A program made the translations under genes and the position numbers. From contig NC_012878.2 in assembly GCF_000003195.3 (NCBI RefSeq), forward strand, positions 18,018,641 to 18,082,640: DNA of 64,000 nucleotides, in the 5' to 3' direction. The notes beneath the pieces were generated by a model, which saw only the letters and a program-made list of their open reading frames with translations, ran no database searches and had not been told where the DNA came from. Shown piece after piece: positions 1-64,000 of this stretch. This DNA is from Sorghum bicolor. Lineage: Eukaryota > Streptophyta > Magnoliopsida > Poales > Poaceae. Every line of letters begins with the position of its first letter. The stretch's first letter is position 1.

Positions 1-303
1 GTGGGGTCGCCCGACCCCAATTCTATGGGGTTAGGGTGTCAGCCCTGTCCTACATGTCTTCCTCTTCATGACTATAATGTTGTCTTGGTTACTGGTGTCA
101 CTGATCTTTAGTTATTCACCCCTTCTTAGTGTTTGGACCCTTGAAAAGTACCTGTTCTTACTCCTGCAACCAAATAGTAGCATGTACATGTGGAACTAGG
201 TTATATGTACCTATATTACTACTTTGTTTGGTTGTTTTCTCCCAAAATGAGTCTTATGTTGATGGTTATGATAGTAGAAAACATGGTATAAATACCATCA
301 ACA
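1..303 (-). mobile_element. Terminal part of an LTR related to element Z
   Basis: Only the right end of this LTR lies in the window. It carries the GGGGTCG/CGACCCC palindrome at 3-18 that recurs through element Z, the phrase gtggaacta shared with the Z LTR, and a terminal ttgatggt...accatcaaca inverted arrangement comparable to the ttgacggt...accgtcaaca end of Z. It ends with CA at 303 and Sirevirus pol coding sequence starts immediately after, so a Z-related element (or solo LTR) inserted into S pol. Minus orientation is inferred from the similarity to the Z LTRs. No ORF here is credible. Confidence 0.6.
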
Positions 304-2060
304 GAGAGATGCCCATGAAGACACTCAAGTCACTCATGAGCAAGCGGTGGCACAAGCACAAGATGTTGATGCTCCCCAACCAACCCCTCAAGTGGCACCA
401 AGAAGAACATCACATCTCCTCCAAGATCACTCTCAAGATCTCATCATCGGGAGTCCATCACGTGGTGTAACTACCCGTTCTAGACATGCTTTATTTATTG
501 AACATCACGCTTTTGTGTCTCTTGAAGATGAACCAAAGACTATAGAAGAAGCTCTTCGTGATGCGGATTGGATCATGGCCATGCAAGAGGAGTTGAACAA
601 CTTCTCTCGCAACCAAGTATGGACACTTGAAGAGTGACCCAAAGATGCAAGAGTGATTGGAACAAAGTGGGTCTTCCAGAACAAGAAGGATGATCAAGGC
701 AAAGTGGTGCGCAACAAGGCAAGACTTGTGGCAAAAGGTTTTTCACAAGTGGAAGGTCTTGACTTCGGTGAAACCTTTGCACCGGTGGCAAGACTTGAAG
801 CAATCCGTATCCTACTTGCATATGCATCTAGTCATAATATCAAGTTATTTCAAATGGATGTGAAAAGTGCCTTTTTAAATGGTTATATTAATGAGCTTGT
901 CTATGTTGAGCAACCCCCCGGTTTTGAAGACCCTAGGTGCCCCAAGCATGTATACCGGTTGTCCAAGGCTCTCTATGGTCTCAAGCAAGCTCCTAGAGCT
1001 TGGTATGAGAGGCTTAGGGACTTCCTCATTGAGAATTGGGAAAGTTGACACAACACTCTTCACCAAGAAAATGAATGTGGAAATCTTCATTTGCCAAGTT
1101 TATGTTGATGATATTATCTTTGGTTCTACTAATGAAGATTTTTGCAAGGAATTTGGTGATTTCATGTCCAAGGAGTTTGAGATGTCCATGATTGGCGAGC
1201 TATCCTTCTTCCTAGGATTTCAAGTCAAGCAAATGAAGGAAGGAGTCTTTATCTCTCAAGAGAAGTACACTCAAGATCTTCTCAAGAGGTTCAAAATGAT
1301 GGACTGCAAGCCAATCAAGACTCCCATGGCATCAAATGGGCATCTCGACTTGGATGAGGGAGGTAACCCAATTGACAAGACTCTCTATCGCTCCATGATA
1401 GGAAGTCTACTCTACCTCACCGCATCTAGGCCCGATATAATGTTTAGTGCGTGTATGTGTGCAAGATATCAAGCAATGCCTATGGAATCTCACTTGATTG
1501 CGGTCATGAGAATTCTTAGGTATCTAAAATACACACCTTGCCTAGGCTTGTGGTATCCCAAAGGTGCAAGATTCCAACTTGTAGGCTATTCCGATTCGGA
1601 TTATGCCGGGTGCCGGATTGATAGAAAAAGCACATCCGGAGGGTGCCACTTCCTAGGTAGACCACTTGTCTCTTGGATGTCAAAGAAACAAAATAGTGTT
1701 GCCTTGTCAACGGCCGAGGCGGAATACATAGCCGCCGGTGCTTGTTGTGCACAAATACTCTACATGAAACAAACTTTGCTAGACTATGAAGTAGTACTAG
1801 ACAAAGTACCTTTGTTGTGTGACAACGAAAGTGCCGTAAAACTTGCAAACAACCCGGTTCAACACACCCGCACAAAACATATTGACATCCGCCACCACTT
1901 CCTTAGGGATCATGTTGCTAAAGGTGATATATCCTTAGAGAATGTGGGAACGGAAAATCAATTGGCGGATATCTTCACAAAACCCCTAGATGAATCTAGG
2001 TTTTGTATGTTGAGAAATGAACTTAATGTGCTTGACCTATCCAACTTCACTAAAAGATAA
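304..2060 (+). pseudogene. Sirevirus (Ty1/copia) pol remnant: integrase-RT linker, reverse transcriptase, RNase H
   Basis: Encodes the C-terminal half of a copia polyprotein, which makes cDNA from the element RNA in virus-like particles. Seen in order: the linker ending in TRSRHALF; RT beginning near GTKWVF (about 656) with KARLVAKGF, DVKSAFLNG and LYGLKQAPRAWYERL; the catalytic YVDD at 1101-1112; RNase H with DSDYAGCRIDRKSTSG and LSTAEAEY (about 1704-1727); then HIDIRHHF and a natural stop at 2058-2060. It is broken twice: a TGA at about 635-637 in the linker frame, and a small deletion near 1033-1046 that shifts frame between FLIEN and IGKVDTTLF. Gag, protease and the integrase core lie left of the window or were displaced by the LTR fragment at 1-303. 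Sirevirus assignment rests on the downstream envelope-like gene and LTR motifs. Confidence 0.93.
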
Positions 2061-2576
2061 AAGTTGTGTGTTGAATCTTGTAAATAACTTTTGCTTTGCA
2101 TATCATGCATACTAAAACTAAAAATACAACTTGCATGTAGGGCTTGTCTAACATGGTTAAGATAACCCCCTGAGTGTGTGAAAAAGCTTAACCTTGGATC
2201 AAACTTGACAAGCATTAGTTTACTTTCAAGTGTTGCATTACAACTCATATCATATGCATGCTTGTTAATTGACCGTTTCTTTTCGGTTATTCGTTGAGCA
2301 TCTGCTGTGTTCGTCCATAGATAGGGGGAGCATTCAAAGCTCATTATGATTCAAACCCCTAGCTTTATGGCCATACGATGCTCCTTGGTGATTTTCTCGA
2401 ACTATCTTCATAAAAAAAACTACTAAGCCTATGGCTAAATATTTGTGAAAATTTGAGGGTTTGAGAGAAGTCACTCATACCAGTTCCTTTTTGGTGTTTA
2501 GTTGTGTGCTTTTGGAAATGGAACTTGGTTGGGTCAAACTCGGAGTGGTGCTTAGTTGAAAAAGTGCTCAGAGGAG
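2061..2576 (+). other. Sirevirus spacer between pol and the envelope-like region
   Basis: Non-coding. Pyrimidine/AT-rich sequence without a convincing ORF on either strand. It separates the pol stop from the palindrome cluster that precedes the envelope-like gene. Confidence 0.6.
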
Positions 2577-2836
2577 CACCGGACGATGCACCGGACGCTG
2601 CCTCTGTGCGTCCGGTGCGGTGAGTGTGCCAGACTGCACTCACCGGATGCAGGAACAGTGTCCCTGCAGCGTCCGGTGAGGTGCGTCCGGTGCTCACCTG
2701 GCGTGACTTGAAGCACCGGACGCTAAAGCCAGCGTCCGGTGCCCATCGTCCGGTGCAATGCCAAAATGCAAACCTCTATGCGCATGAGTCCGGTGGTCAC
2801 CGGACGCGTCCGGTGCCACATAAAGAGCGTCCGGTG
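2577..2836 (+). repeat. Cluster of CACCGGAC / GTCCGGTG palindromic half-sites upstream of the envelope-like gene
   Basis: About a dozen copies of CACCGGAC or its complement GTCCGGTG occur in 260 bp, some paired head to head. The clearest is a perfect 18-bp palindrome, CACCGGACGCGTCCGGTG, at 2798-2815. The same motif family fills the S LTR (6890-7235). Palindrome clusters of this type are known from Sirevirus LTRs; here a cluster also sits inside the element, directly upstream of a TATA box. A regulatory role is inferred. Confidence 0.85.
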
Positions 2837-2851
2837 ACCCCGCGGCGGGCG

Positions 2852-2857
2852 TATAAA
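2852..2857 (+). promoter_or_regulatory. TATA box candidate for the envelope-like gene
   Basis: TATAAA follows the CACCGGAC cluster by about 15 bp and precedes a GC/pyrimidine-rich stretch that looks like a grass 5' leader. Its position, with no ORF until 3412, suggests an internal promoter. Inference only. Confidence 0.45.
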
Positions 2858-3073
2858 GCCCGCGCCCAGAGGGTTTCGCGGGCGGTTTTTCTTCCTTCTC
2901 TCCCGATTCTCGCCGAGCCGCCCGTGCCCTAGCCCGCAGGAACCGCCGCCGACCGCCGAGATTCCTCCTCCGGCGATCCCGTGCCATCTTCCCTGCGCCA
3001 GATCTGCCCAGGGATCTCTCCCCCATCCTTCTCCTCACGCGCAGATCCATCTCGAGGGGATTTGAGGGATTGG

Positions 3074-3361
3074 GTGAGTTTCTCGATTGCTTGCCCTTAA
3101 GGTGTTTGAGTTTTTCGTTTCATTGGATTAGAAAAGGGTTCTTAACCTCGATCTTCCTCGTTAATCCTGTGCAGCACCATAAGGAAAGGGCTCGTGGTTT
3201 CCGGTGGTTGTCAATCGAAAGTTTTCATCCGGAACACGACTCGTCCGTGGATCGTAAGCCGTTCGCGTGCGTATCTTATCTATTCTTATGATCTATAGGA
3301 TTGTCTCATCTCTAGTCGATATGTTTTCTTATATATATCCTATCTTGTCGATTCCCTGCAG
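3074..3361 (+). other. Probable leader intron(s) upstream of the envelope-like ORF
   Basis: A consensus donor GTGAGT at 3074 is followed by T-rich sequence and possible acceptors TGTGCAG (ending 3174) and CCCTGCAG (ending 3361). A second donor GTAAGC starts at 3254. One intron 3074-3361, or two (3074-3174 and 3254-3361), would both bring the leader close to the ATG at 3412. Similar splice signals before env-like ORFs are expected for subgenomic expression, but splicing is inferred from sequence alone. Confidence 0.4.
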
Positions 3362-3411
3362 CGCGTTAATCTCCATTGTCAGTCAGTTGTTTGTCGGACG
3401 CTTGTTTTGCA

Positions 3412-5988
3412 ATGGCTCATACCAAGAATGTCAGTGGTCCGATAGCTGGCTCAGGAGGTTCCCCAGGAGGTGATGGTGGAGGTGATCCTCCCCGTCGCCT
3501 GTCAGCGGCAGAGAAGGGGAAAGGCAAGAAGCTGGCCACCAAGAAGCGGAAGGCCAGTGACAGAGATGCAGAGGTCGCAGAGGCAGTTGCAGCAGCGGCT
3601 GAGGCAGCCGAGAGGGGTGGTCGCTCAGGTGCTCTGAGGATAGGTGATGACCTCATGCCACGGCAGCGGCGTGCAGTACTTGAGGCAGAGGTATTCCATG
3701 GATCCCCTCCAGGCACCGTGACGATTGGAGGACAGAGGATTAGGCTTGTGGTCAGGGATCCAGCTCAGGAGGATCCAGACACTGAGACGGAGACCTAGGC
3801 AGAGGGTCCAGCATAGGAGCAGGAGCAGGAGCAGCCACTCAGGAGGTCGACTCGTGCTCGTACCCAGGCCGTTCCTCGGACCGGCACGCCGGGTCAGTCC
3901 ACTTCCACAGCTCGTGCCACACCAGCGAGAGGCACACCAGCTTCACGCCCGAGGCCAGTCAGGATCCACAGGGATCTCTCTCTTGTGTCAGCCAGAGAGA
4001 TCCAACAGCTGAGGTTCGTTCCGTTTCCCACCTGGTTTCCAGCTGCCAGGGATCCTAGAGCCGGTGCCAGGTTCTACACAGTCGTCCAGGAGGACATCTA
4101 TGAGGCACTGGTTCGCTCTCAGGCTCAGTTCAGGGAGCACAGAGTGATCGACCTGGAGATACTGGGGAACGTGGTTGGAGCTGATATTCGTCAGTACTTT
4201 ACCTACCTCCACGGACTTCCAGAGTTTCTAGCACTCCTTGGCACTTACTGTGAGCAGTGGGTCAGAGAGTTCTATGCGTCAGTGTGGGTTTCTCCAGATC
4301 ATAGTTACATCCACTACGCACTGGCAGGCACGGACTACAGAGTGACAGCTCAGAGGGCTAGAGAGGTGCTTGGACTGCGAGCCTCTCCCACCAGGATTCA
4401 CCAGCTGTGCTACGGGAACGTGGATCCCCCTCGTCGTCCTCACGGTGGTGAGATCCCACCAGTTGACTTCGTGGCTCCCTGTTTCTGTGCACCTTTTGGG
4501 GAGGGCTCCAGTAGGACAGTGGGAGATTTGACACGCCCAGCTAGGATCCTCGACTTTGTGTTGAGGAAGACTCTTCTCCCCAGGACAGGCTACAGAGATG
4601 GATTCACTCGCATCCAGCAGTGGTTAGTTGCTCACCTCATCTCCCAGACAGAGTTTGACTTGTGGGATTTGATCGTCTCAGAGATAGAGGACACCATCTC
4701 AGAGAGCTTCAGGGGACGGCGTCAGTTGCCGTATGCACATTGGATTACTCTTCTCATTCTCCGTGATAGGCCACTGCCCCTGCCAGCTCACTTGCAGAGG
4801 GAGTTGACAGAGTCCGACACCGTCTTCCCCCACTACGACCCCCGGCAGATGTTGAGAGCGCACCACGACCTTCGCGGTGCACCTCCTCCTCGTGCTCCAC
4901 GTGGACCGGTGCCCCCACCTTCTCCTAGGGGCACCCGCAGTACAGCAGCAGTTGCAGAGATAGAGGAGCAGCAGGATATAGCTATTGGCGCGTTTGCAGA
5001 TGCAGAGGCAGAGGGCAAGTTTGACTTCGCCTCAGATAGCTCAGATGATGACTATCAGCCGCCAGTGACAGATCTCCCTCCCAGAGCTCACGACCACGAG
5101 GCAGGCGGTTCTTCGAGTACTTCAGACCCCGCCCTGCTTGCTATCTTAGAGGGGATGAGGGCAGATCAGCGCCGTGCAGCTGAGGAGCAGGCGAGGCGAG
5201 ACAGGGATCAGGCTGCCATCAATGCAGCCATGCAGGCCAGGCAGGATGAGCTCCAGCATCAGCTTCTCACTTTTCAGGAGCAGCAGCTTGCTTTCCAGGC
5301 CCAGTAGACAGCGATGATGGCCGCTCTCATGGCCGCCTCAGGGATTCAGCTACCGCAGATCCAGCTCCTAGGCACGTCGACTGTCAGGCCACCTACTCCA
5401 GTGCCTCAGACTCAGAGCCCGTCTCAGCAGCCGCTTCAGCTACCAGCTCAGAGTCAGCCGTTTTCGACTCCACAGCACCAGGTCTCTCAGGGTGCTATCT
5501 CTTCCGGCTTTGAGCAGGTACCTCAGTTCACTCCTCTCCGCTCAGGCTTCACTCCTCAGTCAGCGTCAGCGTCACAGATTGTGTGGGATTCGCAGACAGA
5601 TCCGCACCTCAGCTTCACCTACAGTGCTCTGACTGGTGACCCTACGCCTCCTCCTCTGCAGGCTCCTGCAGTCTTTACGGCGCCAGTTACCACTACAGAG
5701 CTTCTGTCGTCCTCAGTAGCGTCGTCCGAGCAGCTTGCACCGTCTACTACCGTACCAGAGACGACAGCTACAACGACCGAGTCCGTGCCAGCTTCGTCAG
5801 CTGGACTCGAGCAGCCAGCACAGCCTGTGACAGCTCCAGAGCAGACCCGGACCGCTTCTCCAGCTCCTGCAGCTTCAGAGGGTCACTCCACTTCCTCTGC
5901 CTCGACGGCCGACAGTTCAGATGATGCAGCTCGCTTCGTGGCCGTGCCGAGGGACTCCACTGCTCCGCCTCCTCCACCGACTTCTTAG
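3412..5988 (+). pseudogene. Sirevirus envelope-like gene, one frame with three internal TAG stops
   Basis: ATG 3412 to the stop at 5986-5988 is a single frame of 859 codons, interrupted only by TAG at 3796-3798, 3814-3816 and 5305-5307. The N-terminus is basic and Gly/Ala-rich (KGKGKKLATKKRK near residues 40-55, nuclear-signal-like). A globular middle (about residues 190-480) contains VREFYASVWV and LAGTDYRVTA and resembles the plant 'putative transposon protein' domain often annotated Transposase_32, typical of Sirevirus env-like proteins. Then come an acidic stretch, a Gln/Arg coiled coil (about 590-635) and a long Pro/Ser/Thr tail. I see no signal peptide or membrane anchor, so a viral-envelope role is not supported by the sequence. 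The function of this family is unknown. Reading stops as former CAG codons fits C-to-T decay. Confidence 0.85.
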
Positions 5989-6007
5989 TTTTTTGGCGCT
6001 TGATGCC

Positions 6008-6019
6008 AAAGGGGGAGAG
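6008..6019 (+). other. Upstream polypurine-tract copy of the Sirevirus
   Basis: AAAGGGGGAGAG lies just after the envelope-like stop and matches the terminal tract at 6446-6459. Multiple polypurine tracts are a known Sirevirus trait. Use as an extra plus-strand primer is inferred. Confidence 0.55.
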
Positions 6020-6445
6020 AGTTTGTAGTATGAGAGTTTGGAGTTAGGGGGAGCTAGAGAGGGTTTAGGAGTCTTCTTTTGAGGAGTCTATTCTTTTGAG
6101 ATACCCTTTTTATGTGTGCTACTTTATCATGCATCACGTTTTCTTTTATGCATTGCACTTGTGTGAGATACTATGGTTGTGAGACATGACTTGTGGTTAT
6201 TGTGATATCTTAATGTCATGTGTTTTGGCTCATATTACCCTTTGCTTCCGCATTTTACTCCGTTGTTCTTATGAGCCTTGTGTTTATATCCTGTTGTATT
6301 TCACTCACATATTTGGATGCAGGGTATTGGACTTGGTTGATATAAGCATGTCTAACCCCGTTGCTCTTATTGTATCATGCTTATTGAAACCAAGTCTCTT
6401 TAAAAACCTCAACTCTTTTCATACTCAAGGTTGTCATCAATCACC
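6020..6445 (+). other. Sirevirus 3' non-coding region
   Basis: T-rich sequence between the two polypurine tracts. A 98-codon ORF at 6186-6482 runs through the LTR boundary, has no recognisable domain and is treated as chance. Confidence 0.6.
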
Positions 6446-6459
6446 AAAAAGGGGGAGAT
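6446..6459 (+). other. Polypurine tract of Sirevirus S
   Basis: AAAAAGGGGGAGAT abuts the LTR start TGAAAGTGCATCTAGGCC at 6460. It fixes the plus orientation of S and identifies the following LTR as the 3' LTR. Confidence 0.9.
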
Positions 6460-6889
6460 TGAAAGTGCATCTAGGCCCCTAGTGATTTCGGTGATTAATG
6501 ACATCATGATTACTATGACTAACGTGTGTTTTGCAGAGGCAAAGTCATAGGTAAGGTCATGGTATATAGGTACTCGATGGACAGGGACGTACATGCCTAC
6601 TTAATAGTGGAAATCATTTCGGTTTTCAAAGGATGGTTGGACATCGTCAAGACTGTGCCATATGGTGAAGAAGGGCACTTAGAGTAGTTTAGGACTTTGT
6701 TTTCCTTTGACCGTACTATTAAGAGGGGCTTTGATCTAGTAGCTTGACTTAGGCAAGGCTTTAGGTTTAGGTGTGGTGCACACTTGGTAAACCTAGCACT
6801 AGGCAGCTCAGAGATAGTCCTTAGATCGAGAGGAACCAACTTCGTTTTGGAGCGATCACGTTTCGATGAAGTTTGGGTGCCCAAAGGGG

Positions 6890-7235
6890 CACCGGACGCT
6901 GCACCGGACACTCTGTGAGTGCATCCGGTGAGGTCCCTAGCCGTTAGAATAGTGTGGTGCTTAGAGTTAGTCACCGGACGCTAGCACCGGACGCACCGGG
7001 TAGCGTCCGGTCCCTTACCCAGGGAGGTTGCAAGCCTTCCCTGAGCACCGGACGCTAGCACCGGACGCTCCGTGTAGCGTCCGGTCCCATGCGCAGGGAG
7101 CATGTAAAGTTTTCCCAAGCACCGGACGCTGGGAGTTAGCGTCCGGTGACCTGTCAGAGAAAAGTGCAGGTAGCCGTTATGAAGCACCGGACGCTCGGTG
7201 CAGTGCGTCCGGTGCAACATAATGTGCGTCCGGTG
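6890..7235 (+). repeat. CACCGGAC palindrome cluster with about 70-bp tandem units in the S LTR
   Basis: Roughly fourteen CACCGGAC/GTCCGGTG-type half-sites. From about 6973 they sit in a repeating unit: CACCGGACGCTAGCACCGG, a spacer, GCGTCCGGT and about 30 bp of non-palindromic filler. Units start near 6973, 7046, 7120 and 7184. The cluster lies upstream of the presumed TATA box and is rich in CpG and CCGG sites. Confidence 0.85.
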
Positions 7236-7716
7236 ACCACGTTTTCAGTGGAAAACGGTTGGCCGACCTTTGGACTTGGTGGATAGTATTTATACTCCTC
7301 CACCTCGTCCATGAGACCTCTCTTGCCCATTTGAACATCAGAGAACCTTGTTGTGGAGCAAGAGAGTTGCAAGAGCCTAGAGAGGATTGAGATTTGAGTG
7401 ATTTCTTGAGAAAATCCTTCTCTAGTGAGTTCCAAGAGTCAAGTGTGCATCCACCACTCTCTAGAGCCTTGTTTGGGTCAAGTGAGAGTTCGTTGCTTGT
7501 TACTCTTGGTGATCGCCATCACCTAGACGGTTCGGTGGTGATTGAAGGCACGAAGATCGCACGGAGTTCTTGTGGGTGGCTCGTGTCAAGCTTGTGAGCG
7601 GTTTTGGGCGATTCACCGCGACGGAGTGTCGAAGAATCAGCCCATAGAGAGCACTTGGTCCTTGCGCGGACCAAGGTGGAGCAAGACCCTTGCGCGGGTG
7701 CTCCAACGAGGACTAG

Positions 7717-7721
7717 TGGAG
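7717..7721. repeat. Left target-site duplication of Z (TGGAG)
   Basis: TGGAG precedes the Z LTR start at 7722 and is repeated at 16722-16726 after the other LTR. The perfect 5-bp match proves a single insertion event into the S LTR. Confidence 0.95.
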
Positions 7722-9150
7722 TGTTGACACTTCTTAACGCAACCACCGGATATCGGCGACGGCGCCAGAAGTGCCCTGGTAGGGTAACTCTATTTACTAT
7801 TGGATAATTCCGCAAGCGCACAGAATGTACCGCTGTAGCACTTCACCAAGGAGTATTCCAAGGTATCGTAATTTATATTTTCCCAAGGGAAAGCGGCTAA
7901 GTGTGTTTAACAAAAAGGGGAATGAGATTCCTTGAGTTGTCTAGTATCAACTAGTGAATAAGGGTGGTAAATAACGAATAGGAAGGGTAGTGGTGAATCC
8001 AAGGTCCTATGCTAAAGGTAAATGGTAGAGTTAGCTAGGTGGGAGGACAACGAGTGAGTAAAGGACTCCTATGTATCTAACTTAACTTCTGTGACTTACT
8101 TTAATAGATAATTGCCTTAACTACGCTAGAGCCTTACTAACTGTGTGCGAGGGATAGCCGAGCTGGTAAGACGCTTAGAAGGTTTTTCACCTAACCCCTT
8201 ACCGAAAGCGACTATTGGGCTTATGGACGCCTTACCTTTTAAGAACTAGCCTGTACGTGAGGAGAACCTAATGCCGCCCACGATCTGTCACCTACTAGGG
8301 AGTGCGCTCCTACTTTCCGTTCAAGCCAGCGGTAATCAAAGGTAATCTTAAGTATGAGCACCACGCTCACACTTAATCCTACAACTCTAACTAGTTGCAG
8401 CTAGCTAGAGCTCCTATACAAGATAGGACGATGATGCACACACAGGAGTGGTTACAGGTCACTAACTTCACTAAGACAACTATATTACTAAAGTAAGAAC
8501 TCGACTCTAAATCCCACTCTAGACTAACTACTACTCTACTTGTATGCTTGGAACTTGTAATGCACTTGGCCTTGGAATTGCACACTTGAAATGAAGGGTG
8601 GAGGCTGCCTTTTATAGAGGGAGATGGAGTAGGGGTTACTCCATCGCCACGTCATCGATCCGCGTGACATCTTCTCTCCACCCTTGGATCAAACCGACCT
8701 CACAACCGCCATTTGATCAACGGCAGGGGCAAATCAACATGTGGGACATGTGGGGAAGGTCGGTGGGAGGCCACCGACCCTGGAACCGCCTTTGATGTGG
8801 GGTCGGGCGACCCCACTTCTGGGCCTCTGGACCCACCAGCAGTGTCCACAGGAGTCCCTTATGTCGGTGGACTAGGTGGCACACCTGGGTCCCACCAAAG
8901 AGGGGTCGGGCGACCCCCTCCCTGTGGGCCCAGGGTGTCACCTGTTGTCCCCTCGATCTCCTCTTGATGATTCTGATGTTGGCTTTGTCAAATAATGTCT
9001 TGAATTTGTTGTTCCTGCATAAACAAGCTAAGAGTACAAGTGGAACTAGTTATGGATAAAATATGTTCATGTCATGTCGTTTCCCCTTGCAACCGAGGCA
9101 TGTTGACGGTGTTTTGTATGTGGATTTCTATGGTATATCCACCGTCAACA
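7722..9150 (-). mobile_element. Z 3' LTR
   Basis: Starts TGTTGACACTTC, ends GTCAACA. TATAAAAGG lies on the minus strand at 8608-8616, and GGGGTCGGGCGACCCC occurs at 8799-8814 and 8902-8917. Compared with the other LTR it lacks about 156 bp around 8490, joined through short repeats (AAGTAAGAACTC). ORFs in it are duplicated exactly in the second LTR and are not genes. Confidence 0.93.
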
Positions 9151-9188
9151 AGATCCCCCAAGCTTAACCTTTGCTCGTCCCGAGCAAA
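9151..9188 (-). promoter_or_regulatory. Polypurine tract of Z with adjoining stem-loop
   Basis: On the minus strand AAGCTTGGGGGATCT abuts the 3' LTR. Just upstream, TTTGCTCGGGACGAGCAAA (9170-9188) is a perfect 8-bp stem with a 3-nt loop. The same pair of signals recurs in X and W, and in altered form in V and E. Confidence 0.85.
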
Positions 9189-10496
9189 CAATCAAACTTA
9201 GCCTCGGTGGATCAGGTATTGTTACTATGTTCACATTTCAAGAGTACCATGTGTACAACAAAGTTCTTCTCTTTGCATGAAAAATTTAGCTATGTAAACT
9301 TACCCCTATTACCTTAGTCCCTTATGGGGCTTATGGCTTTTCCTTTGTCTTAGGTGGTTGAGAGACAGAACAGTTTGACTTGAGCACTAACTTTCTCATT
9401 CTTAGCAAGTTTCATATCCGAGGTTTTGTGATATTTTCAAAAGAAAGCTTAAATGTTCCTCTTATGGTTCTCTTATGTCACTCAAATGGTGTATGATTCC
9501 TCACCAAGGCATATGGTAAGAGTTGCCTTCTCTATTTCATCCTATTTCTAAAAGGCTTATGTGGAGTTCAAGGTAGGGATGAAAGGAGATAGCATACTTA
9601 CTTTGCATATATTGCGAAGTCAAAGCTCGGATCCTTGAAGAGAAGTGTCATACTCCCAGATCAAGATGTGCAAGTGTGATATATGGTGGACTAGGTTGCT
9701 CCTTTATTTGATAGACTCTCTATGTATTGAGACATGGCTAGCATTTTTTCTTTTTTTTTTATATATGAGCTTTCATGTGCTCAATTTTCTTTTTCTGTGG
9801 ACTTGCGTATGTCCATCTTTTTATTTCATTTTGCCTAGCCTTTTGATGTCTCATTTACCAAATAATGCTTAGAGAGATGTTCTAACATTTAGAGTATGGA
9901 GCAACCTATTTAGTGGATGCGAAATACATGTGGTTGCGTACTTCCAGTGTAGAAGCAGCATATATATATGTGGTGTGTACGTGATCTTGATCTTAGGAGC
10001 ATGAAAAGTCTCTTAACAAGGGTCAACAAGACTTGACGACACTCAACCGAAAGCAAATAGCTTATGTGGAAAGGTTGCAATTATGTAAAGTAGATATGGC
10101 TGTGGTAGGAATTCATCACCATTGAGGAACAATTAAGGTTTTGATCATTTTAAGAATAAATCTCTGATAATCATGCATGCTTAGAAAAATATTATAGTAG
10201 CTCTTGTCTTACTATCTCATGTCCCACAACAACTTAGACTTAGTTCTAGCACTTGCAACCCACAAAGTTTTTAGGTTCATGGCAGTTTAAGTGAGCTAAG
10301 TGATCCATACTTAGAGAAATACTAAGTTGTATACTAGGCACTAGAGAAACATTAACAAGCAACTAGCCATCATTTCCATGAGGGATATAAACATACATGA
10401 AGCATATATGCTAAAGGGAAATGCTAATAAATATTTTTTTTTAAGTAAGAATGATAAAATGCATGAAAATAAATAGGATAGAATACTTACCTTAGT
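9189..10496 (-). other. Z 3' non-coding region
   Basis: About 1.3 kb between ORF2 and the polypurine tract, AT-rich, with poly-T runs near 9748 and 10434. GTAAGTATTC at 10481-10490 on the minus strand looks like a splice donor. No coding evidence. Confidence 0.6.
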
Positions 10497-10515
10497 GGGG
10501 GAGAGGATCTCCCCC
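10497..10515 (-). other. Second polypurine-like sequence with inverted repeat after Z ORF2
   Basis: GGGGGAGA-gga-TCTCCCCC is an 8-bp stem, and on the minus strand it continues the phrase AGCTTGGGGGAGATC, nearly identical to the terminal polypurine tract 1.35 kb away. Y and W carry a comparable copy near the end of their coding regions. Confidence 0.5.
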
Positions 10516-10530
10516 AAGCTAGATCTTCGC

Positions 10531-11856
10531 TCACTGTGGTGGCGGGAAATTCTGGTACCATCCAGCCCAGCGTTGTGCGTCTTCCTCTCGCACACGTCGG
10601 ATATGTTGGCCGTTTTGTAACGCCAGTTGCAATGTTGCTTCTTGCCCAATCTGCAATTCGCCCATGTCATTAATGAGACTGTCCATACCTGTGGGCTGGT
10701 GACGCCTAGCCCTGTCCCTTGGGCATGGAGTGCGTTGTGGAGGTAGACCCATGGAGTCTGAAGCATCCACTGACATCGCTTCATCGCCCTCTTCAACGTC
10801 ATGGTGCGAGGGTCCTCCTTGCTCCATCTGGGCGGCTTGCATCATCCTTCTAATGGTAAGTGTGCGGACCCCATACAACCGGCGCCTCGCACATGGGAGA
10901 GGAATTTCGGTTGTATAGCCCGGATAAATCATTTTAAGTTCACCATTTGGATTTCTTATGAGCATGTTAGCATTGATAAAGAAGTTCTCATCTACCACTC
11001 CTCTAACATAGCCAATGTCTTCAAAATAATGTGATTCAAGTAATCCAAAAGTATCGGCTATTCGAGTAGTAAAGGATGTGAAATAGATGGGCTTCCCATA
11101 CTCAATAGAGTTAAGCCAATAGTTCACTAGCAGTTTCACAGGGGAGACCTTGATTTTACTAACCATGGCATAGAGAATTTTAAGTTCATCATCAATTAAA
11201 GTATCAGTTCCCATGCCAGGATATAGAGTGCACATGATCCAGAAGTGAAGAAAGCGCAAGGTTGGATTATGGATTTCAATGGGAGTAGGATTTGAACAAT
11301 CATTAGAGCCAGAAATTGCTTTCCAGAATCTAAATTTATCGAACATTCTAGTGGCATGATCTAGATCAAGTTCACATTCATGTTCACACCCTAAAGCAGT
11401 GTTTAGCAAACTCCAATTTAATTGATGTTCTTGCTCACACATGCGAAAAGATATTCCATTATTTGTGAGTTTTAGGGTGCATAGAAATTCCTTAGCAAGC
11501 AATTCTTTTCCAAATTCAGGCACTTGCCAAAAACTACTCCAACCAATTGCTCTAAACACCTTATCGAATTCAACATCCATACCTGTGCGGGCCAAAAGGT
11601 CCGGATCGATGATGCTAGTGTGTAGGAAGAGACCCTCTCGGATGATGTAGTACCTTTGCAACTCTTCTTGGCTTAACATGAGGCCGCTCTCGGGCTCTCT
11701 CATCCTTGATGGAGGCTCGTAGGGTACCATCCCATGGTAACCTTCTTCTTCCTCCCTTCCATGAGCATGGTGAGAGCCTTGAGAAGAGCTCTCACCCTTT
11801 GCTTTCTTGAACTTGCCGAAGATATGCTTCTTCATCCTCCTACTCAAGTGAGGCAA
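10531..11856 (-). CDS. Z ORF2: Athila ORF-1-like protein, 441 aa, intact
   Basis: An uninterrupted frame downstream of gag-protease, in the place where Athila elements carry their extra (env-position) ORF. The N-terminus is short and basic (RRMKKHIFGKFKKAK). A globular domain, roughly residues 60-330, has FRAIGWSSFWQVPEF and EHQLNWSLLNTALGCEHECEL and resembles the ATHILA ORF-1 family. The C-terminus is Gln/Arg-rich (LQLALQNGQHIRRVREEDAQ). No signal peptide or transmembrane segment is evident, so a true envelope role is unlikely. Family function is unknown. Preservation of this ORF in an element that has lost pol suggests the protein or its RNA is useful for mobilisation, or simply that the insertion is young. 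Confidence 0.8.
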   Translation of the reverse strand: MPHLSRRMKKHIFGKFKKAKGESSSQGSHHAHGREEEEGYHGMVPYEPPSRMREPESGLMLSQEELQRYYIIREGLFLHTSIIDPDLLARTGMDVEFDKVFRAIGWSSFWQVPEFGKELLAKEFLCTLKLTNNGISFRMCEQEHQLNWSLLNTALGCEHECELDLDHATRMFDKFRFWKAISGSNDCSNPTPIEIHNPTLRFLHFWIMCTLYPGMGTDTLIDDELKILYAMVSKIKVSPVKLLVNYWLNSIEYGKPIYFTSFTTRIADTFGLLESHYFEDIGYVRGVVDENFFINANMLIRNPNGELKMIYPGYTTEIPLPCARRRLYGVRTLTIRRMMQAAQMEQGGPSHHDVEEGDEAMSVDASDSMGLPPQRTPCPRDRARRHQPTGMDSLINDMGELQIGQEATLQLALQNGQHIRRVREEDAQRWAGWYQNFPPPQ

Positions 11857-12929
11857 ACCAAGCTCCTACTACTACTACTATGCAAGGGGAATCTTTTTGG
11901 GTTTTTGTTTTGATGACTATTTCTAAACTAAACTTGAGAAATGGCTTGTAACAAAGAGAGAAGAGAAAGGATTGTGAGCTCGAAATGGTTCTGGTGGTTT
12001 TGGGTGTGGAGTTGAGCTCACAATGCTGTGGTATTTATAGGGGGAGAAGGGCAAGTAGTGGACCCACAATATAGGGGTCGGCCGACCCCCCCTAGAAGCA
12101 CTTTGAATTTGAATTTAGCTTTATACAGGGAACCATTCTGCATGCTTTCAAGATTTTGCAGAGATGGTCCAAAATGGGGGTCGGCCGACCCCCATCCTAG
12201 CCCCTCCTCCACTTTAAACATTGTGTCATTGATTGTCCAGAAAAGTAAAGGCTAGGTGTGGACCAAAAGTTTTCAAATTGTTTCTGAGATTCCCTGTTTT
12301 AGTGCTTTGTGAAAGGTAAAAGATGAATGGCAAAAGTGGAGACATGTCTAAAGTGATTCCTATGGACCATGGGAGCACTCAAGCATGCCTAGGTGACCAC
12401 TTTGCAGAATTTAAGCTAGTGGAGTGGTCCCAAAAGAATCAAAGATGAAAGGAGCATCTTATGACTAAAGTAAAGGATCAAGGGACCACTCTTTTTCAAA
12501 CTTTAGCTAGTGTTACAAGCATAGGACTCCATTGTGATTCAAATGGTGGCCAGCAGGAGGCAAGTGGGGCCAATATGGGGGTCGGCCGACCCCCACATTG
12601 GAGCTCCCAGAGCATCCAAGTGCTGGGTTGGAACCTCTATGACTAGCAAGGTTGAAATGTGGTGAAGTGGGCCCCAAGGTGGGGTCGGGCGACCCCCCTT
12701 TGGGAGCTCCAGCAGCTCAAATTTTTATGACAAGTTATTCTCAAGATTTTATTTATTATGGCTAAACATTTTGTCGAAATAAGATATGCAAAATTCAAAG
12801 TAAGAATGCAATTGAAAAGTGAATAGTAGAAATTGAAATGCAGAAAATAAATATGGGATAACTACTGATTTACCTTATCAGCAAGGGCTCCATGTTTTAG
12901 GTCCGTAGAGCAGGACCTCTCCATCTTGT
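11857..12929 (-). other. Z spacer between gag-protease and ORF2, with repeated GGGGTCGGCCGACCCC palindromes
   Basis: Non-coding. It holds perfect 16-bp palindromes GGGGTCGGCCGACCCC at 12074-12089, 12177-12192 and 12578-12593, and a near copy at 12681-12696. This is the position where RT, RNase H and integrase would lie in an autonomous relative. No remnant of those domains is visible. Confidence 0.75.
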
Positions 12930-14993
12930 TCATTCTTCGGGTGCATCAGATGGTCCCGGAGACGTGGACCTTGATTGCACCTCTTTCTCCCGCCATACTT
13001 GCTTGGTATTGATTTTTGGTTCAGCGGGTTCCTCTTCTTTCTTTTCGGCCCTTTTAGCCGACTTACCTCTCTTGTCCCTTCGGCGTCGGATGTGGCGAGG
13101 CTTAGTCGGAGGTTCTTTGTCCTTCACCTGCATGTTAGCTTTATAACCATTGAATGGACATTTTACCTTCCATCCTGGGAATTGGAGGTGAATCTGGCCG
13201 GACCCCACATAGATGACTGCATTGACCGTGTTGAGGAATGGCCTTCCCAAGATGATCGAGACATCATTATTGGATCCCATATCCAAAATGATGAAGTCGG
13301 CAGGGACGTAGTCGTCTTGGACCTTTACCAGTATGTCCCTTGCCAACCCCTCAGGGAACCTGATCGTCTGATCTGCCATCTGCAAACGAACAAATGTGGG
13401 GTGCAAAGGCCCCCCTAGCAAATTATCATAAGTTACCTTGGCCATGATGTTGACACCCGATCCAAGGTCGCAGAAGGCGTTGTGGAAGATTTGCGGTCCG
13501 ATCTCACAGGTGATGGTCGGCAGGCCTGGGTCGTCTTTCTTGGTGATGAAGGGCGAATCCAGAAGATAGTTCCAGTTGGATTGTACCGGAGGCTTACCGA
13601 ACCTCGTAGTAACTAGTTTAACTCCTTCAATTGGGTCCTCAGGTTTCCCTGGGATCTTACCTTGCTCGAAGGTTGGGACAGCTGCTGCTAATTGAGCTAA
13701 TTGTGTTTCTAGCATTTTGTTAAAGCTCAACTGATTTTTCATAGCAGAGTTAAAGCTATCCAACTTTTCACTTAAGTTTTCAAGGATCTTATCATTAGCC
13801 ATCATTTTCTTGTTAATGCTATCATTGATTTTAGATTGGCCTAAGACAAGATCTCTAAGAGAAGGTTGGTTACCAAAAGAATTATTGAAATTTTGATTGT
13901 AACCATTACCTTGATTACCTTGGTAGAAGGGGCGCGAGTTCCATTGCTGTTGTTGGGGCCGGTACCCATTGTTGTTGTTGTTGATGAAGCTCACTTCCTC
14001 CTTTGTTTCGGGACAATTGTTTCTCGAATGATCATCTCCTCCGCACACTTCGCACCATGAATCAGATTCAATGGCCCGTGTAGTGGCGTAAGGTTGAATG
14101 GTATCTTGCTTGGAACTTTCTTCCATCTTCTTCATTAAGAGGTTCATCTTAGCAGAGAGCATGTCCACCTCCTTCAAGGCATGGACACCTCTTATCTTGG
14201 GTTGGAGGCGTTCCTCATTCCATCCTTGGTTTATAACCATCTTTTCAATGAGGTCCTTGGCATCCTTGACATTGTGTTGCAAGAATGCTCCTCCAGCGGC
14301 AGCATCAAGGTGACTACGGGCCAAACCGGTCAGGCCATGGTAGAAACCTTGGATTAGGAGCCACTCCTCTATCCCATGATGAGGACAGGCGCGAATGTAC
14401 TCCTGCAGACGTTCCCATGCTTCGGGAATCGTCTCATCCGCTTGCTGTTGGAAGCTGCAAATCTTTCCACGAAGGGCGCTGGTCTTGCCCATCGGAAAGA
14501 ACTTCTTGAGAAATGCATTGGCGCACCTCTCCCACGTGGTCACTTCACCCTTGTTGGCGTAGAACCATTGCTTCGCCTTCCCCAATAACGAGAATGGGAA
14601 GAGGCGAAGACGGATGGCGTCTGCGGCGACATTCTTGATGGTGAAGGTGCCGCACACCTCCAAGAAGTGTTGGAGATGGGCATTGGCATCCTCATGTGGC
14701 TTTCCACAGAAGGGATTGGCTTGCACCATATTGATAAGCGCAGGCTTCAACTCAAAAGTCGCATCCCCCAAGTTAAGCTGCGGACCCGTGGCGACATTGT
14801 CAGCCGACGGCGCAGAGTACTCAGAGATGGTCTTCTGGGCCATAGCTTCTTTGATAACCGGTGCAGATACTCCTTCCTCTAACGGATTCAGGTTCGAGAT
14901 GAACCTTTGAGGTGGAACTTGACGACGTCTAGTTCTCCTCAACAGTTGCTCAGGATCTTCAACGAAGTTTGACGGCAATTGGAAACCGCTCAT
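12930..14993 (-). CDS. gag-pro: Z gag-protease polyprotein, 687 aa, intact
   Basis: The capsid precursor is fused to the aspartic protease that would cleave it. The gag region (about residues 90-290) includes FPFSLLGKAKQWFYANK and LIQGFYHGL, typical of Athila/Tat gag. A zinc knuckle of CX2CX4HX4C form, CEVCGGDDHSRNNC, lies near 314-327, followed by Asn/Gln-rich linkers. The retropepsin core CDLGSGVNIM sits near 507-516 with ILGRPFLNT near 585, giving D-L-G in place of the usual D-S/T-G as in other Athila-type proteases. The C-terminus is basic (RHIRRRRDKRGKSAKR). The start follows the primer site by about 120 bp. The frame is complete, which is unusual in this window. Confidence 0.92.
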   Translation of the reverse strand: MSGFQLPSNFVEDPEQLLRRTRRRQVPPQRFISNLNPLEEGVSAPVIKEAMAQKTISEYSAPSADNVATGPQLNLGDATFELKPALINMVQANPFCGKPHEDANAHLQHFLEVCGTFTIKNVAADAIRLRLFPFSLLGKAKQWFYANKGEVTTWERCANAFLKKFFPMGKTSALRGKICSFQQQADETIPEAWERLQEYIRACPHHGIEEWLLIQGFYHGLTGLARSHLDAAAGGAFLQHNVKDAKDLIEKMVINQGWNEERLQPKIRGVHALKEVDMLSAKMNLLMKKMEESSKQDTIQPYATTRAIESDSWCEVCGGDDHSRNNCPETKEEVSFINNNNNGYRPQQQQWNSRPFYQGNQGNGYNQNFNNSFGNQPSLRDLVLGQSKINDSINKKMMANDKILENLSEKLDSFNSAMKNQLSFNKMLETQLAQLAAAVPTFEQGKIPGKPEDPIEGVKLVTTRFGKPPVQSNWNYLLDSPFITKKDDPGLPTITCEIGPQIFHNAFCDLGSGVNIMAKVTYDNLLGGPLHPTFVRLQMADQTIRFPEGLARDILVKVQDDYVPADFIILDMGSNNDVSIILGRPFLNTVNAVIYVGSGQIHLQFPGWKVKCPFNGYKANMQVKDKEPPTKPRHIRRRRDKRGKSAKRAEKKEEEPAEPKINTKQVWREKEVQSRSTSPGPSDAPEE

Positions 14994-15110
14994 ACACTGT
15001 CAGGCTTCACAATAAAGGAAGACAAGACAAGTGATGGGTTATCCCTATCACTACTTGATAACTAGCAAACTCTGGATTCTCTTTTTGTTAAAACTCTTAG
15101 ACAGACGCTC

Positions 15111-15128
15111 TCCCCGGCAACGGCGCCA
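15111..15128 (-). other. Z primer-binding site, tRNA-Asp
   Basis: TCCCCGGCAACGGCGCCA on the plus strand equals the 3' end of plant tRNA-Asp(GTC) with CCA, so the minus-strand RNA pairs with that tRNA over 18 nt. It lies 8 nt inside the 5' LTR end, with spacer agcatttc, the same as in element U. Confidence 0.92.
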
Positions 15129-15136
15129 GAAATGCT

Positions 15137-16721
15137 TGTTGACACATCTTAACGCAACCACCGGATATCGGCGACGGCGCCAGAGGTGCCCTGGTAGGGT
15201 AACTCTATTTACTATTGGATAATTCCGCAAGCGCACAGAATGTACCGCTGTAGCACTTCACCAAGGAGTATTCCAAGGTATCGTAATTTATATTTTCCCA
15301 AGGGAAAGCGGCTAAGTGTGTTTAACAAAAAGGGGAATGAGATTCCTTGAGTTGTCTAGTATCAACTAGTGAATAAGGGTGGTAAATAACGAATAGGAAG
15401 GGTAGTGGTGAATCCAAGGTCCTATGCTAAAGGTAAATGGTAGAGTTAGCTAGGTGGGAGGACAACGAGTGAGTAAAGGACTCCTATGTATCTAACTTAA
15501 CTTCTGTGACTTACTTTAATAGATAATTGCCTTAACTACGCTAGAGCCTTACTAACTGTGTGCGAGGGATAGCCGAGCTGGTAAGACGCTTAGAAGGTTT
15601 TTCACCTAACCCCTTACCGAAAGCGACTATTGGGCTTATGGACGCCTTACCTTTTAAGAACTAGCCTGTACGTGAGGAGAACCTAATGCCGCCCACGATC
15701 TGTCACCTACTAGGGAGTGCGCTCCTACTTTCCGTTCAAGCCAGCAGTAATCAAAGGTAATCTTAAGTATGAGCACCACGCTCACACTTAATCCTACAAC
15801 TCTAACTAGTTGCAGCTAGCTAGAGCTCCTATACAAGATAGGACGATGATGCACACACAGGAGTGGTTACAGGTCACTAACTTCACTAAGACAACTATAT
15901 TACTAAAGTAAATGCACAACAAGACTAAAAGACTTGCACTAAGTAAGAACTCAGTAAAGTAAAGTAAGAATAATATATTAATAAAAGGAAAGTCTTACAA
16001 AAGTAGAAAGGTACAAGAGCTATACCAGACTCTCCAGAAGACGACTCCGGAGACCCCGAGCTTCGCTCGACTCGACTCTAACTCCCACTCTAGACTAACT
16101 ACTACTCTACTTGTATGCTTGGAACTTGTAATGCACTTGGCCTTGGAATTGCACACTTGAAATGAAGGGTGGAGGCTGCCTTTTATAGAGGGAGATGGAG
16201 TAGGGGTTACTCCATCGCCACGTCATCGATCCGCGTGACATCTTCTCTCCACCCTTGGATCAAACCGACCTCACAACCGCCATTTGATCAACGGCAGGGG
16301 CAAATCAACATGTGGGACATGTGGGGAAGGTCGGTGGGAGGCCACCGACCCTGGAACCGCCTTTGATGTGGGGTCGGGCGACCCCACTTCTGGGCCTCTG
16401 GACCCACCAGCAGTGTCCACAGGAGTCCCTTATGTCGGTGGACTAGGTGGCACACCTGGGTCCCACCAAAGAGGGGTCGGGCGACCCCCTCCCTGTGGGC
16501 CCAGGGTGTCACCTGTTGTCCCCTCGATCTCCTCTTGATGATTCTGATGTTGGCTTTGTCAAATAATGTCTTGAATTTGTTGTTCCTGCATAAACAAGCT
16601 AAGAGTACAAGTGGAACTAGTTATGGATAAAATATGTTCATGTCATGTCGTTTCCCCTTGCAACCGAGGCATGTTTACGGTGTTTTGTATGTGGATTTCT
16701 ATGGTATATCCACCGTCAACA
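15137..16721 (-). mobile_element. Z 5' LTR
   Basis: Full-length copy (1585 bp) of the Z LTR. The minus-strand TATAAAAGG is at 16179-16187. It contains the block (about 15912-16070) missing from the 3' LTR and is otherwise almost identical to it. Confidence 0.93.
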
Positions 16722-16726
16722 TGGAG
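16722..16726. repeat. Right target-site duplication of Z (TGGAG)
   Basis: Second copy of the TGGAG found at 7717-7721. Confidence 0.95.
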
Positions 16727-16985
16727 AGTGGCGACTCTCCGATACCTCGGCAAAACATCGCCGAGCACTTTCTTCCACTACTCCTTTACTTTCTAGCATT
16801 TACTTTGTGTTTTTACATTCTTAGAATTGCCTTGCTAGAATAGGATTGGAACTAGGTTGCAAAACTTTTATCCGGTAGCTCTCTAAGTCACACTAGGCAC
16901 AAGGGGTTGAATTGGAGCTTATAGGTTGCTTAAATTTTTAGAGAAGCCCAATTCACCCCCCCTCTTGGGCATCTTGATCCTTTCA
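16727..16985 (+). mobile_element. 3' LTR of Sirevirus S, terminal part
   Basis: Continues the LTR after Z. It contains gaattgggcttctc-type leader sequence and the C-rich CACCCCCCCTCTTGGGCATC typical of Sirevirus LTR ends, and terminates ...TTTCA at 16985. The next five bases, GTGTG, are the expected right target-site duplication; its partner lies outside the window. Confidence 0.88.
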
Positions 16986-17024
16986 GTGTGGAACATCGAA
17001 CAACTAAGTCGATTCTACCCCTAG
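16986..17024 (+). pseudogene. T1 (Tat-type Ty3) pol, last 12 codons
   Basis: In frame from 16989 the sequence reads WNIEQLSRFYP and stop (TAG 17022-17024). This matches the natural pol C-terminus of T2 (WNIEQLRCFYA at about 49185-49230). It shows that S inserted a few bases before the end of T1 pol and that T1 is on the plus strand. Confidence 0.75.
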
Positions 17025-17036
17025 AGTTTCAAAGCT

Positions 17037-17847
17037 TTATGTTCTCATGTACATTCTGTACCAAGATCTTATGAATGAATCCTTGAATGAATGAGATCTT
17101 TCCCTCGAGTAATTTACTTTTTCAGGGCGTCGAGGATGGGGTCGAGCCACGGTTGGTGAGTCTGAACAACACCGTACCTCCAGTGGTCCGGGCGCTCCGA
17201 GATCAAGTGCCCGGTGTAGGCTGGGAGGAGGTCGTCGTTGTTCCGCAGGTAGAACCATTGGGAGTCCACCCGGCGTGGTTCGACGTCAACTCCACCGGGA
17301 TGTACTCACGCGGCTTCTCCACCTTGCCAGTCTTCAGCACCAGGTGGAGGCACCCGGCCCGCACTGGCTTCCTCACCCGTGTGGTTCCTCTGGGGGCATG
17401 GAAAAGCGTGCCCCGATACAAGTGGAGCCACAGGTCCCAGTGTGGCATCATCCCGAGGTAGCCCTCACACACTGTAGCAAAAACCGCCGCGGCGGTGATG
17501 GCGTTCGGCGAAAAATGCTGGAGCTCCACCCCGTAGTGGTGGCAAAGCGCCCGCATAAAACGTCTCGGAGGGGAGCCCAGGCCGTGGCGATGGAACTTGG
17601 TGAAGGAGACCACATAGCCCTTGGGCGGCCTTGGTTCCCGGTGATCCGCTGCCGGCGCAACCCACTCCGGCCATGATGAGGAAACGCGTGGACGTGGGAG
17701 CCCCTCCCTCTCGAGCTCCAATAGCCGGCGCTCCGTCATCGACGACGGGCGCCAGTCGTCTGTGGCGATGAGTCTCACCGGCACCTTCAGGTGGAAGGAG
17801 AGTGACTTGTCTACTGCTCGAGAGTACGCGCGCGCGTGAGATGGCAA
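17037..17847 (-). pseudogene. T1 antisense gene, N-terminal 'putative gypsy-type transposon' domain, frameshifted
   Basis: Lies opposite to the element, converging on the pol stop. Residues 1-200 of the 17847-17203 frame contain PPRRFMRALCHHYGVELQHF, FATVCEGYLG and PHWDLWLHL, hallmarks of the plant domain annotated as putative gypsy-type transposon (Transposase_28). Near 17275 a 1-nt change shifts the reading to the frame WFYLRNNDDLLPAYTGHL...DALKK, which ends at a GTAAAT donor-like site (about 17120). The coiled-coil exons seen in T2 are absent here, so the gene is truncated. Antisense ORFs between pol and the 3' LTR are known in Tat-lineage elements such as Grande; their role is unknown. 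Confidence 0.75.
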
Positions 17848-18702
17848 GGAGACAGAGGCAAGAACAGAGGCGGAAGGCGGAAGGAGCGACGGCAGGGAGA
17901 CCCAAGAATATTTATAGACGGCTGACCACCAACGGACAGATCTGACGGATACGGTAACTCCCCTAGTAAATGCGCCGCCTAACGGTCCTTATCTCTTTCA
18001 CAGACGGGACGCTACGAATTCCCACGCCAGTATAGTGCTGCAATGGCTTCCACCTGAAAAGGCGCGCCCAACGGGCAAAAACGCGAACCGCCGCGACCTC
18101 TTCCTTCCCCTGTAAGCTAAGGTACGCATTCATTACGGATAAAATCTCGAGAGGTCGCGGGCTGACCCATCGAATGGGTTCGACAGCCGATCTCGAGTAC
18201 CAGAGTTAGGGATGCCCAGTGAGTGGTCAAAAAATGAGGCCCGCCTCGAGAACTCGATGGGGATGTCCAAGGCGAGGACGAGACGGTCGAGAGGAATCCC
18301 CCCGAAGGGAGGCATCAAGCCACTAGACTCTATCGAACGAGACCAGTAACCCCGACCACGTCGGCCCCGCTTTATGAGAATGCCTCTGGGCCACAGCTGA
18401 CCCCCTCGAACGAGGCACAGGTTCTCAGTTGGATTACCCGCTATGAGCTCAATCTGAGGTGGATGGCGCTCGCTCCATCGGGAGTACGTCGCAACCCCGA
18501 CGCAAAACCAACCAATCAAAGCCTCTGGCTCACTTTGCACAACGAACATCAAGTGCGCTTCCACAAATTGGGCAACATAACCTTTGAAGGAGTCAAAAAC
18601 TCCTCCAAGGGCTCGGTGGCTACCCCCGCGGGGTCGCTCGCGCGACCCCACAAAAACTCGACCAACAAAAAGAGCCTCTACTCGAGCGCAAGCGCTCAAA
18701 TA
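17848..18702 (+). other. T1 non-coding region before the polypurine tract
   Basis: GC-rich sequence with many CTCGA motifs and a GGGGTCGCTCGCGCGACCCC inverted repeat at about 18630-18649. A 188-codon minus-strand ORF (18133-18699) has no recognisable domain. The upstream part probably contains the promoter and 5' leader of the antisense gene. Confidence 0.5.
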
Positions 18703-18718
18703 GAGACTCGGGGGCTAC
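18703..18718 (+). other. T1 polypurine tract
   Basis: GAGACTCGGGGGCTAC abuts the LTR start TGTCGAGGG. This form is typical of Tat/RIRE2-like elements and confirms the plus orientation. Confidence 0.85.
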
Positions 18719-19756
18719 TGTCGAGGGTATAAGTAAGGGGTACCCTAACTGATGCACATAGCAAGAGCACCCGTACATAAATCGAGGCCCCTGACTCGAA
18801 GACCCCCAGTCCTAAGCACGACTATCGACGTCCATAGCCTCGAACACAGAAAGAGCGTCGTGCGAATCGACTAGGGCTCGACCGAACGACGATTGTCGAA
18901 TACGGAAACAAGCTCATACGAGTCAAAGGGCCTTGAGCGCGAGGACGCCGCCCGCCGCCTGACGCGGGCACGGGAACCAAGGCATTTAATGCGCCTGTCG
19001 TGCTCTCACCTAACCTGACAGTCACGGGAAGCGTGATAGGGAACAAGCATCCGTCCAATCGTTCTTTTTGCAGCCTTGCCCACCAAACGAGTTAGAGTAT
19101 GGCAGGGTGCAGCAAGGTGGTCGGAACGTCCCGTCAAGACCCCCCTCGCGACGCCCAAAGTCAGCGCTCTGCTCAACAAGGCTTTGTGCGGCACCTGACC
19201 CTCGAGCAGACATTTTCCTTCCCAGAGAAGGGTCGGGCGATGAAGGACAGCACCTCAACCACTCTGACGCAGCTACCGCGACGACGTACAAGCATGCAAC
19301 GGATAAACCGGTCTAGGACAGCACACAGGAGTAGGATTCAGGGGCACGCGTAATCATCATCAAGGTACCAAGACAAGACGATTCGAGGCCACGTCGGTAC
19401 GGAGGCCTCGAGTAGGTCAGCACGCCACACCCCTATCGACCCCTACTCTATCGCCTATGCATGTAACCTAGGCCTCCCCTTGAACTATAAAAGGGGAAGC
19501 TCAGGAGCGGATACACAATAGAAGACATACGTAGAAGAGCAACCATACTCCATCTCCATCCACACCAGACTTGTATTCACCCCTGTACAAGCACTTAGGT
19601 GCAAGATAATACAAACACTCCCCCTGCTGGATGTAGGGCCTTCTCTTGCCCAAACTAGGATAAATCTTTGTGTCTTTTCTTGCATTACCATCTGGGAAGG
19701 GGAGCACGTACTAGTTTTACTCGTTGGTGTGACCCCCTGGGGGGAAAACACCGACA
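18719..19756 (+). mobile_element. T1 3' LTR
   Basis: 1038 bp with TGTCG...CGACA ends. A TATAAAAG box lies at 19486-19493. The following sequence (19757 on) is the 3' internal region of X, so T1 inserted into X. The expected right duplication is GAATC. Confidence 0.88.
19486..19493 (+). promoter_or_regulatory. TATA box of the T1 LTR
   Basis: TATAAAAG in the last third of the LTR, about 270 bp from its end, where a U3/R boundary is expected. Confidence 0.6.
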
Positions 19757-20045
19757 GAATCATTGCTGGGAACTCTGAGTTTTCTTTTTTGAAAACTTAT
19801 GCAAAACTCCAGAACAAAGGTGAAGTATAGACAGGAGGAATAGTGCTTGAATTAACTATTTTGTCTTTCGATTACTTAAGACTTAAGTGCAGGTACTAAG
19901 CTCCATGACACTTCACTCTAATATGGAAGAATTTTTATGTGAAAGCATGTGTGCCTGTGAGGAAAGAAAACATCGAAGCAACTCCTGATCCATCTAAGTT
20001 TAGCTGTTTGCTCAGGGACGAGCAAAGGGTAAGCTTGGGGGAGTT
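19757..20045 (+). mobile_element. X 3' internal remnant with stem-loop and polypurine tract
   Basis: Homologous by eye to the last 340 bp before the Y LTR (shared gactac-tcaagac, gcatgtgt-cctt and gaaaccac-type phrases). It ends with the stem-loop TTTGCTCAGGGACGAGCAAA (20007-20026) and the tract AAGCTTGGGGGAGTT before the LTR. The rest of X lies left of T1, outside the window. Confidence 0.8.
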
Positions 20046-21561
20046 TGTTGACGGTCCTTAAGTACTAAAATTAACCATCAACTAAACATGGAAAAGGATC
20101 AATATGCACCAAACATCTAGAATCAGGGTTTTATCTGATAGAATTCCACGAGCTTTGGTGTTTATCTAATTCTACAGGGGGTTATCAGAAAATATGGAGA
20201 GAAGGCCCACATGTCATGTTTACAACGAGATAATTACGTGTCGCGCAATTTTCCTTAAACTAGAAGAGTCCAGAAGCCACGGGAACGAACAAGAGACCGG
20301 ACTGGCTCGGGGGCAGGGCGCCCGCCCTCCCCCCTTGAGCGCCCGCCCAGGCCTCGGGGCCAATCAAAACTAAACTCTTGGATCGTGCTCCACCGACCTA
20401 AAGGATCAAGGAAAACCGTGAGATCAATGTCGGTTTGATCTGACGGCCTAAATTCACTTGAAAGGACTATATAATCAAGGCCTCTCCACCCCTAGGGGAG
20501 AGAAGAGAAGAGGAGAAATCATTATCAGAGGTAGCCATCAAAGTTAGGGTTTACAACTTCTATCCCACAGAGAATTAGAATTAGCTACTCCCTAATCCTT
20601 CTAGTTTAGAGGATTGATTAGATAGGAATTAGAGAAGTAGAGCACTACGCTCTGGATTCAGATCTTCGGTAACAAAGATTGGTATTATTCATATTTTTCT
20701 CTAATACTTTGTTCTAATTGCATTATGTCTCTATTTATTATGCTCTTAGTTTGCTCTAGTTCTATATTTGATATAGTTATGATTGATAATGAGTTTATGT
20801 ATAAGTTTGCAAAGCGCTTAGCTCTTGACATGTGGGAGGTAAGTGGTAGATCACATATAGCCGTGGTGCTTAGATGTTATTTACCTGCAAATATATCCTA
20901 TTGGCCGGGTTGTGTGGTAGTTCGCGATAGTGACATCTTCGTTGATTCTTATATAGTCCACCCTCCGTTGATAGAACTGGCAGAATTTGTATTGCGGAGT
21001 AAGTCTTGCGATGCTCTGATTTACTTTAGCAATGTTCCTTATACATGAATGAAGAGTCTTTTATGCTATACATGATCTTGTAGATAACTAGAGTAGATTG
21101 TGACTTAGTAGATAGTAGATAACTTAGAATTCATTCTCTAGCTAATCTGACGTCACCTTACATATATGAGGATTAGTCTATTTTCTAATTGCTATGTTAT
21201 TTACCCATGAACTTATAATTCATTATCCTTATCTTTATGGTTTACCCCCTGCCAGAGTAAGTGACTGTGTGACGAGTTCCTCATTAGTAATCATGTCTTG
21301 CAAGTTGATCTCTAGTCTATGCCTTGATAGATTTTATCTTTATCTTCATTTAATCCTTTTTTCTCCTGAGCAAAATTATAAATAGCGATACCTAGAATAC
21401 TTACCTAGTGAAATGCTACAATGAGGTGTTTTATCTGTGCGCTTGTGGATAGAATAGATTATTTTCTAGAGAGCCTCCATATTTATAAATCCCTTTGTAC
21501 ACTCTGGCACCATGCTGGGGCTGACAACCTAGTATCTAAGTGGTGTTAGTAAGTGTCAACA
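20046..21561 (+). mobile_element. X 3' LTR
   Basis: 1516 bp, TGTTGACGGTCC... to ...GTGTCAACA. TATATAA lies at 20468-20474. A GC-rich GGGCGCCC palindrome (20316-20323) sits upstream of it, as in Y, W and U. It is preceded by a polypurine tract and followed by Y internal sequence rather than a primer site, so it is a 3' LTR. The next five bases are CCCAC. Confidence 0.85.
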
Positions 21562-23473
21562 CCCACTAAAGAGAATAACATTTATTAGAGGAAGCTCAAC
21601 ATGATAACGGCTAAGAGATTTTATGCTAACACTTAACAAGTTCCACAAAGCTTTGTTGTCTATTTGAGCTCCACAGAATTCAAGGATCAAAGAAGACTAA
21701 CAGACGGAGGACATCCTAATTGCTATCAGGGTGCTGCCGACATTCAAATACACCTCCATCACCTGCTAGCTACATCATAAGAAATTACATCAAAATTCGG
21801 CTTGGGGGAGAGCATCCCCATTTATCTAGCTAAGTGTTTCTACTCGCATTTATACTTTACTCAAATAATAAAAAGATGCATAATCATAAAAACCTAAATA
21901 AAGATTTTATGCTTATATAGATATATTTGCTTCGTTTGCTAAATAAATAAAGTTTGCTATGAACCCTCATGATAAGCTCTCACATGGAAATAATGAATAG
22001 TTGCTCTGCCATGACTAGTTCTCAAAATTGAATTTTCTCTCAAGTTTAGGCATGACTGTTATGAATTAAGATTTGCTCTAAACCTGAACATGTGGGAAGA
22101 GTACTTGATCTAAAGTCTAAGTCGTTAACGGATATGATATGGGAAGGTTGAGCTGCTGTTTACCTGTTCCTAGAGATGCTAGAATTCTGGAGAATTTTAT
22201 CTTTGAACATTTTTAAAATGTTGCATGATGAGTTCCTATATGATGAGAGTTTAAAATCATACCCCAGCCACATATACATGCTTATTAGACTATGAACCAT
22301 ACATTTACTTTTTACTACTTATGAGCATTGAGTGTGGTCAAGCTATGTAGACCCTTAGGAGCTTGTCATGCGGTTAAAATCAAGATTCACTTGCACGTTC
22401 ACTCATACATGCTGCTTCTACTCCAGAAGTACGCATCCACATACATCCACTATTTCCATCTCTAGATTCACCCAAAATTATTCTACTCCTATCTAGGAGA
22501 GAATAGCCAAAAAATTATCCCATTCCTGTTTTCCCTGTGAAATAAATGCTCGAGATATTTTGGTTACTACCACTTGCTACATTATTCCAGGAGGGTGAGT
22601 GCTCTAAAAAAAGAGAAAAAAAGAAAAAATAAAGTGAATACGAGGAAATAAAAAGGGACAAGTGCCCGGAACCTCGAAAGAAAAGAAAAAGTGAGACGAG
22701 AGGTAAAAATGGACAAGTGTCCGACAGTAGAATCAGGGGTACAAGATACCCAGCTGAGAGAAAAGAAAAAGGAAATATAGAGCATCTCATTCTCCTCAAA
22801 AAGCTTCATAGTGCAAGAAAGGTCTGTATCCCCTCAAAAGAGCAAAAGTAGAATTAGACTTTCACCATTGTTTTCACCATCATCACCATACACCATTTAT
22901 TCGCCACACATGCACATCTTGATATTGACTTATTGACTTGTTTCTCTGGACCCATGGTTTGACTATGTAATAAATGTCTTGTAAGTATGTATACTTTATC
23001 TCCCACCTATGAGCTCCAGATATCAAACCTTGTTAGAGTAGGGTGAGAGAGAAGGCAATGTCACTATGCCTCATACCAGAAATACCACATACTTTGAGAG
23101 AAGGCATATACCATCACTGCCTTGGTAAGGATCCAGAAATACCATAAAATAGAGATCTGAGAGAGTCATACAAAGTAATCTCTGAGTTTTATTTTGAAAA
23201 TCTACAAAAAACTCTAGAGCTATAGCTAATCAAGAATAAGAGACATGGCGCTTGACTAGACTATTCTATCTTTTAACTACTCAAGACACAAGTGACGGTT
23301 GCAAGCCCCATGGTGGAAGGTAATATGAGTAAGTTTAAATCTTAACAGTTTATCCTAACCTAGAGATGAGATCTTGTTTGAATGCATGTGTACCTTTAAG
23401 GCATGAAACCACTACAGAAACTCTTGAGTCCATCCTTACTGAGGAACGAGCAAGAGGTAAGCTTGGGGGAGTT
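21562..23473 (+). mobile_element. Y 3' internal region, degenerate coding end and non-coding tail
   Basis: The first 280 bp match, in opposite orientation, the end of the W coding region: the frame ...CCRHSNTPPSPASY...NYIKIRLGGEHPHLSS is readable with stops and resembles W 29758-30054. A polypurine-like GGCTTGGGGGAGAGC at about 21798-21812 follows it. The rest is AT-rich non-coding DNA, including a purine-rich stretch (22600-22800) whose reverse strand gives a spurious hydrophobic ORF. The terminal tract GTAAGCTTGGGGGAG lies before the LTR. Confidence 0.72.
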
Positions 23474-23736
23474 TCTTGACAGTGCTTAAGTATCAAATTT
23501 AACCATTGAATAAATAAAGAAAAGGATCCAAATGCAACTAACACCAAGACTTAGTGTTTTATCTAACAGAATTCCATGAGTTTTGGTGTTTCTCTATTTC
23601 TGCAGGGGGTTATCAGGAAATATGGAGGAAAGGCCCACACGTCGGGTTTACATAGAGATATTAACGTGCTGCGCAATTTTCTATCATCTAGAAGACTCTA
23701 GAAACAATGGGAACGAACGGGAAGCCGAGCGGGCTC

Positions 23737-23762
23737 GGGGGCAGGGCGCCCGCCCTGCCCCC
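23737..23762. repeat. 26-bp GC-rich inverted repeat in the Y LTR
   Basis: GGGGGCAGGGCG, two bases, then CGCCCTGCCCCC: a perfect 12-bp stem located about 135 bp upstream of TATATAA. Degenerate forms are at the same place in X, W and U. Confidence 0.8.
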
Positions 23763-24289
23763 TTGGGCGTCCGCCCAGCTACAAGGACCAATCAGGCTCC
23801 GTCTCACGGATTATGCTCCACCGCCATTGAGGATCAAGGAAAACCATGCGATTAAGGTCGGTTTGATCCGACGGCCCACATTCATTTGGAGGGGCTATAT
23901 AAGCAGACCCCTTGGCCCCTGGAGGAGGCACCCCTTGATCCCTATTCATTATTCATGGACAGAGCAAAATCTAGGGTTTGGAGATGAGAGCTCTCCTCTC
24001 TTCTCTAAACTAGAGTAGATCTAGATAGTAGCGAGATGGAGAGCAAGGGAGGATTGGAGGAGAGGCTGGCCTGTCGGTTCTTCCTCCGGTTGTACTTCGC
24101 CATGATCAAGCTCTAATCAAGCTTGCTCATGGGATGACTCTGGTAATCTACTTATATTTCATTATGCAATTATTATTCATGTATGTTCTGGTTCACAACT
24201 CTTTTGAGTACTTTTAATTTATAGGACCCTATAGGTTAGAGTTGTAGTATAGGTGTAAGCCTGGTGCTTAGACCTAGATTACTTGTGGA

Positions 24290-24991
24290 TAAAGATGGCA
24301 ATTTCTACCCGATACCCGAAACCCGATGGGTAAAAACCCTATTAGGGCAAGGGTATGGCTAATTTTTTCACCCATGGGTAAGTAGATGGGACAAAAGTCT
24401 TACCCAGCGGGTAAAGCGGGTAAGGGTATGGGGCTGCATTGCCCATACCCTTTAACCCATGGGTAAATTAAACCCGACCTAACTCTATGAATCATGGGTC
24501 AAAATTACCATCACACAGCTCAAGCCCAGTAAAAGTGTATATAACGCAATCCTAGGTTTTCACCTCCCCATCCCACTTCCTCCCTCCCCTCCTGCGCTCC
24601 CCCTTGCCGCAGAGACTGCGACCGCGAGTTGCTGCGACTCCGGACGCCGCTGCCCCCATTTCTCATGACTTCAGATGACAAATTTTATATCAGACTATTT
24701 TGATTATGTGTTTTTATGACTAGTTTATTTGATTAATTTGTTACTGATTTGTGATTCTTTGGCTGAAATTGGGAGTGTGATATATTGACACATGTAATTT
24801 TGATATTGCAAACATTTTTAGATCCATGGGTAAGGATAACCCATGGGTACCCGTTACCCGCATGGGTAAGGGTATGGGAAAGAATTCTTACCCGCGCATA
24901 GATATGGGTAAATTAGTGGGTAAAATATTTCCTCATGGGTAAGGGTATGGGTAGCTATAACCCGGTGGGTAATTACCTATTGCCATCTTTA
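24290..24991. mobile_element. Non-autonomous hAT-type DNA transposon, 702 bp
   Basis: Terminal inverted repeats TAAAGATGGCAAT...ATTGCCATCTTTA flanked by a perfect 8-bp duplication CTTGTGGA (24282-24289 and 24992-24999) are diagnostic of hAT elements. The ends are packed with GGGTA/TACCC repeats such as ACCCATGGGTA, likely subterminal transposase-binding sites. There is no transposase ORF, so it depends on an enzyme encoded elsewhere. Confidence 0.93.
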
Positions 24992-25524
24992 CTTGTGGAT
25001 ATCTGCTGTCTAGCCGGATCGTGTGGTAGGCCGCGTAAGTGACAGCTATGTTGGTCCTCTGTAGTCCACCTCCCGTTAGCAGGACTGGTAGGGTTTATCG
25101 GCCTATGGATAAGCATGCTTTGTGGTGTATTCTTATCACGTGGTTCGTCCCAGACATAGACATACCCCTTTGAAGTAGAGAAACCATAGTTATCCTCTCT
25201 ATTCTCCTACCATCGCCCATATACGAGATTGCTCTACTCTCTATTCCCATATTATCACTCATTGTTATCTTACCTTTAATATTGTTCTTATTAAATTCTA
25301 CCATCTTTCCAATTTACACTTACCTATCTATCTAGGTTAAGTTAGAGCGTAGATCAGTTCTCCCATTTCCCTATGGATACGATAAAACTTCTAACCGGGT
25401 AAAAGCTACAACGGTATCTGTGCGCTTGCGGATTTATCTGTGTGCGTATAAATACCATAGTACACTCTAGTGCCATGCTAGGGATGACAACCTAGTATTC
25501 AAGTGGTGTTATCAAGTGTCAACA

Positions 25525-27127
25525 GGGATCGCCCCGAGGTTCCTAGAGGGTTGACGGCCATGGGAGGATCTTAGCACCGGCGGTGGAGATGAGGCTGGGA
25601 CCTCTGGCATTGGCGAGGCGGACAAGGCCGGGACTTGGAGGTATGTGGATGATGACGAGTGCTTTCCCTCTCTCGTCGATCTGTTCCTGCGCCATGGAGG
25701 CTTGCTTGAGATGGTGCAGGAGCTCATCCGAGGTGTCAAGGCGTGCATGGAGGAGGAGCTCGAGCACTGGGGAACAGGCAGGATCTGCCTTCGAGCCTCC
25801 ACATCTCCGGATGAGCCCAACATCATGATGGATGATCGAAAGGAGGCAGAGAAGTGGGAGCACCTCGAAGAGCTTCATCTCTGGATGAAGCACATCATGG
25901 GCCTCATGTTTGACATCGTCAACAATGGCCTGGTCTAGGCCTTCTTTGTAAGGATTCCTATACTCTCGTTACTTTGATTTTCTCACTAGGCCAGTATGCT
26001 TATCGCCTCGTGCTTTATCGCAGGACTTGAAAGAAACATCCCGGCTGAAGTCGGTCTTTATTCACTTGACAAGGGGTGGTTGGGAACAGATTCCTCTTCT
26101 CAAGGATTAGCTCCTCAAGTCGCAAGACCTTAGGACGTACAAGAATCTCACAGGAGCTCTGGAGGAGAAGAAGGAGAAGGAGGCCGCTCTGACCAACGCT
26201 CAGAAGACCTTGCCTAGCATGAACGGCGAGGTCTCCCGGGCGGAGGAAGGCGCTGAAGTAGCTCGAGAGGCCACAGAGAAAGCAAAGGAGGAGGCTGCCC
26301 GGTTGAGGGAGCATGCCATCTCGGCCGAAGAGGTGGCCACTAAGGCACGGGAGGAAACCACACGATATAAGGGCACGGCCACCGAGCTAGGCAAAGAGAA
26401 GAGGCTCATGGAGTCGGACCTTGCCGCCGCTCAGAGCGCTTATGGCAGGGTGAAGGAGGCACTCCTGATGAGTGAGATCGCTCGAGGCGCCATGGAGGAG
26501 GCCGAGAAGAAGGCCCATGAGGACCTCGAGGCATAGCGAACCCACTCTTGCGGCCATTCTGACGACGTTGATCGTCTAAAGAAAATGCTGTGAGAGAAAG
26601 AAGAAGCTAGCCTACAGTTGGGCAAGATGATCGAGGACCTGCGGGTCAAAAAGATAGAGCTGGCTCGTTCCTACAAGGAGATCGAGAGGGCCAACACCGA
26701 CCTGGTTGGTGAGAACACGGCTCTCGAGGAGAAGATCCGCGGTAAGTCTTTCGTGCCCTTGTGTTTCTTTTGTTTCTGTGATGTAGCTTTTCTGTCGTCT
26801 GACTCCTTATCTCAATCTCTGTAGGGCTTAAGGATGATCTGCTGGCCGCCCAGGTCAATGCCTAGTCTTTGAAGGCTCAGCTTGAGGGGGAGGTCGCCTT
26901 GACTGGTTGACTGAGGACGGCGATCAACGACCTCTTGACCTCCTGGGAGCTCGAGCCTACAAATGAGGCGGGGGAGGCTGCTCGAGGCGACACCTTGGTC
27001 GACTAGTTATGCTATCTGGGCGCCACTCTAATGGACCGATTGCGGGACTCCATACCAGGGTGAAGCGGGCAATGGCGGTTGTTTGCTCGGGCTTCTCCTA
27101 CGATATGGAGGTGGTGTCCCATGGCTT
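25525..27127 (+). pseudogene. T2 antisense gene, middle part: coiled-coil exons with introns, several stops
   Basis: Plus-strand coding sequence opposite to T2 pol. Readable blocks: 25645-25938 (LFLRHGGLLEMVQELIRGV), then after an apparent intron ending TTATCGCAG near 26022 a strongly charged Glu/Lys/Ala coiled coil (26210-26536), and 26618-26741 (KIELARSYKEIERAN). A good intron runs from GTAAGT at about 26742 to CTCTGTAG at 26824. Stops at about 25936, 26096, 26534, 26593 and later show decay. Such coiled coils follow the Transposase_28 domain in related plant proteins; that N-terminal domain would lie left of Y. W is inserted at 27128. Function unknown. Confidence 0.68.
27123..27127. repeat. 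Left target-site duplication of W (GGCTT)
   Basis: GGCTT precedes the W LTR and recurs at 48435-48439. Confidence 0.93.
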
Positions 27128-28401
27128 TGTTGGGTATTTTAAACGAAAACAGAAAAATCTGCAAGCGCACGGATACTGATGTAGCTTTCACCCAGGAGTA
27201 TTCCAGAGTATCGATTTTCCACAGAGAACATGAGTGTACTAATTAAGATCCAAGATCGCCCAAGGATAACTATATAATTATTTTTGGTGGGAAGAGAGGA
27301 AGTTTCCTAAGAGTTCTCTAGTTGATCTAAGAATCAAGAATTACTTCAAGATTATCTATATCGGGACATCAGAGCACTAACCACAGAAAGAGATGAGAAG
27401 GGGGCTAGGAAGGTCTAACTATGGTCCTACAAACACCGATCCGAACGAGGTGGAATACGTCGACCGTTAGGGCTGTCACTACCCTAAGGCTACCACAACA
27501 ATCCGCAGGATTGGGTGCAATTCCAGGTAATTGCAAGACTAAACACCACGTCTAATCTATTAATTACTACTCTAGCGTTATAAAGACTAGAGCACTTGAT
27601 GCAAGCGGGAATCCAATAAATAACTTGAATGTAAATAAAAGTAATTAAAGAACTCAGGAATTATGAATTGAAGAACCTAGAGAACGATGAAGAACGAACC
27701 AGATGCTGCAAAAGTATAATGTTGAGGAAGATCCGATAGATCCGGCACCTCCTCCGCTCTCCTCTTCTCTCTCCCTATTTTCTAGATTACAACTAGAACT
27801 AACTAGAACTAGAACTAGAGGAACTAGAACTAGATGAACTAGAACTAGATCTAGATGAACTAGAGGTAGAACTTGAAGAACTAGAGGGATCCTCTCTACT
27901 TGGATGAAGAATTGAAACCCTAGCTTTGATTCTGTAGAAGAGGTATGATCTTCAGGGGCTAGGGGGGTCTGGTTTTATAGTCCCTTCAAGTGAATATGGG
28001 CCGTTGGATCAAACCGACATTGTTTGAATGGTTATCCTTGATTCTTTAGGTCGGTGGAGCAATATCTCAAAAGAGAGTCCTGTTTGGACTCTAGGAGGGG
28101 GCGGGCACCCAGGTCAACTGAGCGGGCGCCTAGTGCCTGGCCCCGTTCGGCCTCCGCTTCCTTCCCGTGGCTTCTGGAGTCTTCTAGATGATAGAAAATT
28201 GCGCGGCACGTTAATATCTCTATGTAAACCCGTCGTGTGGGCCTTTCTTCCGTATTTCCTGATAACCCCCTGCAGAAATAGACAAACACCAAAACTCGTG
28301 GAATTCTGTCAGATAAAACCCTAAGTCTAGGTGTTGGTTGCATTTAGATCCTTTTCCATGATTCGTTGACGGTTAAATGTGAGCATTTAGGACCGTCAAC
28401 A
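27128..28401 (-). mobile_element. W 3' LTR
   Basis: 1274 bp, TGTTGGGTATTT... to ...GACCGTCAACA. The minus-strand TATAAAACC lies at 27971-27979. It contains the GAACTA minisatellite at about 27787-27880. Confidence 0.9.
27787..27880. repeat. GAACTA/GAACTAGAT minisatellite in the W 3' LTR
   Basis: Short-period repeat of aactagaact/gatgaactagaact units. The copy in the 5' LTR (about 47841-47918) is shorter by roughly two units, so it has changed length since insertion. It creates an artefactual LELDELELD reading frame. Confidence 0.85.
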
Positions 28402-28440
28402 ATCTCCCCCAAGCTTAACCTTTGCTCGTCCCTGAGCAAA
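28402..28440 (-). promoter_or_regulatory. W polypurine tract and stem-loop
   Basis: On the minus strand AAGCTTGGGGGAGAT abuts the 3' LTR, preceded by TTTGCTCAGGGACGAGCAAA (28421-28440), identical to the X stem-loop. Confidence 0.85.
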
Positions 28441-29757
28441 GATGAACTCAAGAGTTTCTGCAGTGGTTTCGTGCCTTAAAGATATACGTGCGTTCAAACA
28501 AAATCTCATCTCTAGGTTAGGGTAAACTGTTAAGATTTAAACTTACTCATTTTACCTTCCACCATGGGGCTTGTAACCGTCACTTCTGTCTTGAGCAGTT
28601 AAAAGATAGAACGGTCTAGTCATGCGTCATGTCTCATGTTCTTCGATTAACAATAGCTCTGGAGTTTTTGCGGATTTTCAAATAAAACTCAGAGATTCCT
28701 TGTATGACTCTCTCTAGTCTCTCTTTTGTGGTATTTATGGATCCTTACCAACGCAGTAAAGGTGTATGCCTTCTCTCAAAGTATGTGGTATTTTTGGTAT
28801 GAGGCATAGTGACATTGCCTTCTCTCTCACCCTACTCTAATAAGGCTTTTGATATCTGGAGCTCATAGGTGGGAGACAGCTAATACATACTTACAAGACA
28901 TTTATTGCATAGTCAAACCATGGATCTAGAAGAACAAGTGAATAAGTCAAATCAAGATGTGCATGTGTGGCGAATGAATGGTATAGGGTAATGATGGTGA
29001 TAACAATGGTGAAAGTCTAATTCTACTTATGCTCTTTTGAGGGGATACATACCTTTCTTGCTCTTTTGAAACTTTTTGAGGAGAATGAGATGCTCTATAT
29101 TTTCTTTTTCTTTTCTCTTAGGTGGGTATCTTGTACCCCTAATTCTACTGTCGAACACTTGTCCATTTTTACCTCTCGTCTCACTTTTTCATTTCTTTCG
29201 AGGTTCCGGGCACTTGCCCCTTTTTATTTCCTCATATCTTTTTTTTAGAGCACTCATCACCTGAAATAATATAGCAAGTGGTAGTAACCAAGATAACTTG
29301 AGCATTTATTTCACAGGGAAAAATAGAAATGTTTTTGGCTATTCTCTCCCGGATTAAGAGTAGAATATTTTAGGTGATTCCGGTGTTGAACAAATGTTTT
29401 TTCTAGCATCTCTAGGAACAGATAAACAGCACTCAACCTTCCCATATCATATCCGTTAATGACTTACACTTTAGATCAAGTACTCTTGCCACAAGTTCAG
29501 GTTTAGAGCAAATCTTAATTAATAACAGTCATGCCTAAACTTGAGAGAGATTTCAATTTTAAGAACTAGTCATGGCAGAGCAACTATTCGTTATTTCCAT
29601 GTGAGAGCTTATCATGAGGGTTCATAGCAAACTTTATTTATATATTTATTTAGCAAACTAGGCAAAGATATATATATAAGCACAAAATCTTTATTTGGGT
29701 TTTTATGATTATGCGTCTTTTTATTATTTGGGTAAAGTATAAACGTGAGTAGAACAC
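28441..29757 (-). other. W 3' non-coding region
   Basis: About 1.3 kb homologous in reverse orientation to the Y tail at 21830-23430. A T-rich stretch (29060-29250) gives a spurious hydrophobic plus-strand ORF. No gene. Confidence 0.7.
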
Positions 29758-30225
29758 TTAGCTTGATAAATGGGTGTGCTCTCCCCCAAGCTGGATTTTG
29801 ACGTAATTTCTTCTCATGTAGCTAGCAGGTGGCGGAGGTGTATTTGAATGTCGGCAGCACCCTGACAGTGAGTAGGATGTCCTTCGTCTGCTAGTCTTCT
29901 TTGATCGTTGAATTCTCTTGGCAAGGCGTTCGGTGTCTTTAAGTCCTCTGAACGGGACTCTCCATTTTCTCAGTTGTCCTGGGATTTGCTGGATGGCGTA
30001 GTCAGTGGTTCCGGCAGCGCCAGCTCTACATGTATAACTATCTTCTCTCTCCACACCTGACTCGGTGCTATGGTCTCCTCAGGACAGTTCGGTTCAAGTT
30101 GTATGTCTTCAGAACTTACAACTTCTCCTTCGTAGTCTGCCCATCCGTCCTTGATGATTTGCCTCCTCTAGTTACGGTTGCGTCGTCTTCTTCTTGTCCT
30201 GACCTGCTTAGAGTCTTCAACTGGG
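29758..30225 (-). pseudogene. W coding tail conserved with Y
   Basis: The minus-strand frame 30054-29758 (98 codons) ends CCRHSNTPPPPASYMRRNY...GGEHTHLSS. It is in the same frame as the protease fragment at 30816-30226, and Y preserves the same C-terminus, so it is probably the end of the W-family polyprotein. The intervening stretch is readable only by switching frames (an acidic EGEVVSSEDIQLEPNCPEET segment), pointing to indels. A polypurine-like GCTTGGGGGAGAGC lies just inside its 3' end. Confidence 0.5.
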
Positions 30226-30816
30226 TCATCCTTTTTTTGTCAGGAACGGTGACTTAAGTCGACTATCTTGACCTCCTTGAACTGCAGTGACCATCTTAGC
30301 TGACTTGGTCCATATTTGCTTGTTCCTGTTCCTCCTGTTGGTCCTCTTCCTTGGTTCATGTCGGGATTGCTCTGAGATTTGTGTAGTCTTGTTCTTGAAT
30401 GAAAACGTCTCCTTCCTTCCCTTTATGTAGAAACTGATCTTGGCAGCACTAGCATAGATGACAGCTCCTAAGGTGTTCAGGAATGGCCTCCCTAGGATGA
30501 TGGGTGCCCTCTCATCAGTACCAGTCTCTATCACCACGAAGTCTACTAGAGTGTATAAGGTACCAACTCGGACGTAGAGGTTCTTCAATATTCTCTTTGG
30601 GAAACTTAGCGTATGATTTGCAAACTGCAAACATATGGCTGTTTCTAATAAAGGATATGTAAAGAATTTTTCATAGAGTACCTTGGGCATAATGTTGACG
30701 CTAGAGCCAAAGTCATAGAGTGCTTCTGGGAAGTCCACCATGCCGATGGAGATTGGGATGACGGGGCGTCCTGGATCGCCTCTCTTGACCGACAGAAGGT
30801 CAGTAATTACTTCCAC
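30226..30816 (-). pseudogene. W gag-protease fragment (aspartic protease domain)
   Basis: 196 codons with the retropepsin core YDFGSSVNIMP (about residues 33-43) and IILGRPFLNTLGAVIY (about 107-122), followed by a basic tail (RHEPRKRTNRRNRNKQ). D-F-G stands where D-S/T-G or D-L-G is usual. Relative to the Z protein the whole gag part and zinc knuckle upstream are missing, so this is a 5'-truncated gag-protease. It is followed by frame-disrupted sequence. Athila/Tat-type assignment rests on the protease style, the primer tRNA and the LTR. Confidence 0.78.
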
Positions 30817-31643
30817 AATGGGGTTACTCTAGTAGTTACGTCCTCAAGCATATCAGGGCAGTGATTGCCTGAGTGTCCAGTATCTCCAGTGTGTTTGTGC
30901 TCGTAGATTCAGGTTCTTCACTTGGTGGAGTCTGGGAGTTGTAAAAGTCCTTCATAGTTTTCTTGAAGTGTACCTACTCATGGAGACAAGGCAGAGATCA
31001 AGTGTATGGGCCCTGTTGGTGGAAAACACCAACAGAACCAAAAGTGTATTTATTCTTCTCTATCCTTAAGCATAGTGAGCAAGACAAAGTTGATGCATAA
31101 TAAGATCATGAGTGTAGCTTTTAAAACATCCGTCTGATCATATCACTCAACCTAATGGAAAGATAATCTATCTATACTTATGTTTTTTTATATGTATATC
31201 TTCCAAAGATTGAGTGTGCAACATTTTAGCTCATAAGAATAGGAGTGTGGGATCACAAAGGTGGAAGGACTAAACATATTGAATCGATTGGGTTGGTTAA
31301 TCTAGAGTTGAAAATCATACACGTTTGTCTCTTTTATTCATGTGAACGCCAGAAATAAGGATAAACTTATAAAAGTGATAGTCAAGTACCTAAAGATGTT
31401 ACCTTACTTGAAGAGTGATGGTACAATATCACCTTGTGGAAGCTTTCCTTTCTTAGCGGTTGTGCATCGTGTTTGTGGCACCCTCCATGGATCATCTCTT
31501 GTGAGCTATGCCTTCCTTGTGTAAATTGTTAACCTTCATGTGTCTTTCTCTTTGTCTCCAATGTGAGTTTATCTCAGGACTTCCCAGGTCGATATTGAAA
31601 GTTTTCCTGCAGGGGTTAGTCCAACAAAATATCCAATATCTAC
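30817..31643 (-). other. W internal sequence between the protease fragment and V
   Basis: Mostly non-coding. A small inverted repeat TGTTGGTG-gaaaa-CACCAACA occurs at about 31013-31033 and may be the scar of another LTR end. The remainder is AT-rich without recognised features. Confidence 0.45.
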
Positions 31644-31648
31644 TATAG
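31644..31648. repeat. Left target-site duplication of V (TATAG)
   Basis: TATAG before the V LTR; the second copy is at 46188-46192. Confidence 0.93.
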
Positions 31649-34600
31649 TGTGGCAGAACCCCCTAAGTGTTTGGGCCCACCGGCACCTGTCATTGTCCCA
31701 AAGACCTCTGACGGTGGTGCCGAGGATCCTTCCACTTTAGAAGTCCAATGAGCATCTCAGGATGCTCATTCCACCGCTACCTGGGGCATATCAAACCAGG
31801 CTCGTCCTGACCACCAGCGATGGTCAATTAACGAAACTTTCTTCTCCTCGCCCTTACATGATAGCAAGTGGCCACCTTGACACCAGGATCATTCGTTGCG
31901 AAGACATTGCAGTATCACAGACGACACAAGACCAAAATAATATTTCAGAGTAAAACAGCGGAAGTATTACATAACTTATTTTACAAAAGGAGTTCTTCCA
32001 AATAGCAGAGTGTTATTACAAACCAGGTCCAGCGGAGCAATTTAAACTTTAACACAGAGATTACCAATTTACAGACCCTGCCCATGGGTCACGCTCACTC
32101 TTCTTCGTCGTCACCCTCGACGACGGTCACACAACAGGGTCCGAAACAAGTCGGCTCCTGAACTTCACCTGCAACAGGGGTTATGAAACCCTGAGTACGG
32201 GAGTACTCAACTAGACTTACCCGGTAGAAAAAGAGGAGAAGTTAGGGATGCAGGCTTAGGGTAGACAAGGGGTGGCTGAGCAAGGAGCCAAAGTGTTTTG
32301 CCATAAAGCTTACTAATAGTGCATCCTTACTTTCAAGTTTTACCCGCGAATTCCTCTCTTGAAGAGGCCGAGGAGTTCGAAGACAGTCTATCTAGTTGCC
32401 TCCCACAGACAGTTCTGTGAGTTCCTAGTCCTAAATTAAAGTATTAGACATCCAACGACCATAGCTTCATGTCACTCTAAGTCCGGGAATTGGGATCCAA
32501 ACCTCATGAGACATTTCCCCTTTCTCGTTTTATCACTTAGTTGCATAATTAACTACGATGAGGGTCGAAGGAATTGAGTCTCCCAATCGGGGAGCAACGA
32601 CGATTCGAATCGCTTAGCAATCCAGCTGGAGTTCCTAACCACCCGACATATGTAGAACCAAATCTTGCATATGTCAATCCAAAGCAAGCTCTCCCCAAAT
32701 TTGACCAGGTTCGTGGCACCCGAGAGCATAGTACTCCACCATCCTACAGCCGATCTAGATGTTTTCCGGTCATCTCAGATCCGTAAGGTGGGTACACACT
32801 ACTCTCGCCATCGCTCCACGCCCAGTGCGCGAGTAGCTGTTCGCGTCGAGGGATTACAAGATCGGGCTTACCGAGGGCAGGTGGCTAGTACTATAAATTC
32901 TCAACCCAGCAGGCCATCAACGGACCGGTCCTTAACCAACACAGTTGGAGACACTACTTTAAGACTCCATTCTTAAAGCAAGTCCACCGACCGGTCTCAA
33001 GTTGAAACATCATTGACCATAAGTGTATTCCACAACAACCCTTCAAACTTTCTTGTTTGAAAACCTATGTAGTAGCAGGGCTAAGCATCACTACGCAGTT
33101 TTTAAAATAAAACAGGTGCCAAGGACAAGATAAAAAATATCAAGGTAGTAAATGCAGCAAGTAGGTTAACCCAATTCTTGACTACCTAATGCAGCATTTT
33201 CAATTCATAAGTGATAAAAGATTTAAACATTCAAGGAGGGGTTAATGCATCCGGGGCTTGCCTTGGTTGCAGGGCAGAGAGGGTCCCTCGGAGACTTCCC
33301 AAGTCTCGGATCCTACTTCCTCGAACGGAGCACCGACCTCGGGGTTCGGTTCAACGGTCGCTCCTTCGGTGACCGGCACTACACGCAAAATGATATATGC
33401 TCATCATATGCGTATGACAAATATGCAAAAAGGGACCAAGTTAAATACAACTGGGCACCTCGGTGCAACACAAAATAAACAATAATTAAAGTTGTTTAAC
33501 ATCTTAGTGTTTCTACCCAAGAGGTTGCATCTGTAAAATTTAGTATTTTTCTTAATTCATAAATATCTTAAATTAACTAATTATTAATCCTATTTACCTT
33601 AATTACTTCTAAGTAATTATTAATGACAACAATTAAGCATTAAGACCAAACAATAATTAAATGCCAAAGGTCATTAGGGTTAATGACCTCAGGTCATCAC
33701 ATAATCCCAAAATCACTCAAACCCTAATTTTGAGAATTTAACTAATTATTACCTAATTATCCTAGAAATATTATTTAATTACCAAATAGGGGTTTAATAA
33801 TATTTTATTCAAACATTATCCAAATGCCACCAAATTTTGTGTGGAGCCAGGGAATAATATTCAGAGACTCCCCATAAATTTTGGTGATTTTTGGACATAT
33901 CAATAAATTATTAAAATTCATAGAATTTTCATTTATTAAACAAAAGAGGCAATTTTCATACACATGTAAACTATCAGAAAATAAAATCTAATATTTTTCT
34001 TGGGTTCTACTTATTTCAGGGAATCTATACAAAAATTTCCATGATTTCTGGATCAACACAAGATTTATTACACAAATTCAAATATAAAGCAAAAACTGCA
34101 TAAAAAGAAAAAGAAAAACACTACGCAGCGAGCCGCCGCCAAATCGGCCCGCAGGCCGGCCCGCTCCCGCTCGGCCCACGCGGGCACTGCGCGCGCTTTC
34201 TCCCCCCTCACGCGGTCACTGATGGGCGGGTCCCGCCCGTCAGACCCTCTTCCCCCTTCTCTCTCTGCAGGACGCTCACGGGGAGACCCCACCCGTCAGC
34301 TCCTTCTCCTTCACGCGCGGCGGCACTGCCGCGGCTTCGGCCGCCGTTAGCGAGGGTCTCAGCCCGAGTGCGCGTGCGCATCGGCTTCGCCTCGACTTCG
34401 CGACCCCGTTGACACCCTCTACTCACGCTCTACCCTCTCCCTTCCACTCCGGCCACGCAAACGGCGGGCGGCCGCCATGGCCGACCACGGACCGGCCACT
34501 AGGGCTCAGTAGAGCGTAAACAAATGGAACAGGGAGCTTCGTGGAGAGTTCAGGAGCACAGTGCTCATGTCACCACAGCGGGAGAAGCAGTAGAAGAGCT

Positions 34601-35937
34601 TGGCGACGGTGGCCGTGCGGTCGGGCGGGTGCTCCGGCTCCGGCGAGCTCGTTCCGGCGATCCTGTTCGCGTCCAAAGCGAAAGAGCGAGCGCATAAGTT
34701 GCAGGGGCGGAAAAGGAACTGGAAACAACCGCGAGTAAGGTGTGCCACTCACTAGAACAGCGCGGCCACGGAGGGTGTTTCACGGCGGAGGTTTTTGCCG
34801 GAGTTGGAGAAGACCGAGGAGCACCGGCGATTGACTGGGTTAGGGAGTGAGCTCGGGTGTGCGCTAGGCTTGCAAGGAGGTGGTGAAGATGGTGGTGCGC
34901 TTGGGTGGCTTGGAAATGGATCAAGGGGGACAAATTTCACGGTGGCGCGGATGTTGCTCGTCGACGTTTGTGGGAGCAAACGGAGGCGTGTCGGCCGGTG
35001 GAGAGACTTAAATCGCGAATGGAGAAGACGCTCGGCTTCCACGTCGCCTGGCGACGCAGGCAAGCAAGCAGGCTGCGTGCCTGCACGCGCGCACGCAGCG
35101 CTGCGCGCGTGGTGGCCGCGCTGGACAGGGGCGCCGTGATCCATATCGGATCACTGTAGCTGACCCTTATCCCATCTTCTCAGTTTTTTGTCAAATTCGG
35201 CCAAAATTTGAACTACAGTCAAAAACTCACCAAAACAAAAGTTGTTCAGAATTTTATAAGATACAAATCATATTTTGGTAACCTGAGCCAATTTTGAGTG
35301 GAACATGGTGAATTTGACCAAACAGTTTGAAGTTCAAAATCCAATTTGGGGAAATTCAAATTTTTGGATTGGGGCAGATCAGGGTTTCCAAAATTACTTT
35401 TGATTTTTTCAAACAACTTGAAAAACTCCCAACATGAAAGTTGTTCAACTTTTTGAGCTCTACAACTTTCATGTTGGTCACTTTTTCAAAATTCCAAATA
35501 GATTTTGAATTGGAGATTCAAATTGGAAAAGGGAACACTTTCTGGAAATCTGTATTTTCAAAATTACTTTGAATTTTGTATTGAAACTTCAAAAACTCAA
35601 TACACAAAAGTTGTACACCTTGACAAGGTCTACAACTTTGCTTTTGAACTCAACTTCAAATGTTGCTTAGTTTTTAAATTGTGCAAAAGGGGGCAAATCT
35701 TGGGTTCAAAAATCAGGGTTTCCCCCCCTAATCTTTCGGAAATCTTTTACCCTAGGGTTTTAGCAACCAACTCAAGCATCAATATACAAGATAAACACAC
35801 TTTAATTCCCTAAGCACATTCAACCAACTTAAACTCATTTTAAGTTGATGCATCAAGGTGTGCTTAACAACTATGCTGTGCAATGCTGATGATGCCATGA
35901 TCCGAATTTTAGTAACCGTAACATCAGGGATGTTACA
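31649..35937 (-). mobile_element. V 3' LTR
   Basis: 4289 bp; sense strand TGTAACATCCC... to ...GCCACA. It has an AT-rich block (33480-34080), a GC-rich block (34110-35150) that yields several overlapping spurious ORFs on both strands, and a series of fold-back sequences around 35220-35650. About 46 bp near 35595-35640 are absent from the 5' LTR. No gene. Confidence 0.92.
35429..35477. repeat. 16-bp inverted repeat in the V LTR
   Basis: Arms CCAACATGAAAGTTGT (35429-35444) and ACAACTTTCATGTTGG (35462-35477) are perfectly complementary around a 17-nt loop. The 5' LTR copy near 45720 has one mismatch. Weaker AAAGTTGT/ACAACTTT pairs occur at about 35598-35640. Confidence 0.85.
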
Positions 35938-35973
35938 GCCCTTCCCCCTTAAAGAAATCTCGTCCCCGAGATT
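35938..35973 (-). promoter_or_regulatory. V polypurine tract and stem-loop
   Basis: On the minus strand TTTAAGGGGGAAGGGC abuts the LTR start TGTAACA. Upstream, AATCTCG-GGGA-CGAGATT (35956-35973) is a perfect 7-bp stem. The core CTCG-GGGA-CGAG resembles the stem-loop next to the X, W and Z polypurine tracts. Confidence 0.85.
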
Positions 35974-36142
35974 AAAGCCTTAGGGTAAGTAATGGAAAAG
36001 GAAATTTGTCAAAACTCTTTCATCTTCAACTATCCCAAAAAAACAAGAAGCGGGGAAAAGATTACTCAATTATAACATACATGTACACTAAGTACATGAC
36101 TTTGGCAACTCTTTTCCTTCACTAGAGTACACTCCCTATTTA

Positions 36143-39100
36143 TCAGGTGTTGTCTTGAAGAGAAGCGTGGAATTCAGGAAAATTGTCCATTAGGTAATCT
36201 TCAGATTCCCAGGTGGCTTCCTCTTCTAAGTGCTGGCTCCATTGTATCTTGTACCACTTGGTAGTTGTTCTTCGAGTAACTCTATGTCTTTGGTCCAATA
36301 CTCGGATAGGATACTCCGAATAAGTTAGATCCGGTTCAAGTTCCACATCTTCAATATCTTGAACTCGGTCTGGTACCCGAAGACACTTCTTCAATTGAGA
36401 CACATGGAATACATTATGTATCCCAGATAATCGCTCGGGCAGTTTAAGGCGGTAAGCTACCTGTCCACATCGGTCAATGATTGGAAATGGACCAATGTAA
36501 CGGGGTGCTAACTTGCCTTTAACACCAAAACGATTTACTCCTTTCATTGGGGATACCTTCAAATACACATGATCACCTTTGGCAAACCTAAACGGTCGAT
36601 GTCTTTTATCAGCATAGCTTTTCTGTCGGGACTGAGCAACTTTTAAGTTATTTTGGATTTGTCTAACTTTGTTCTCAGTCTCTTTCACTAAGTCAACCCC
36701 GAAGAACCATCTTTCTCCGGGTTCCGACTAGTGTAGCGGAGTTCGACATCGACGGCCATATAGTGCCTCAAAGGGAGCCATCTTGATACTTTCTTGGTAA
36801 CTATTATTGTAAGAAAACTCTGCTAGAGGCAAGCAGTCATCCCACTTATCTGGAAAATTCAGGGCACAAGATCTTAATAGATCTTCTAGGGTTTGATTTA
36901 CCCTCTCTGTCTGCCCACCTGTTTGAGGGTGGTAGGCTGTGCTGTATAAAAGTTTGGTGCCCAAGGATTCATGTAAGCATTTTCAGAACTGGGAGACAAA
37001 TTGTGTGCCTCTATCTGACACTATTGTCTTTGGGACCCCATGCAGACTTAGGATACGATCAAAATAAATCTTAGCATAGGTGGAGGCAGGATACAATAGC
37101 TTTACAGGCAAGAAGTGTGCGGTTTTGGTGAGACGATCCACTATGACCCAAATTGAATCAAAGCCTTTGGCTGTCTTGGGCAACCCTACTATGAAATCCA
37201 TACTTATATCATCCCATTTCCACGCTGGAATAGGCAAAGGTTGCAACTCTCTCGCGGATTTGAGATGAATAGCTTTGACCTTTCGGCAGGTATCGCATTG
37301 GGCCACATAGCGAGCTATTTCTATCTTCATTTTTGTCCACCAAAACCTTTGTTTTAGGTCCTGATACATCTTATTGCTTCCCGGATGAATAGAATACCTC
37401 GTGGTATGAGCTTCATCTAGGATTTGTTGACGTAGCTCAGGTACCTTTGGAACCACTAACCGGTTCTTGAACCAGATTAATCCTGCATCATCCACCTTAA
37501 AGTCTGTGGGTGCTCTATTTGAAATATTCTCTTTAAGATATTTCATACCTTTGTCTTCCTTTTGTGCCTCTATGATTTGAGCTTCGAGATTGAAATCAAT
37601 CTTTAGATTGGTAAGGCTTCCTTGGGAAATCATTTCTATCCCCAGGTTCTCTAGCTCTTGGCACAAAGTTATATATTTAGGCGTCACTGTTAAGCAATTA
37701 CAGTGAGCCTTACGACTGAGGGCATCAGCTACTACATTCGCCTTGCCTAGGTGATAATGCACCTCAAGGTCGTAATCTTTGATTAGTTCTAGCCACCTCC
37801 GCTGGCGCATATTAAGCTCGGCTTGAGTAAAGATATACTTCAAGCTTTTGTGATCGGTATATAAATGACATGTATTCCCCAACAGATAATGGCGCCAGAT
37901 CTTTAATGCATGTACTACAGCGGCTAGTTCAAGATCATGGGTCGGGTAATTTTCTTCATGTGGTTTAAGCTGTCTGGAAGCATATGCATTTACTCGACCC
38001 TCCTGCATTAGCACACAGCCTATCCCAATCCCTGATGCGTCACAATACACATCAACGGGTTTTTCAATATCTGGCTGGGCTAAGACAGGTGCAGTTGTCA
38101 ATAACCTTTTCAGAGTCTGAAAGGCTTGCTCACACTGAGGTAACCAAACAAATTTTGTTTGATTCTTGAGCAAGGTCGTGATTGGTTTGGCGACTCTTGA
38201 AAAGTCCGGGATAAAACGACGGTAATATCCCGCCATACCCAAAAAACTACGGACCTCATGTACCGTAGTCGGGGGTTTCCAATTCAACACGTCTTCTACT
38301 TTACCTAGGTCTACAGCGACTCCCTCCGCTGATAATACATGACCCAGGAAATGGACTTTGTCCAGCCAAAACTCACATTTGCTGAACTTGGCATATAGCT
38401 GATGCTCCCTAAGACGGGTCAGCACAATTCTCAGATGTTCAGCATGTTCTTTCTTGGTCTTAGAATAGATCAACATGTCATCAATGAAGACGACCACAAA
38501 TTTGTCTAGTTCTGGCATGAAGATAGAGTTCATCAAGTACATGAAATGGGCCGGTGCATTAGTCAACCCAAAAGACATTACCAAGTATTCATACAGCCCG
38601 TAACGGGTTGTAAAAGCTATCTTGGGTACATCTTCTGGCCTAATTTTAATTTGGTGGTACCCTGATCTCAAATCAATTTTTGAGAATACTTTGGCCCCGT
38701 CTAGTTGGTCAAACAGTAAGTCAATACGGGGCAATGGGTACTTATTCTTAATCGTCACCTCATTCAGGGGACGATAATCGACACACAGCCTTAATGTTTG
38801 ATCTTTCTTTTTCACGAATAAGGCTGGGCAACCCCATGGAGAAGAACTGGGCTGAATAAAACCTTTCTGCAACAGCTCTTGTAGTTGGGTTTTTAATTCG
38901 ACCAGTTCTTTCGGTGCCATTCTATAGGACCTTCGAGATATTGGTTTCTATTCTATACTGAACTGGACATCCCGGTCCGGTGGCAGACCTGGTAAGTCTT
39001 CAGGAAATACATCCGGAAAATCTCCAACTACCGGGATATCGTTGACTGCAGACACATTAGCGGCATGAACTTGCCCAATTGTCTGCTTGGGAGTAGCTAA

Positions 39101-40657
39101 CTGGATCAGAAGGTAAGATTTCTCATTGGGCAATGGGATTTTAATGGTTCGATGCAAGGTATCAAGCACAACCCCTCGTTGTGCCATCCAATTCATGCCT
39201 AGTATGACATCAATCTCCTGGTCTTTAAGAACAATCATGCTAGTGGGAAAATTATGCCCACCAAATTCCATGGGTATCTGGTGAACCATCACTTTAGAAT
39301 TCAGCCGTCCTCCTGGCGACTGTATATAAAAATGATCTTGTGTTTCCCCAATGGGTATGCCATGCTTTAACACAAAGGTGCGATTGATGAATGTATGAGA
39401 TGCACCATAATCGAAAAGCATTAAAGCAGGATGTTTCGCAACAGGAAACGTACCCATCATTACTGGTTCACCCTCCGGAATTGTCTCCACCTCCGTCTGG
39501 AAGACTTGTCCCACTTTCTTCGCTGGTTTCCCCCTTTGCACGTTTTGTCCTTTCTGAGCCCCAGTCCTGAATTGACTCGGCTGGGGTTGGCCCATAGGTG
39601 GCCTTTGGAAAGTGGTGTTGGTTTGGCGGGGGTAGGGGCACTTTATGGAAAAATGCCCAGGCTTACCACAATTGAAACAAGAGTAATTGTGGTTGGGCGG
39701 AGCAATAGGGCGAACACCTGGGGCGTTCGGCTGGCGTGGTGCGATAGCGATGGCAGTAGGTCGAGGATATACCTGCTGCCCTGGTCTATATTGTGTAGGG
39801 GAAAAAGGACCACGATAAGATGTCGGCGCTGGAAAGCGTCCGTGTCCTTGCGGATGATAAATGATTCTCTGGCGCTTTTGACCAGAGAAGGAGGAAGAAG
39901 CAGAATTCTTCTTGGCTTCTTTGTGCTTTCTATTCTTTTCTTCTGAGGCGATGGCAATATTTACCGCCTCGTAGAAGGTAGCATTTTGACAGGTGGTCAT
40001 CATTGTCTGAAGTTTGGTATTTAGACCATGCATGAAGTAGGCTTTCTTGTTTCTGTCCTTGTTCACATGGTCTGTGGCATATTGAGAGAGATGATTAAAT
40101 TTTGCCACATACTCCATGACACTTTTATCGCCTTGCTGCAAGGCGAGAAATTATTCGGCCTTCATGGCCATGAGCCCTTCAGGGATGTAATGGGCGCGGA
40201 ACATGTCCTTAAACTCGGTCCAGGTGACCTGGTGTCTCGGAGCTTGGATAGCTAGGAAGTTCTCCCACCAGGCACCTGCAGCTCCCCGAAGCTGCTGAGC
40301 TGCGAACAGGGGCTTCTGAGTTTCCGAACACTGAATCAAACTGAACTTGTGCTCCATGGTCCGCAGCCAGTCATCCGCTTCTAACGGCTCATCAGCCTTA
40401 GTGAATACCGGGGGCCTTGTCTCGGTAAAGTCCACGTACCGAGCTTCTCCGTCCCCATTGTGCGGTGCCCTGAAGTTTGGGGCGGGGTGTGGTTTGTGTT
40501 GTGCTAACTCGCGTAACAAGCGAGCGTTGTCGGTAGTGGCACTCAAAAGTACAGCAACGGCATCAGCCAAAGAAGGTGGAGCAGGTGGAGGGTTGGGGAT
40601 ATCATCCCCTCCCTGAGATGTCCTGGCTCCATCAGATCCTCGTGTACGCATCGGCAT
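36143..40657 (-). pseudogene. V gag-pol: gag, protease, RT, RNase H, integrase, chromodomain; four premature stops
   Basis: A single frame of about 1505 codons broken by TAA 40151-40153 (gag), TAG 38948-38950 (protease-RT junction), TGA 36983-36985 and TAG 36728-36730 (integrase). Gag has FRAHYIPEGLMAMK and the zinc knuckle CFNCGKPGHFSIKC near residue 324. The protease core LFDYGASHTF has Tyr for the usual Ser/Thr. RT has [20 protein letters not shown] and the catalytic FIDD near 38480. RNase H has [13 protein letters not shown] near 38040. Integrase has its HHCC zinc finger (CDTCRKVK), [16 protein letters not shown] and AYHPQTGGQTERVN. The last 60 residues form a chromodomain (YPIRVLDQRHRVTRRTT to ATWESEDYL), the targeting module typical of chromoviruses. 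Sense gag and ORF0 lie to the right. Confidence 0.95.
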
Positions 40658-40872
40658 CTGCTACAAGAGTCATAGGTACTTGTTACCACATGAAATTCAT
40701 AACTTAGAACATATCTTACATACTTCCATTTATTCATCAAACATTAGTTCAACACACCAGGAACAAATGAGTACAACTTCTTAAACTGAAAGAAAACTTT
40801 ATACTACAGACCCGACCCCACTACGGCAAACTAGGATTCCTACAGCGATGTTGCCCACGGCTTTTCACCGAA
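40658..40872 (-). other. V spacer between ORF0 and gag
   Basis: About 215 bp with stops in all sense frames and no recognisable signal. It separates ORF0 from gag, so gag would need re-initiation, splicing or an internal entry mechanism if ORF0 is translated first. Confidence 0.5.
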
Positions 40873-41577
40873 CTAGAAGGTGTGGCCAGAGCTGTAGCCC
40901 GGGTCGTCATTGCCATCGTCATGATTACCCCCCGGGTTGTCGTCATCGGGGTCGGACTCCTTTTCATCACTGAGGTCTTGGTCGGGTTCCCCTGCATCCG
41001 CCAACTCTCCATCCGTATCCATCTCTCCTTCGCCGGGAGGTGGATGGAGCTGATGATATAGGTCAAATGCAATATCACGATATTGCATTGCCAAGTCATT
41101 AACGGTGTCTAAATGATGTGCCAGCTCTAGCTTCTCCAACTGGAGCTGGTCCTCCCGCTGCCACGCGACATCCCGCTGCGCGGTGACTGTGGCCGCCATC
41201 TTCACGTACAGATCTTTGAGGTACTTGGCCTTACCCAGCTTTGCATTCATCCTAGTCAGCTCGTGCTTGTGTGCGCTCCTGGCCTCCTCTTCTCTGGCAA
41301 TAGCAGCATTCCTCTCCTCCACCCTACGGGACAGCATGGCCTCACAGTTCTCTGTGGCTTGTTTTTCTTTGGCTAGTTGAGCTTTAAGCTCGCCGATCTC
41401 CATGACGTTGTACATCCTTTCTCTCATCACTTCGGTCAGCTCGGCGGACAACCTGTCCACCTCCTGCTGGGGCGGTGAACGGCTACTACTTGCTTGATCG
41501 CTTCACGGGGCCATCTGGTGTTTGGGGACCCCTTTTGGACCTGTCCTCTTATGCGGGGTCTGTTTCCAACGGCCCAT
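40873..41577 (-). pseudogene. V ORF0: H3-tail-like N-terminus, coiled coil, acidic C-terminus; one premature TGA
   Basis: I place the start at ATG 41577, upstream of a TGA at about 41503-41505 that breaks the frame; the long open part begins after it. Residues 1-23 start MGRWKQTPHKRTG and end HQMAP. They align to the histone H3 tail at H3 positions R2, K4, Q5, T6, K9, T11, G12, K14, P16, Q19 and A21, with one inserted residue. Then follow a Ser/Gln linker, a long coiled coil (RLSAELTEVMRERM to LAMQYRDIAFDLYHQLHP) and an acidic Asp/Glu/Gly tail. The codon register matches ORF0 of D, which has a longer middle. Located between primer site and gag. Pre-gag ORFs have, as I recall, been noted in related rice elements; function is unknown. 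The H3 similarity is my observation. Confidence 0.75.
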
Positions 41578-41939
41578 CCTGTAGAGGGTAAGTTTGGATT
41601 AGTAAGAGAGACCTTACGGGTTAGCAAGAAGGGGATTGATTCTATACAACCCAACCAAAACATGGAGGAAGGAATTTAACCAAATGATATATCATGATGC
41701 ATGCACGTACTTACGATTCCTATAAGAAAATCATAACGATATCATTTCAAAATTTTTACAACATAGGGCAATACTTTATGTTGCTCCTCCAAACCACTAC
41801 CAAAAATTCTAAAAAGGCCTACCGATAGGGGTCAGATAAGACTAAGGCACTTGGACTCAAAATAGGCAAGTTTATAGTATTATATCCAAATGAGTTTTGA
41901 AGTTTTTCAAGAGATACCGCAGTCATACTAGCAACGAAT
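41578..41939 (-). other. V leader between primer site and ORF0
   Basis: AT-rich untranslated leader without a recognisable ORF. It would be the packaging-signal region by analogy with other LTR elements. Confidence 0.5.
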
Positions 41940-41951
41940 GCTCTGATACCA
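41940..41951 (-). other. V primer-binding site, initiator Met tRNA
   Basis: GCTCTGATACCA on the plus strand is the 3' end of plant initiator tRNA-Met, so the sense strand carries the standard TGGTATCAGAGC primer site, 2 nt inside the 5' LTR end. Confidence 0.95.
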
Positions 41952-41953
41952 GC

Positions 41954-44900
41954 TGTGGCAGAACCCCCTAAGTGTTTGGGCCCACTGGCACCTGTCATTG
42001 TCCCAAAGACCTCTGACGGTGGTGCCGAGGATCCTTCCACTTTAGAAGTCCGATGAGCATCTCAGGATGCTCGTTCCACCGCCACCTGGGGCGTATCAAC
42101 CAGGCTCGTCCTGACCACCAGCGATGGTCAATTAACGAAACTTTCTTCTCCTCGCCCTTACATGATAGCAAGTGGCCACCTTAACACCAGGATCATTCGT
42201 TGCGAAGACATTGCAGTACCACAGACGAGACAAGACCAAAATAATATTTCAGAGTAAAACAACGGAAGTATTACATAACTTATTTTACAAAAGGAGTTCT
42301 TCCAAATAACAGAGTGCTATTACAAACCAGGTCCAGCGGAGCAACTTAAACTTTAACACAGAGATTACAAATTTACAGACCCTGTCCATGGGTCACGCTC
42401 ACTCTTCTTCTTCGTCACCCTCGACGACGGTCACACAACAGGGTCCGAAAAAAGTCGGCTCCTAAACTTCACCTGCAACAGGGGTTATGAAACCCTGAGT
42501 ACAGGAGTACTCAACAAGACTTACCCGGTAGAAAAAGAGGAGAAGTTAGAGATGCAGACTTAGGGTAGACAAGGGGTGGCTGAGCAAGGAGCCAAAGTGT
42601 TTTGCCAAAAAGCTTACTAATAGTGCATTCTTACTTTCAAGTTTTACCCGCGAATTCCTCTCCTGAAGAGGCCGAGGAGTTTGAAGACAGTCTATCTAGT
42701 TGCCTCCCATAGACAGGTCTGTGAGTTCCTAGTCCTAAATTAAAGTATTAGACATCCAACGGCCATAGCTTCATGTCACTCTGAGTCCGGGAATTGGGAT
42801 CCGAACCTCATGAGACATTTCCCCTTTCTCGTTTTATCACTTAGTTGCATAATTAACTACGATGAGGGTCGAAGGAATTGAGTCTCCCAATCGGGGAGCA
42901 ACGACGATTCGAATCGCTTAGCAATCCAGCTGGAGTTCCTAACCACCCGACATATGTAGAACCAAATCTTGCATATGTCAACCCAAAGCAAGCTCTCCCC
43001 AAATTTGACCAGGTTCGCGGCACCCGAGAGCATAGTACTCCACCATCCTACAGCCGATCTAGATGTTTCCCGGTCATCCCAGATCCGTAAGGTGGGTACA
43101 CACTACTCTCGCCATCGTTCCACGCCCAGTGCGCGAGTAGCTGTTCGCGTCGAGGGATTACAAGATCGGGCTTACCAAGGGCAGGTGGCTAGTACTATAA
43201 ATTCTCAACCCAGCAGGCCATCAACGGACCGGTCCTTAACTGACACAGTTGGAGACACTACTTTAAGACTCCATTCTTAAAGCAAGTCCACCGACCGGTC
43301 TCAAGTTGAAACATCATTGATCATAAGTGTATTCCACAACAACCCTTCAAACTTTCTTGTTTGAAAACCTATCTAGTAGCAGGGCTAAGCATCACTACGC
43401 AGTTTTTAAAATAAAACAGGTGCCAAGGACAAGATAACAAATATCAAGGTAGTAAATGCAGCAAGTAGGTTAACCTAATTCTTGACTACCTAATGCAGCA
43501 TTTTCAATTCATAAGTGATAAAAGATTTAAACATTCAAGGAGGGGTTAATGCATCCGGGGCTTGCCTTGGTTGCAGGGCAGAGAGGGTCCCTCGGAGACA
43601 TCCCAAGTTTCGGATCCTACTTCCTCGAACGGAGCACCGACCTCGGGGTTCGGTTCAACGGTCGCTCCTTCGGTCACGTGGACTACACGCAAAATGATAT
43701 ATGCTCATGATATGCGTATGACAAATATGCAAAAAGGGACCAAGTTAAATACAACTGGCCACCTCGGTGCAACACAGAATAAACAATAATTGAAGTTGTT
43801 TAACATCTTAGTGTTTTTACCCAAGAGGTTGCATCTGTAAAATTTAGTATTTTTCTTAATTCATAAATATCATAAATTAACTAATTATTAATCCTATTTA
43901 CCTTAATTACTTCTTAAGTAATTATTAATGACAACAATTAAGCATTAAGACCAAACAATAATTAAATGCCAAAGGTCATTAGGGTTAATGACCTCAGGTC
44001 ATCACATAATCCCAAAATCACTCAAACCCTAATTTTGAGAATTTAACTAATTATTACCTAATTATCCTAGAAATATTATTTAATTACCAAATAGGGGTTT
44101 AATAATATTTTATTCAAACATTATCCAAATGCCACCAAATTTTGTGTGGAGCCAGGGAATAAATATTCAGAGACTCCCCTTAAATTTTGGAGATTTTTGG
44201 ACATATCAATAAATTATTAAAATTCATAGAAGTTTCATTTATTAAACAAAAGAGGCAATTTTCATACACATGTAAACTATCAGAAAATAAAATCTAATAT
44301 TTTTCTTGGGTTCTACTTATTTCAGGGAATCTATACAAAAATTTCCGTGATTTTTGGATCAACACAAGATTTATTACACAAATTCAAATATAAAGCAAAA
44401 ACTGCATAAAAAGAAAAAGAAAAACACTGCGCAGCGAGCCGCCGGGAAATCGGCCCGCAGGCCGGCCCGCTCCCGCTCGGCCCACGAGGGCGCTGCGTGC
44501 GCTTTCTCCCCCCTCATGCGGTCACTGCCCGTCAGACCCTCTTCCCCTTCTCTCTCTGCAGGACGCTGACGGGGAGACCCCACCCGTCAGCTCCTTCTCC
44601 TTCACGCGCGGCGGCACTGCCGCGGCTTCGGCCGCCGTTAGCGAGGGTCTCAGCTCGAGTGCGCGTGCGCATCGGCTTCGCCTCGACTTCGCGACCCCGT
44701 TGACACCCTCTACTCACGCTCTACCCTCTCCCTTCCACTCCGGCCACGCAAACGGCGGGCGACCGCCATGGCCGACCACGGACCGGCCACTAGGGCTCGG
44801 TAGAGCGTAAACAAATGGAACAGGGAGCTTCGGGGAGAGTTTAGGAGCACGGTGCTCACGTCACCACAGCGGGAGAAGCAGTAGAAGAGCTTGGCGACGG

Positions 44901-46187
44901 TGGCCGTGCGGTCGGGCGGGTGCTCCGGCTCCGGCGAGCTCGTTCCGGCGATCCTGTTCGCGTCCAAAGCGAAAGAGCGAGCGCATAAGTTGTAGGGGCG
45001 GAAAAGGAACCGGAAACAACCGCGAGTAAGGTGTGCCACTCAGTGGAACAGCGCGGCCACGGAGGGGGTTTCACGGCGGAGGTTTTTGCCGGAGTTGGAG
45101 AAGACCGAGGAGCACCGGTGATTGAGTGGGTTAGGGAGTGAGCTTGGGGGTGCGCTAGGTTCGCAAGGAGGTGGCGAAGATGGTGGTGCACTCGGGTGGC
45201 TTGGAAAGGGATCAAGGGGGACGAATTTCACGGTGGCGCGGGTGTTGCTCGTCGGCGTTCGTGGGAGCAAACGGAGGCGTGTCGGCGGGTGGAGAGACTT
45301 AAGTCGCGAATGGAGAAGACGCTCGGCTTCCACGTCGCCTGGCGACGCAGGCAAGCAAGCAGGCTGTGTGCCTGCACGCGCGCACGCAGCGCTGCGCGCG
45401 CGGTGGCCGCGATGGACACGGGCGCCGTGATCCATATCGGATCACTGTAGCTGACCCTTATCCCCTCTTCTCTGTTTTTTGTGAAATTCGGCCAAAATTT
45501 GAACTACAGTCAAAAACACACCAAAACAAAAGTTGTTCAGAATTTTATAAGCTACAAATCATATTTTGGTGACCAGAGCCAATTTTGAGTGGAACATGGT
45601 GAATTTGACCAAACAGTTTGAAGTTCAAAATCCAATTTGGGGAAATTCAAATTTTTGAATTGGGGCAGATCAGGGTTTCCAAAATTACTTTTGATTTTTC
45701 CAAACAACTTGAAAAACTCCCAATATGAAAGTTGTTCAACTTTTTGAGCTCTACAACTTTCATGTTGGTCACTTTTCAAAATTCCAAATAGATTTTGAAT
45801 TGGAGATTCAAATTGGAAAAGGGAACACTTTCTGGAAATCTGTATTTTCAAAATTACTTTGAATTTTGTATTGAAACTTCAAAAACTCAAAACATGAACT
45901 CAACTTCAAATTTTGCTTAGTTTTTAAATTGTGCAAAAGGGGGCAAATCTAGGGTTCAAAAATCAGGGTTTCCCCCCCTAATCTTTCGGAAATCTTTTAC
46001 CCTAGGGTTTTAGCAACCAACTCAAGTATCAATATACAAGATAAACACACTTTAATTCCCTAAGCACATTCAACCAACTTAAACTCATTTTAAGTTGATG
46101 CATCAAGGTGTGCTTAACAACTATGCTGTGCAATGCTGATGATGCCATGATCGGAATTTTAGTAACCGTAACATCTGGGATGTTAAA
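41954..46187 (-). mobile_element. V 5' LTR
   Basis: 4234 bp, same organisation as the 3' LTR. The right terminus reads TGTTAAA where the other LTR has TGTTACA, a point change in the terminal dinucleotide. It lacks about 46 bp near 45890 and differs by scattered substitutions. Spurious GC-block ORFs occur at 44350-45450. Confidence 0.92.
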
Positions 46188-46192
46188 TATAG
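46188..46192. repeat. Right target-site duplication of V (TATAG)
   Basis: Matches 31644-31648. Confidence 0.93.
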
Positions 46193-46789
46193 CATACTAT
46201 CGGCTCAAAGATCAACCTAGACACCATGTCTAATTTGATTTAGGACGGCATTTTAACCTAAGCATCATGCTTAATTTAAACTCCCTTGGAAGTAAGATCA
46301 TCAGCCCTAAACTAAGCACCTTGCTTAATTAAGAGATAAATGAAATTACTCCAAACCTAGACATATACTAAAGCAAATAAAGGTAGCATGAGAGCATTTA
46401 TAGAGATCTACTCAAGTGGAGATGAAGTAGTGTGATTAGTATTTAACAAATTGAGCATGTCTCAAAGGTAGGGACAACCAACATAGCAACATGGCAAAGG
46501 ATGTTTTTATGCAAAGTACTCCCCCAAGCTTGAATTTTGCAAAATTCAAGTTTGGATGAATCTAATTCAATATTGTATGATGATTGGTTGGACATACCTT
46601 GTACTTGTCATTCATCCGATCTTCTTGCTCCAATCCTGGAAAGGATAGTGACAAGAATACCCGAAGGAATATTTTTACAATTATCCTTCAAAGCTCAATA
46701 CACAAGGTAATGTTGCAAATAGTTAAAAGCTCATGTTATGATCTGATCAGTGCTTATTTTAGGACACTTAACTTGTCCTTGGGAAACCA
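46193..46789 (-). other. W 5' internal non-coding region with hairpin series
   Basis: AT-rich. Contains three 15-nt hairpins (46218-46232, 46259-46273, 46313-46327), a 22-bp perfect palindrome at 46529-46550 and a polypurine-like CTTGGGGGAGTAC next to it on the minus strand. No coding sequence recognised. Confidence 0.55.
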
Positions 46790-47059
46790 TCAATTTATGT
46801 CAGTGATGTGGTTTCCCCTCCAACGCTGACCTATATCAAGATCAACACAACGAGATCTGCAAAATTTATTATAGACATATGCATCGACAACCGCCCTTTT
46901 AAAGTTTTTATAAATAGAAAGGAAGAGGGGGTTGGAGATCTCGAATGTGGTGATGTTGGAGAGACCAATAGATTGTGAAGATGTTGCATATGAGCATGGA
47001 GTAAATGAAGTGGCTATGAAATAAATTCCATGCTCATTAATGCTTAGAGTGAAATCCAT
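46790..47059 (-). CDS. W small ORF near the primer site, 89 aa, unknown
   Basis: Starts MDFTLSINEHGIYF about 95 nt downstream of the primer site (ATG 47059) and stops at 46790. It contains AVVDAYVYNKFCRSRCVDLD. Position matches the first ORF of U, and there is a weak resemblance in the FxLSI...Y...F region, but I cannot establish homology. A longer frame from 47143 lacks leader space. Could be a remnant of a gag N-terminus or of an extra 5' ORF. Low confidence. Confidence 0.3.
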   Translation of the reverse strand: MDFTLSINEHGIYFIATSFTPCSYATSSQSIGLSNITTFEISNPLFLSIYKNFKRAVVDAYVYNKFCRSRCVDLDIGQRWRGNHITDIN

Positions 47060-47152
47060 GTGGTATGATGAAAATGATAAGGTTAGTGTGTTAAAAAAAG
47101 AAAATAAAAAGGATACATGAACGACTTGGTTCGAAACTAGCACAGCTACCGT

Positions 47153-47170
47153 TCCCCGGCAACGGTGCCA
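47153..47170 (-). other. W primer-binding site, tRNA-Asp with one mismatch
   Basis: TCCCCGGCAACGGTGCCA differs from the tRNA-Asp 3' end by one transition and lies 7 nt inside the 5' LTR. Confidence 0.88.
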
Positions 47171-47177
47171 GAAAGCT

Positions 47178-48434
47178 TGTTGGGTATTTTAAACGCAAAC
47201 AGAAAAATCCGCAAGCACACAGATACCGATGTAGGTTTCACACGGGAGTATTCTAGAGTATCGATTTTCCACAGAGAACGTGAGTGTACTAATTAAGATC
47301 CAAGATCGCCCAAGGATAACTATATAATTATTTTTGGTGGGAAGAGAGGAAGTTTCCTGAGAGTTCTCTAGTTGATCTAAGAATCAAGAATTACTTCAAG
47401 ATTATCTATATCCTGACATTAGAGCACTAACCACAGAAAAACATGAGAAGGGGGCTAGGAAGGTCTGACTACGGTCCTACAAACACCGATCCAAACGAGG
47501 TGGAATACGTCGACCGTTAGGGCTGTCACTACACTAAGGCTACCACAACAATCCGCAGGATTGGGTGCAATTCCAGGTAATTGCAAGACTAAACACCACG
47601 TCTAATCTATTAATTACTACTCTAGCGTTATAAAGACTAGAGCACTTGATGCAAGCGGGAATCCAATAAATAACTTGAATGTAAATAAAAGTAATTAAAG
47701 AACTCAGGAATTATGAATTGAAGAACCTAGAGAACGATTAAGAACAAACCAGATGCTGCAAAAGTATAATGTTGAGGAAGATCCGACAGATCCGGCTCCT
47801 CCTCCACTCTCCTCTTCTCTCTCCCTATTTTCTAGATTACAACTAGAACTAGAGGAACTAGAACTAGATGAACTAGAACTAGATCTAGATGAACTAGAGG
47901 TAGAACTAAAAGAACTAGAGGGATCCTCTCTACTTGGATGAAGAATTGAAACCCTAGCTTTGATTCTGTAGAAGAGGTATGATCTTCGGGGGCCAGGGGG
48001 TCTGGTTTTATAGTCCCTTCAAGTGAATATGGGCCGTTGGATCAAACTGACATTGATTGAACGGTTATTCTTGATCCTTTAGGTCAGTGGAGCAATATCC
48101 CGAAAGAGACTCCTCTTTGGACTCTAGGAGGGGGCGGGCGCCCAGTTCAACTCGGCAGGCGCCCAGTGCCTGGCTCCGTTCGGCCTCCGCTTCCTTCCCG
48201 TGGCTTCTGGAGTCTTCTAGATGGTAGAAAATTGCGCGGCACGTTAATATCTCTATGTAAACCCGTCGTGTGGGCCTTTCTTCCGTATTTCCTGATAACC
48301 CCCTGCAGAAATAGACAAACACCAAAACTCGTGGAATTCTGTCCGATAAAACCCTAAGTCTAGGTGTTGGTTGCATTTAGATCCTTTTCCATGATTAGTT
48401 GACGGTTAAATATGAGCATTAAGGACCGTCAACA
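47178..48434 (-). mobile_element. W 5' LTR
   Basis: 1257 bp, TGTTGGGTATTT... to ...GACCGTCAACA, with the minus-strand TATAAAACC at 48004-48012 and the minisatellite at about 47841-47918. Followed by GGCTT (48435-48439), the right duplication. Confidence 0.92.
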
Positions 48435-48612
48435 GGCTTCATCACTGATATCTCCAAGACCGACGCCGAGAATGAGGAGAGGCTCCATGCCTTGATCGAC
48501 GACATAGAGGTTCCAGAGGAAAGGCTAGCGAAGCTATTCGAGCCAGAGGTACTCCCTCCTGAGACCAGCGCGGCCATGGAAGACAGGGGGGAATGCGGAA
48601 GTGAAGACTAAA
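48435..48612 (+). pseudogene. T2 antisense gene, C-terminal part
   Basis: Resumes after W. The frame reads GFITDISKTDAENEERLHAL...PPETSAAMEDRGECGSED and stops at TAA 48610-48612. It matches the acidic C-terminus expected after the coiled coil at 25525-27127. Convergent with T2 pol, whose stop lies 570 bp further right. Confidence 0.6.
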
Positions 48613-49184
48613 GGACTACGAACCTAATCTGGGTACTTAGACCCATTGTAATATACTTAGTTTTAAACATCATGGCCTTAGTGGCCTTGAAATTCATGGT
48701 TTCTATATACTCTTGTTGCTTTTATGATCGAGTTTTCTTTTATTTCCTTGCTGCATAATTTTGAGTTCCTCGATCGATCTTTCATTAGAGCGGCCTCGAT
48801 TGCCTCGAGGGTAAGGGAGTGAGTAGAGTTACCGTAGCACAGAGGTGTAGGGGTTCTCAGGATCGACGTTCCTCGGCCCTTAAGGGGCTCAAGGTGCCCT
48901 TACTTACTCGATCGTGCGTGGTTTCCATGGGGCTTTCGAAGGAAAAAGATGACCTTGAGATTTTGAAAAACCGCTCGATTTTTAGGAGCCTGTGTGGGGG
49001 GGTTCCCCCATGCTAGCCCCCGAGGGAGTGTCGGCTATGATGGGTCATAGTCGAGACTTCCTCCTAACGTCGAGATTTAATCGGTAATAACGTGCATTAC
49101 TTGAAAAAGCACTTCTGTTTATTCACATATTCATTCAAAGGGTCTTGGTACAAGATGTGCATGAAAATGTAAAGCCTCAAAGCT
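48613..49184 (+). other. T2 region between the convergent genes
   Basis: Probably holds the 3' untranslated ends of the antisense gene (plus strand, T-rich after 48650) and of pol (minus strand). No ORF with recognisable content. Confidence 0.5.
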
Positions 49185-50549
49185 CTAAGCGTAGAAGCAA
49201 CGTAGCTGTTCGATGTTCCATGCGTTAGTGAAGATCGCCCCCTTTTCGTCTGTGAGTTTGTACGTCCCTGGCTTTAAGACCTCAGCCACCACGTATGGGC
49301 CCTCCCAGGGTGGAGTCAGCTTGTGGCGTCCTTGATTGCTTTGCTATTGACGTAGGATGAGGTCGCCCATGTTCAGATCCCTTTTACACACGTGCTTGTC
49401 GTGGTAGCATCGAAGCTTTTGTTGATATCTTGCCGAGTTGAGGAGGGCCATGTCTCGAGCTTCCTCGAGTTGGTCGACCGCGTTCTCCCAAGTTTCCTTG
49501 TTTGTTTGCTCATTGTAGGCTTTGAGTCGAGGTGACCCATACTCGAGATATGTTGGAAGCACAGCCTTGAAGCCATAGACCATGAAGAACGAGGTGTATT
49601 TTGTGGCTCCACTCGGCGTTGTTCTTAGACTCCACAGGACCGAGGAGAGCTCCTCGACCCATTTCTTGCCGAACTTCTTCAACCGGTTGTAGATTCTAGG
49701 CTTGAGCCCTTGCAGGATCATACCGTTGGCACGCTCGAGCTCGCCGTTAGTTCGAGGGTGGGCTACTACAGACCAGTTCACACAGATGTGATGCTGGTCA
49801 CAGAAGTCTAAGAACTTTTTGCCGGTGGACTGTGTGCCATTGTCGGTGATGATGACGTTGGGTATCCCGAACCGGTGGATTATGTCGATGAACAAGAGGA
49901 CAACCTGCTCGTAGCGGATTTTTGTGATGGGTCGAGCCTCGATCCATTTAGAGAATTTGTCGATGGCTACTAATAGGTGGGCATATCCCCTCGCCGCACT
50001 CTGGAGGGGACCTACGAGGTCGAGGCCCCACACCGCAAATGGCCAAGTGATGGGGATCATATGCAGTGCATGACCGAGGAGGTGGGTTTGCTTGGTGTAA
50101 AACTGGCACTTGTGGCATGAGCGAACAAGCTCGATGGCATCAGCGATGGCCGTTGGCCAGTAGAAGCCTTGTGGATCCTCGAGGAGCTTTCGACCTTCCT
50201 CTATGGTGATGCAGCGCTGCAATATCCCGGTTGAGCTTCGTCGGTACAGTTCTTTGCCTTCAACATAGATTACGTATGATTTGGCCCGTCGAGCAATACG
50301 ACGGGCCTCGGCTCGATCTTTTGGTAATTCGCCCTGGATTAGGCAGTCGAGGAAAGGCGTGCGCCAGTCAAAAGGTCGACCAGGGCGTCGAGGAGTTTGC
50401 TTGACCTCCATTACCTCTGCCGCCGTCAGCAGGGCCTCGATTGCATCGGTGGGCTCGGCGGTGGAGGTTTCGACGCTAGCCCCTGAGCCTAGGTCGATAG
50501 ACAGTTCCAGCAGGTCCTTTGAGAATGTGTCTGGTGGGACAGTTCCTAT
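49185..50549 (-). pseudogene. T2 (Tat-type Ty3) pol, RNase H-integrase linker and integrase
   Basis: The minus-strand frame covers the linker (LELSIDLGSGASVE), the integrase zinc finger (RSCHKCQFYTKQTHLLGH), and the catalytic core with GLDLVGPLQSAARGY, VIITDNGTQ and PRTNGELERANG for the D, D and E residues. The C-terminus ends WNIEQLRCFYA at the natural stop 49185-49187. A premature TAG at 49344-49346 precedes QSNQGRHKLTPPWEGPYVV. There is no chromodomain, as expected for Tat. Upstream pol (RT and RNase H) is missing because the sequence joins directly to the D1 LTR fragment near 50550. Confidence 0.9.
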
Positions 50550-52212
50550 GGTCCGGTCACTCCTGCAGATCTCCTTCCGGCTCTAGTCCTCCCGGAAGTT
50601 CCTGGTCCTGGGTCTTCTCCTGCTTCTCGGGTCCCACCTTGTTCTCCTGCAAGCCTGTATGATGCATGTGTGCTCATGAGTGGAGTGCAGTGACGCTCGA
50701 AGTGCAATGCTTGTGCAAGTCAAATCACGATGATCATGACATGGTGCACAGATAAAGCCAGAAACTATTTCTGCAAGGTAGTCAACATCATCCAAGAACA
50801 CATATTCAAATATTAAAGCATCTATTTCATTCTCTTCTACTAGTTATTATTATCAATCAGCAAGCTATTAGGATGCTTCAAAGATACACCAAACACTATT
50901 TATTTTATTTATCTTATGCATAGCAAGGTTTTATTTATTCAATTACTATTGGGCCTACAACAGTAGCATATACTTCTGAACCTCAATAAATTCTACAAAA
51001 ATTATAGTACGTCACTGGTTAATTATAAAGTTCACCACAAATTTTTCATAATATTTGGGCAGATAGTTTGGCCTACACAAAAATCACAAGCTTACTTGAT
51101 ATAATTAAGTATAAATACCCTACTGGTGACAAAGTGTCAAACAACAGATTTCATATTTTTATAAATTTCTTACTACATAAGAAATGTCCACAACAATTCG
51201 CAGATTAATTGCATGATCCAATTATTTATTAAAAATCATAAACCATTTCCATTCAAGCATTTAAATCATCATAAATAAATTTATATAGCAAATATTGTGT
51301 TACATATTTTTCCCAGAGACTAGACATCCATGCAAAGCTAGTAAAACAAGAATCACATTTTTCTGAGCTGTATTTCAATTACTGCCCATTTTCTAATAAC
51401 AACAACATCATGGAATAATTAAATTTACACAGAAAAGTTGTATAAACATGACATGCTATCACACCAAGCTGTTGATCTAGATTTATAGAACACATCGCAT
51501 TTTATTTCATCATTTTTGGAGCCATAAATCTCAAGATATGATTTAAATACTATTTAAACAAATTTCTAGAAAACCTTTTTAAAACGAAACCGATTCAAAA
51601 CGCTGTGTGCACCCGGATCCCAACTCCCAGAGGCACTGATAGGCGGGACCTGTACGTCAACCGACCCCACTCATCAGTCACCCTGAGCATCCGCGGCCGT
51701 GGACCGGCCAGGATCTCACCGCCGATGAGGCATCCGGTGACCCCAAGGGCATCTACGGCTTCCCGAGCACGAGACAAACCTAACCGTACCCTTCTCAGTG
51801 CCTAACAAGCACTGAAGTTACCTCGTCGTCGAGCATGGCGGACGCGGCGGTGCTGCTCACCGCGGTTCGGCCATCTTGCTGTGGTAGAACGCGAACCAAT
51901 GACGGGAAACTGTGGGCGACGTTGAGGCGGAGCTAACACGCTTAATAAAGCATGCAATGGTGGAGAGGAGAGGGAGAACCACTTGAGCCGAGAGGTCGCC
52001 GGAGCTCCGACTTACTCCGGTGAGCTCTAACGGGCGCGCTAAGCTTACCGAAGGCGATTGGGCGCATGCGCGGGGTGCGGGAGGGCGTGGCGAAGTCGCT
52101 GGCGTCCGAGGATTTGAGGGAGGAGGCCGAAGCAGCTGGAGAAAGAAGCCCCGAGCGCCGGCAGTAATGGCGAGTGGCGGGGAGAGGGAGACACACTGGT
52201 GGACTGGGCCGG
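50550..52212 (-). mobile_element. D1: truncated 3' LTR of Del element D
   Basis: Matches the middle of the full LTR 56405-60335 at a constant offset (about 57907-59530 and 59757-59795), with a further internal gap of about 220 bp. Both LTR termini are missing: the left side joins T2 integrase-linker DNA, the right side joins RT coding sequence. The surrounding TSD cannot be identified. ORFs in the GC-rich part (51595-52241) are LTR noise. Confidence 0.85.
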
Positions 52213-54222
52213 CTTTGGTATATCTTGCGGGTGGATCTTGATTTGGTGATACCTGGACCTCAAATCTATCTTGGAGAATACTTTTGCTTTTGACAACTAA
52301 TCGAACAGGATATCAATCCGTGGCAAGGGATACTTATTCTTGATGGTCACCGCATTGAGTGGACGATAGTCCACGCACATGCGCAAACATTGATCCTTCT
52401 TTTTCACAAACAGCACCGGACAACCCCATTCGGACGAACTCGGCCGGATAAAAACCTTGTTTAGTAGTTCCTTCAGCTGGGTTTTCAATTCAGCGAGCTC
52501 GTTAGGTGGCATCCGGCACAGTCTTCTAGAGACTGGTGCTCTACCCGGTATCAACTCTATAGTAAACTCTACTTTCCTATCCGGTGGAAGTATTGGTTAC
52601 TCCTCCGGAAAAACATCAGGAAACTCACAGACCACTGGTACGTGCTCTAGTGGAACCACTTGTACGACACACGAAAGACTAGCAAAATCAAATCGTCGTG
52701 GTAACCTAATCTGAAGTATGCCCTCCCCAAACGGATCCTTAAGGGAGAGAGTTCTCTGTCCAGCGTCTATGACTGCACCCCAGTCGGTCATCTTATTCAT
52801 CCGGATGATAATGTCCAAAACTAACCCTGGCATGACTACAAGGTTTACGAGAAACCTTTGGCCACTGATATCCAAGGTAGCCCCTGTTACTGCTTTGTTG
52901 GTCAACACATCAGCCCTAGCTGAACTGATGCGATAACCACAACCTAACTCGGTAACTGGTTGATCATGCTTTTGTGCAAATTCTTGGCTCATGAATGAAT
53001 GCGATGATCCAGAATCAAACAAAACAACTGCAAGATGTTGGTTGACAGGGAACATACCAGCTGTTACCAGTTCTCCTTCCGGGATCTCCTCTATCGAGCT
53101 GTGGTGCACACCGGCTGGGTAGGTCATCTGCTGTTTCTTGGGATAGGGACATTCTTTAGCAAAACGTCCCATCTTGTGGCAGTTGTAGCATGGCCCCTTG
53201 GTCATGGTGTTGGCAGCAGATGCTGCAGCTTGATTCGACCTTGGCTTTGCTGGAGCCACTGCTACCTTGTACGGCTTCAGCTGTGTTGGATGCCCTGCAT
53301 TCCTCTTCTGCGGAGGTCAGAACCTCGCACCTAGGGCAGGAGGACGGTATTGCTGATGTCCTGCCACTGGTGCCCTGGACTGAGACGATCCGGCTTCAAA
53401 AGCCCTCTTACATGACTTGGATGCACTATAATTGTTGTTATTGTTCTCTTGAGTCAGACAGTCACAGATGTAGGCATTGAAAGTAGACCGGGTCCCTGTA
53501 CCCATAGTCTACAACATCTTTGGGCTCAAGCCTCTCTGGAAACCAGCGATCTTCTTGGCCTCTATGTTCACGAACTCTGGAGTGTAACGAGCAAGATTGT
53601 TGAAAGCGATTAGATACTCTTTCACAGACTTGGTCCCCTGAGATAGCTTCATGAATTCTCCAATCTTCGTCTCCACCACACCTAGAGGAATATAATTTCC
53701 CCAGAAGGCGGTGGTGAAGCGGTTCCATGTGATCGGGGTCCCCTCTGGGTAGGTGGTACGATGATGGGACCACCAAATCCCAGCAGGCCCCTACAGCTGG
53801 TGCGCTGCATATTCCACCTTGAGCTCCTCGGTCATCCGAAGGAGATGGAACTTCTGCTCAATGGTGTTAATCCATTCATCCACTTCCTGCGGTTCCACGT
53901 TTTCCTTAAAGACCAGTGGTTTGGTGTCCATAAAGTCCTTGAAATAGCTGTACTGATTTATTTCATGGCCGCCTTGGTTATCCCCACGGCGGGTGTTGTC
54001 GGCGATATTGCGTAGGGCTTCTTCCATGTTTCGCTGCATCTGTTCCATGTTCCGCTGACTCCCCAGAAACTACGTGAAAAGCACGTCCACAGTGTACAGA
54101 GGAGGTGGTAGTGGTGGCGGCGTTGGTGCTCTTTCCTCATTCCTGCAAGCCCCACGTCTGGAAGAACCTTCTCTAACACTGGGGTTGTTGTTACCCCCGC
54201 CACACGTTTGCACCATCTGCAT
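52213..54222 (-). pseudogene. D gag-pol remnant: gag, zinc knuckle, protease, N-terminal RT
   Basis: One frame from ATG 54222 with stops at about 54092 (TAG), 53791-53793 (TAG), 53317-53319 (TGA), 52597-52599 (TAA) and 52297-52299 (TAG). Gag has KPLVFKENVEPQEVDEWI and KLSQGTKSVKEYL. The zinc knuckle reads CYNCHKMGRFAKEC, with Arg where the zinc-binding His should be. The protease core LFDSGSSHSF is intact. RT keeps [18 protein letters not shown] and [16 protein letters not shown], then breaks off at IPK (about 52215), where LTR sequence begins. The catalytic RT motif, RNase H, integrase and chromodomain are deleted. The 5' neighbour is ORF0. Confidence 0.9.
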
Positions 54223-54551
54223 GCGTCAATGATAAGCAGACATTAGGAGTTGCCATCAGTCGGTAGATATATGCAAAATCATGCCACACTGAATTTACTG
54301 ATGAGAAATAAATCCACATAATAAACAGAGGCATAATAATTCATCATCCACACACAACGTCACTAACTGATCACTTAACATTTAGCCAACAGGGTTCGCA
54401 TACATCCAAAATTGCCAGCATACATACATTGGACTTTCAGCGTCAACACAACTCAACACATAAAGGCTTACACATCCCAGATCCAACAGAGTACAACACA
54501 TGTCATGCAACAACAACAGCAAAAGAAGGACTAGCTATAGAGCCCTAGCAT
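54223..54551 (-). other. D spacer between ORF0 and gag
   Basis: About 330 bp, AT-rich, without a recognisable feature; equivalent to the V spacer. Confidence 0.5.
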
Positions 54552-55595
54552 CTACTCGCTATGGTCGTTGTCCATGCCGGAGCCTTCCTTGTCCTCACCT
54601 CCACTAGCGGCTGCCTGCATCTCCAGATCCTCATCCATCTCATCCTCAGAATCTAACTCAGCTGCTCCAGGCAGGTGGTGAGGATGGAGCTGGTTATGCA
54701 GCTGGTGGATCTCCTCATTCAGGTTCTCATTGTACTCCTTAGCATTAGCTTGCTGCTGCTCAAGCTCCAGCTGTCGGGCCCTCAGGGTGTCCTCCTCATG
54801 CCAGGCTTCATTCCTCTGACCAAGCACATGAACTAGCATGTGCTCGCAGTTCCTGTGAGCTATGGTCACCCTGTCCCTATGCTCTCTCACTGTGAGCAAA
54901 TCCTGACTCAATTCACTATTCTGCTGTACTGCATGGTCCCTCTCTAAAGTCACATGGGCCAACTCTGCCTGCAGCCTCTCAACCTCACTGTCAAACTCAT
55001 GCTGTAGCTGGCGCTTCTCATCCTGAACTGTCAGAAGAGATCCAGACAAGTGTCCCAAACAGTGCTCTAGACCCCCATAGGTCTTCATCATGGCGAACAT
55101 AGCACTCATAGTTGTACTGTCACTGTGCTGATCCTCATCCGCGCTCCTCTCTAGAGCATTCACCACGGACTGATCCCACACAGAAATGTAGGGGTCACCC
55201 CGGGGAAACACCCTAGCGAAGGCATGCGCCAACTCCTGCGGAAACCTCTCCATGATGTCCCTCATAACCGCAAAAGCAGCCCTGCTGGCACCCTAGAAAG
55301 GCGTGGTACCTCGGGACTCGTACACCCAGCCACCCCAGGCGGGGTCACCTCCACTGGTAGGAATCACTGCCTCGATCCCCACCAGGGTCCCGTCACCGAG
55401 CTGCTCTCTGTTGCAATAGTAGCGAGGTTCCCTTCCTTCAGGATACCCCATCGAACTGAGCACCCTCCACAACAAGGTAGGCATCCCAAACTACCCTAAA
55501 AACTTGCTCTTGTGACGCGAGATCCTAGGTGCTAACTGGTGGCGAGGGGCCCGCCCACCAGTGGACTTACGAGCGGTGAGCCTAGTGCGTGGCAT
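54552..55595 (-). pseudogene. D ORF0: protein with histone H3 tail-like N-terminus, globular middle, coiled coil and acidic end
   Basis: ATG 55595 opens a 347-codon frame with TAG at 55491-55493 and 55293-55295. The first residues read MPRTRLTARKSTGG then RAPRHQLAPR. Aligned from the initiator Met without gaps, 16 of the first 23 post-Met residues equal histone H3, including TARKSTGG, APR and QLA. H3 K9 and S10 are kept, while K4, K14 and K23 are Arg and K18 is His. No histone fold follows. Next is a region with GYPEGREPRYYCNREQLGDG and AVMRDIMERFPQELAHAF (about residues 48-125), then a coiled coil (about 165-305) containing EIHQLHNQLHP, and an acidic tail. Located between primer site and gag. 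ORF0 of V shares the N-terminal pattern and the QLHP-acidic end. Function unknown; mimicry of H3 is inference. Confidence 0.85.
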
Positions 55596-56390
55596 TTGCT
55601 GAAAATAGAGTACCTTGGGTAAGACTGAGGATTATCTTTTATTTTAATTTAAATTGGAAGGTATTTAAATAAGGGGAGGAAGTAAGCAATGATATGAAAT
55701 GAACATGATGCATGCACGAATCTTACGATCTCACAAACTTAGAAACAAAAGTTAATACTAATCGGTATATACGGTGGCACACAACATCCTCTCATAACGT
55801 AACTAGTGTTCTATGCAAGAACGTGGTTAGCATACCTGCAAAAAACTCATTTCAGCCCAATCACAGTATGAACATGGAGAACAAAAATTTAAAACTATGG
55901 ACCACACACACATAGGTACCACACCTATGCATATGGCGTACCACTACCCACATCATCGCCCTAATGACGGCATCGCCTCTCAGGATGGAATCTCCCAACA
56001 TGTGGTATTGTTCCCAGGCACACTGAATATGCGTGCATGACACAGCACCTTAAGGAGCTTCCCTAGATCGGCAGTGTATCTGATCATACTCTCACAGCTC
56101 CCACTTACCGAGACGTAGAGGAAATTGATCCATTCATTACCACTCAAGTGAATGGCACTCATACTATTACACGCCATATGAGCGACGAAATAGAAATATG
56201 ATGCATAACCTCCATATCACCTTAGTGTCCTTAACTGGGCATAAAGGATATGACCAACGGCACACTGTGTAGTTTTCCAAAAAAAACTCATTTTGACACC
56301 TTGAATACTACCAATAGGTAATTAACTTTTATTAACTAGTTTTAATTTTTGCTTTAGAACGAACTTATGAACAGTAATCTGCTGAACCTT
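55596..56390 (-). other. D leader between primer site and ORF0
   Basis: About 0.8 kb of untranslated sequence, longer than in V. No ORF I trust; an 89-codon ORF (56354-56623) crosses the LTR boundary. Confidence 0.5.
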
Positions 56391-56402
56391 GCTCCGATGC
56401 CA
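56391..56402 (-). other. D primer-binding site, initiator Met tRNA with two mismatches
   Basis: GCTCCGATGCCA differs from the tRNA-iMet 3' end by two transitions. It is 2 nt from the LTR, as in V. Confidence 0.85.
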
Positions 56403-56404
56403 GC

Positions 56405-59400
56405 TGTAACTGAACCGCCCAAATTATAAGAGATTAAGCCTAATAGTGACCATTTGCACAGTTGAACCGTCAAGCTTAAGCCCATATAATCCCGGTAGTC
56501 CGTGAAATCTCGAAGGATTTCAAACCACGAATCATACATACAGCCAAGATCGTAATAAGTCCAACAATCACCATCCACAGTTACATTCAGCTCACAACAT
56601 TCAACAATTACATTGGAGTTCACTTAAGGTTATTACAAACTAAGTTCAAGAGTAGCGGAAGCATCGTAGTTTTAAAATAACACACACACTTAGTCTGATA
56701 CAATATCAAAAGAAGATGTGGAGTGACCATCGCCCTTGGTCTAGTCATCACCCATTTCTGGGTGCAAGCAGTGAATGCAATAACTATAGTACATCTGACC
56801 ATCTACAAAACAGCATGGGAATGGAACCCTGAGTACGAGAATGTACTCAGCTACACTTACCCGTCATAAACCAAAATAAAAGACTCTTCAAGGACCATGA
56901 AGGCTGTATAGTTGGGTAGCTAAAACCTTTTTGCGTAAAAGCGTTACCCATCTAAAAGTATATCCTAACATACCCACTTTCTTTACTTAGCTCAGGTTAG
57001 GTATTATTACCTATCATCTAGGTTTGCACCTATACTATTGCAAACAAGTGTTGTGATATGATAATACCTTATCATAGCATTCACAATTCTTTACTTATCA
57101 TAACCCAAGTGTTTCATAGTCCTTAATACGAGGACGTAGCTCAAGTCAAGTGCTCACTATCTAGGAGCGATGGCGATTCGAATCGATTTCTAACTAGCTG
57201 GCGAGTTTATTCCCCACACAAACCACACTCACTGATCAAGTAAACTACAGGTCACCGTATTGCACTATTCAGGACTAATTCACGGGATCGACAGGCACCG
57301 CCCGTACCCGAGGACTGTTCCGGCGACCGAGGTATCCAAGGTATACCAAGGTTGCGCGCCGCGCCCTCGTCGTTCTCCTCAACCATCACCAATACAGCGC
57401 GTACATCGGGCCGATTCCCGGCCTGAATAGTGCTCAGCCTTCAAGGTCGGAACGACTTATCCTTCTATCTAAGTGTGGGGCATTCGTTCAACATGACAAG
57501 AGGGCCGTCAACGATCGGTCCTTAATCGACACAGGCAGGGGCACTACGGTCAACACCACCATAAGACCTAGCTCGATCTCAAGTTCATTCCCACACTTGG
57601 TTACTTTTCATCATAGCATTGACAGCTAACATTCAGGTATCCACCTATATCTTGCACGTGACAGAAAATCATCCGACTTCTATCGTACTAGGCAAGCTAA
57701 GCATAGACTCTGCGCCTATCTACATAGGACAAGGTAGATACTGAAGTGGTGATATCAAGGAGTAATTATGCATCACCGGTATCAAGCAACTCCTATCACT
57801 TAAATGCAGCATAGTAGAACAATCATGATATATCATATTTAATTTAGCAAGAATAGGGAGACTTAGAATGCTCCGGGGCTTGCCTCTCTCGAAGGTGCTA
57901 GGCTTGTGGTCCGGGCACTCCTGCAGATCTCCTTCCGCCTCTAGTCCTCCCAGAAGTTCCTGCTCCTGGGCCTCCTCCTGCTCCTCGGATCCCACCTCGT
58001 TCTCCTGCGAGACTGTATGATGCATGTGTGCTCATGAGTGGAGTGCAGTGATGCTCGAAGTACAATGCTTGTGCAAGTCAAATCACGATGATCATGACAT
58101 CGTGCACAGATGAAGCAAGAAACTATTTCTGCAAGGTAGTCAACATCATCCAAGAACACATATTCAAATATTAAAGCATCTATTGCATTCTCTTCTACTA
58201 GTTATTATTATCAATCAGAAAGCTATTAGGATGCTTCAAAGATAGACCAAACACTATTTATTTTATTTATCTTATGCATAGCAAGGTTTTATTTATTTAA
58301 TTACTATTGGGCCTACAAGAGTAGCATATACTTCTGAACCTCAATAAATTGTACAAAAATTACAGTAGGTCACCGGTTAATTATAAAGTTCACCACAAAA
58401 TTTTCATAATATTTGGACAGATAGTTTGGCCTACACAAAAATCAAAAGCTTACTCGATATAATTAAGTATAAATACCCTACTGGTGGCAAAGTGTCAAAC
58501 AACAGATTTCATATTTTTATAAATTACTTACTGTCATAAGAAATGCCCACAATAATTTCCAGATTAATTGCATGATCCAGTTATTTATTAAAAATCATAA
58601 ACCATTTCCATTCAAGAATTTAAATCATCATAGACAAATTTATAAAGCAAATATTGTGTTACATATTTTTCCCAGAGACTAAACATCCATGCAAAGCTAG
58701 TAAAACAAGAATCACATTTTTCTGAGTTGTATTTCAATTACTGCCCATTTGCTAATAACAGCAACATCATGGATTAATTAATTTTACACAGAAAAGTTGT
58801 ACAAACATGACATGCAATTACACCAAGCTGTAGATCTAGATTTAAAGAACACATCACATTTTATTTCATCATTTTTAGAGCCATAAATCTCAAGATTTGA
58901 ATTAAATACTATTTAAACAAATTTCTGGAAAACCTTTTTAAAACGAAACCGATTCAAAACGCTATGTGCACCCGGATCCCATCCCCCAGAGGCCCTGATA
59001 GGTGGGACCCGTAGGTCACCCGACCCCACTCGTCAGTCACCGAGAACATCCGCGGCCGTGGACCGGCCGGGATCTCACCGCCGGTGAGGTCTCCGGTGAC
59101 CCCAAGGGCATCTACGGCTTCCCGAGCGCGAGACGAACCTAACCGTACCCTTCTCAGTGCCTAACAGGCACCGGAGCTACCTCGCCGTCGAGCATGGCGG
59201 ACGCGGCGGCGCTGCTCACCGCGGTTCGGCCATCTCGCTGTGGTAGAACGCGATCCAACGACAGGAAACGGTGCGTGACGTTGAGGCGGAGCTAACGCGC
59301 TTAAAAACGCAGGCAATGGTGGAGAGGAGAGGGAGAACCACGCGAGCCGAGAGGTCGCCGGAGCTCTGACTCGCTCCGATGAGCTCTAACGGGCGCGCTA

Positions 59401-60335
59401 AGCTTACCGAAGGTGATTGAGTGCGCGCGGGCTGCGGGAGGGCGAGGCGAAGTCGCTGGTGGCCGAGGATTTGAGGGAGGAGGCCGGAGCTGCCGGAGAA
59501 AGAAGCTCCGAGCGCCGGCGGTAATGGCGAGCGGTGGCGCGGGTCGCTGCTGCGCACGGCCAAGGGAGAGGGCGAGTGAGAGAGTGGAGAGGCACAACTG
59601 GCAGCGGGGGAGGAGGCGGGCCCGACCGGGCGCACCTGGTTGCCGACCAGGGTGCGTCGACCCCGGCGCATGCGTGCCACGCGGCGGCCGAGCTCTGCCG
59701 GCTTGCCACGGCGTCGTGGCGCGGCCGTCAGCGCGTGGACATGGGCACGGGCTTATGCGCGGGGAGTGGGAGACGCGCTGGTGGGCTGGGCTGCCTTCGG
59801 CTAGCGGGCTAGAAGCGAGGCCGCGGCCTGCTAGCGCCCCGCCTTTCCCTTTTCCAATTTTATTTTTTTGTTTCTTTTTCCCAAAAGCTTAAATGCAGTT
59901 TTTGAAGCCCTTGCAAGCTTTTTCAGAAGTTGAAGTAAAAAGAATAATTGTTCTCCACAAAATTCTCTACAACTTTGCTTTAAGATGCAAGTTCAAATTC
60001 CAAACAGAATTTGAATCACAAATTAAAACTAGTTCTAGGTTTTTAAATAAATTCATTTTGGGGATTTTTGGTATAAAATCCATTTCTCAATTTCTAGAGC
60101 TCCAAAAATTTCACAAAATTATCCTCAATTCCTCTAAAACATAATTCAACTTATTTTGGTCTTTTACAAGAAAATTTAAAGCAAGCATACAAATTATATC
60201 ATATTTAATTCATTTAAATATATCACATAAAATCACAACATACAAACTACCATGTTTAGGTGATGCTATGCTCATGCTATGCTTGATGAGGATGCTTATG
60301 AGACTAAAGGCATGCTTAACACCTAGGGTGTTACA
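56405..60335 (-). mobile_element. D2: full Del LTR shared by D (as 5' LTR) and E (as 3' LTR)
   Basis: 3931 bp; sense TGTAACACCC... to ...CAGTTACA. A primer site abuts its left end and a polypurine tract its right end, so it is at once the 5' LTR of D and the 3' LTR of E. AT-rich and GC-rich blocks resemble the V LTR. The GC block (59000-59830) gives several overlapping spurious ORFs. Confidence 0.9.
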
Positions 60336-60372
60336 GCCCTTCCCACCTTAGGGAAATCTCATCCCGAGATTT
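60336..60372 (-). promoter_or_regulatory. E polypurine tract and stem-loop
   Basis: On the minus strand CCTAAGGTGGGAAGGGC abuts TGTAACA. Upstream AAATCTC-GGGAT-GAGATTT (60354-60372) forms a 7-bp stem at the same place as in V. Confidence 0.82.
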
Positions 60373-61923
60373 TGGGTTACTAACCATTTCTTATGAAATT
60401 TTGGATAAACTGTTTTTGGTAATCCTCTGTTTCCCAGGTGGCGTCTCTATCATCGTGATGACTCCACACCACCTTGTAGGTTTTGACAACTCTATTCCTA
60501 GTTACCCGCTCCTTGGTATCTACAATACCCACTGGTTGCTCTTTATATTCCAAATCTGCCTTTATCTTGATCCCCCGAGGTTCGATCCTCTGTTCAGGTA
60601 CCTTCAAACACTTTCTCAACTGGGATACATGAAAAACTGGAAAGATCGAGCTCAGCTCTTCAGGTAACTGGACCTTGTAGGCCACAGGGCCTTTCCGTTC
60701 TTTTATCTGATACGGTCGAACGTATCTAGGTGCAAGCTTACTTCGAACTCGGAAGCGCTGAACTTTCTTCATTGGTGTGACCTTGAGATAAACATAGTCA
60801 CCCACATTAAACTCAAGCGGCCTTCTTCTCTTGTCGGCATAGCTTTTTTGGCGTGACTGCGTGGCTCTCATGTGTTGTTGTATCATTTGCTCTTTCTTCT
60901 CAGCATCGTTCACGAAGTCGATACCATAGGACCTCCTTTCACCACATTCGGCCCAGTTTAACAAAGTCCTACACTTACGACCATACAAAGCTTCGAAAGG
61001 AGCCATCTTGATACTCTCTTGATAGCTATTGTTGTAAGAGAACTCAGCCAAAGGTAACCATGATTCCCAAGATCCCCTTGAAGATAGCACACAATCTCTC
61101 AGCATATCTTCAAGCACTTGATTGAGTCTTTCCGTTTGACCAGAGGTTTGAGGATTATACGTGGTGTTTCTCACCAGACTAGTCCACAAACTCTTATGCA
61201 TTCGCTTCCAAAAGTGAGCGGTGAACTGCGGACCACTATCTGATATGATGGTCTTGGAGATACCATGCAGCTTGATCATTTCAGCCATGTACAAATCAGC
61301 ATACTCGGGAGGTCTGTACGAGTTCTTCACTAGAATGAAATGAGCCGACTTGGTCAACCGATCCACGATTACCCAAATTGAGTCATCCCTCTTCGCGTAG
61401 TTGGCAAACCTGTGATGAAGTCCATACTGACCTCTTCCCACTTCCACTCTGGAACTGATAACGGTTGCAACAACCCTGTGGGTTTCATGTGTATAGCTTT
61501 GACTCAGCAACACGTGTCGCATGGGGCTACATAGGCTGCTATCTCTTTCTTCATTTTTGTCCACCAGAAATGAGACTTTAGATCCTGATACATCTTACTA
61601 CTCGCGGGATGGATAGAAAGTTTTGAAAGATGTGCTTCATCCATGATTCGATTCTTTAGTTCTCGATTCTTTATAACTACCAACCGATGTTGAAACCATA
61701 GTACACCTTTCTCGTCTACTCAAAACTGAGTCTTAGAATCCCCCTTGATCTTTTCTTTGATATGAGAAATGTCCTTGTCTGTTTTCTGACATTCGATGAC
61801 TTGGCTCCCAAGTGAACAACTGAGTTGTATGTGACATAAAACCTCAGGATGCATGAGATTGAAACCATCTTCAAACAAAGGCTGGACCACTTGATAATGT
61901 GGTTTACGACTTAAGGCATCTGC
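60373..61923 (-). pseudogene. E gag-pol C-terminal part: RNase H-integrase linker, integrase, chromodomain; interrupted by U
   Basis: The frame 61564-60380 contains [53 protein letters not shown] and EFSYNNSYQESIKMAPFEAL of the integrase. It ends with GPVAYKVQLPEELSSIFPVF and a chromodomain (QPVGIVDTKERVTRNRVV to DATWETEDYQ). Upstream to 61923 the RNase H end (DALSRKPHYQVVQ) and zinc-finger region are readable in shifted frames with stops. U inserted inside the ALSRK region at 61924. Gag, protease and RT of E lie beyond the right edge. Confidence 0.9.
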
Positions 61924-63156
61924 TGTTGACGGTCCTTAAGTATCAAATTTAATTATCAAATAAACAAAGAAAAGGATCCAAATGAAATCAACATCTAGAC
62001 TTAGGGTTTTATCTGACAGAATTCCACGAGTTTTGGTGTTTGTCTATTTCTGCAGGGGGTTATCAGGAAATAAGGAAGAAAAGCCCACATGTCAGGATTA
62101 CATAGAGATATTAACGCACCGCGCAATTTTCTACCATCTAGAAGACTCCAGAAGCCACAGGAAGAAAGCAGAGGCCGAAAGGGGCCAGGCCCAGGGCGCC
62201 CTCCCTAAGGACCTGGGCGCCCGCCCACCTCTAGAAGCCTTTCGGGACTCTCTTCGCACACGATGTTCCACCGACCTATTGGATCAAGGAAAACATAGTA
62301 CCACCTCGCCTACCGACCCAAAAACGCATAGAGGAGGAGGACTATATAAGGAGAACCCCCTGGCCCCTGGAGGAGAAAAGAAATTATCATAGAGATTGAG
62401 GGGTGCCCTCGAAGGAAAACCTCTTCTCTAAATAATATTTCTTTTTAGGCTTAGCAACCAATGTAAAGTAGAAATAGATCTTCTAGTTTCTACTAGATTG
62501 AGAGAGATAGAGTGGAGGTGTGGATCGAAGGAAGGCTGGCTTGTCGGTGTCTACTCCGAGTTGTACCTGCGGGATCAAGTCTCCTAACCCGAGGCTTGCT
62601 TCTAAGATTCTTCAGTAATTCGACTTATAATTCTAGTAAGTTCTTGTTTTATTGTTCTTTGGTTTATGAGTTTACTTTAATCCTCTTCCGGTTGAGTATT
62701 AGAGTAATCACTTACTAGCGTAAACGTGGTGTTTAGGCTAGGGTACTCATAGATATCCCCTGACTAGCTGGACCGTTGTAGTAGCGAGGAACGTGACATT
62801 TCTGAGTTACCTTTGTATCCCATATCTTGTTAGCTTGACGGGTAGGTTTATAGGTGCGGGTCGAACATCCTTTGTGTTGTCTAGATTCCGTGAGCCTCCC
62901 CAATAGAACAGTAGATCATCCTTACCAAGGTTAAAACGAGACTACGGTTGCAGTCTTCTCTATACATCACTCACATCGAGAGACATTCTTTGTAGCCTAA
63001 AGGGATAGTAGCAACAGATTTGGTTAGTCAGATGCACCCTTTCTCCCAGTGGTAAAAATATAAATACGATAACTCTGGATAACCTCCCGGGTGAAATGCT
63101 CACCAATATCCGTGCGCTTGCGGATCATTTCCTTATTGCGTTACCAAATATCAACA
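61924..63156 (+). mobile_element. U 5' LTR
   Basis: 1233 bp, TGTTGACGG... to ...ATATCAACA. TATATAA at 62343-62349, preceded by GGGCGCCC-type repeats at about 62195-62225. Confidence 0.9.
62343..62349 (+). promoter_or_regulatory. TATA box of the U LTR
   Basis: TATATAA at the position equivalent to that in X (20468-20474) and Y (23896-23902). Confidence 0.65.
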
Positions 63157-63164
63157 AGCATTTC

Positions 63165-63182
63165 TGGCGCCGTTGCCGGGGA
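63165..63182 (+). other. U primer-binding site, tRNA-Asp
   Basis: TGGCGCCGTTGCCGGGGA is an exact 18-nt complement of the tRNA-Asp 3' end, 8 nt after the LTR; spacer agcatttc as in Z. Confidence 0.94.
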
Positions 63183-63275
63183 GAAAGACGGTTTGCTGAG
63201 ATAACTTTGAGTCTTGCTATTATCTTGTATTAAACTTTTATACTTTTATTCTTTTATCTTTTTATTTTTATCTTT

Positions 63276-64000
63276 ATGGATAACTCAAATTCCATACTTA
63301 TTATTAAATTCTTTGCACCTTCGGAGACTAGCCATAGACCATGGGAGTCAACACGTCCTTCCCCTAATTATGATCTGTGTCCGGAGTTGATTGCAATAGG
63401 TCAAAACCAACCCTTTTCTATAGTCGAGGTCCTATCTTTTAATCAAGAAGATAATGCACTTTTAGCTATACCTAGGGAATCTTTTAATCTTTCTATAAAT
63501 TATGGTTTAGACCTAGCCCTACAATACCATGTTTTTCGTAGATATTTTCACATTGGTCTTAATCATATAACCTTTGGTAGAGTCCTTCTTTCTTTATCTA
63601 TTAGTAAAGGAAGGTATGTCTTCATTCGTGGACATCCTTCTTGTACTAGTCTTCATAGAAAAATCTTAGAGATAGAGGAGGAATCATCTCCCAGACGAGG
63701 AAAGGAAGTTTTAATAGCCGATTTCCAAACATTTCAATCCCATAATTCGGCTATCCATCCCATCCTTGAGCTTAATAATTTCTACTATGCTATTTCTCTT
63801 GAACCTCTCGATAATCCTATGAATCTATCTAGACATCTCATTCATAAGAGTCACCAAGACTACAAGGAGGATCGAGAAGATCAACAAGAATGGCTAGAGG
63901 GCATTAAAAATCCATGTGCTATCACCATTGAATGGATAGATAAAACAAACTTGAGAGACAATCCTAGAGGAATTTTAAGCATTCATGAAGAATCATCCTT
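63276..64000 (+). CDS. U first ORF, partial (at least 241 codons), unknown protein
   Basis: ATG 63276 opens a frame with no stop up to the end of the window. It starts MDNSNSILIIKFFAPSET about 95 nt after the primer site. Notable segments are LLAIPRESFNLSINYGLDLA, QYHVFRRYFHIGLNHITF and LEIEEESSPRRGKEV. It lacks the gag signatures of Z (no FPFSLxGKAKxW in the visible part) and I do not recognise the family. It could be the N-terminal region of a divergent gag or an additional 5' ORF, as known before gag in some Tat/Ogre elements. The frame is intact in view, suggesting U is fairly young. Confidence 0.6.
   Translation, partial: MDNSNSILIIKFFAPSETSHRPWESTRPSPNYDLCPELIAIGQNQPFSIVEVLSFNQEDNALLAIPRESFNLSINYGLDLALQYHVFRRYFHIGLNHITFGRVLLSLSISKGRYVFIRGHPSCTSLHRKILEIEEESSPRRGKEVLIADFQTFQSHNSAIHPILELNNFYYAISLEPLDNPMNLSRHLIHKSHQDYKEDREDQQEWLEGIKNPCAITIEWIDKTNLRDNPRGILSIHEESS

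Follow-up and report, generated by a model that had tools for sequence, protein, structure and literature searches.

ORF0 proteins related to that of retrotransposon D from Sorghum bicolor share, within a sample biased towards this feature, a start that resembles the histone H3 N-terminal tail. The module begins at the initiator Met, is common to all groups of relatives recognized here and is far more conserved than the rest of the protein. Our preferred reading, held with slightly better than even confidence, is that the tail was captured from H3 and retained because it imitates H3 towards host proteins that bind the H3 tail, with competition for host readers as the favored possibility. ORF0 itself has already been published; its H3 tail was not found in the literature searched. 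An H3 tail at its front offers a specific, testable lead to the function of ORF0 in grass Tekay/Del elements: the host silences such an element by marking the H3 tail, and the transposon would bear a modified version of that same peptide.

H3-like starts in two elements of the window

The window, that is, the whole stretch of 64,000 nucleotides analyzed, contains two retrotransposons with an ORF0, here called D and B (Table 1). Translation of D ORF0 on the minus strand from position 55595 opens with MPRTRLTARKSTGGRAPRHQLAPRISRHKSK. Alignment of the D tail, MPRTRLTARKSTGGRAPRHQLAPR, with H3 shows 16 of 23 residues after the Met to be identical (17/24 with Met included), with an unbroken TARKSTGG, Arg at positions 4, 14 and 23 and His at 18. 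The residues named in an earlier note on this DNA, including the retained K9 and S10, are thus borne out by the alignment. The interval 54552-55595, given in the same note for ORF0, is not an open reading frame: from 55595 to 54552 it reads MPRTRLTARKSTGGRAPRHQLAPRISRHKSKFLG, a stop, FGMPTLLWRVL... and a second stop, so that in-frame TAG triplets at codons 35 and 101 sever the tail from the remainder. The longest ATG-initiated frame listed within this interval, 54552-55265 (237 aa), lacks the tail. The D copy is decayed and dead and shows only a remnant of the tail protein; being a fossil, it requires that any claim of mimicry be tested on its relatives.

In a tblastn search of the window with H3, the top match was the start of D ORF0 (E 3.4e-7), and the next two matches were tied at E 0.25, one of them at the initiator Met (41577) of B ORF0, whose start, MGRWKQTPHKRTGPKGVPKHQMAP, is a diverged form of that of D. 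A tail profile built from 23 database relatives, with D and B excluded, found exactly two places in the six frames of the window, namely D with 74 bits and B with 53 bits of a possible 86.5, and no match above 8 bits in 20 shuffles. Also, the best PDB match of the A5 profile was H3 (E 3.3e-7). Chance resemblance, in favor of which only the shortness of the stretch can be cited, is refuted by the E value of 3e-7 in the window, by exact 14-residue starts in 6 of 25 tails and by the 20 shuffles, and its probability is next to nil.

Table 1. Features of elements D and B and their surroundings in the window.
Feature	Positions	Strand	Evidence
Decayed ORF0 of D with in-frame TAG stops, at codon 35 (55491-55493) and at codon 101 (55293-55295)	54552-55595	-	Translation
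H3-tail-like module of D ORF0, Met and residues 1-23	55524-55595	-	Translation, tblastn, H3 alignment, profile
dsRBD-like domain of D ORF0, contains second stop	55230-55490	-	Range transferred from P0009 model; alignment with relatives
Coiled-coil-like stretch of D ORF0	54666-55028 (approximate, by eye)	-	Translation; similarity to the coiled coil in ORF0 of B at E 1e-5 to 5e-5
Acidic C-terminus of D ORF0	54555-54664 (approximate, by eye)	-	Translation
Splice-acceptor-like TTTCAG ending three bases before D ORF0 ATG	55599-55604	-	Sequence
CAG then ATG at D gag start	54214-54219	-	Sequence
D gag end and protease; RVP_2 above, zinc knuckle below cut-off	52597-53316	-	Pfam
Second copy of D-flanking repeat; D pol appears to end against this copy	50549-52174	-	Translation, repeat comparison
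LTR-like repeat flanking D, 93% identical to 50549-52174	57907-59531	-	Repeat comparison
Integrase with chromodomain, just upstream of D-side LTR repeat; Pfam Chromo below cut-off	60380-61522	-	Pfam
Element B; LTR pair ~31649-35935 and 41954-46185, 96.7-98.3% identical	31649-46185	-	Repeat comparison
B primer binding site, exact TGGTATCAGAGC	41940-41951	-	Pattern match
B ORF0, start MGRWKQTPHKRTGPKGVPKHQMAP; in-frame TGA at codon 25	40873-41577	-	Translation
Diverged H3-tail-like module in ORF0 of B, longer by one residue	41503-41577	-	tblastn, alignment, profile
B integrase C-terminus with chromodomain	36143-36727	-	Pfam, structure alignment

Element B is Tekay-like and appears full-length: its repeats measure about 4.2 kb (31649-35604 and 41954-45894 are 96.7% identical), and it has an exact match to the primer binding site pattern linked to the initiator tRNA, an ORF0 before gag and a chromodomain integrase. 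Long LTRs and an extra ORF upstream of gag, a Tekay/Del feature, are thereby found in B; in the Retrosat2 group the LTRs are longer than 3 kb. In D, ORF0 likewise precedes gag, but the LTR repeats are only partial and do not give the LTR length of this element, which seems to have lost most of its pol, since this stops near 52174 against a repeat copy. At 52170-52320, D pol stops near the start of the RT against the LTR-like repeat, and the integrase at 60380 lies beyond the other repeat; this integrase is possibly of the same family as D, and the two together look like a rearranged or tandem arrangement.

Two motifs, EEXTWEXE and (K/R)X(L/T)RX(K/R), are given for the Tekay integrase C-terminal chromodomain (PMC3350952, partial text). 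By eye, B has EEATWESE and lacks the second motif, and the element at 60380 has RVTRNR, with RDATWETE in place of the first. The Pfam Chromo cut-off is passed in B only, of the two chromodomains of the window. Elsewhere in the window, a Copia-type RT/RNase H remnant can be read from the plus-strand translation at 879-2060.

Conservation of the tail among relatives

A protein search with words from residues 1-110 recovered seven relatives at E ≤0.001, among which the full tail occurs only in P0007 (MARTKQTAHKSTGGRAPRHQLAPR) and P0001 begins at the tail end; a protein search at E ≤10 recovered two, P0007 and P0008. With a chimeric tail probe, 59 matches were obtained at E ≤10, and 23 of them were kept as ORF0-like, including P0028, P0032 and P0038 with E >0.001. 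Together with D and B these make up a set of 25 tails. Relatives free of a stop in the tail region are present in the database.

H3 residues 1-13 are exact (MARTKQTARKSTGG) in six tails (P0011, P0015, P0019, P0024, P0032, P0038), and at least 11 of the first 14 residues, Met included, match H3 in 17/25. The H3 residue is kept in 24 of the 25 tails at R2, T6, K9, G12, L20 and A21, in 23 at T11 and Q19, in 22 at R17 and in all of them at P16. Other positions vary: position 4 is K in 17, Y in 5 and R in 3; position 8 is R in 18 and differs in 7 (H in 5); position 10 is S in 21 and R in 4; and position 14 is K in only 4, with R in 17. At position 18 K never occurs (H 16, G 6, R 3), at 22 T is absent and P is found in 20/25, and at 23 K is absent and R is found in 22/25. 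After the Met, every tail carries A, G, P, T, S or V. Residues of this kind allow the Met to be removed, which would leave an H3-like free end.

Elements D and B retain different H3 residues (K4, Q5 and K14 in B but not D; T3, A7, R8, S10 and G13 in D but not B), which points to decay from an ancestor more H3-like than either. The recurrence across groups of the ORF0-specific H18, P22 and R23 argues against repeated fresh captures.

The proteins were sorted by eye into six groups: C1, the D type, with a dsRBD-like domain and a coiled coil; C2, the B type, with a coiled coil but no such domain; C3, the P0008 type, with an acidic linker followed by a domain; C4 (P0024); C5 (P0026); and C6 (P0032, P0038). 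By eye, C4 and C5 have coiled-coil wording in common with C1. The D and B ORF0s sit on retrotransposons of the window, and C3 and C6 presumably derive from such elements too, as judged only from their architecture.

For 18 of the 25 tails, tail and rest were compared pairwise. In all 122 between-group pairs the tail was more alike than the rest, with between-group means of 0.52-0.92 for the tail vs 0.19-0.35 for the rest, against a shuffled control with mean 0.26 and maximum 0.36. Within groups this was so in 26/31 pairs, and in C3 in none of three. Over nine representatives, the mean majority was 0.89 from Met to residue 23 vs 0.28 over the next 21 positions. In this tail-biased sample, the conserved module ends abruptly at residue 23; the probe held words past residue 24, so this end was not made by the query alone. 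On the other hand, most relatives were found by tail-derived words, so that tail conservation is overstated and relatives that lack the tail would be missed. The earlier note had argued that the resemblance would amount to chance or a single capture if tail conservation were no higher than elsewhere or if most relatives lacked the tail. Within the sample the tail is the better conserved part; that most relatives carry it does not follow from sequences picked by tail words. For published ORF0s, identities of 7.6 to 90.2% are given in PMC3485330, whose available text does not speak of a common start, and the tail need therefore not be general.

These comparisons also bear on whether the tail is a functionless fossil that goes back to a single capture. 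The D and B copies are both interrupted, D seems to have lost most of its pol, and the D-B codon comparison is saturated and gives a tail constraint no stronger than that of a C-terminal stretch. A functionless relic would hardly persist across groups that outside the tail are scarcely more alike than the shuffled control, nor would conservation stop at residue 23, and we regard this explanation as improbable.

Sequence context of the start and domains behind the tail

A splice-acceptor-like YAG precedes the ORF0 and gag ATGs of both elements on the minus strand (at 55599, 41579, 54217 and 40658). In all eight relatives with an upstream frame (P0007, P0010, P0021, P0023, P0024, P0025, P0026, P0027) a Gln precedes the start, as CAG would give, and this is likewise the case in P0041, an H3-like ORF. 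A possible source of this pattern is an intron in the leader that stops at the start codon and that may have been captured together with the tail from an H3 gene. At the YAG sites, alternative splicing might decide whether ORF0 or gag is made. The occurrence of YAG 0-3 bases before 4/4 of these starts, vs 118 of 1192 ATGs on that strand, could also speak for a DNA- or RNA-level constraint at the ORF0 start (splicing, packaging), to which the peptide would be incidental. However, the codons differ at 5 of the 11 positions where the two tails have the same residue, and the match is one of protein sequence, which leaves this explanation highly doubtful.

Behind the tail, D-type ORF0s are predicted to contain a dsRBD-like fold followed by a coiled coil and an acidic end. 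The P0009 model has an alpha-beta-beta-beta-alpha fold over residues 41-120 (pLDDT block means 80-88) and most of its top PDB matches are dsRBDs, the best Foldseek E value being only 4.8e-3; no Pfam dsRBD match was obtained for P0009 and the relatives searched. The low-confidence model of P0032 (C6) shows the helix/strand order of a dsRBD fold, and dsRBDs appear only among its weak matches. A Lys-rich start of helix 2 is the classical dsRNA-binding motif of dsRBDs. Compared with plant DRB proteins (DRB7.2, DRB4, HYL1), the ORF0 domain differs in that its second helix has no such start as classical dsRNA binders possess, a KKxAK-like pattern being absent at helix 2 in 13/13 aligned sequences, so RNA binding by this domain is doubtful.

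The module resembles the H3 N-terminal tail in its register from the initiator Met and, in the six exact tails, over residues 1-13. It differs from H3 in ending at residue 23, in never having K18, T22 or K23, in having K14 in only 4/25 and in that no histone fold was found behind it. Pfam gave no match to the histone fold (PF00125) for P0003, P0007 and two pieces of D, and no histone match in P0009, P0012, P0019, P0022, P0024, P0025, P0026, P0032 and P0038.

The extra 5' ORFs of the grass Tekay/Del elements Retrosat2, RIRE3, RIRE8, ZMsat2 and Sorsat2 are like D and B ORF0 in lying upstream of gag in long-LTR elements and in evolving fast, and for the published maize and sorghum proteins a long helix at the C-terminus is described, together with weak structural similarity to a DRBM (PMC3485330, PMC11728184, partial texts). 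Compared by description only, the published grass ORF0s differ in that the H3 tail is the feature added here; metabolic enzymes were proposed in the 2012 paper (PMC3485330, partial text). The word 'histone' is absent from the available portions of PMC3485330, PMC11728184 and PMC7264820, the last of which also lacks 'Tekay' and 'ORF0'. No report of an H3 tail on ORF0 was found among the titles and opening lines of abstracts covered by the literature searches, outside of which lies the key survey of extra ORFs, Steinbauerova 2011; that survey is cited in the available text of PMC11728184 for the resemblance of some extra ORFs to plant domains.

Possible roles of the tail

Under the preferred reading, Met and residues 1-23 would have been captured from an H3 gene and placed ahead of the ORF0 domains. 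After removal of the Met, ORF0 would display an H3-like free N-terminus, to which host readers and writers of the H3 tail may bind, perhaps methylating K9. In every tail K18 and K23, and in most tails also K14, have given way to residues that do not accept acetylation. By binding KYP/SUVH, CMT3, SHH1, PHD or BAH readers, ORF0 could weaken the silencing of its element or steer it elsewhere, or it could anchor complexes of the element on chromatin. The mimic idea of the earlier note thereby gains strong support from the relatives: some have better tails than D (residues 1-13 exact in 6/25), K9 is kept in 24/25, and the tail outlasts the rest of the protein.

Cells normally mark the H3 tail to silence such elements, and R8 is needed by several H3K9 enzymes. 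With K9 kept and the K18 and K23 acetylation sites gone, the ORF0 tail looks like a tail locked in the silent state. In plants, silencing relies on H3K9 methylation read by CMT3 and SHH1, the latter recognizing unmethylated K4 together with methylated K9 (PMC7617993, partial text). Several observations weigh against mimicry: K4 is replaced by Y or R in 8/25 tails, R8 is altered in 7 and S10 is R in 4, the last two possibly hindering K9 methylation; within C3 the tail is the less alike part in 3/3 pairs; the D-B codon comparison is saturated and both copies are interrupted; and Lys to Arg changes at 14 and 23 keep the charge, as a plain basic signal would.

Such a signal, for nuclear import or nucleic acid binding, is an alternative in which the H3 tail was captured as a good import signal and sees no reader of histone marks. 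Besides the basic charge, kept as Arg at 14 (17/25) and 23 (22/25), it agrees with the predicted nuclear location of grass 5' extra ORFs (PMC11728184, partial text). However, the uncharged T3, T6, T11, G12, G13, P16, Q19, L20 and A21 (21-25/25) are as conserved as the basic positions, and the register begins at the first Met, which import does not need; we consider this alternative unlikely. Even a tail that served import only would document that part of a host histone gene was probably captured.

A narrower form of mimicry is suggested by the maize CMT3 ortholog ZMET2, which binds H3 residues 1-10 (K9me2) together with 14-23; K18, placed in an acidic pocket with contacts to R17, L20 and T22, is needed to switch the enzyme on (PMC9256654, partial text). 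The ORF0 module spans residues 1-23 and keeps K9 (24/25), R17 (22) and L20 (24), with K18 and T22 in none of the tails. ORF0 might then be a decoy for chromomethylase, its K9-methylated tail occupying CMT3 without activating it; the element would then counter CHG methylation by means of a changed version of the activator of that enzyme. Loss of K18 may stem from one ancestral event and thus counts once, the changes at R8 (7/25) and S10 (4/25), possible obstacles to K9 methylation, speak against a decoy, and we hold this role to be rather unlikely.

The earlier note had also proposed that ORF0 engages the integrase of its own element through the chromodomain, linking ORF0 to integration. Both proteins belong to one kind of element, HP1-type chromodomains bind H3K9me, and a plant type II chromodomain colocalized with an HP1-like protein in one study cited in the available text of PMC3350952. 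This proposal is weakened by the alignment of the chromodomains at 60380 and 36143 to solved ones: among the aromatic cage positions, Trp is kept at the middle place and His replaces Tyr/Phe at the third in both. The first place lies at the margin of the printed alignments or beyond them; judged by eye, the element at 60380 has no aromatic residue there, and the Tyr of B is one residue off. In type II chromodomains the first cage residue is missing, as in most cases is the last, and no partner has been identified for them (PMC6317226) and no interacting factor found (PMC3350952; both partial texts). With a cage that looks incomplete, binding is unlikely, and the ORF0 tail appears to be a poor, if still conceivable, ligand of its own integrase; that this is its role we judge very improbable.

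Known histone mimics, namely PAF15, the influenza NS1 tail and the motifs of G9a and LIG1, are like the ORF0 tail in showing a short H3-like stretch to readers or writers, and they are shorter or internal. To our knowledge, no such mimic is known from a plant retrotransposon. If binding were demonstrated, ORF0 would be a retrotransposon-encoded histone mimic, and its tail, H3-like by nature but devoid of the customary acetylation sites, could be used as a tool.

Further H3-like sequences came up beside the ORF0 set. P0042, P0059, P0061, P0062 (Talaromyces pinophilus) and P0064 form a second, non-histone family that starts with MARTKQTARKSTGGRAPR... and has no Pfam histone fold, the start of P0042 having a sub-threshold PAF histone-like match; this family is probably an independent H3-tail mimic, perhaps in fungi. 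P0033 and P0057 are further non-histone carriers of H3-tail sequence: one is from Mycena and has TARKSTG three times, along with RING and ankyrin matches below threshold, and the other is a RING protein in which the H3-like stretch lies close to the start.
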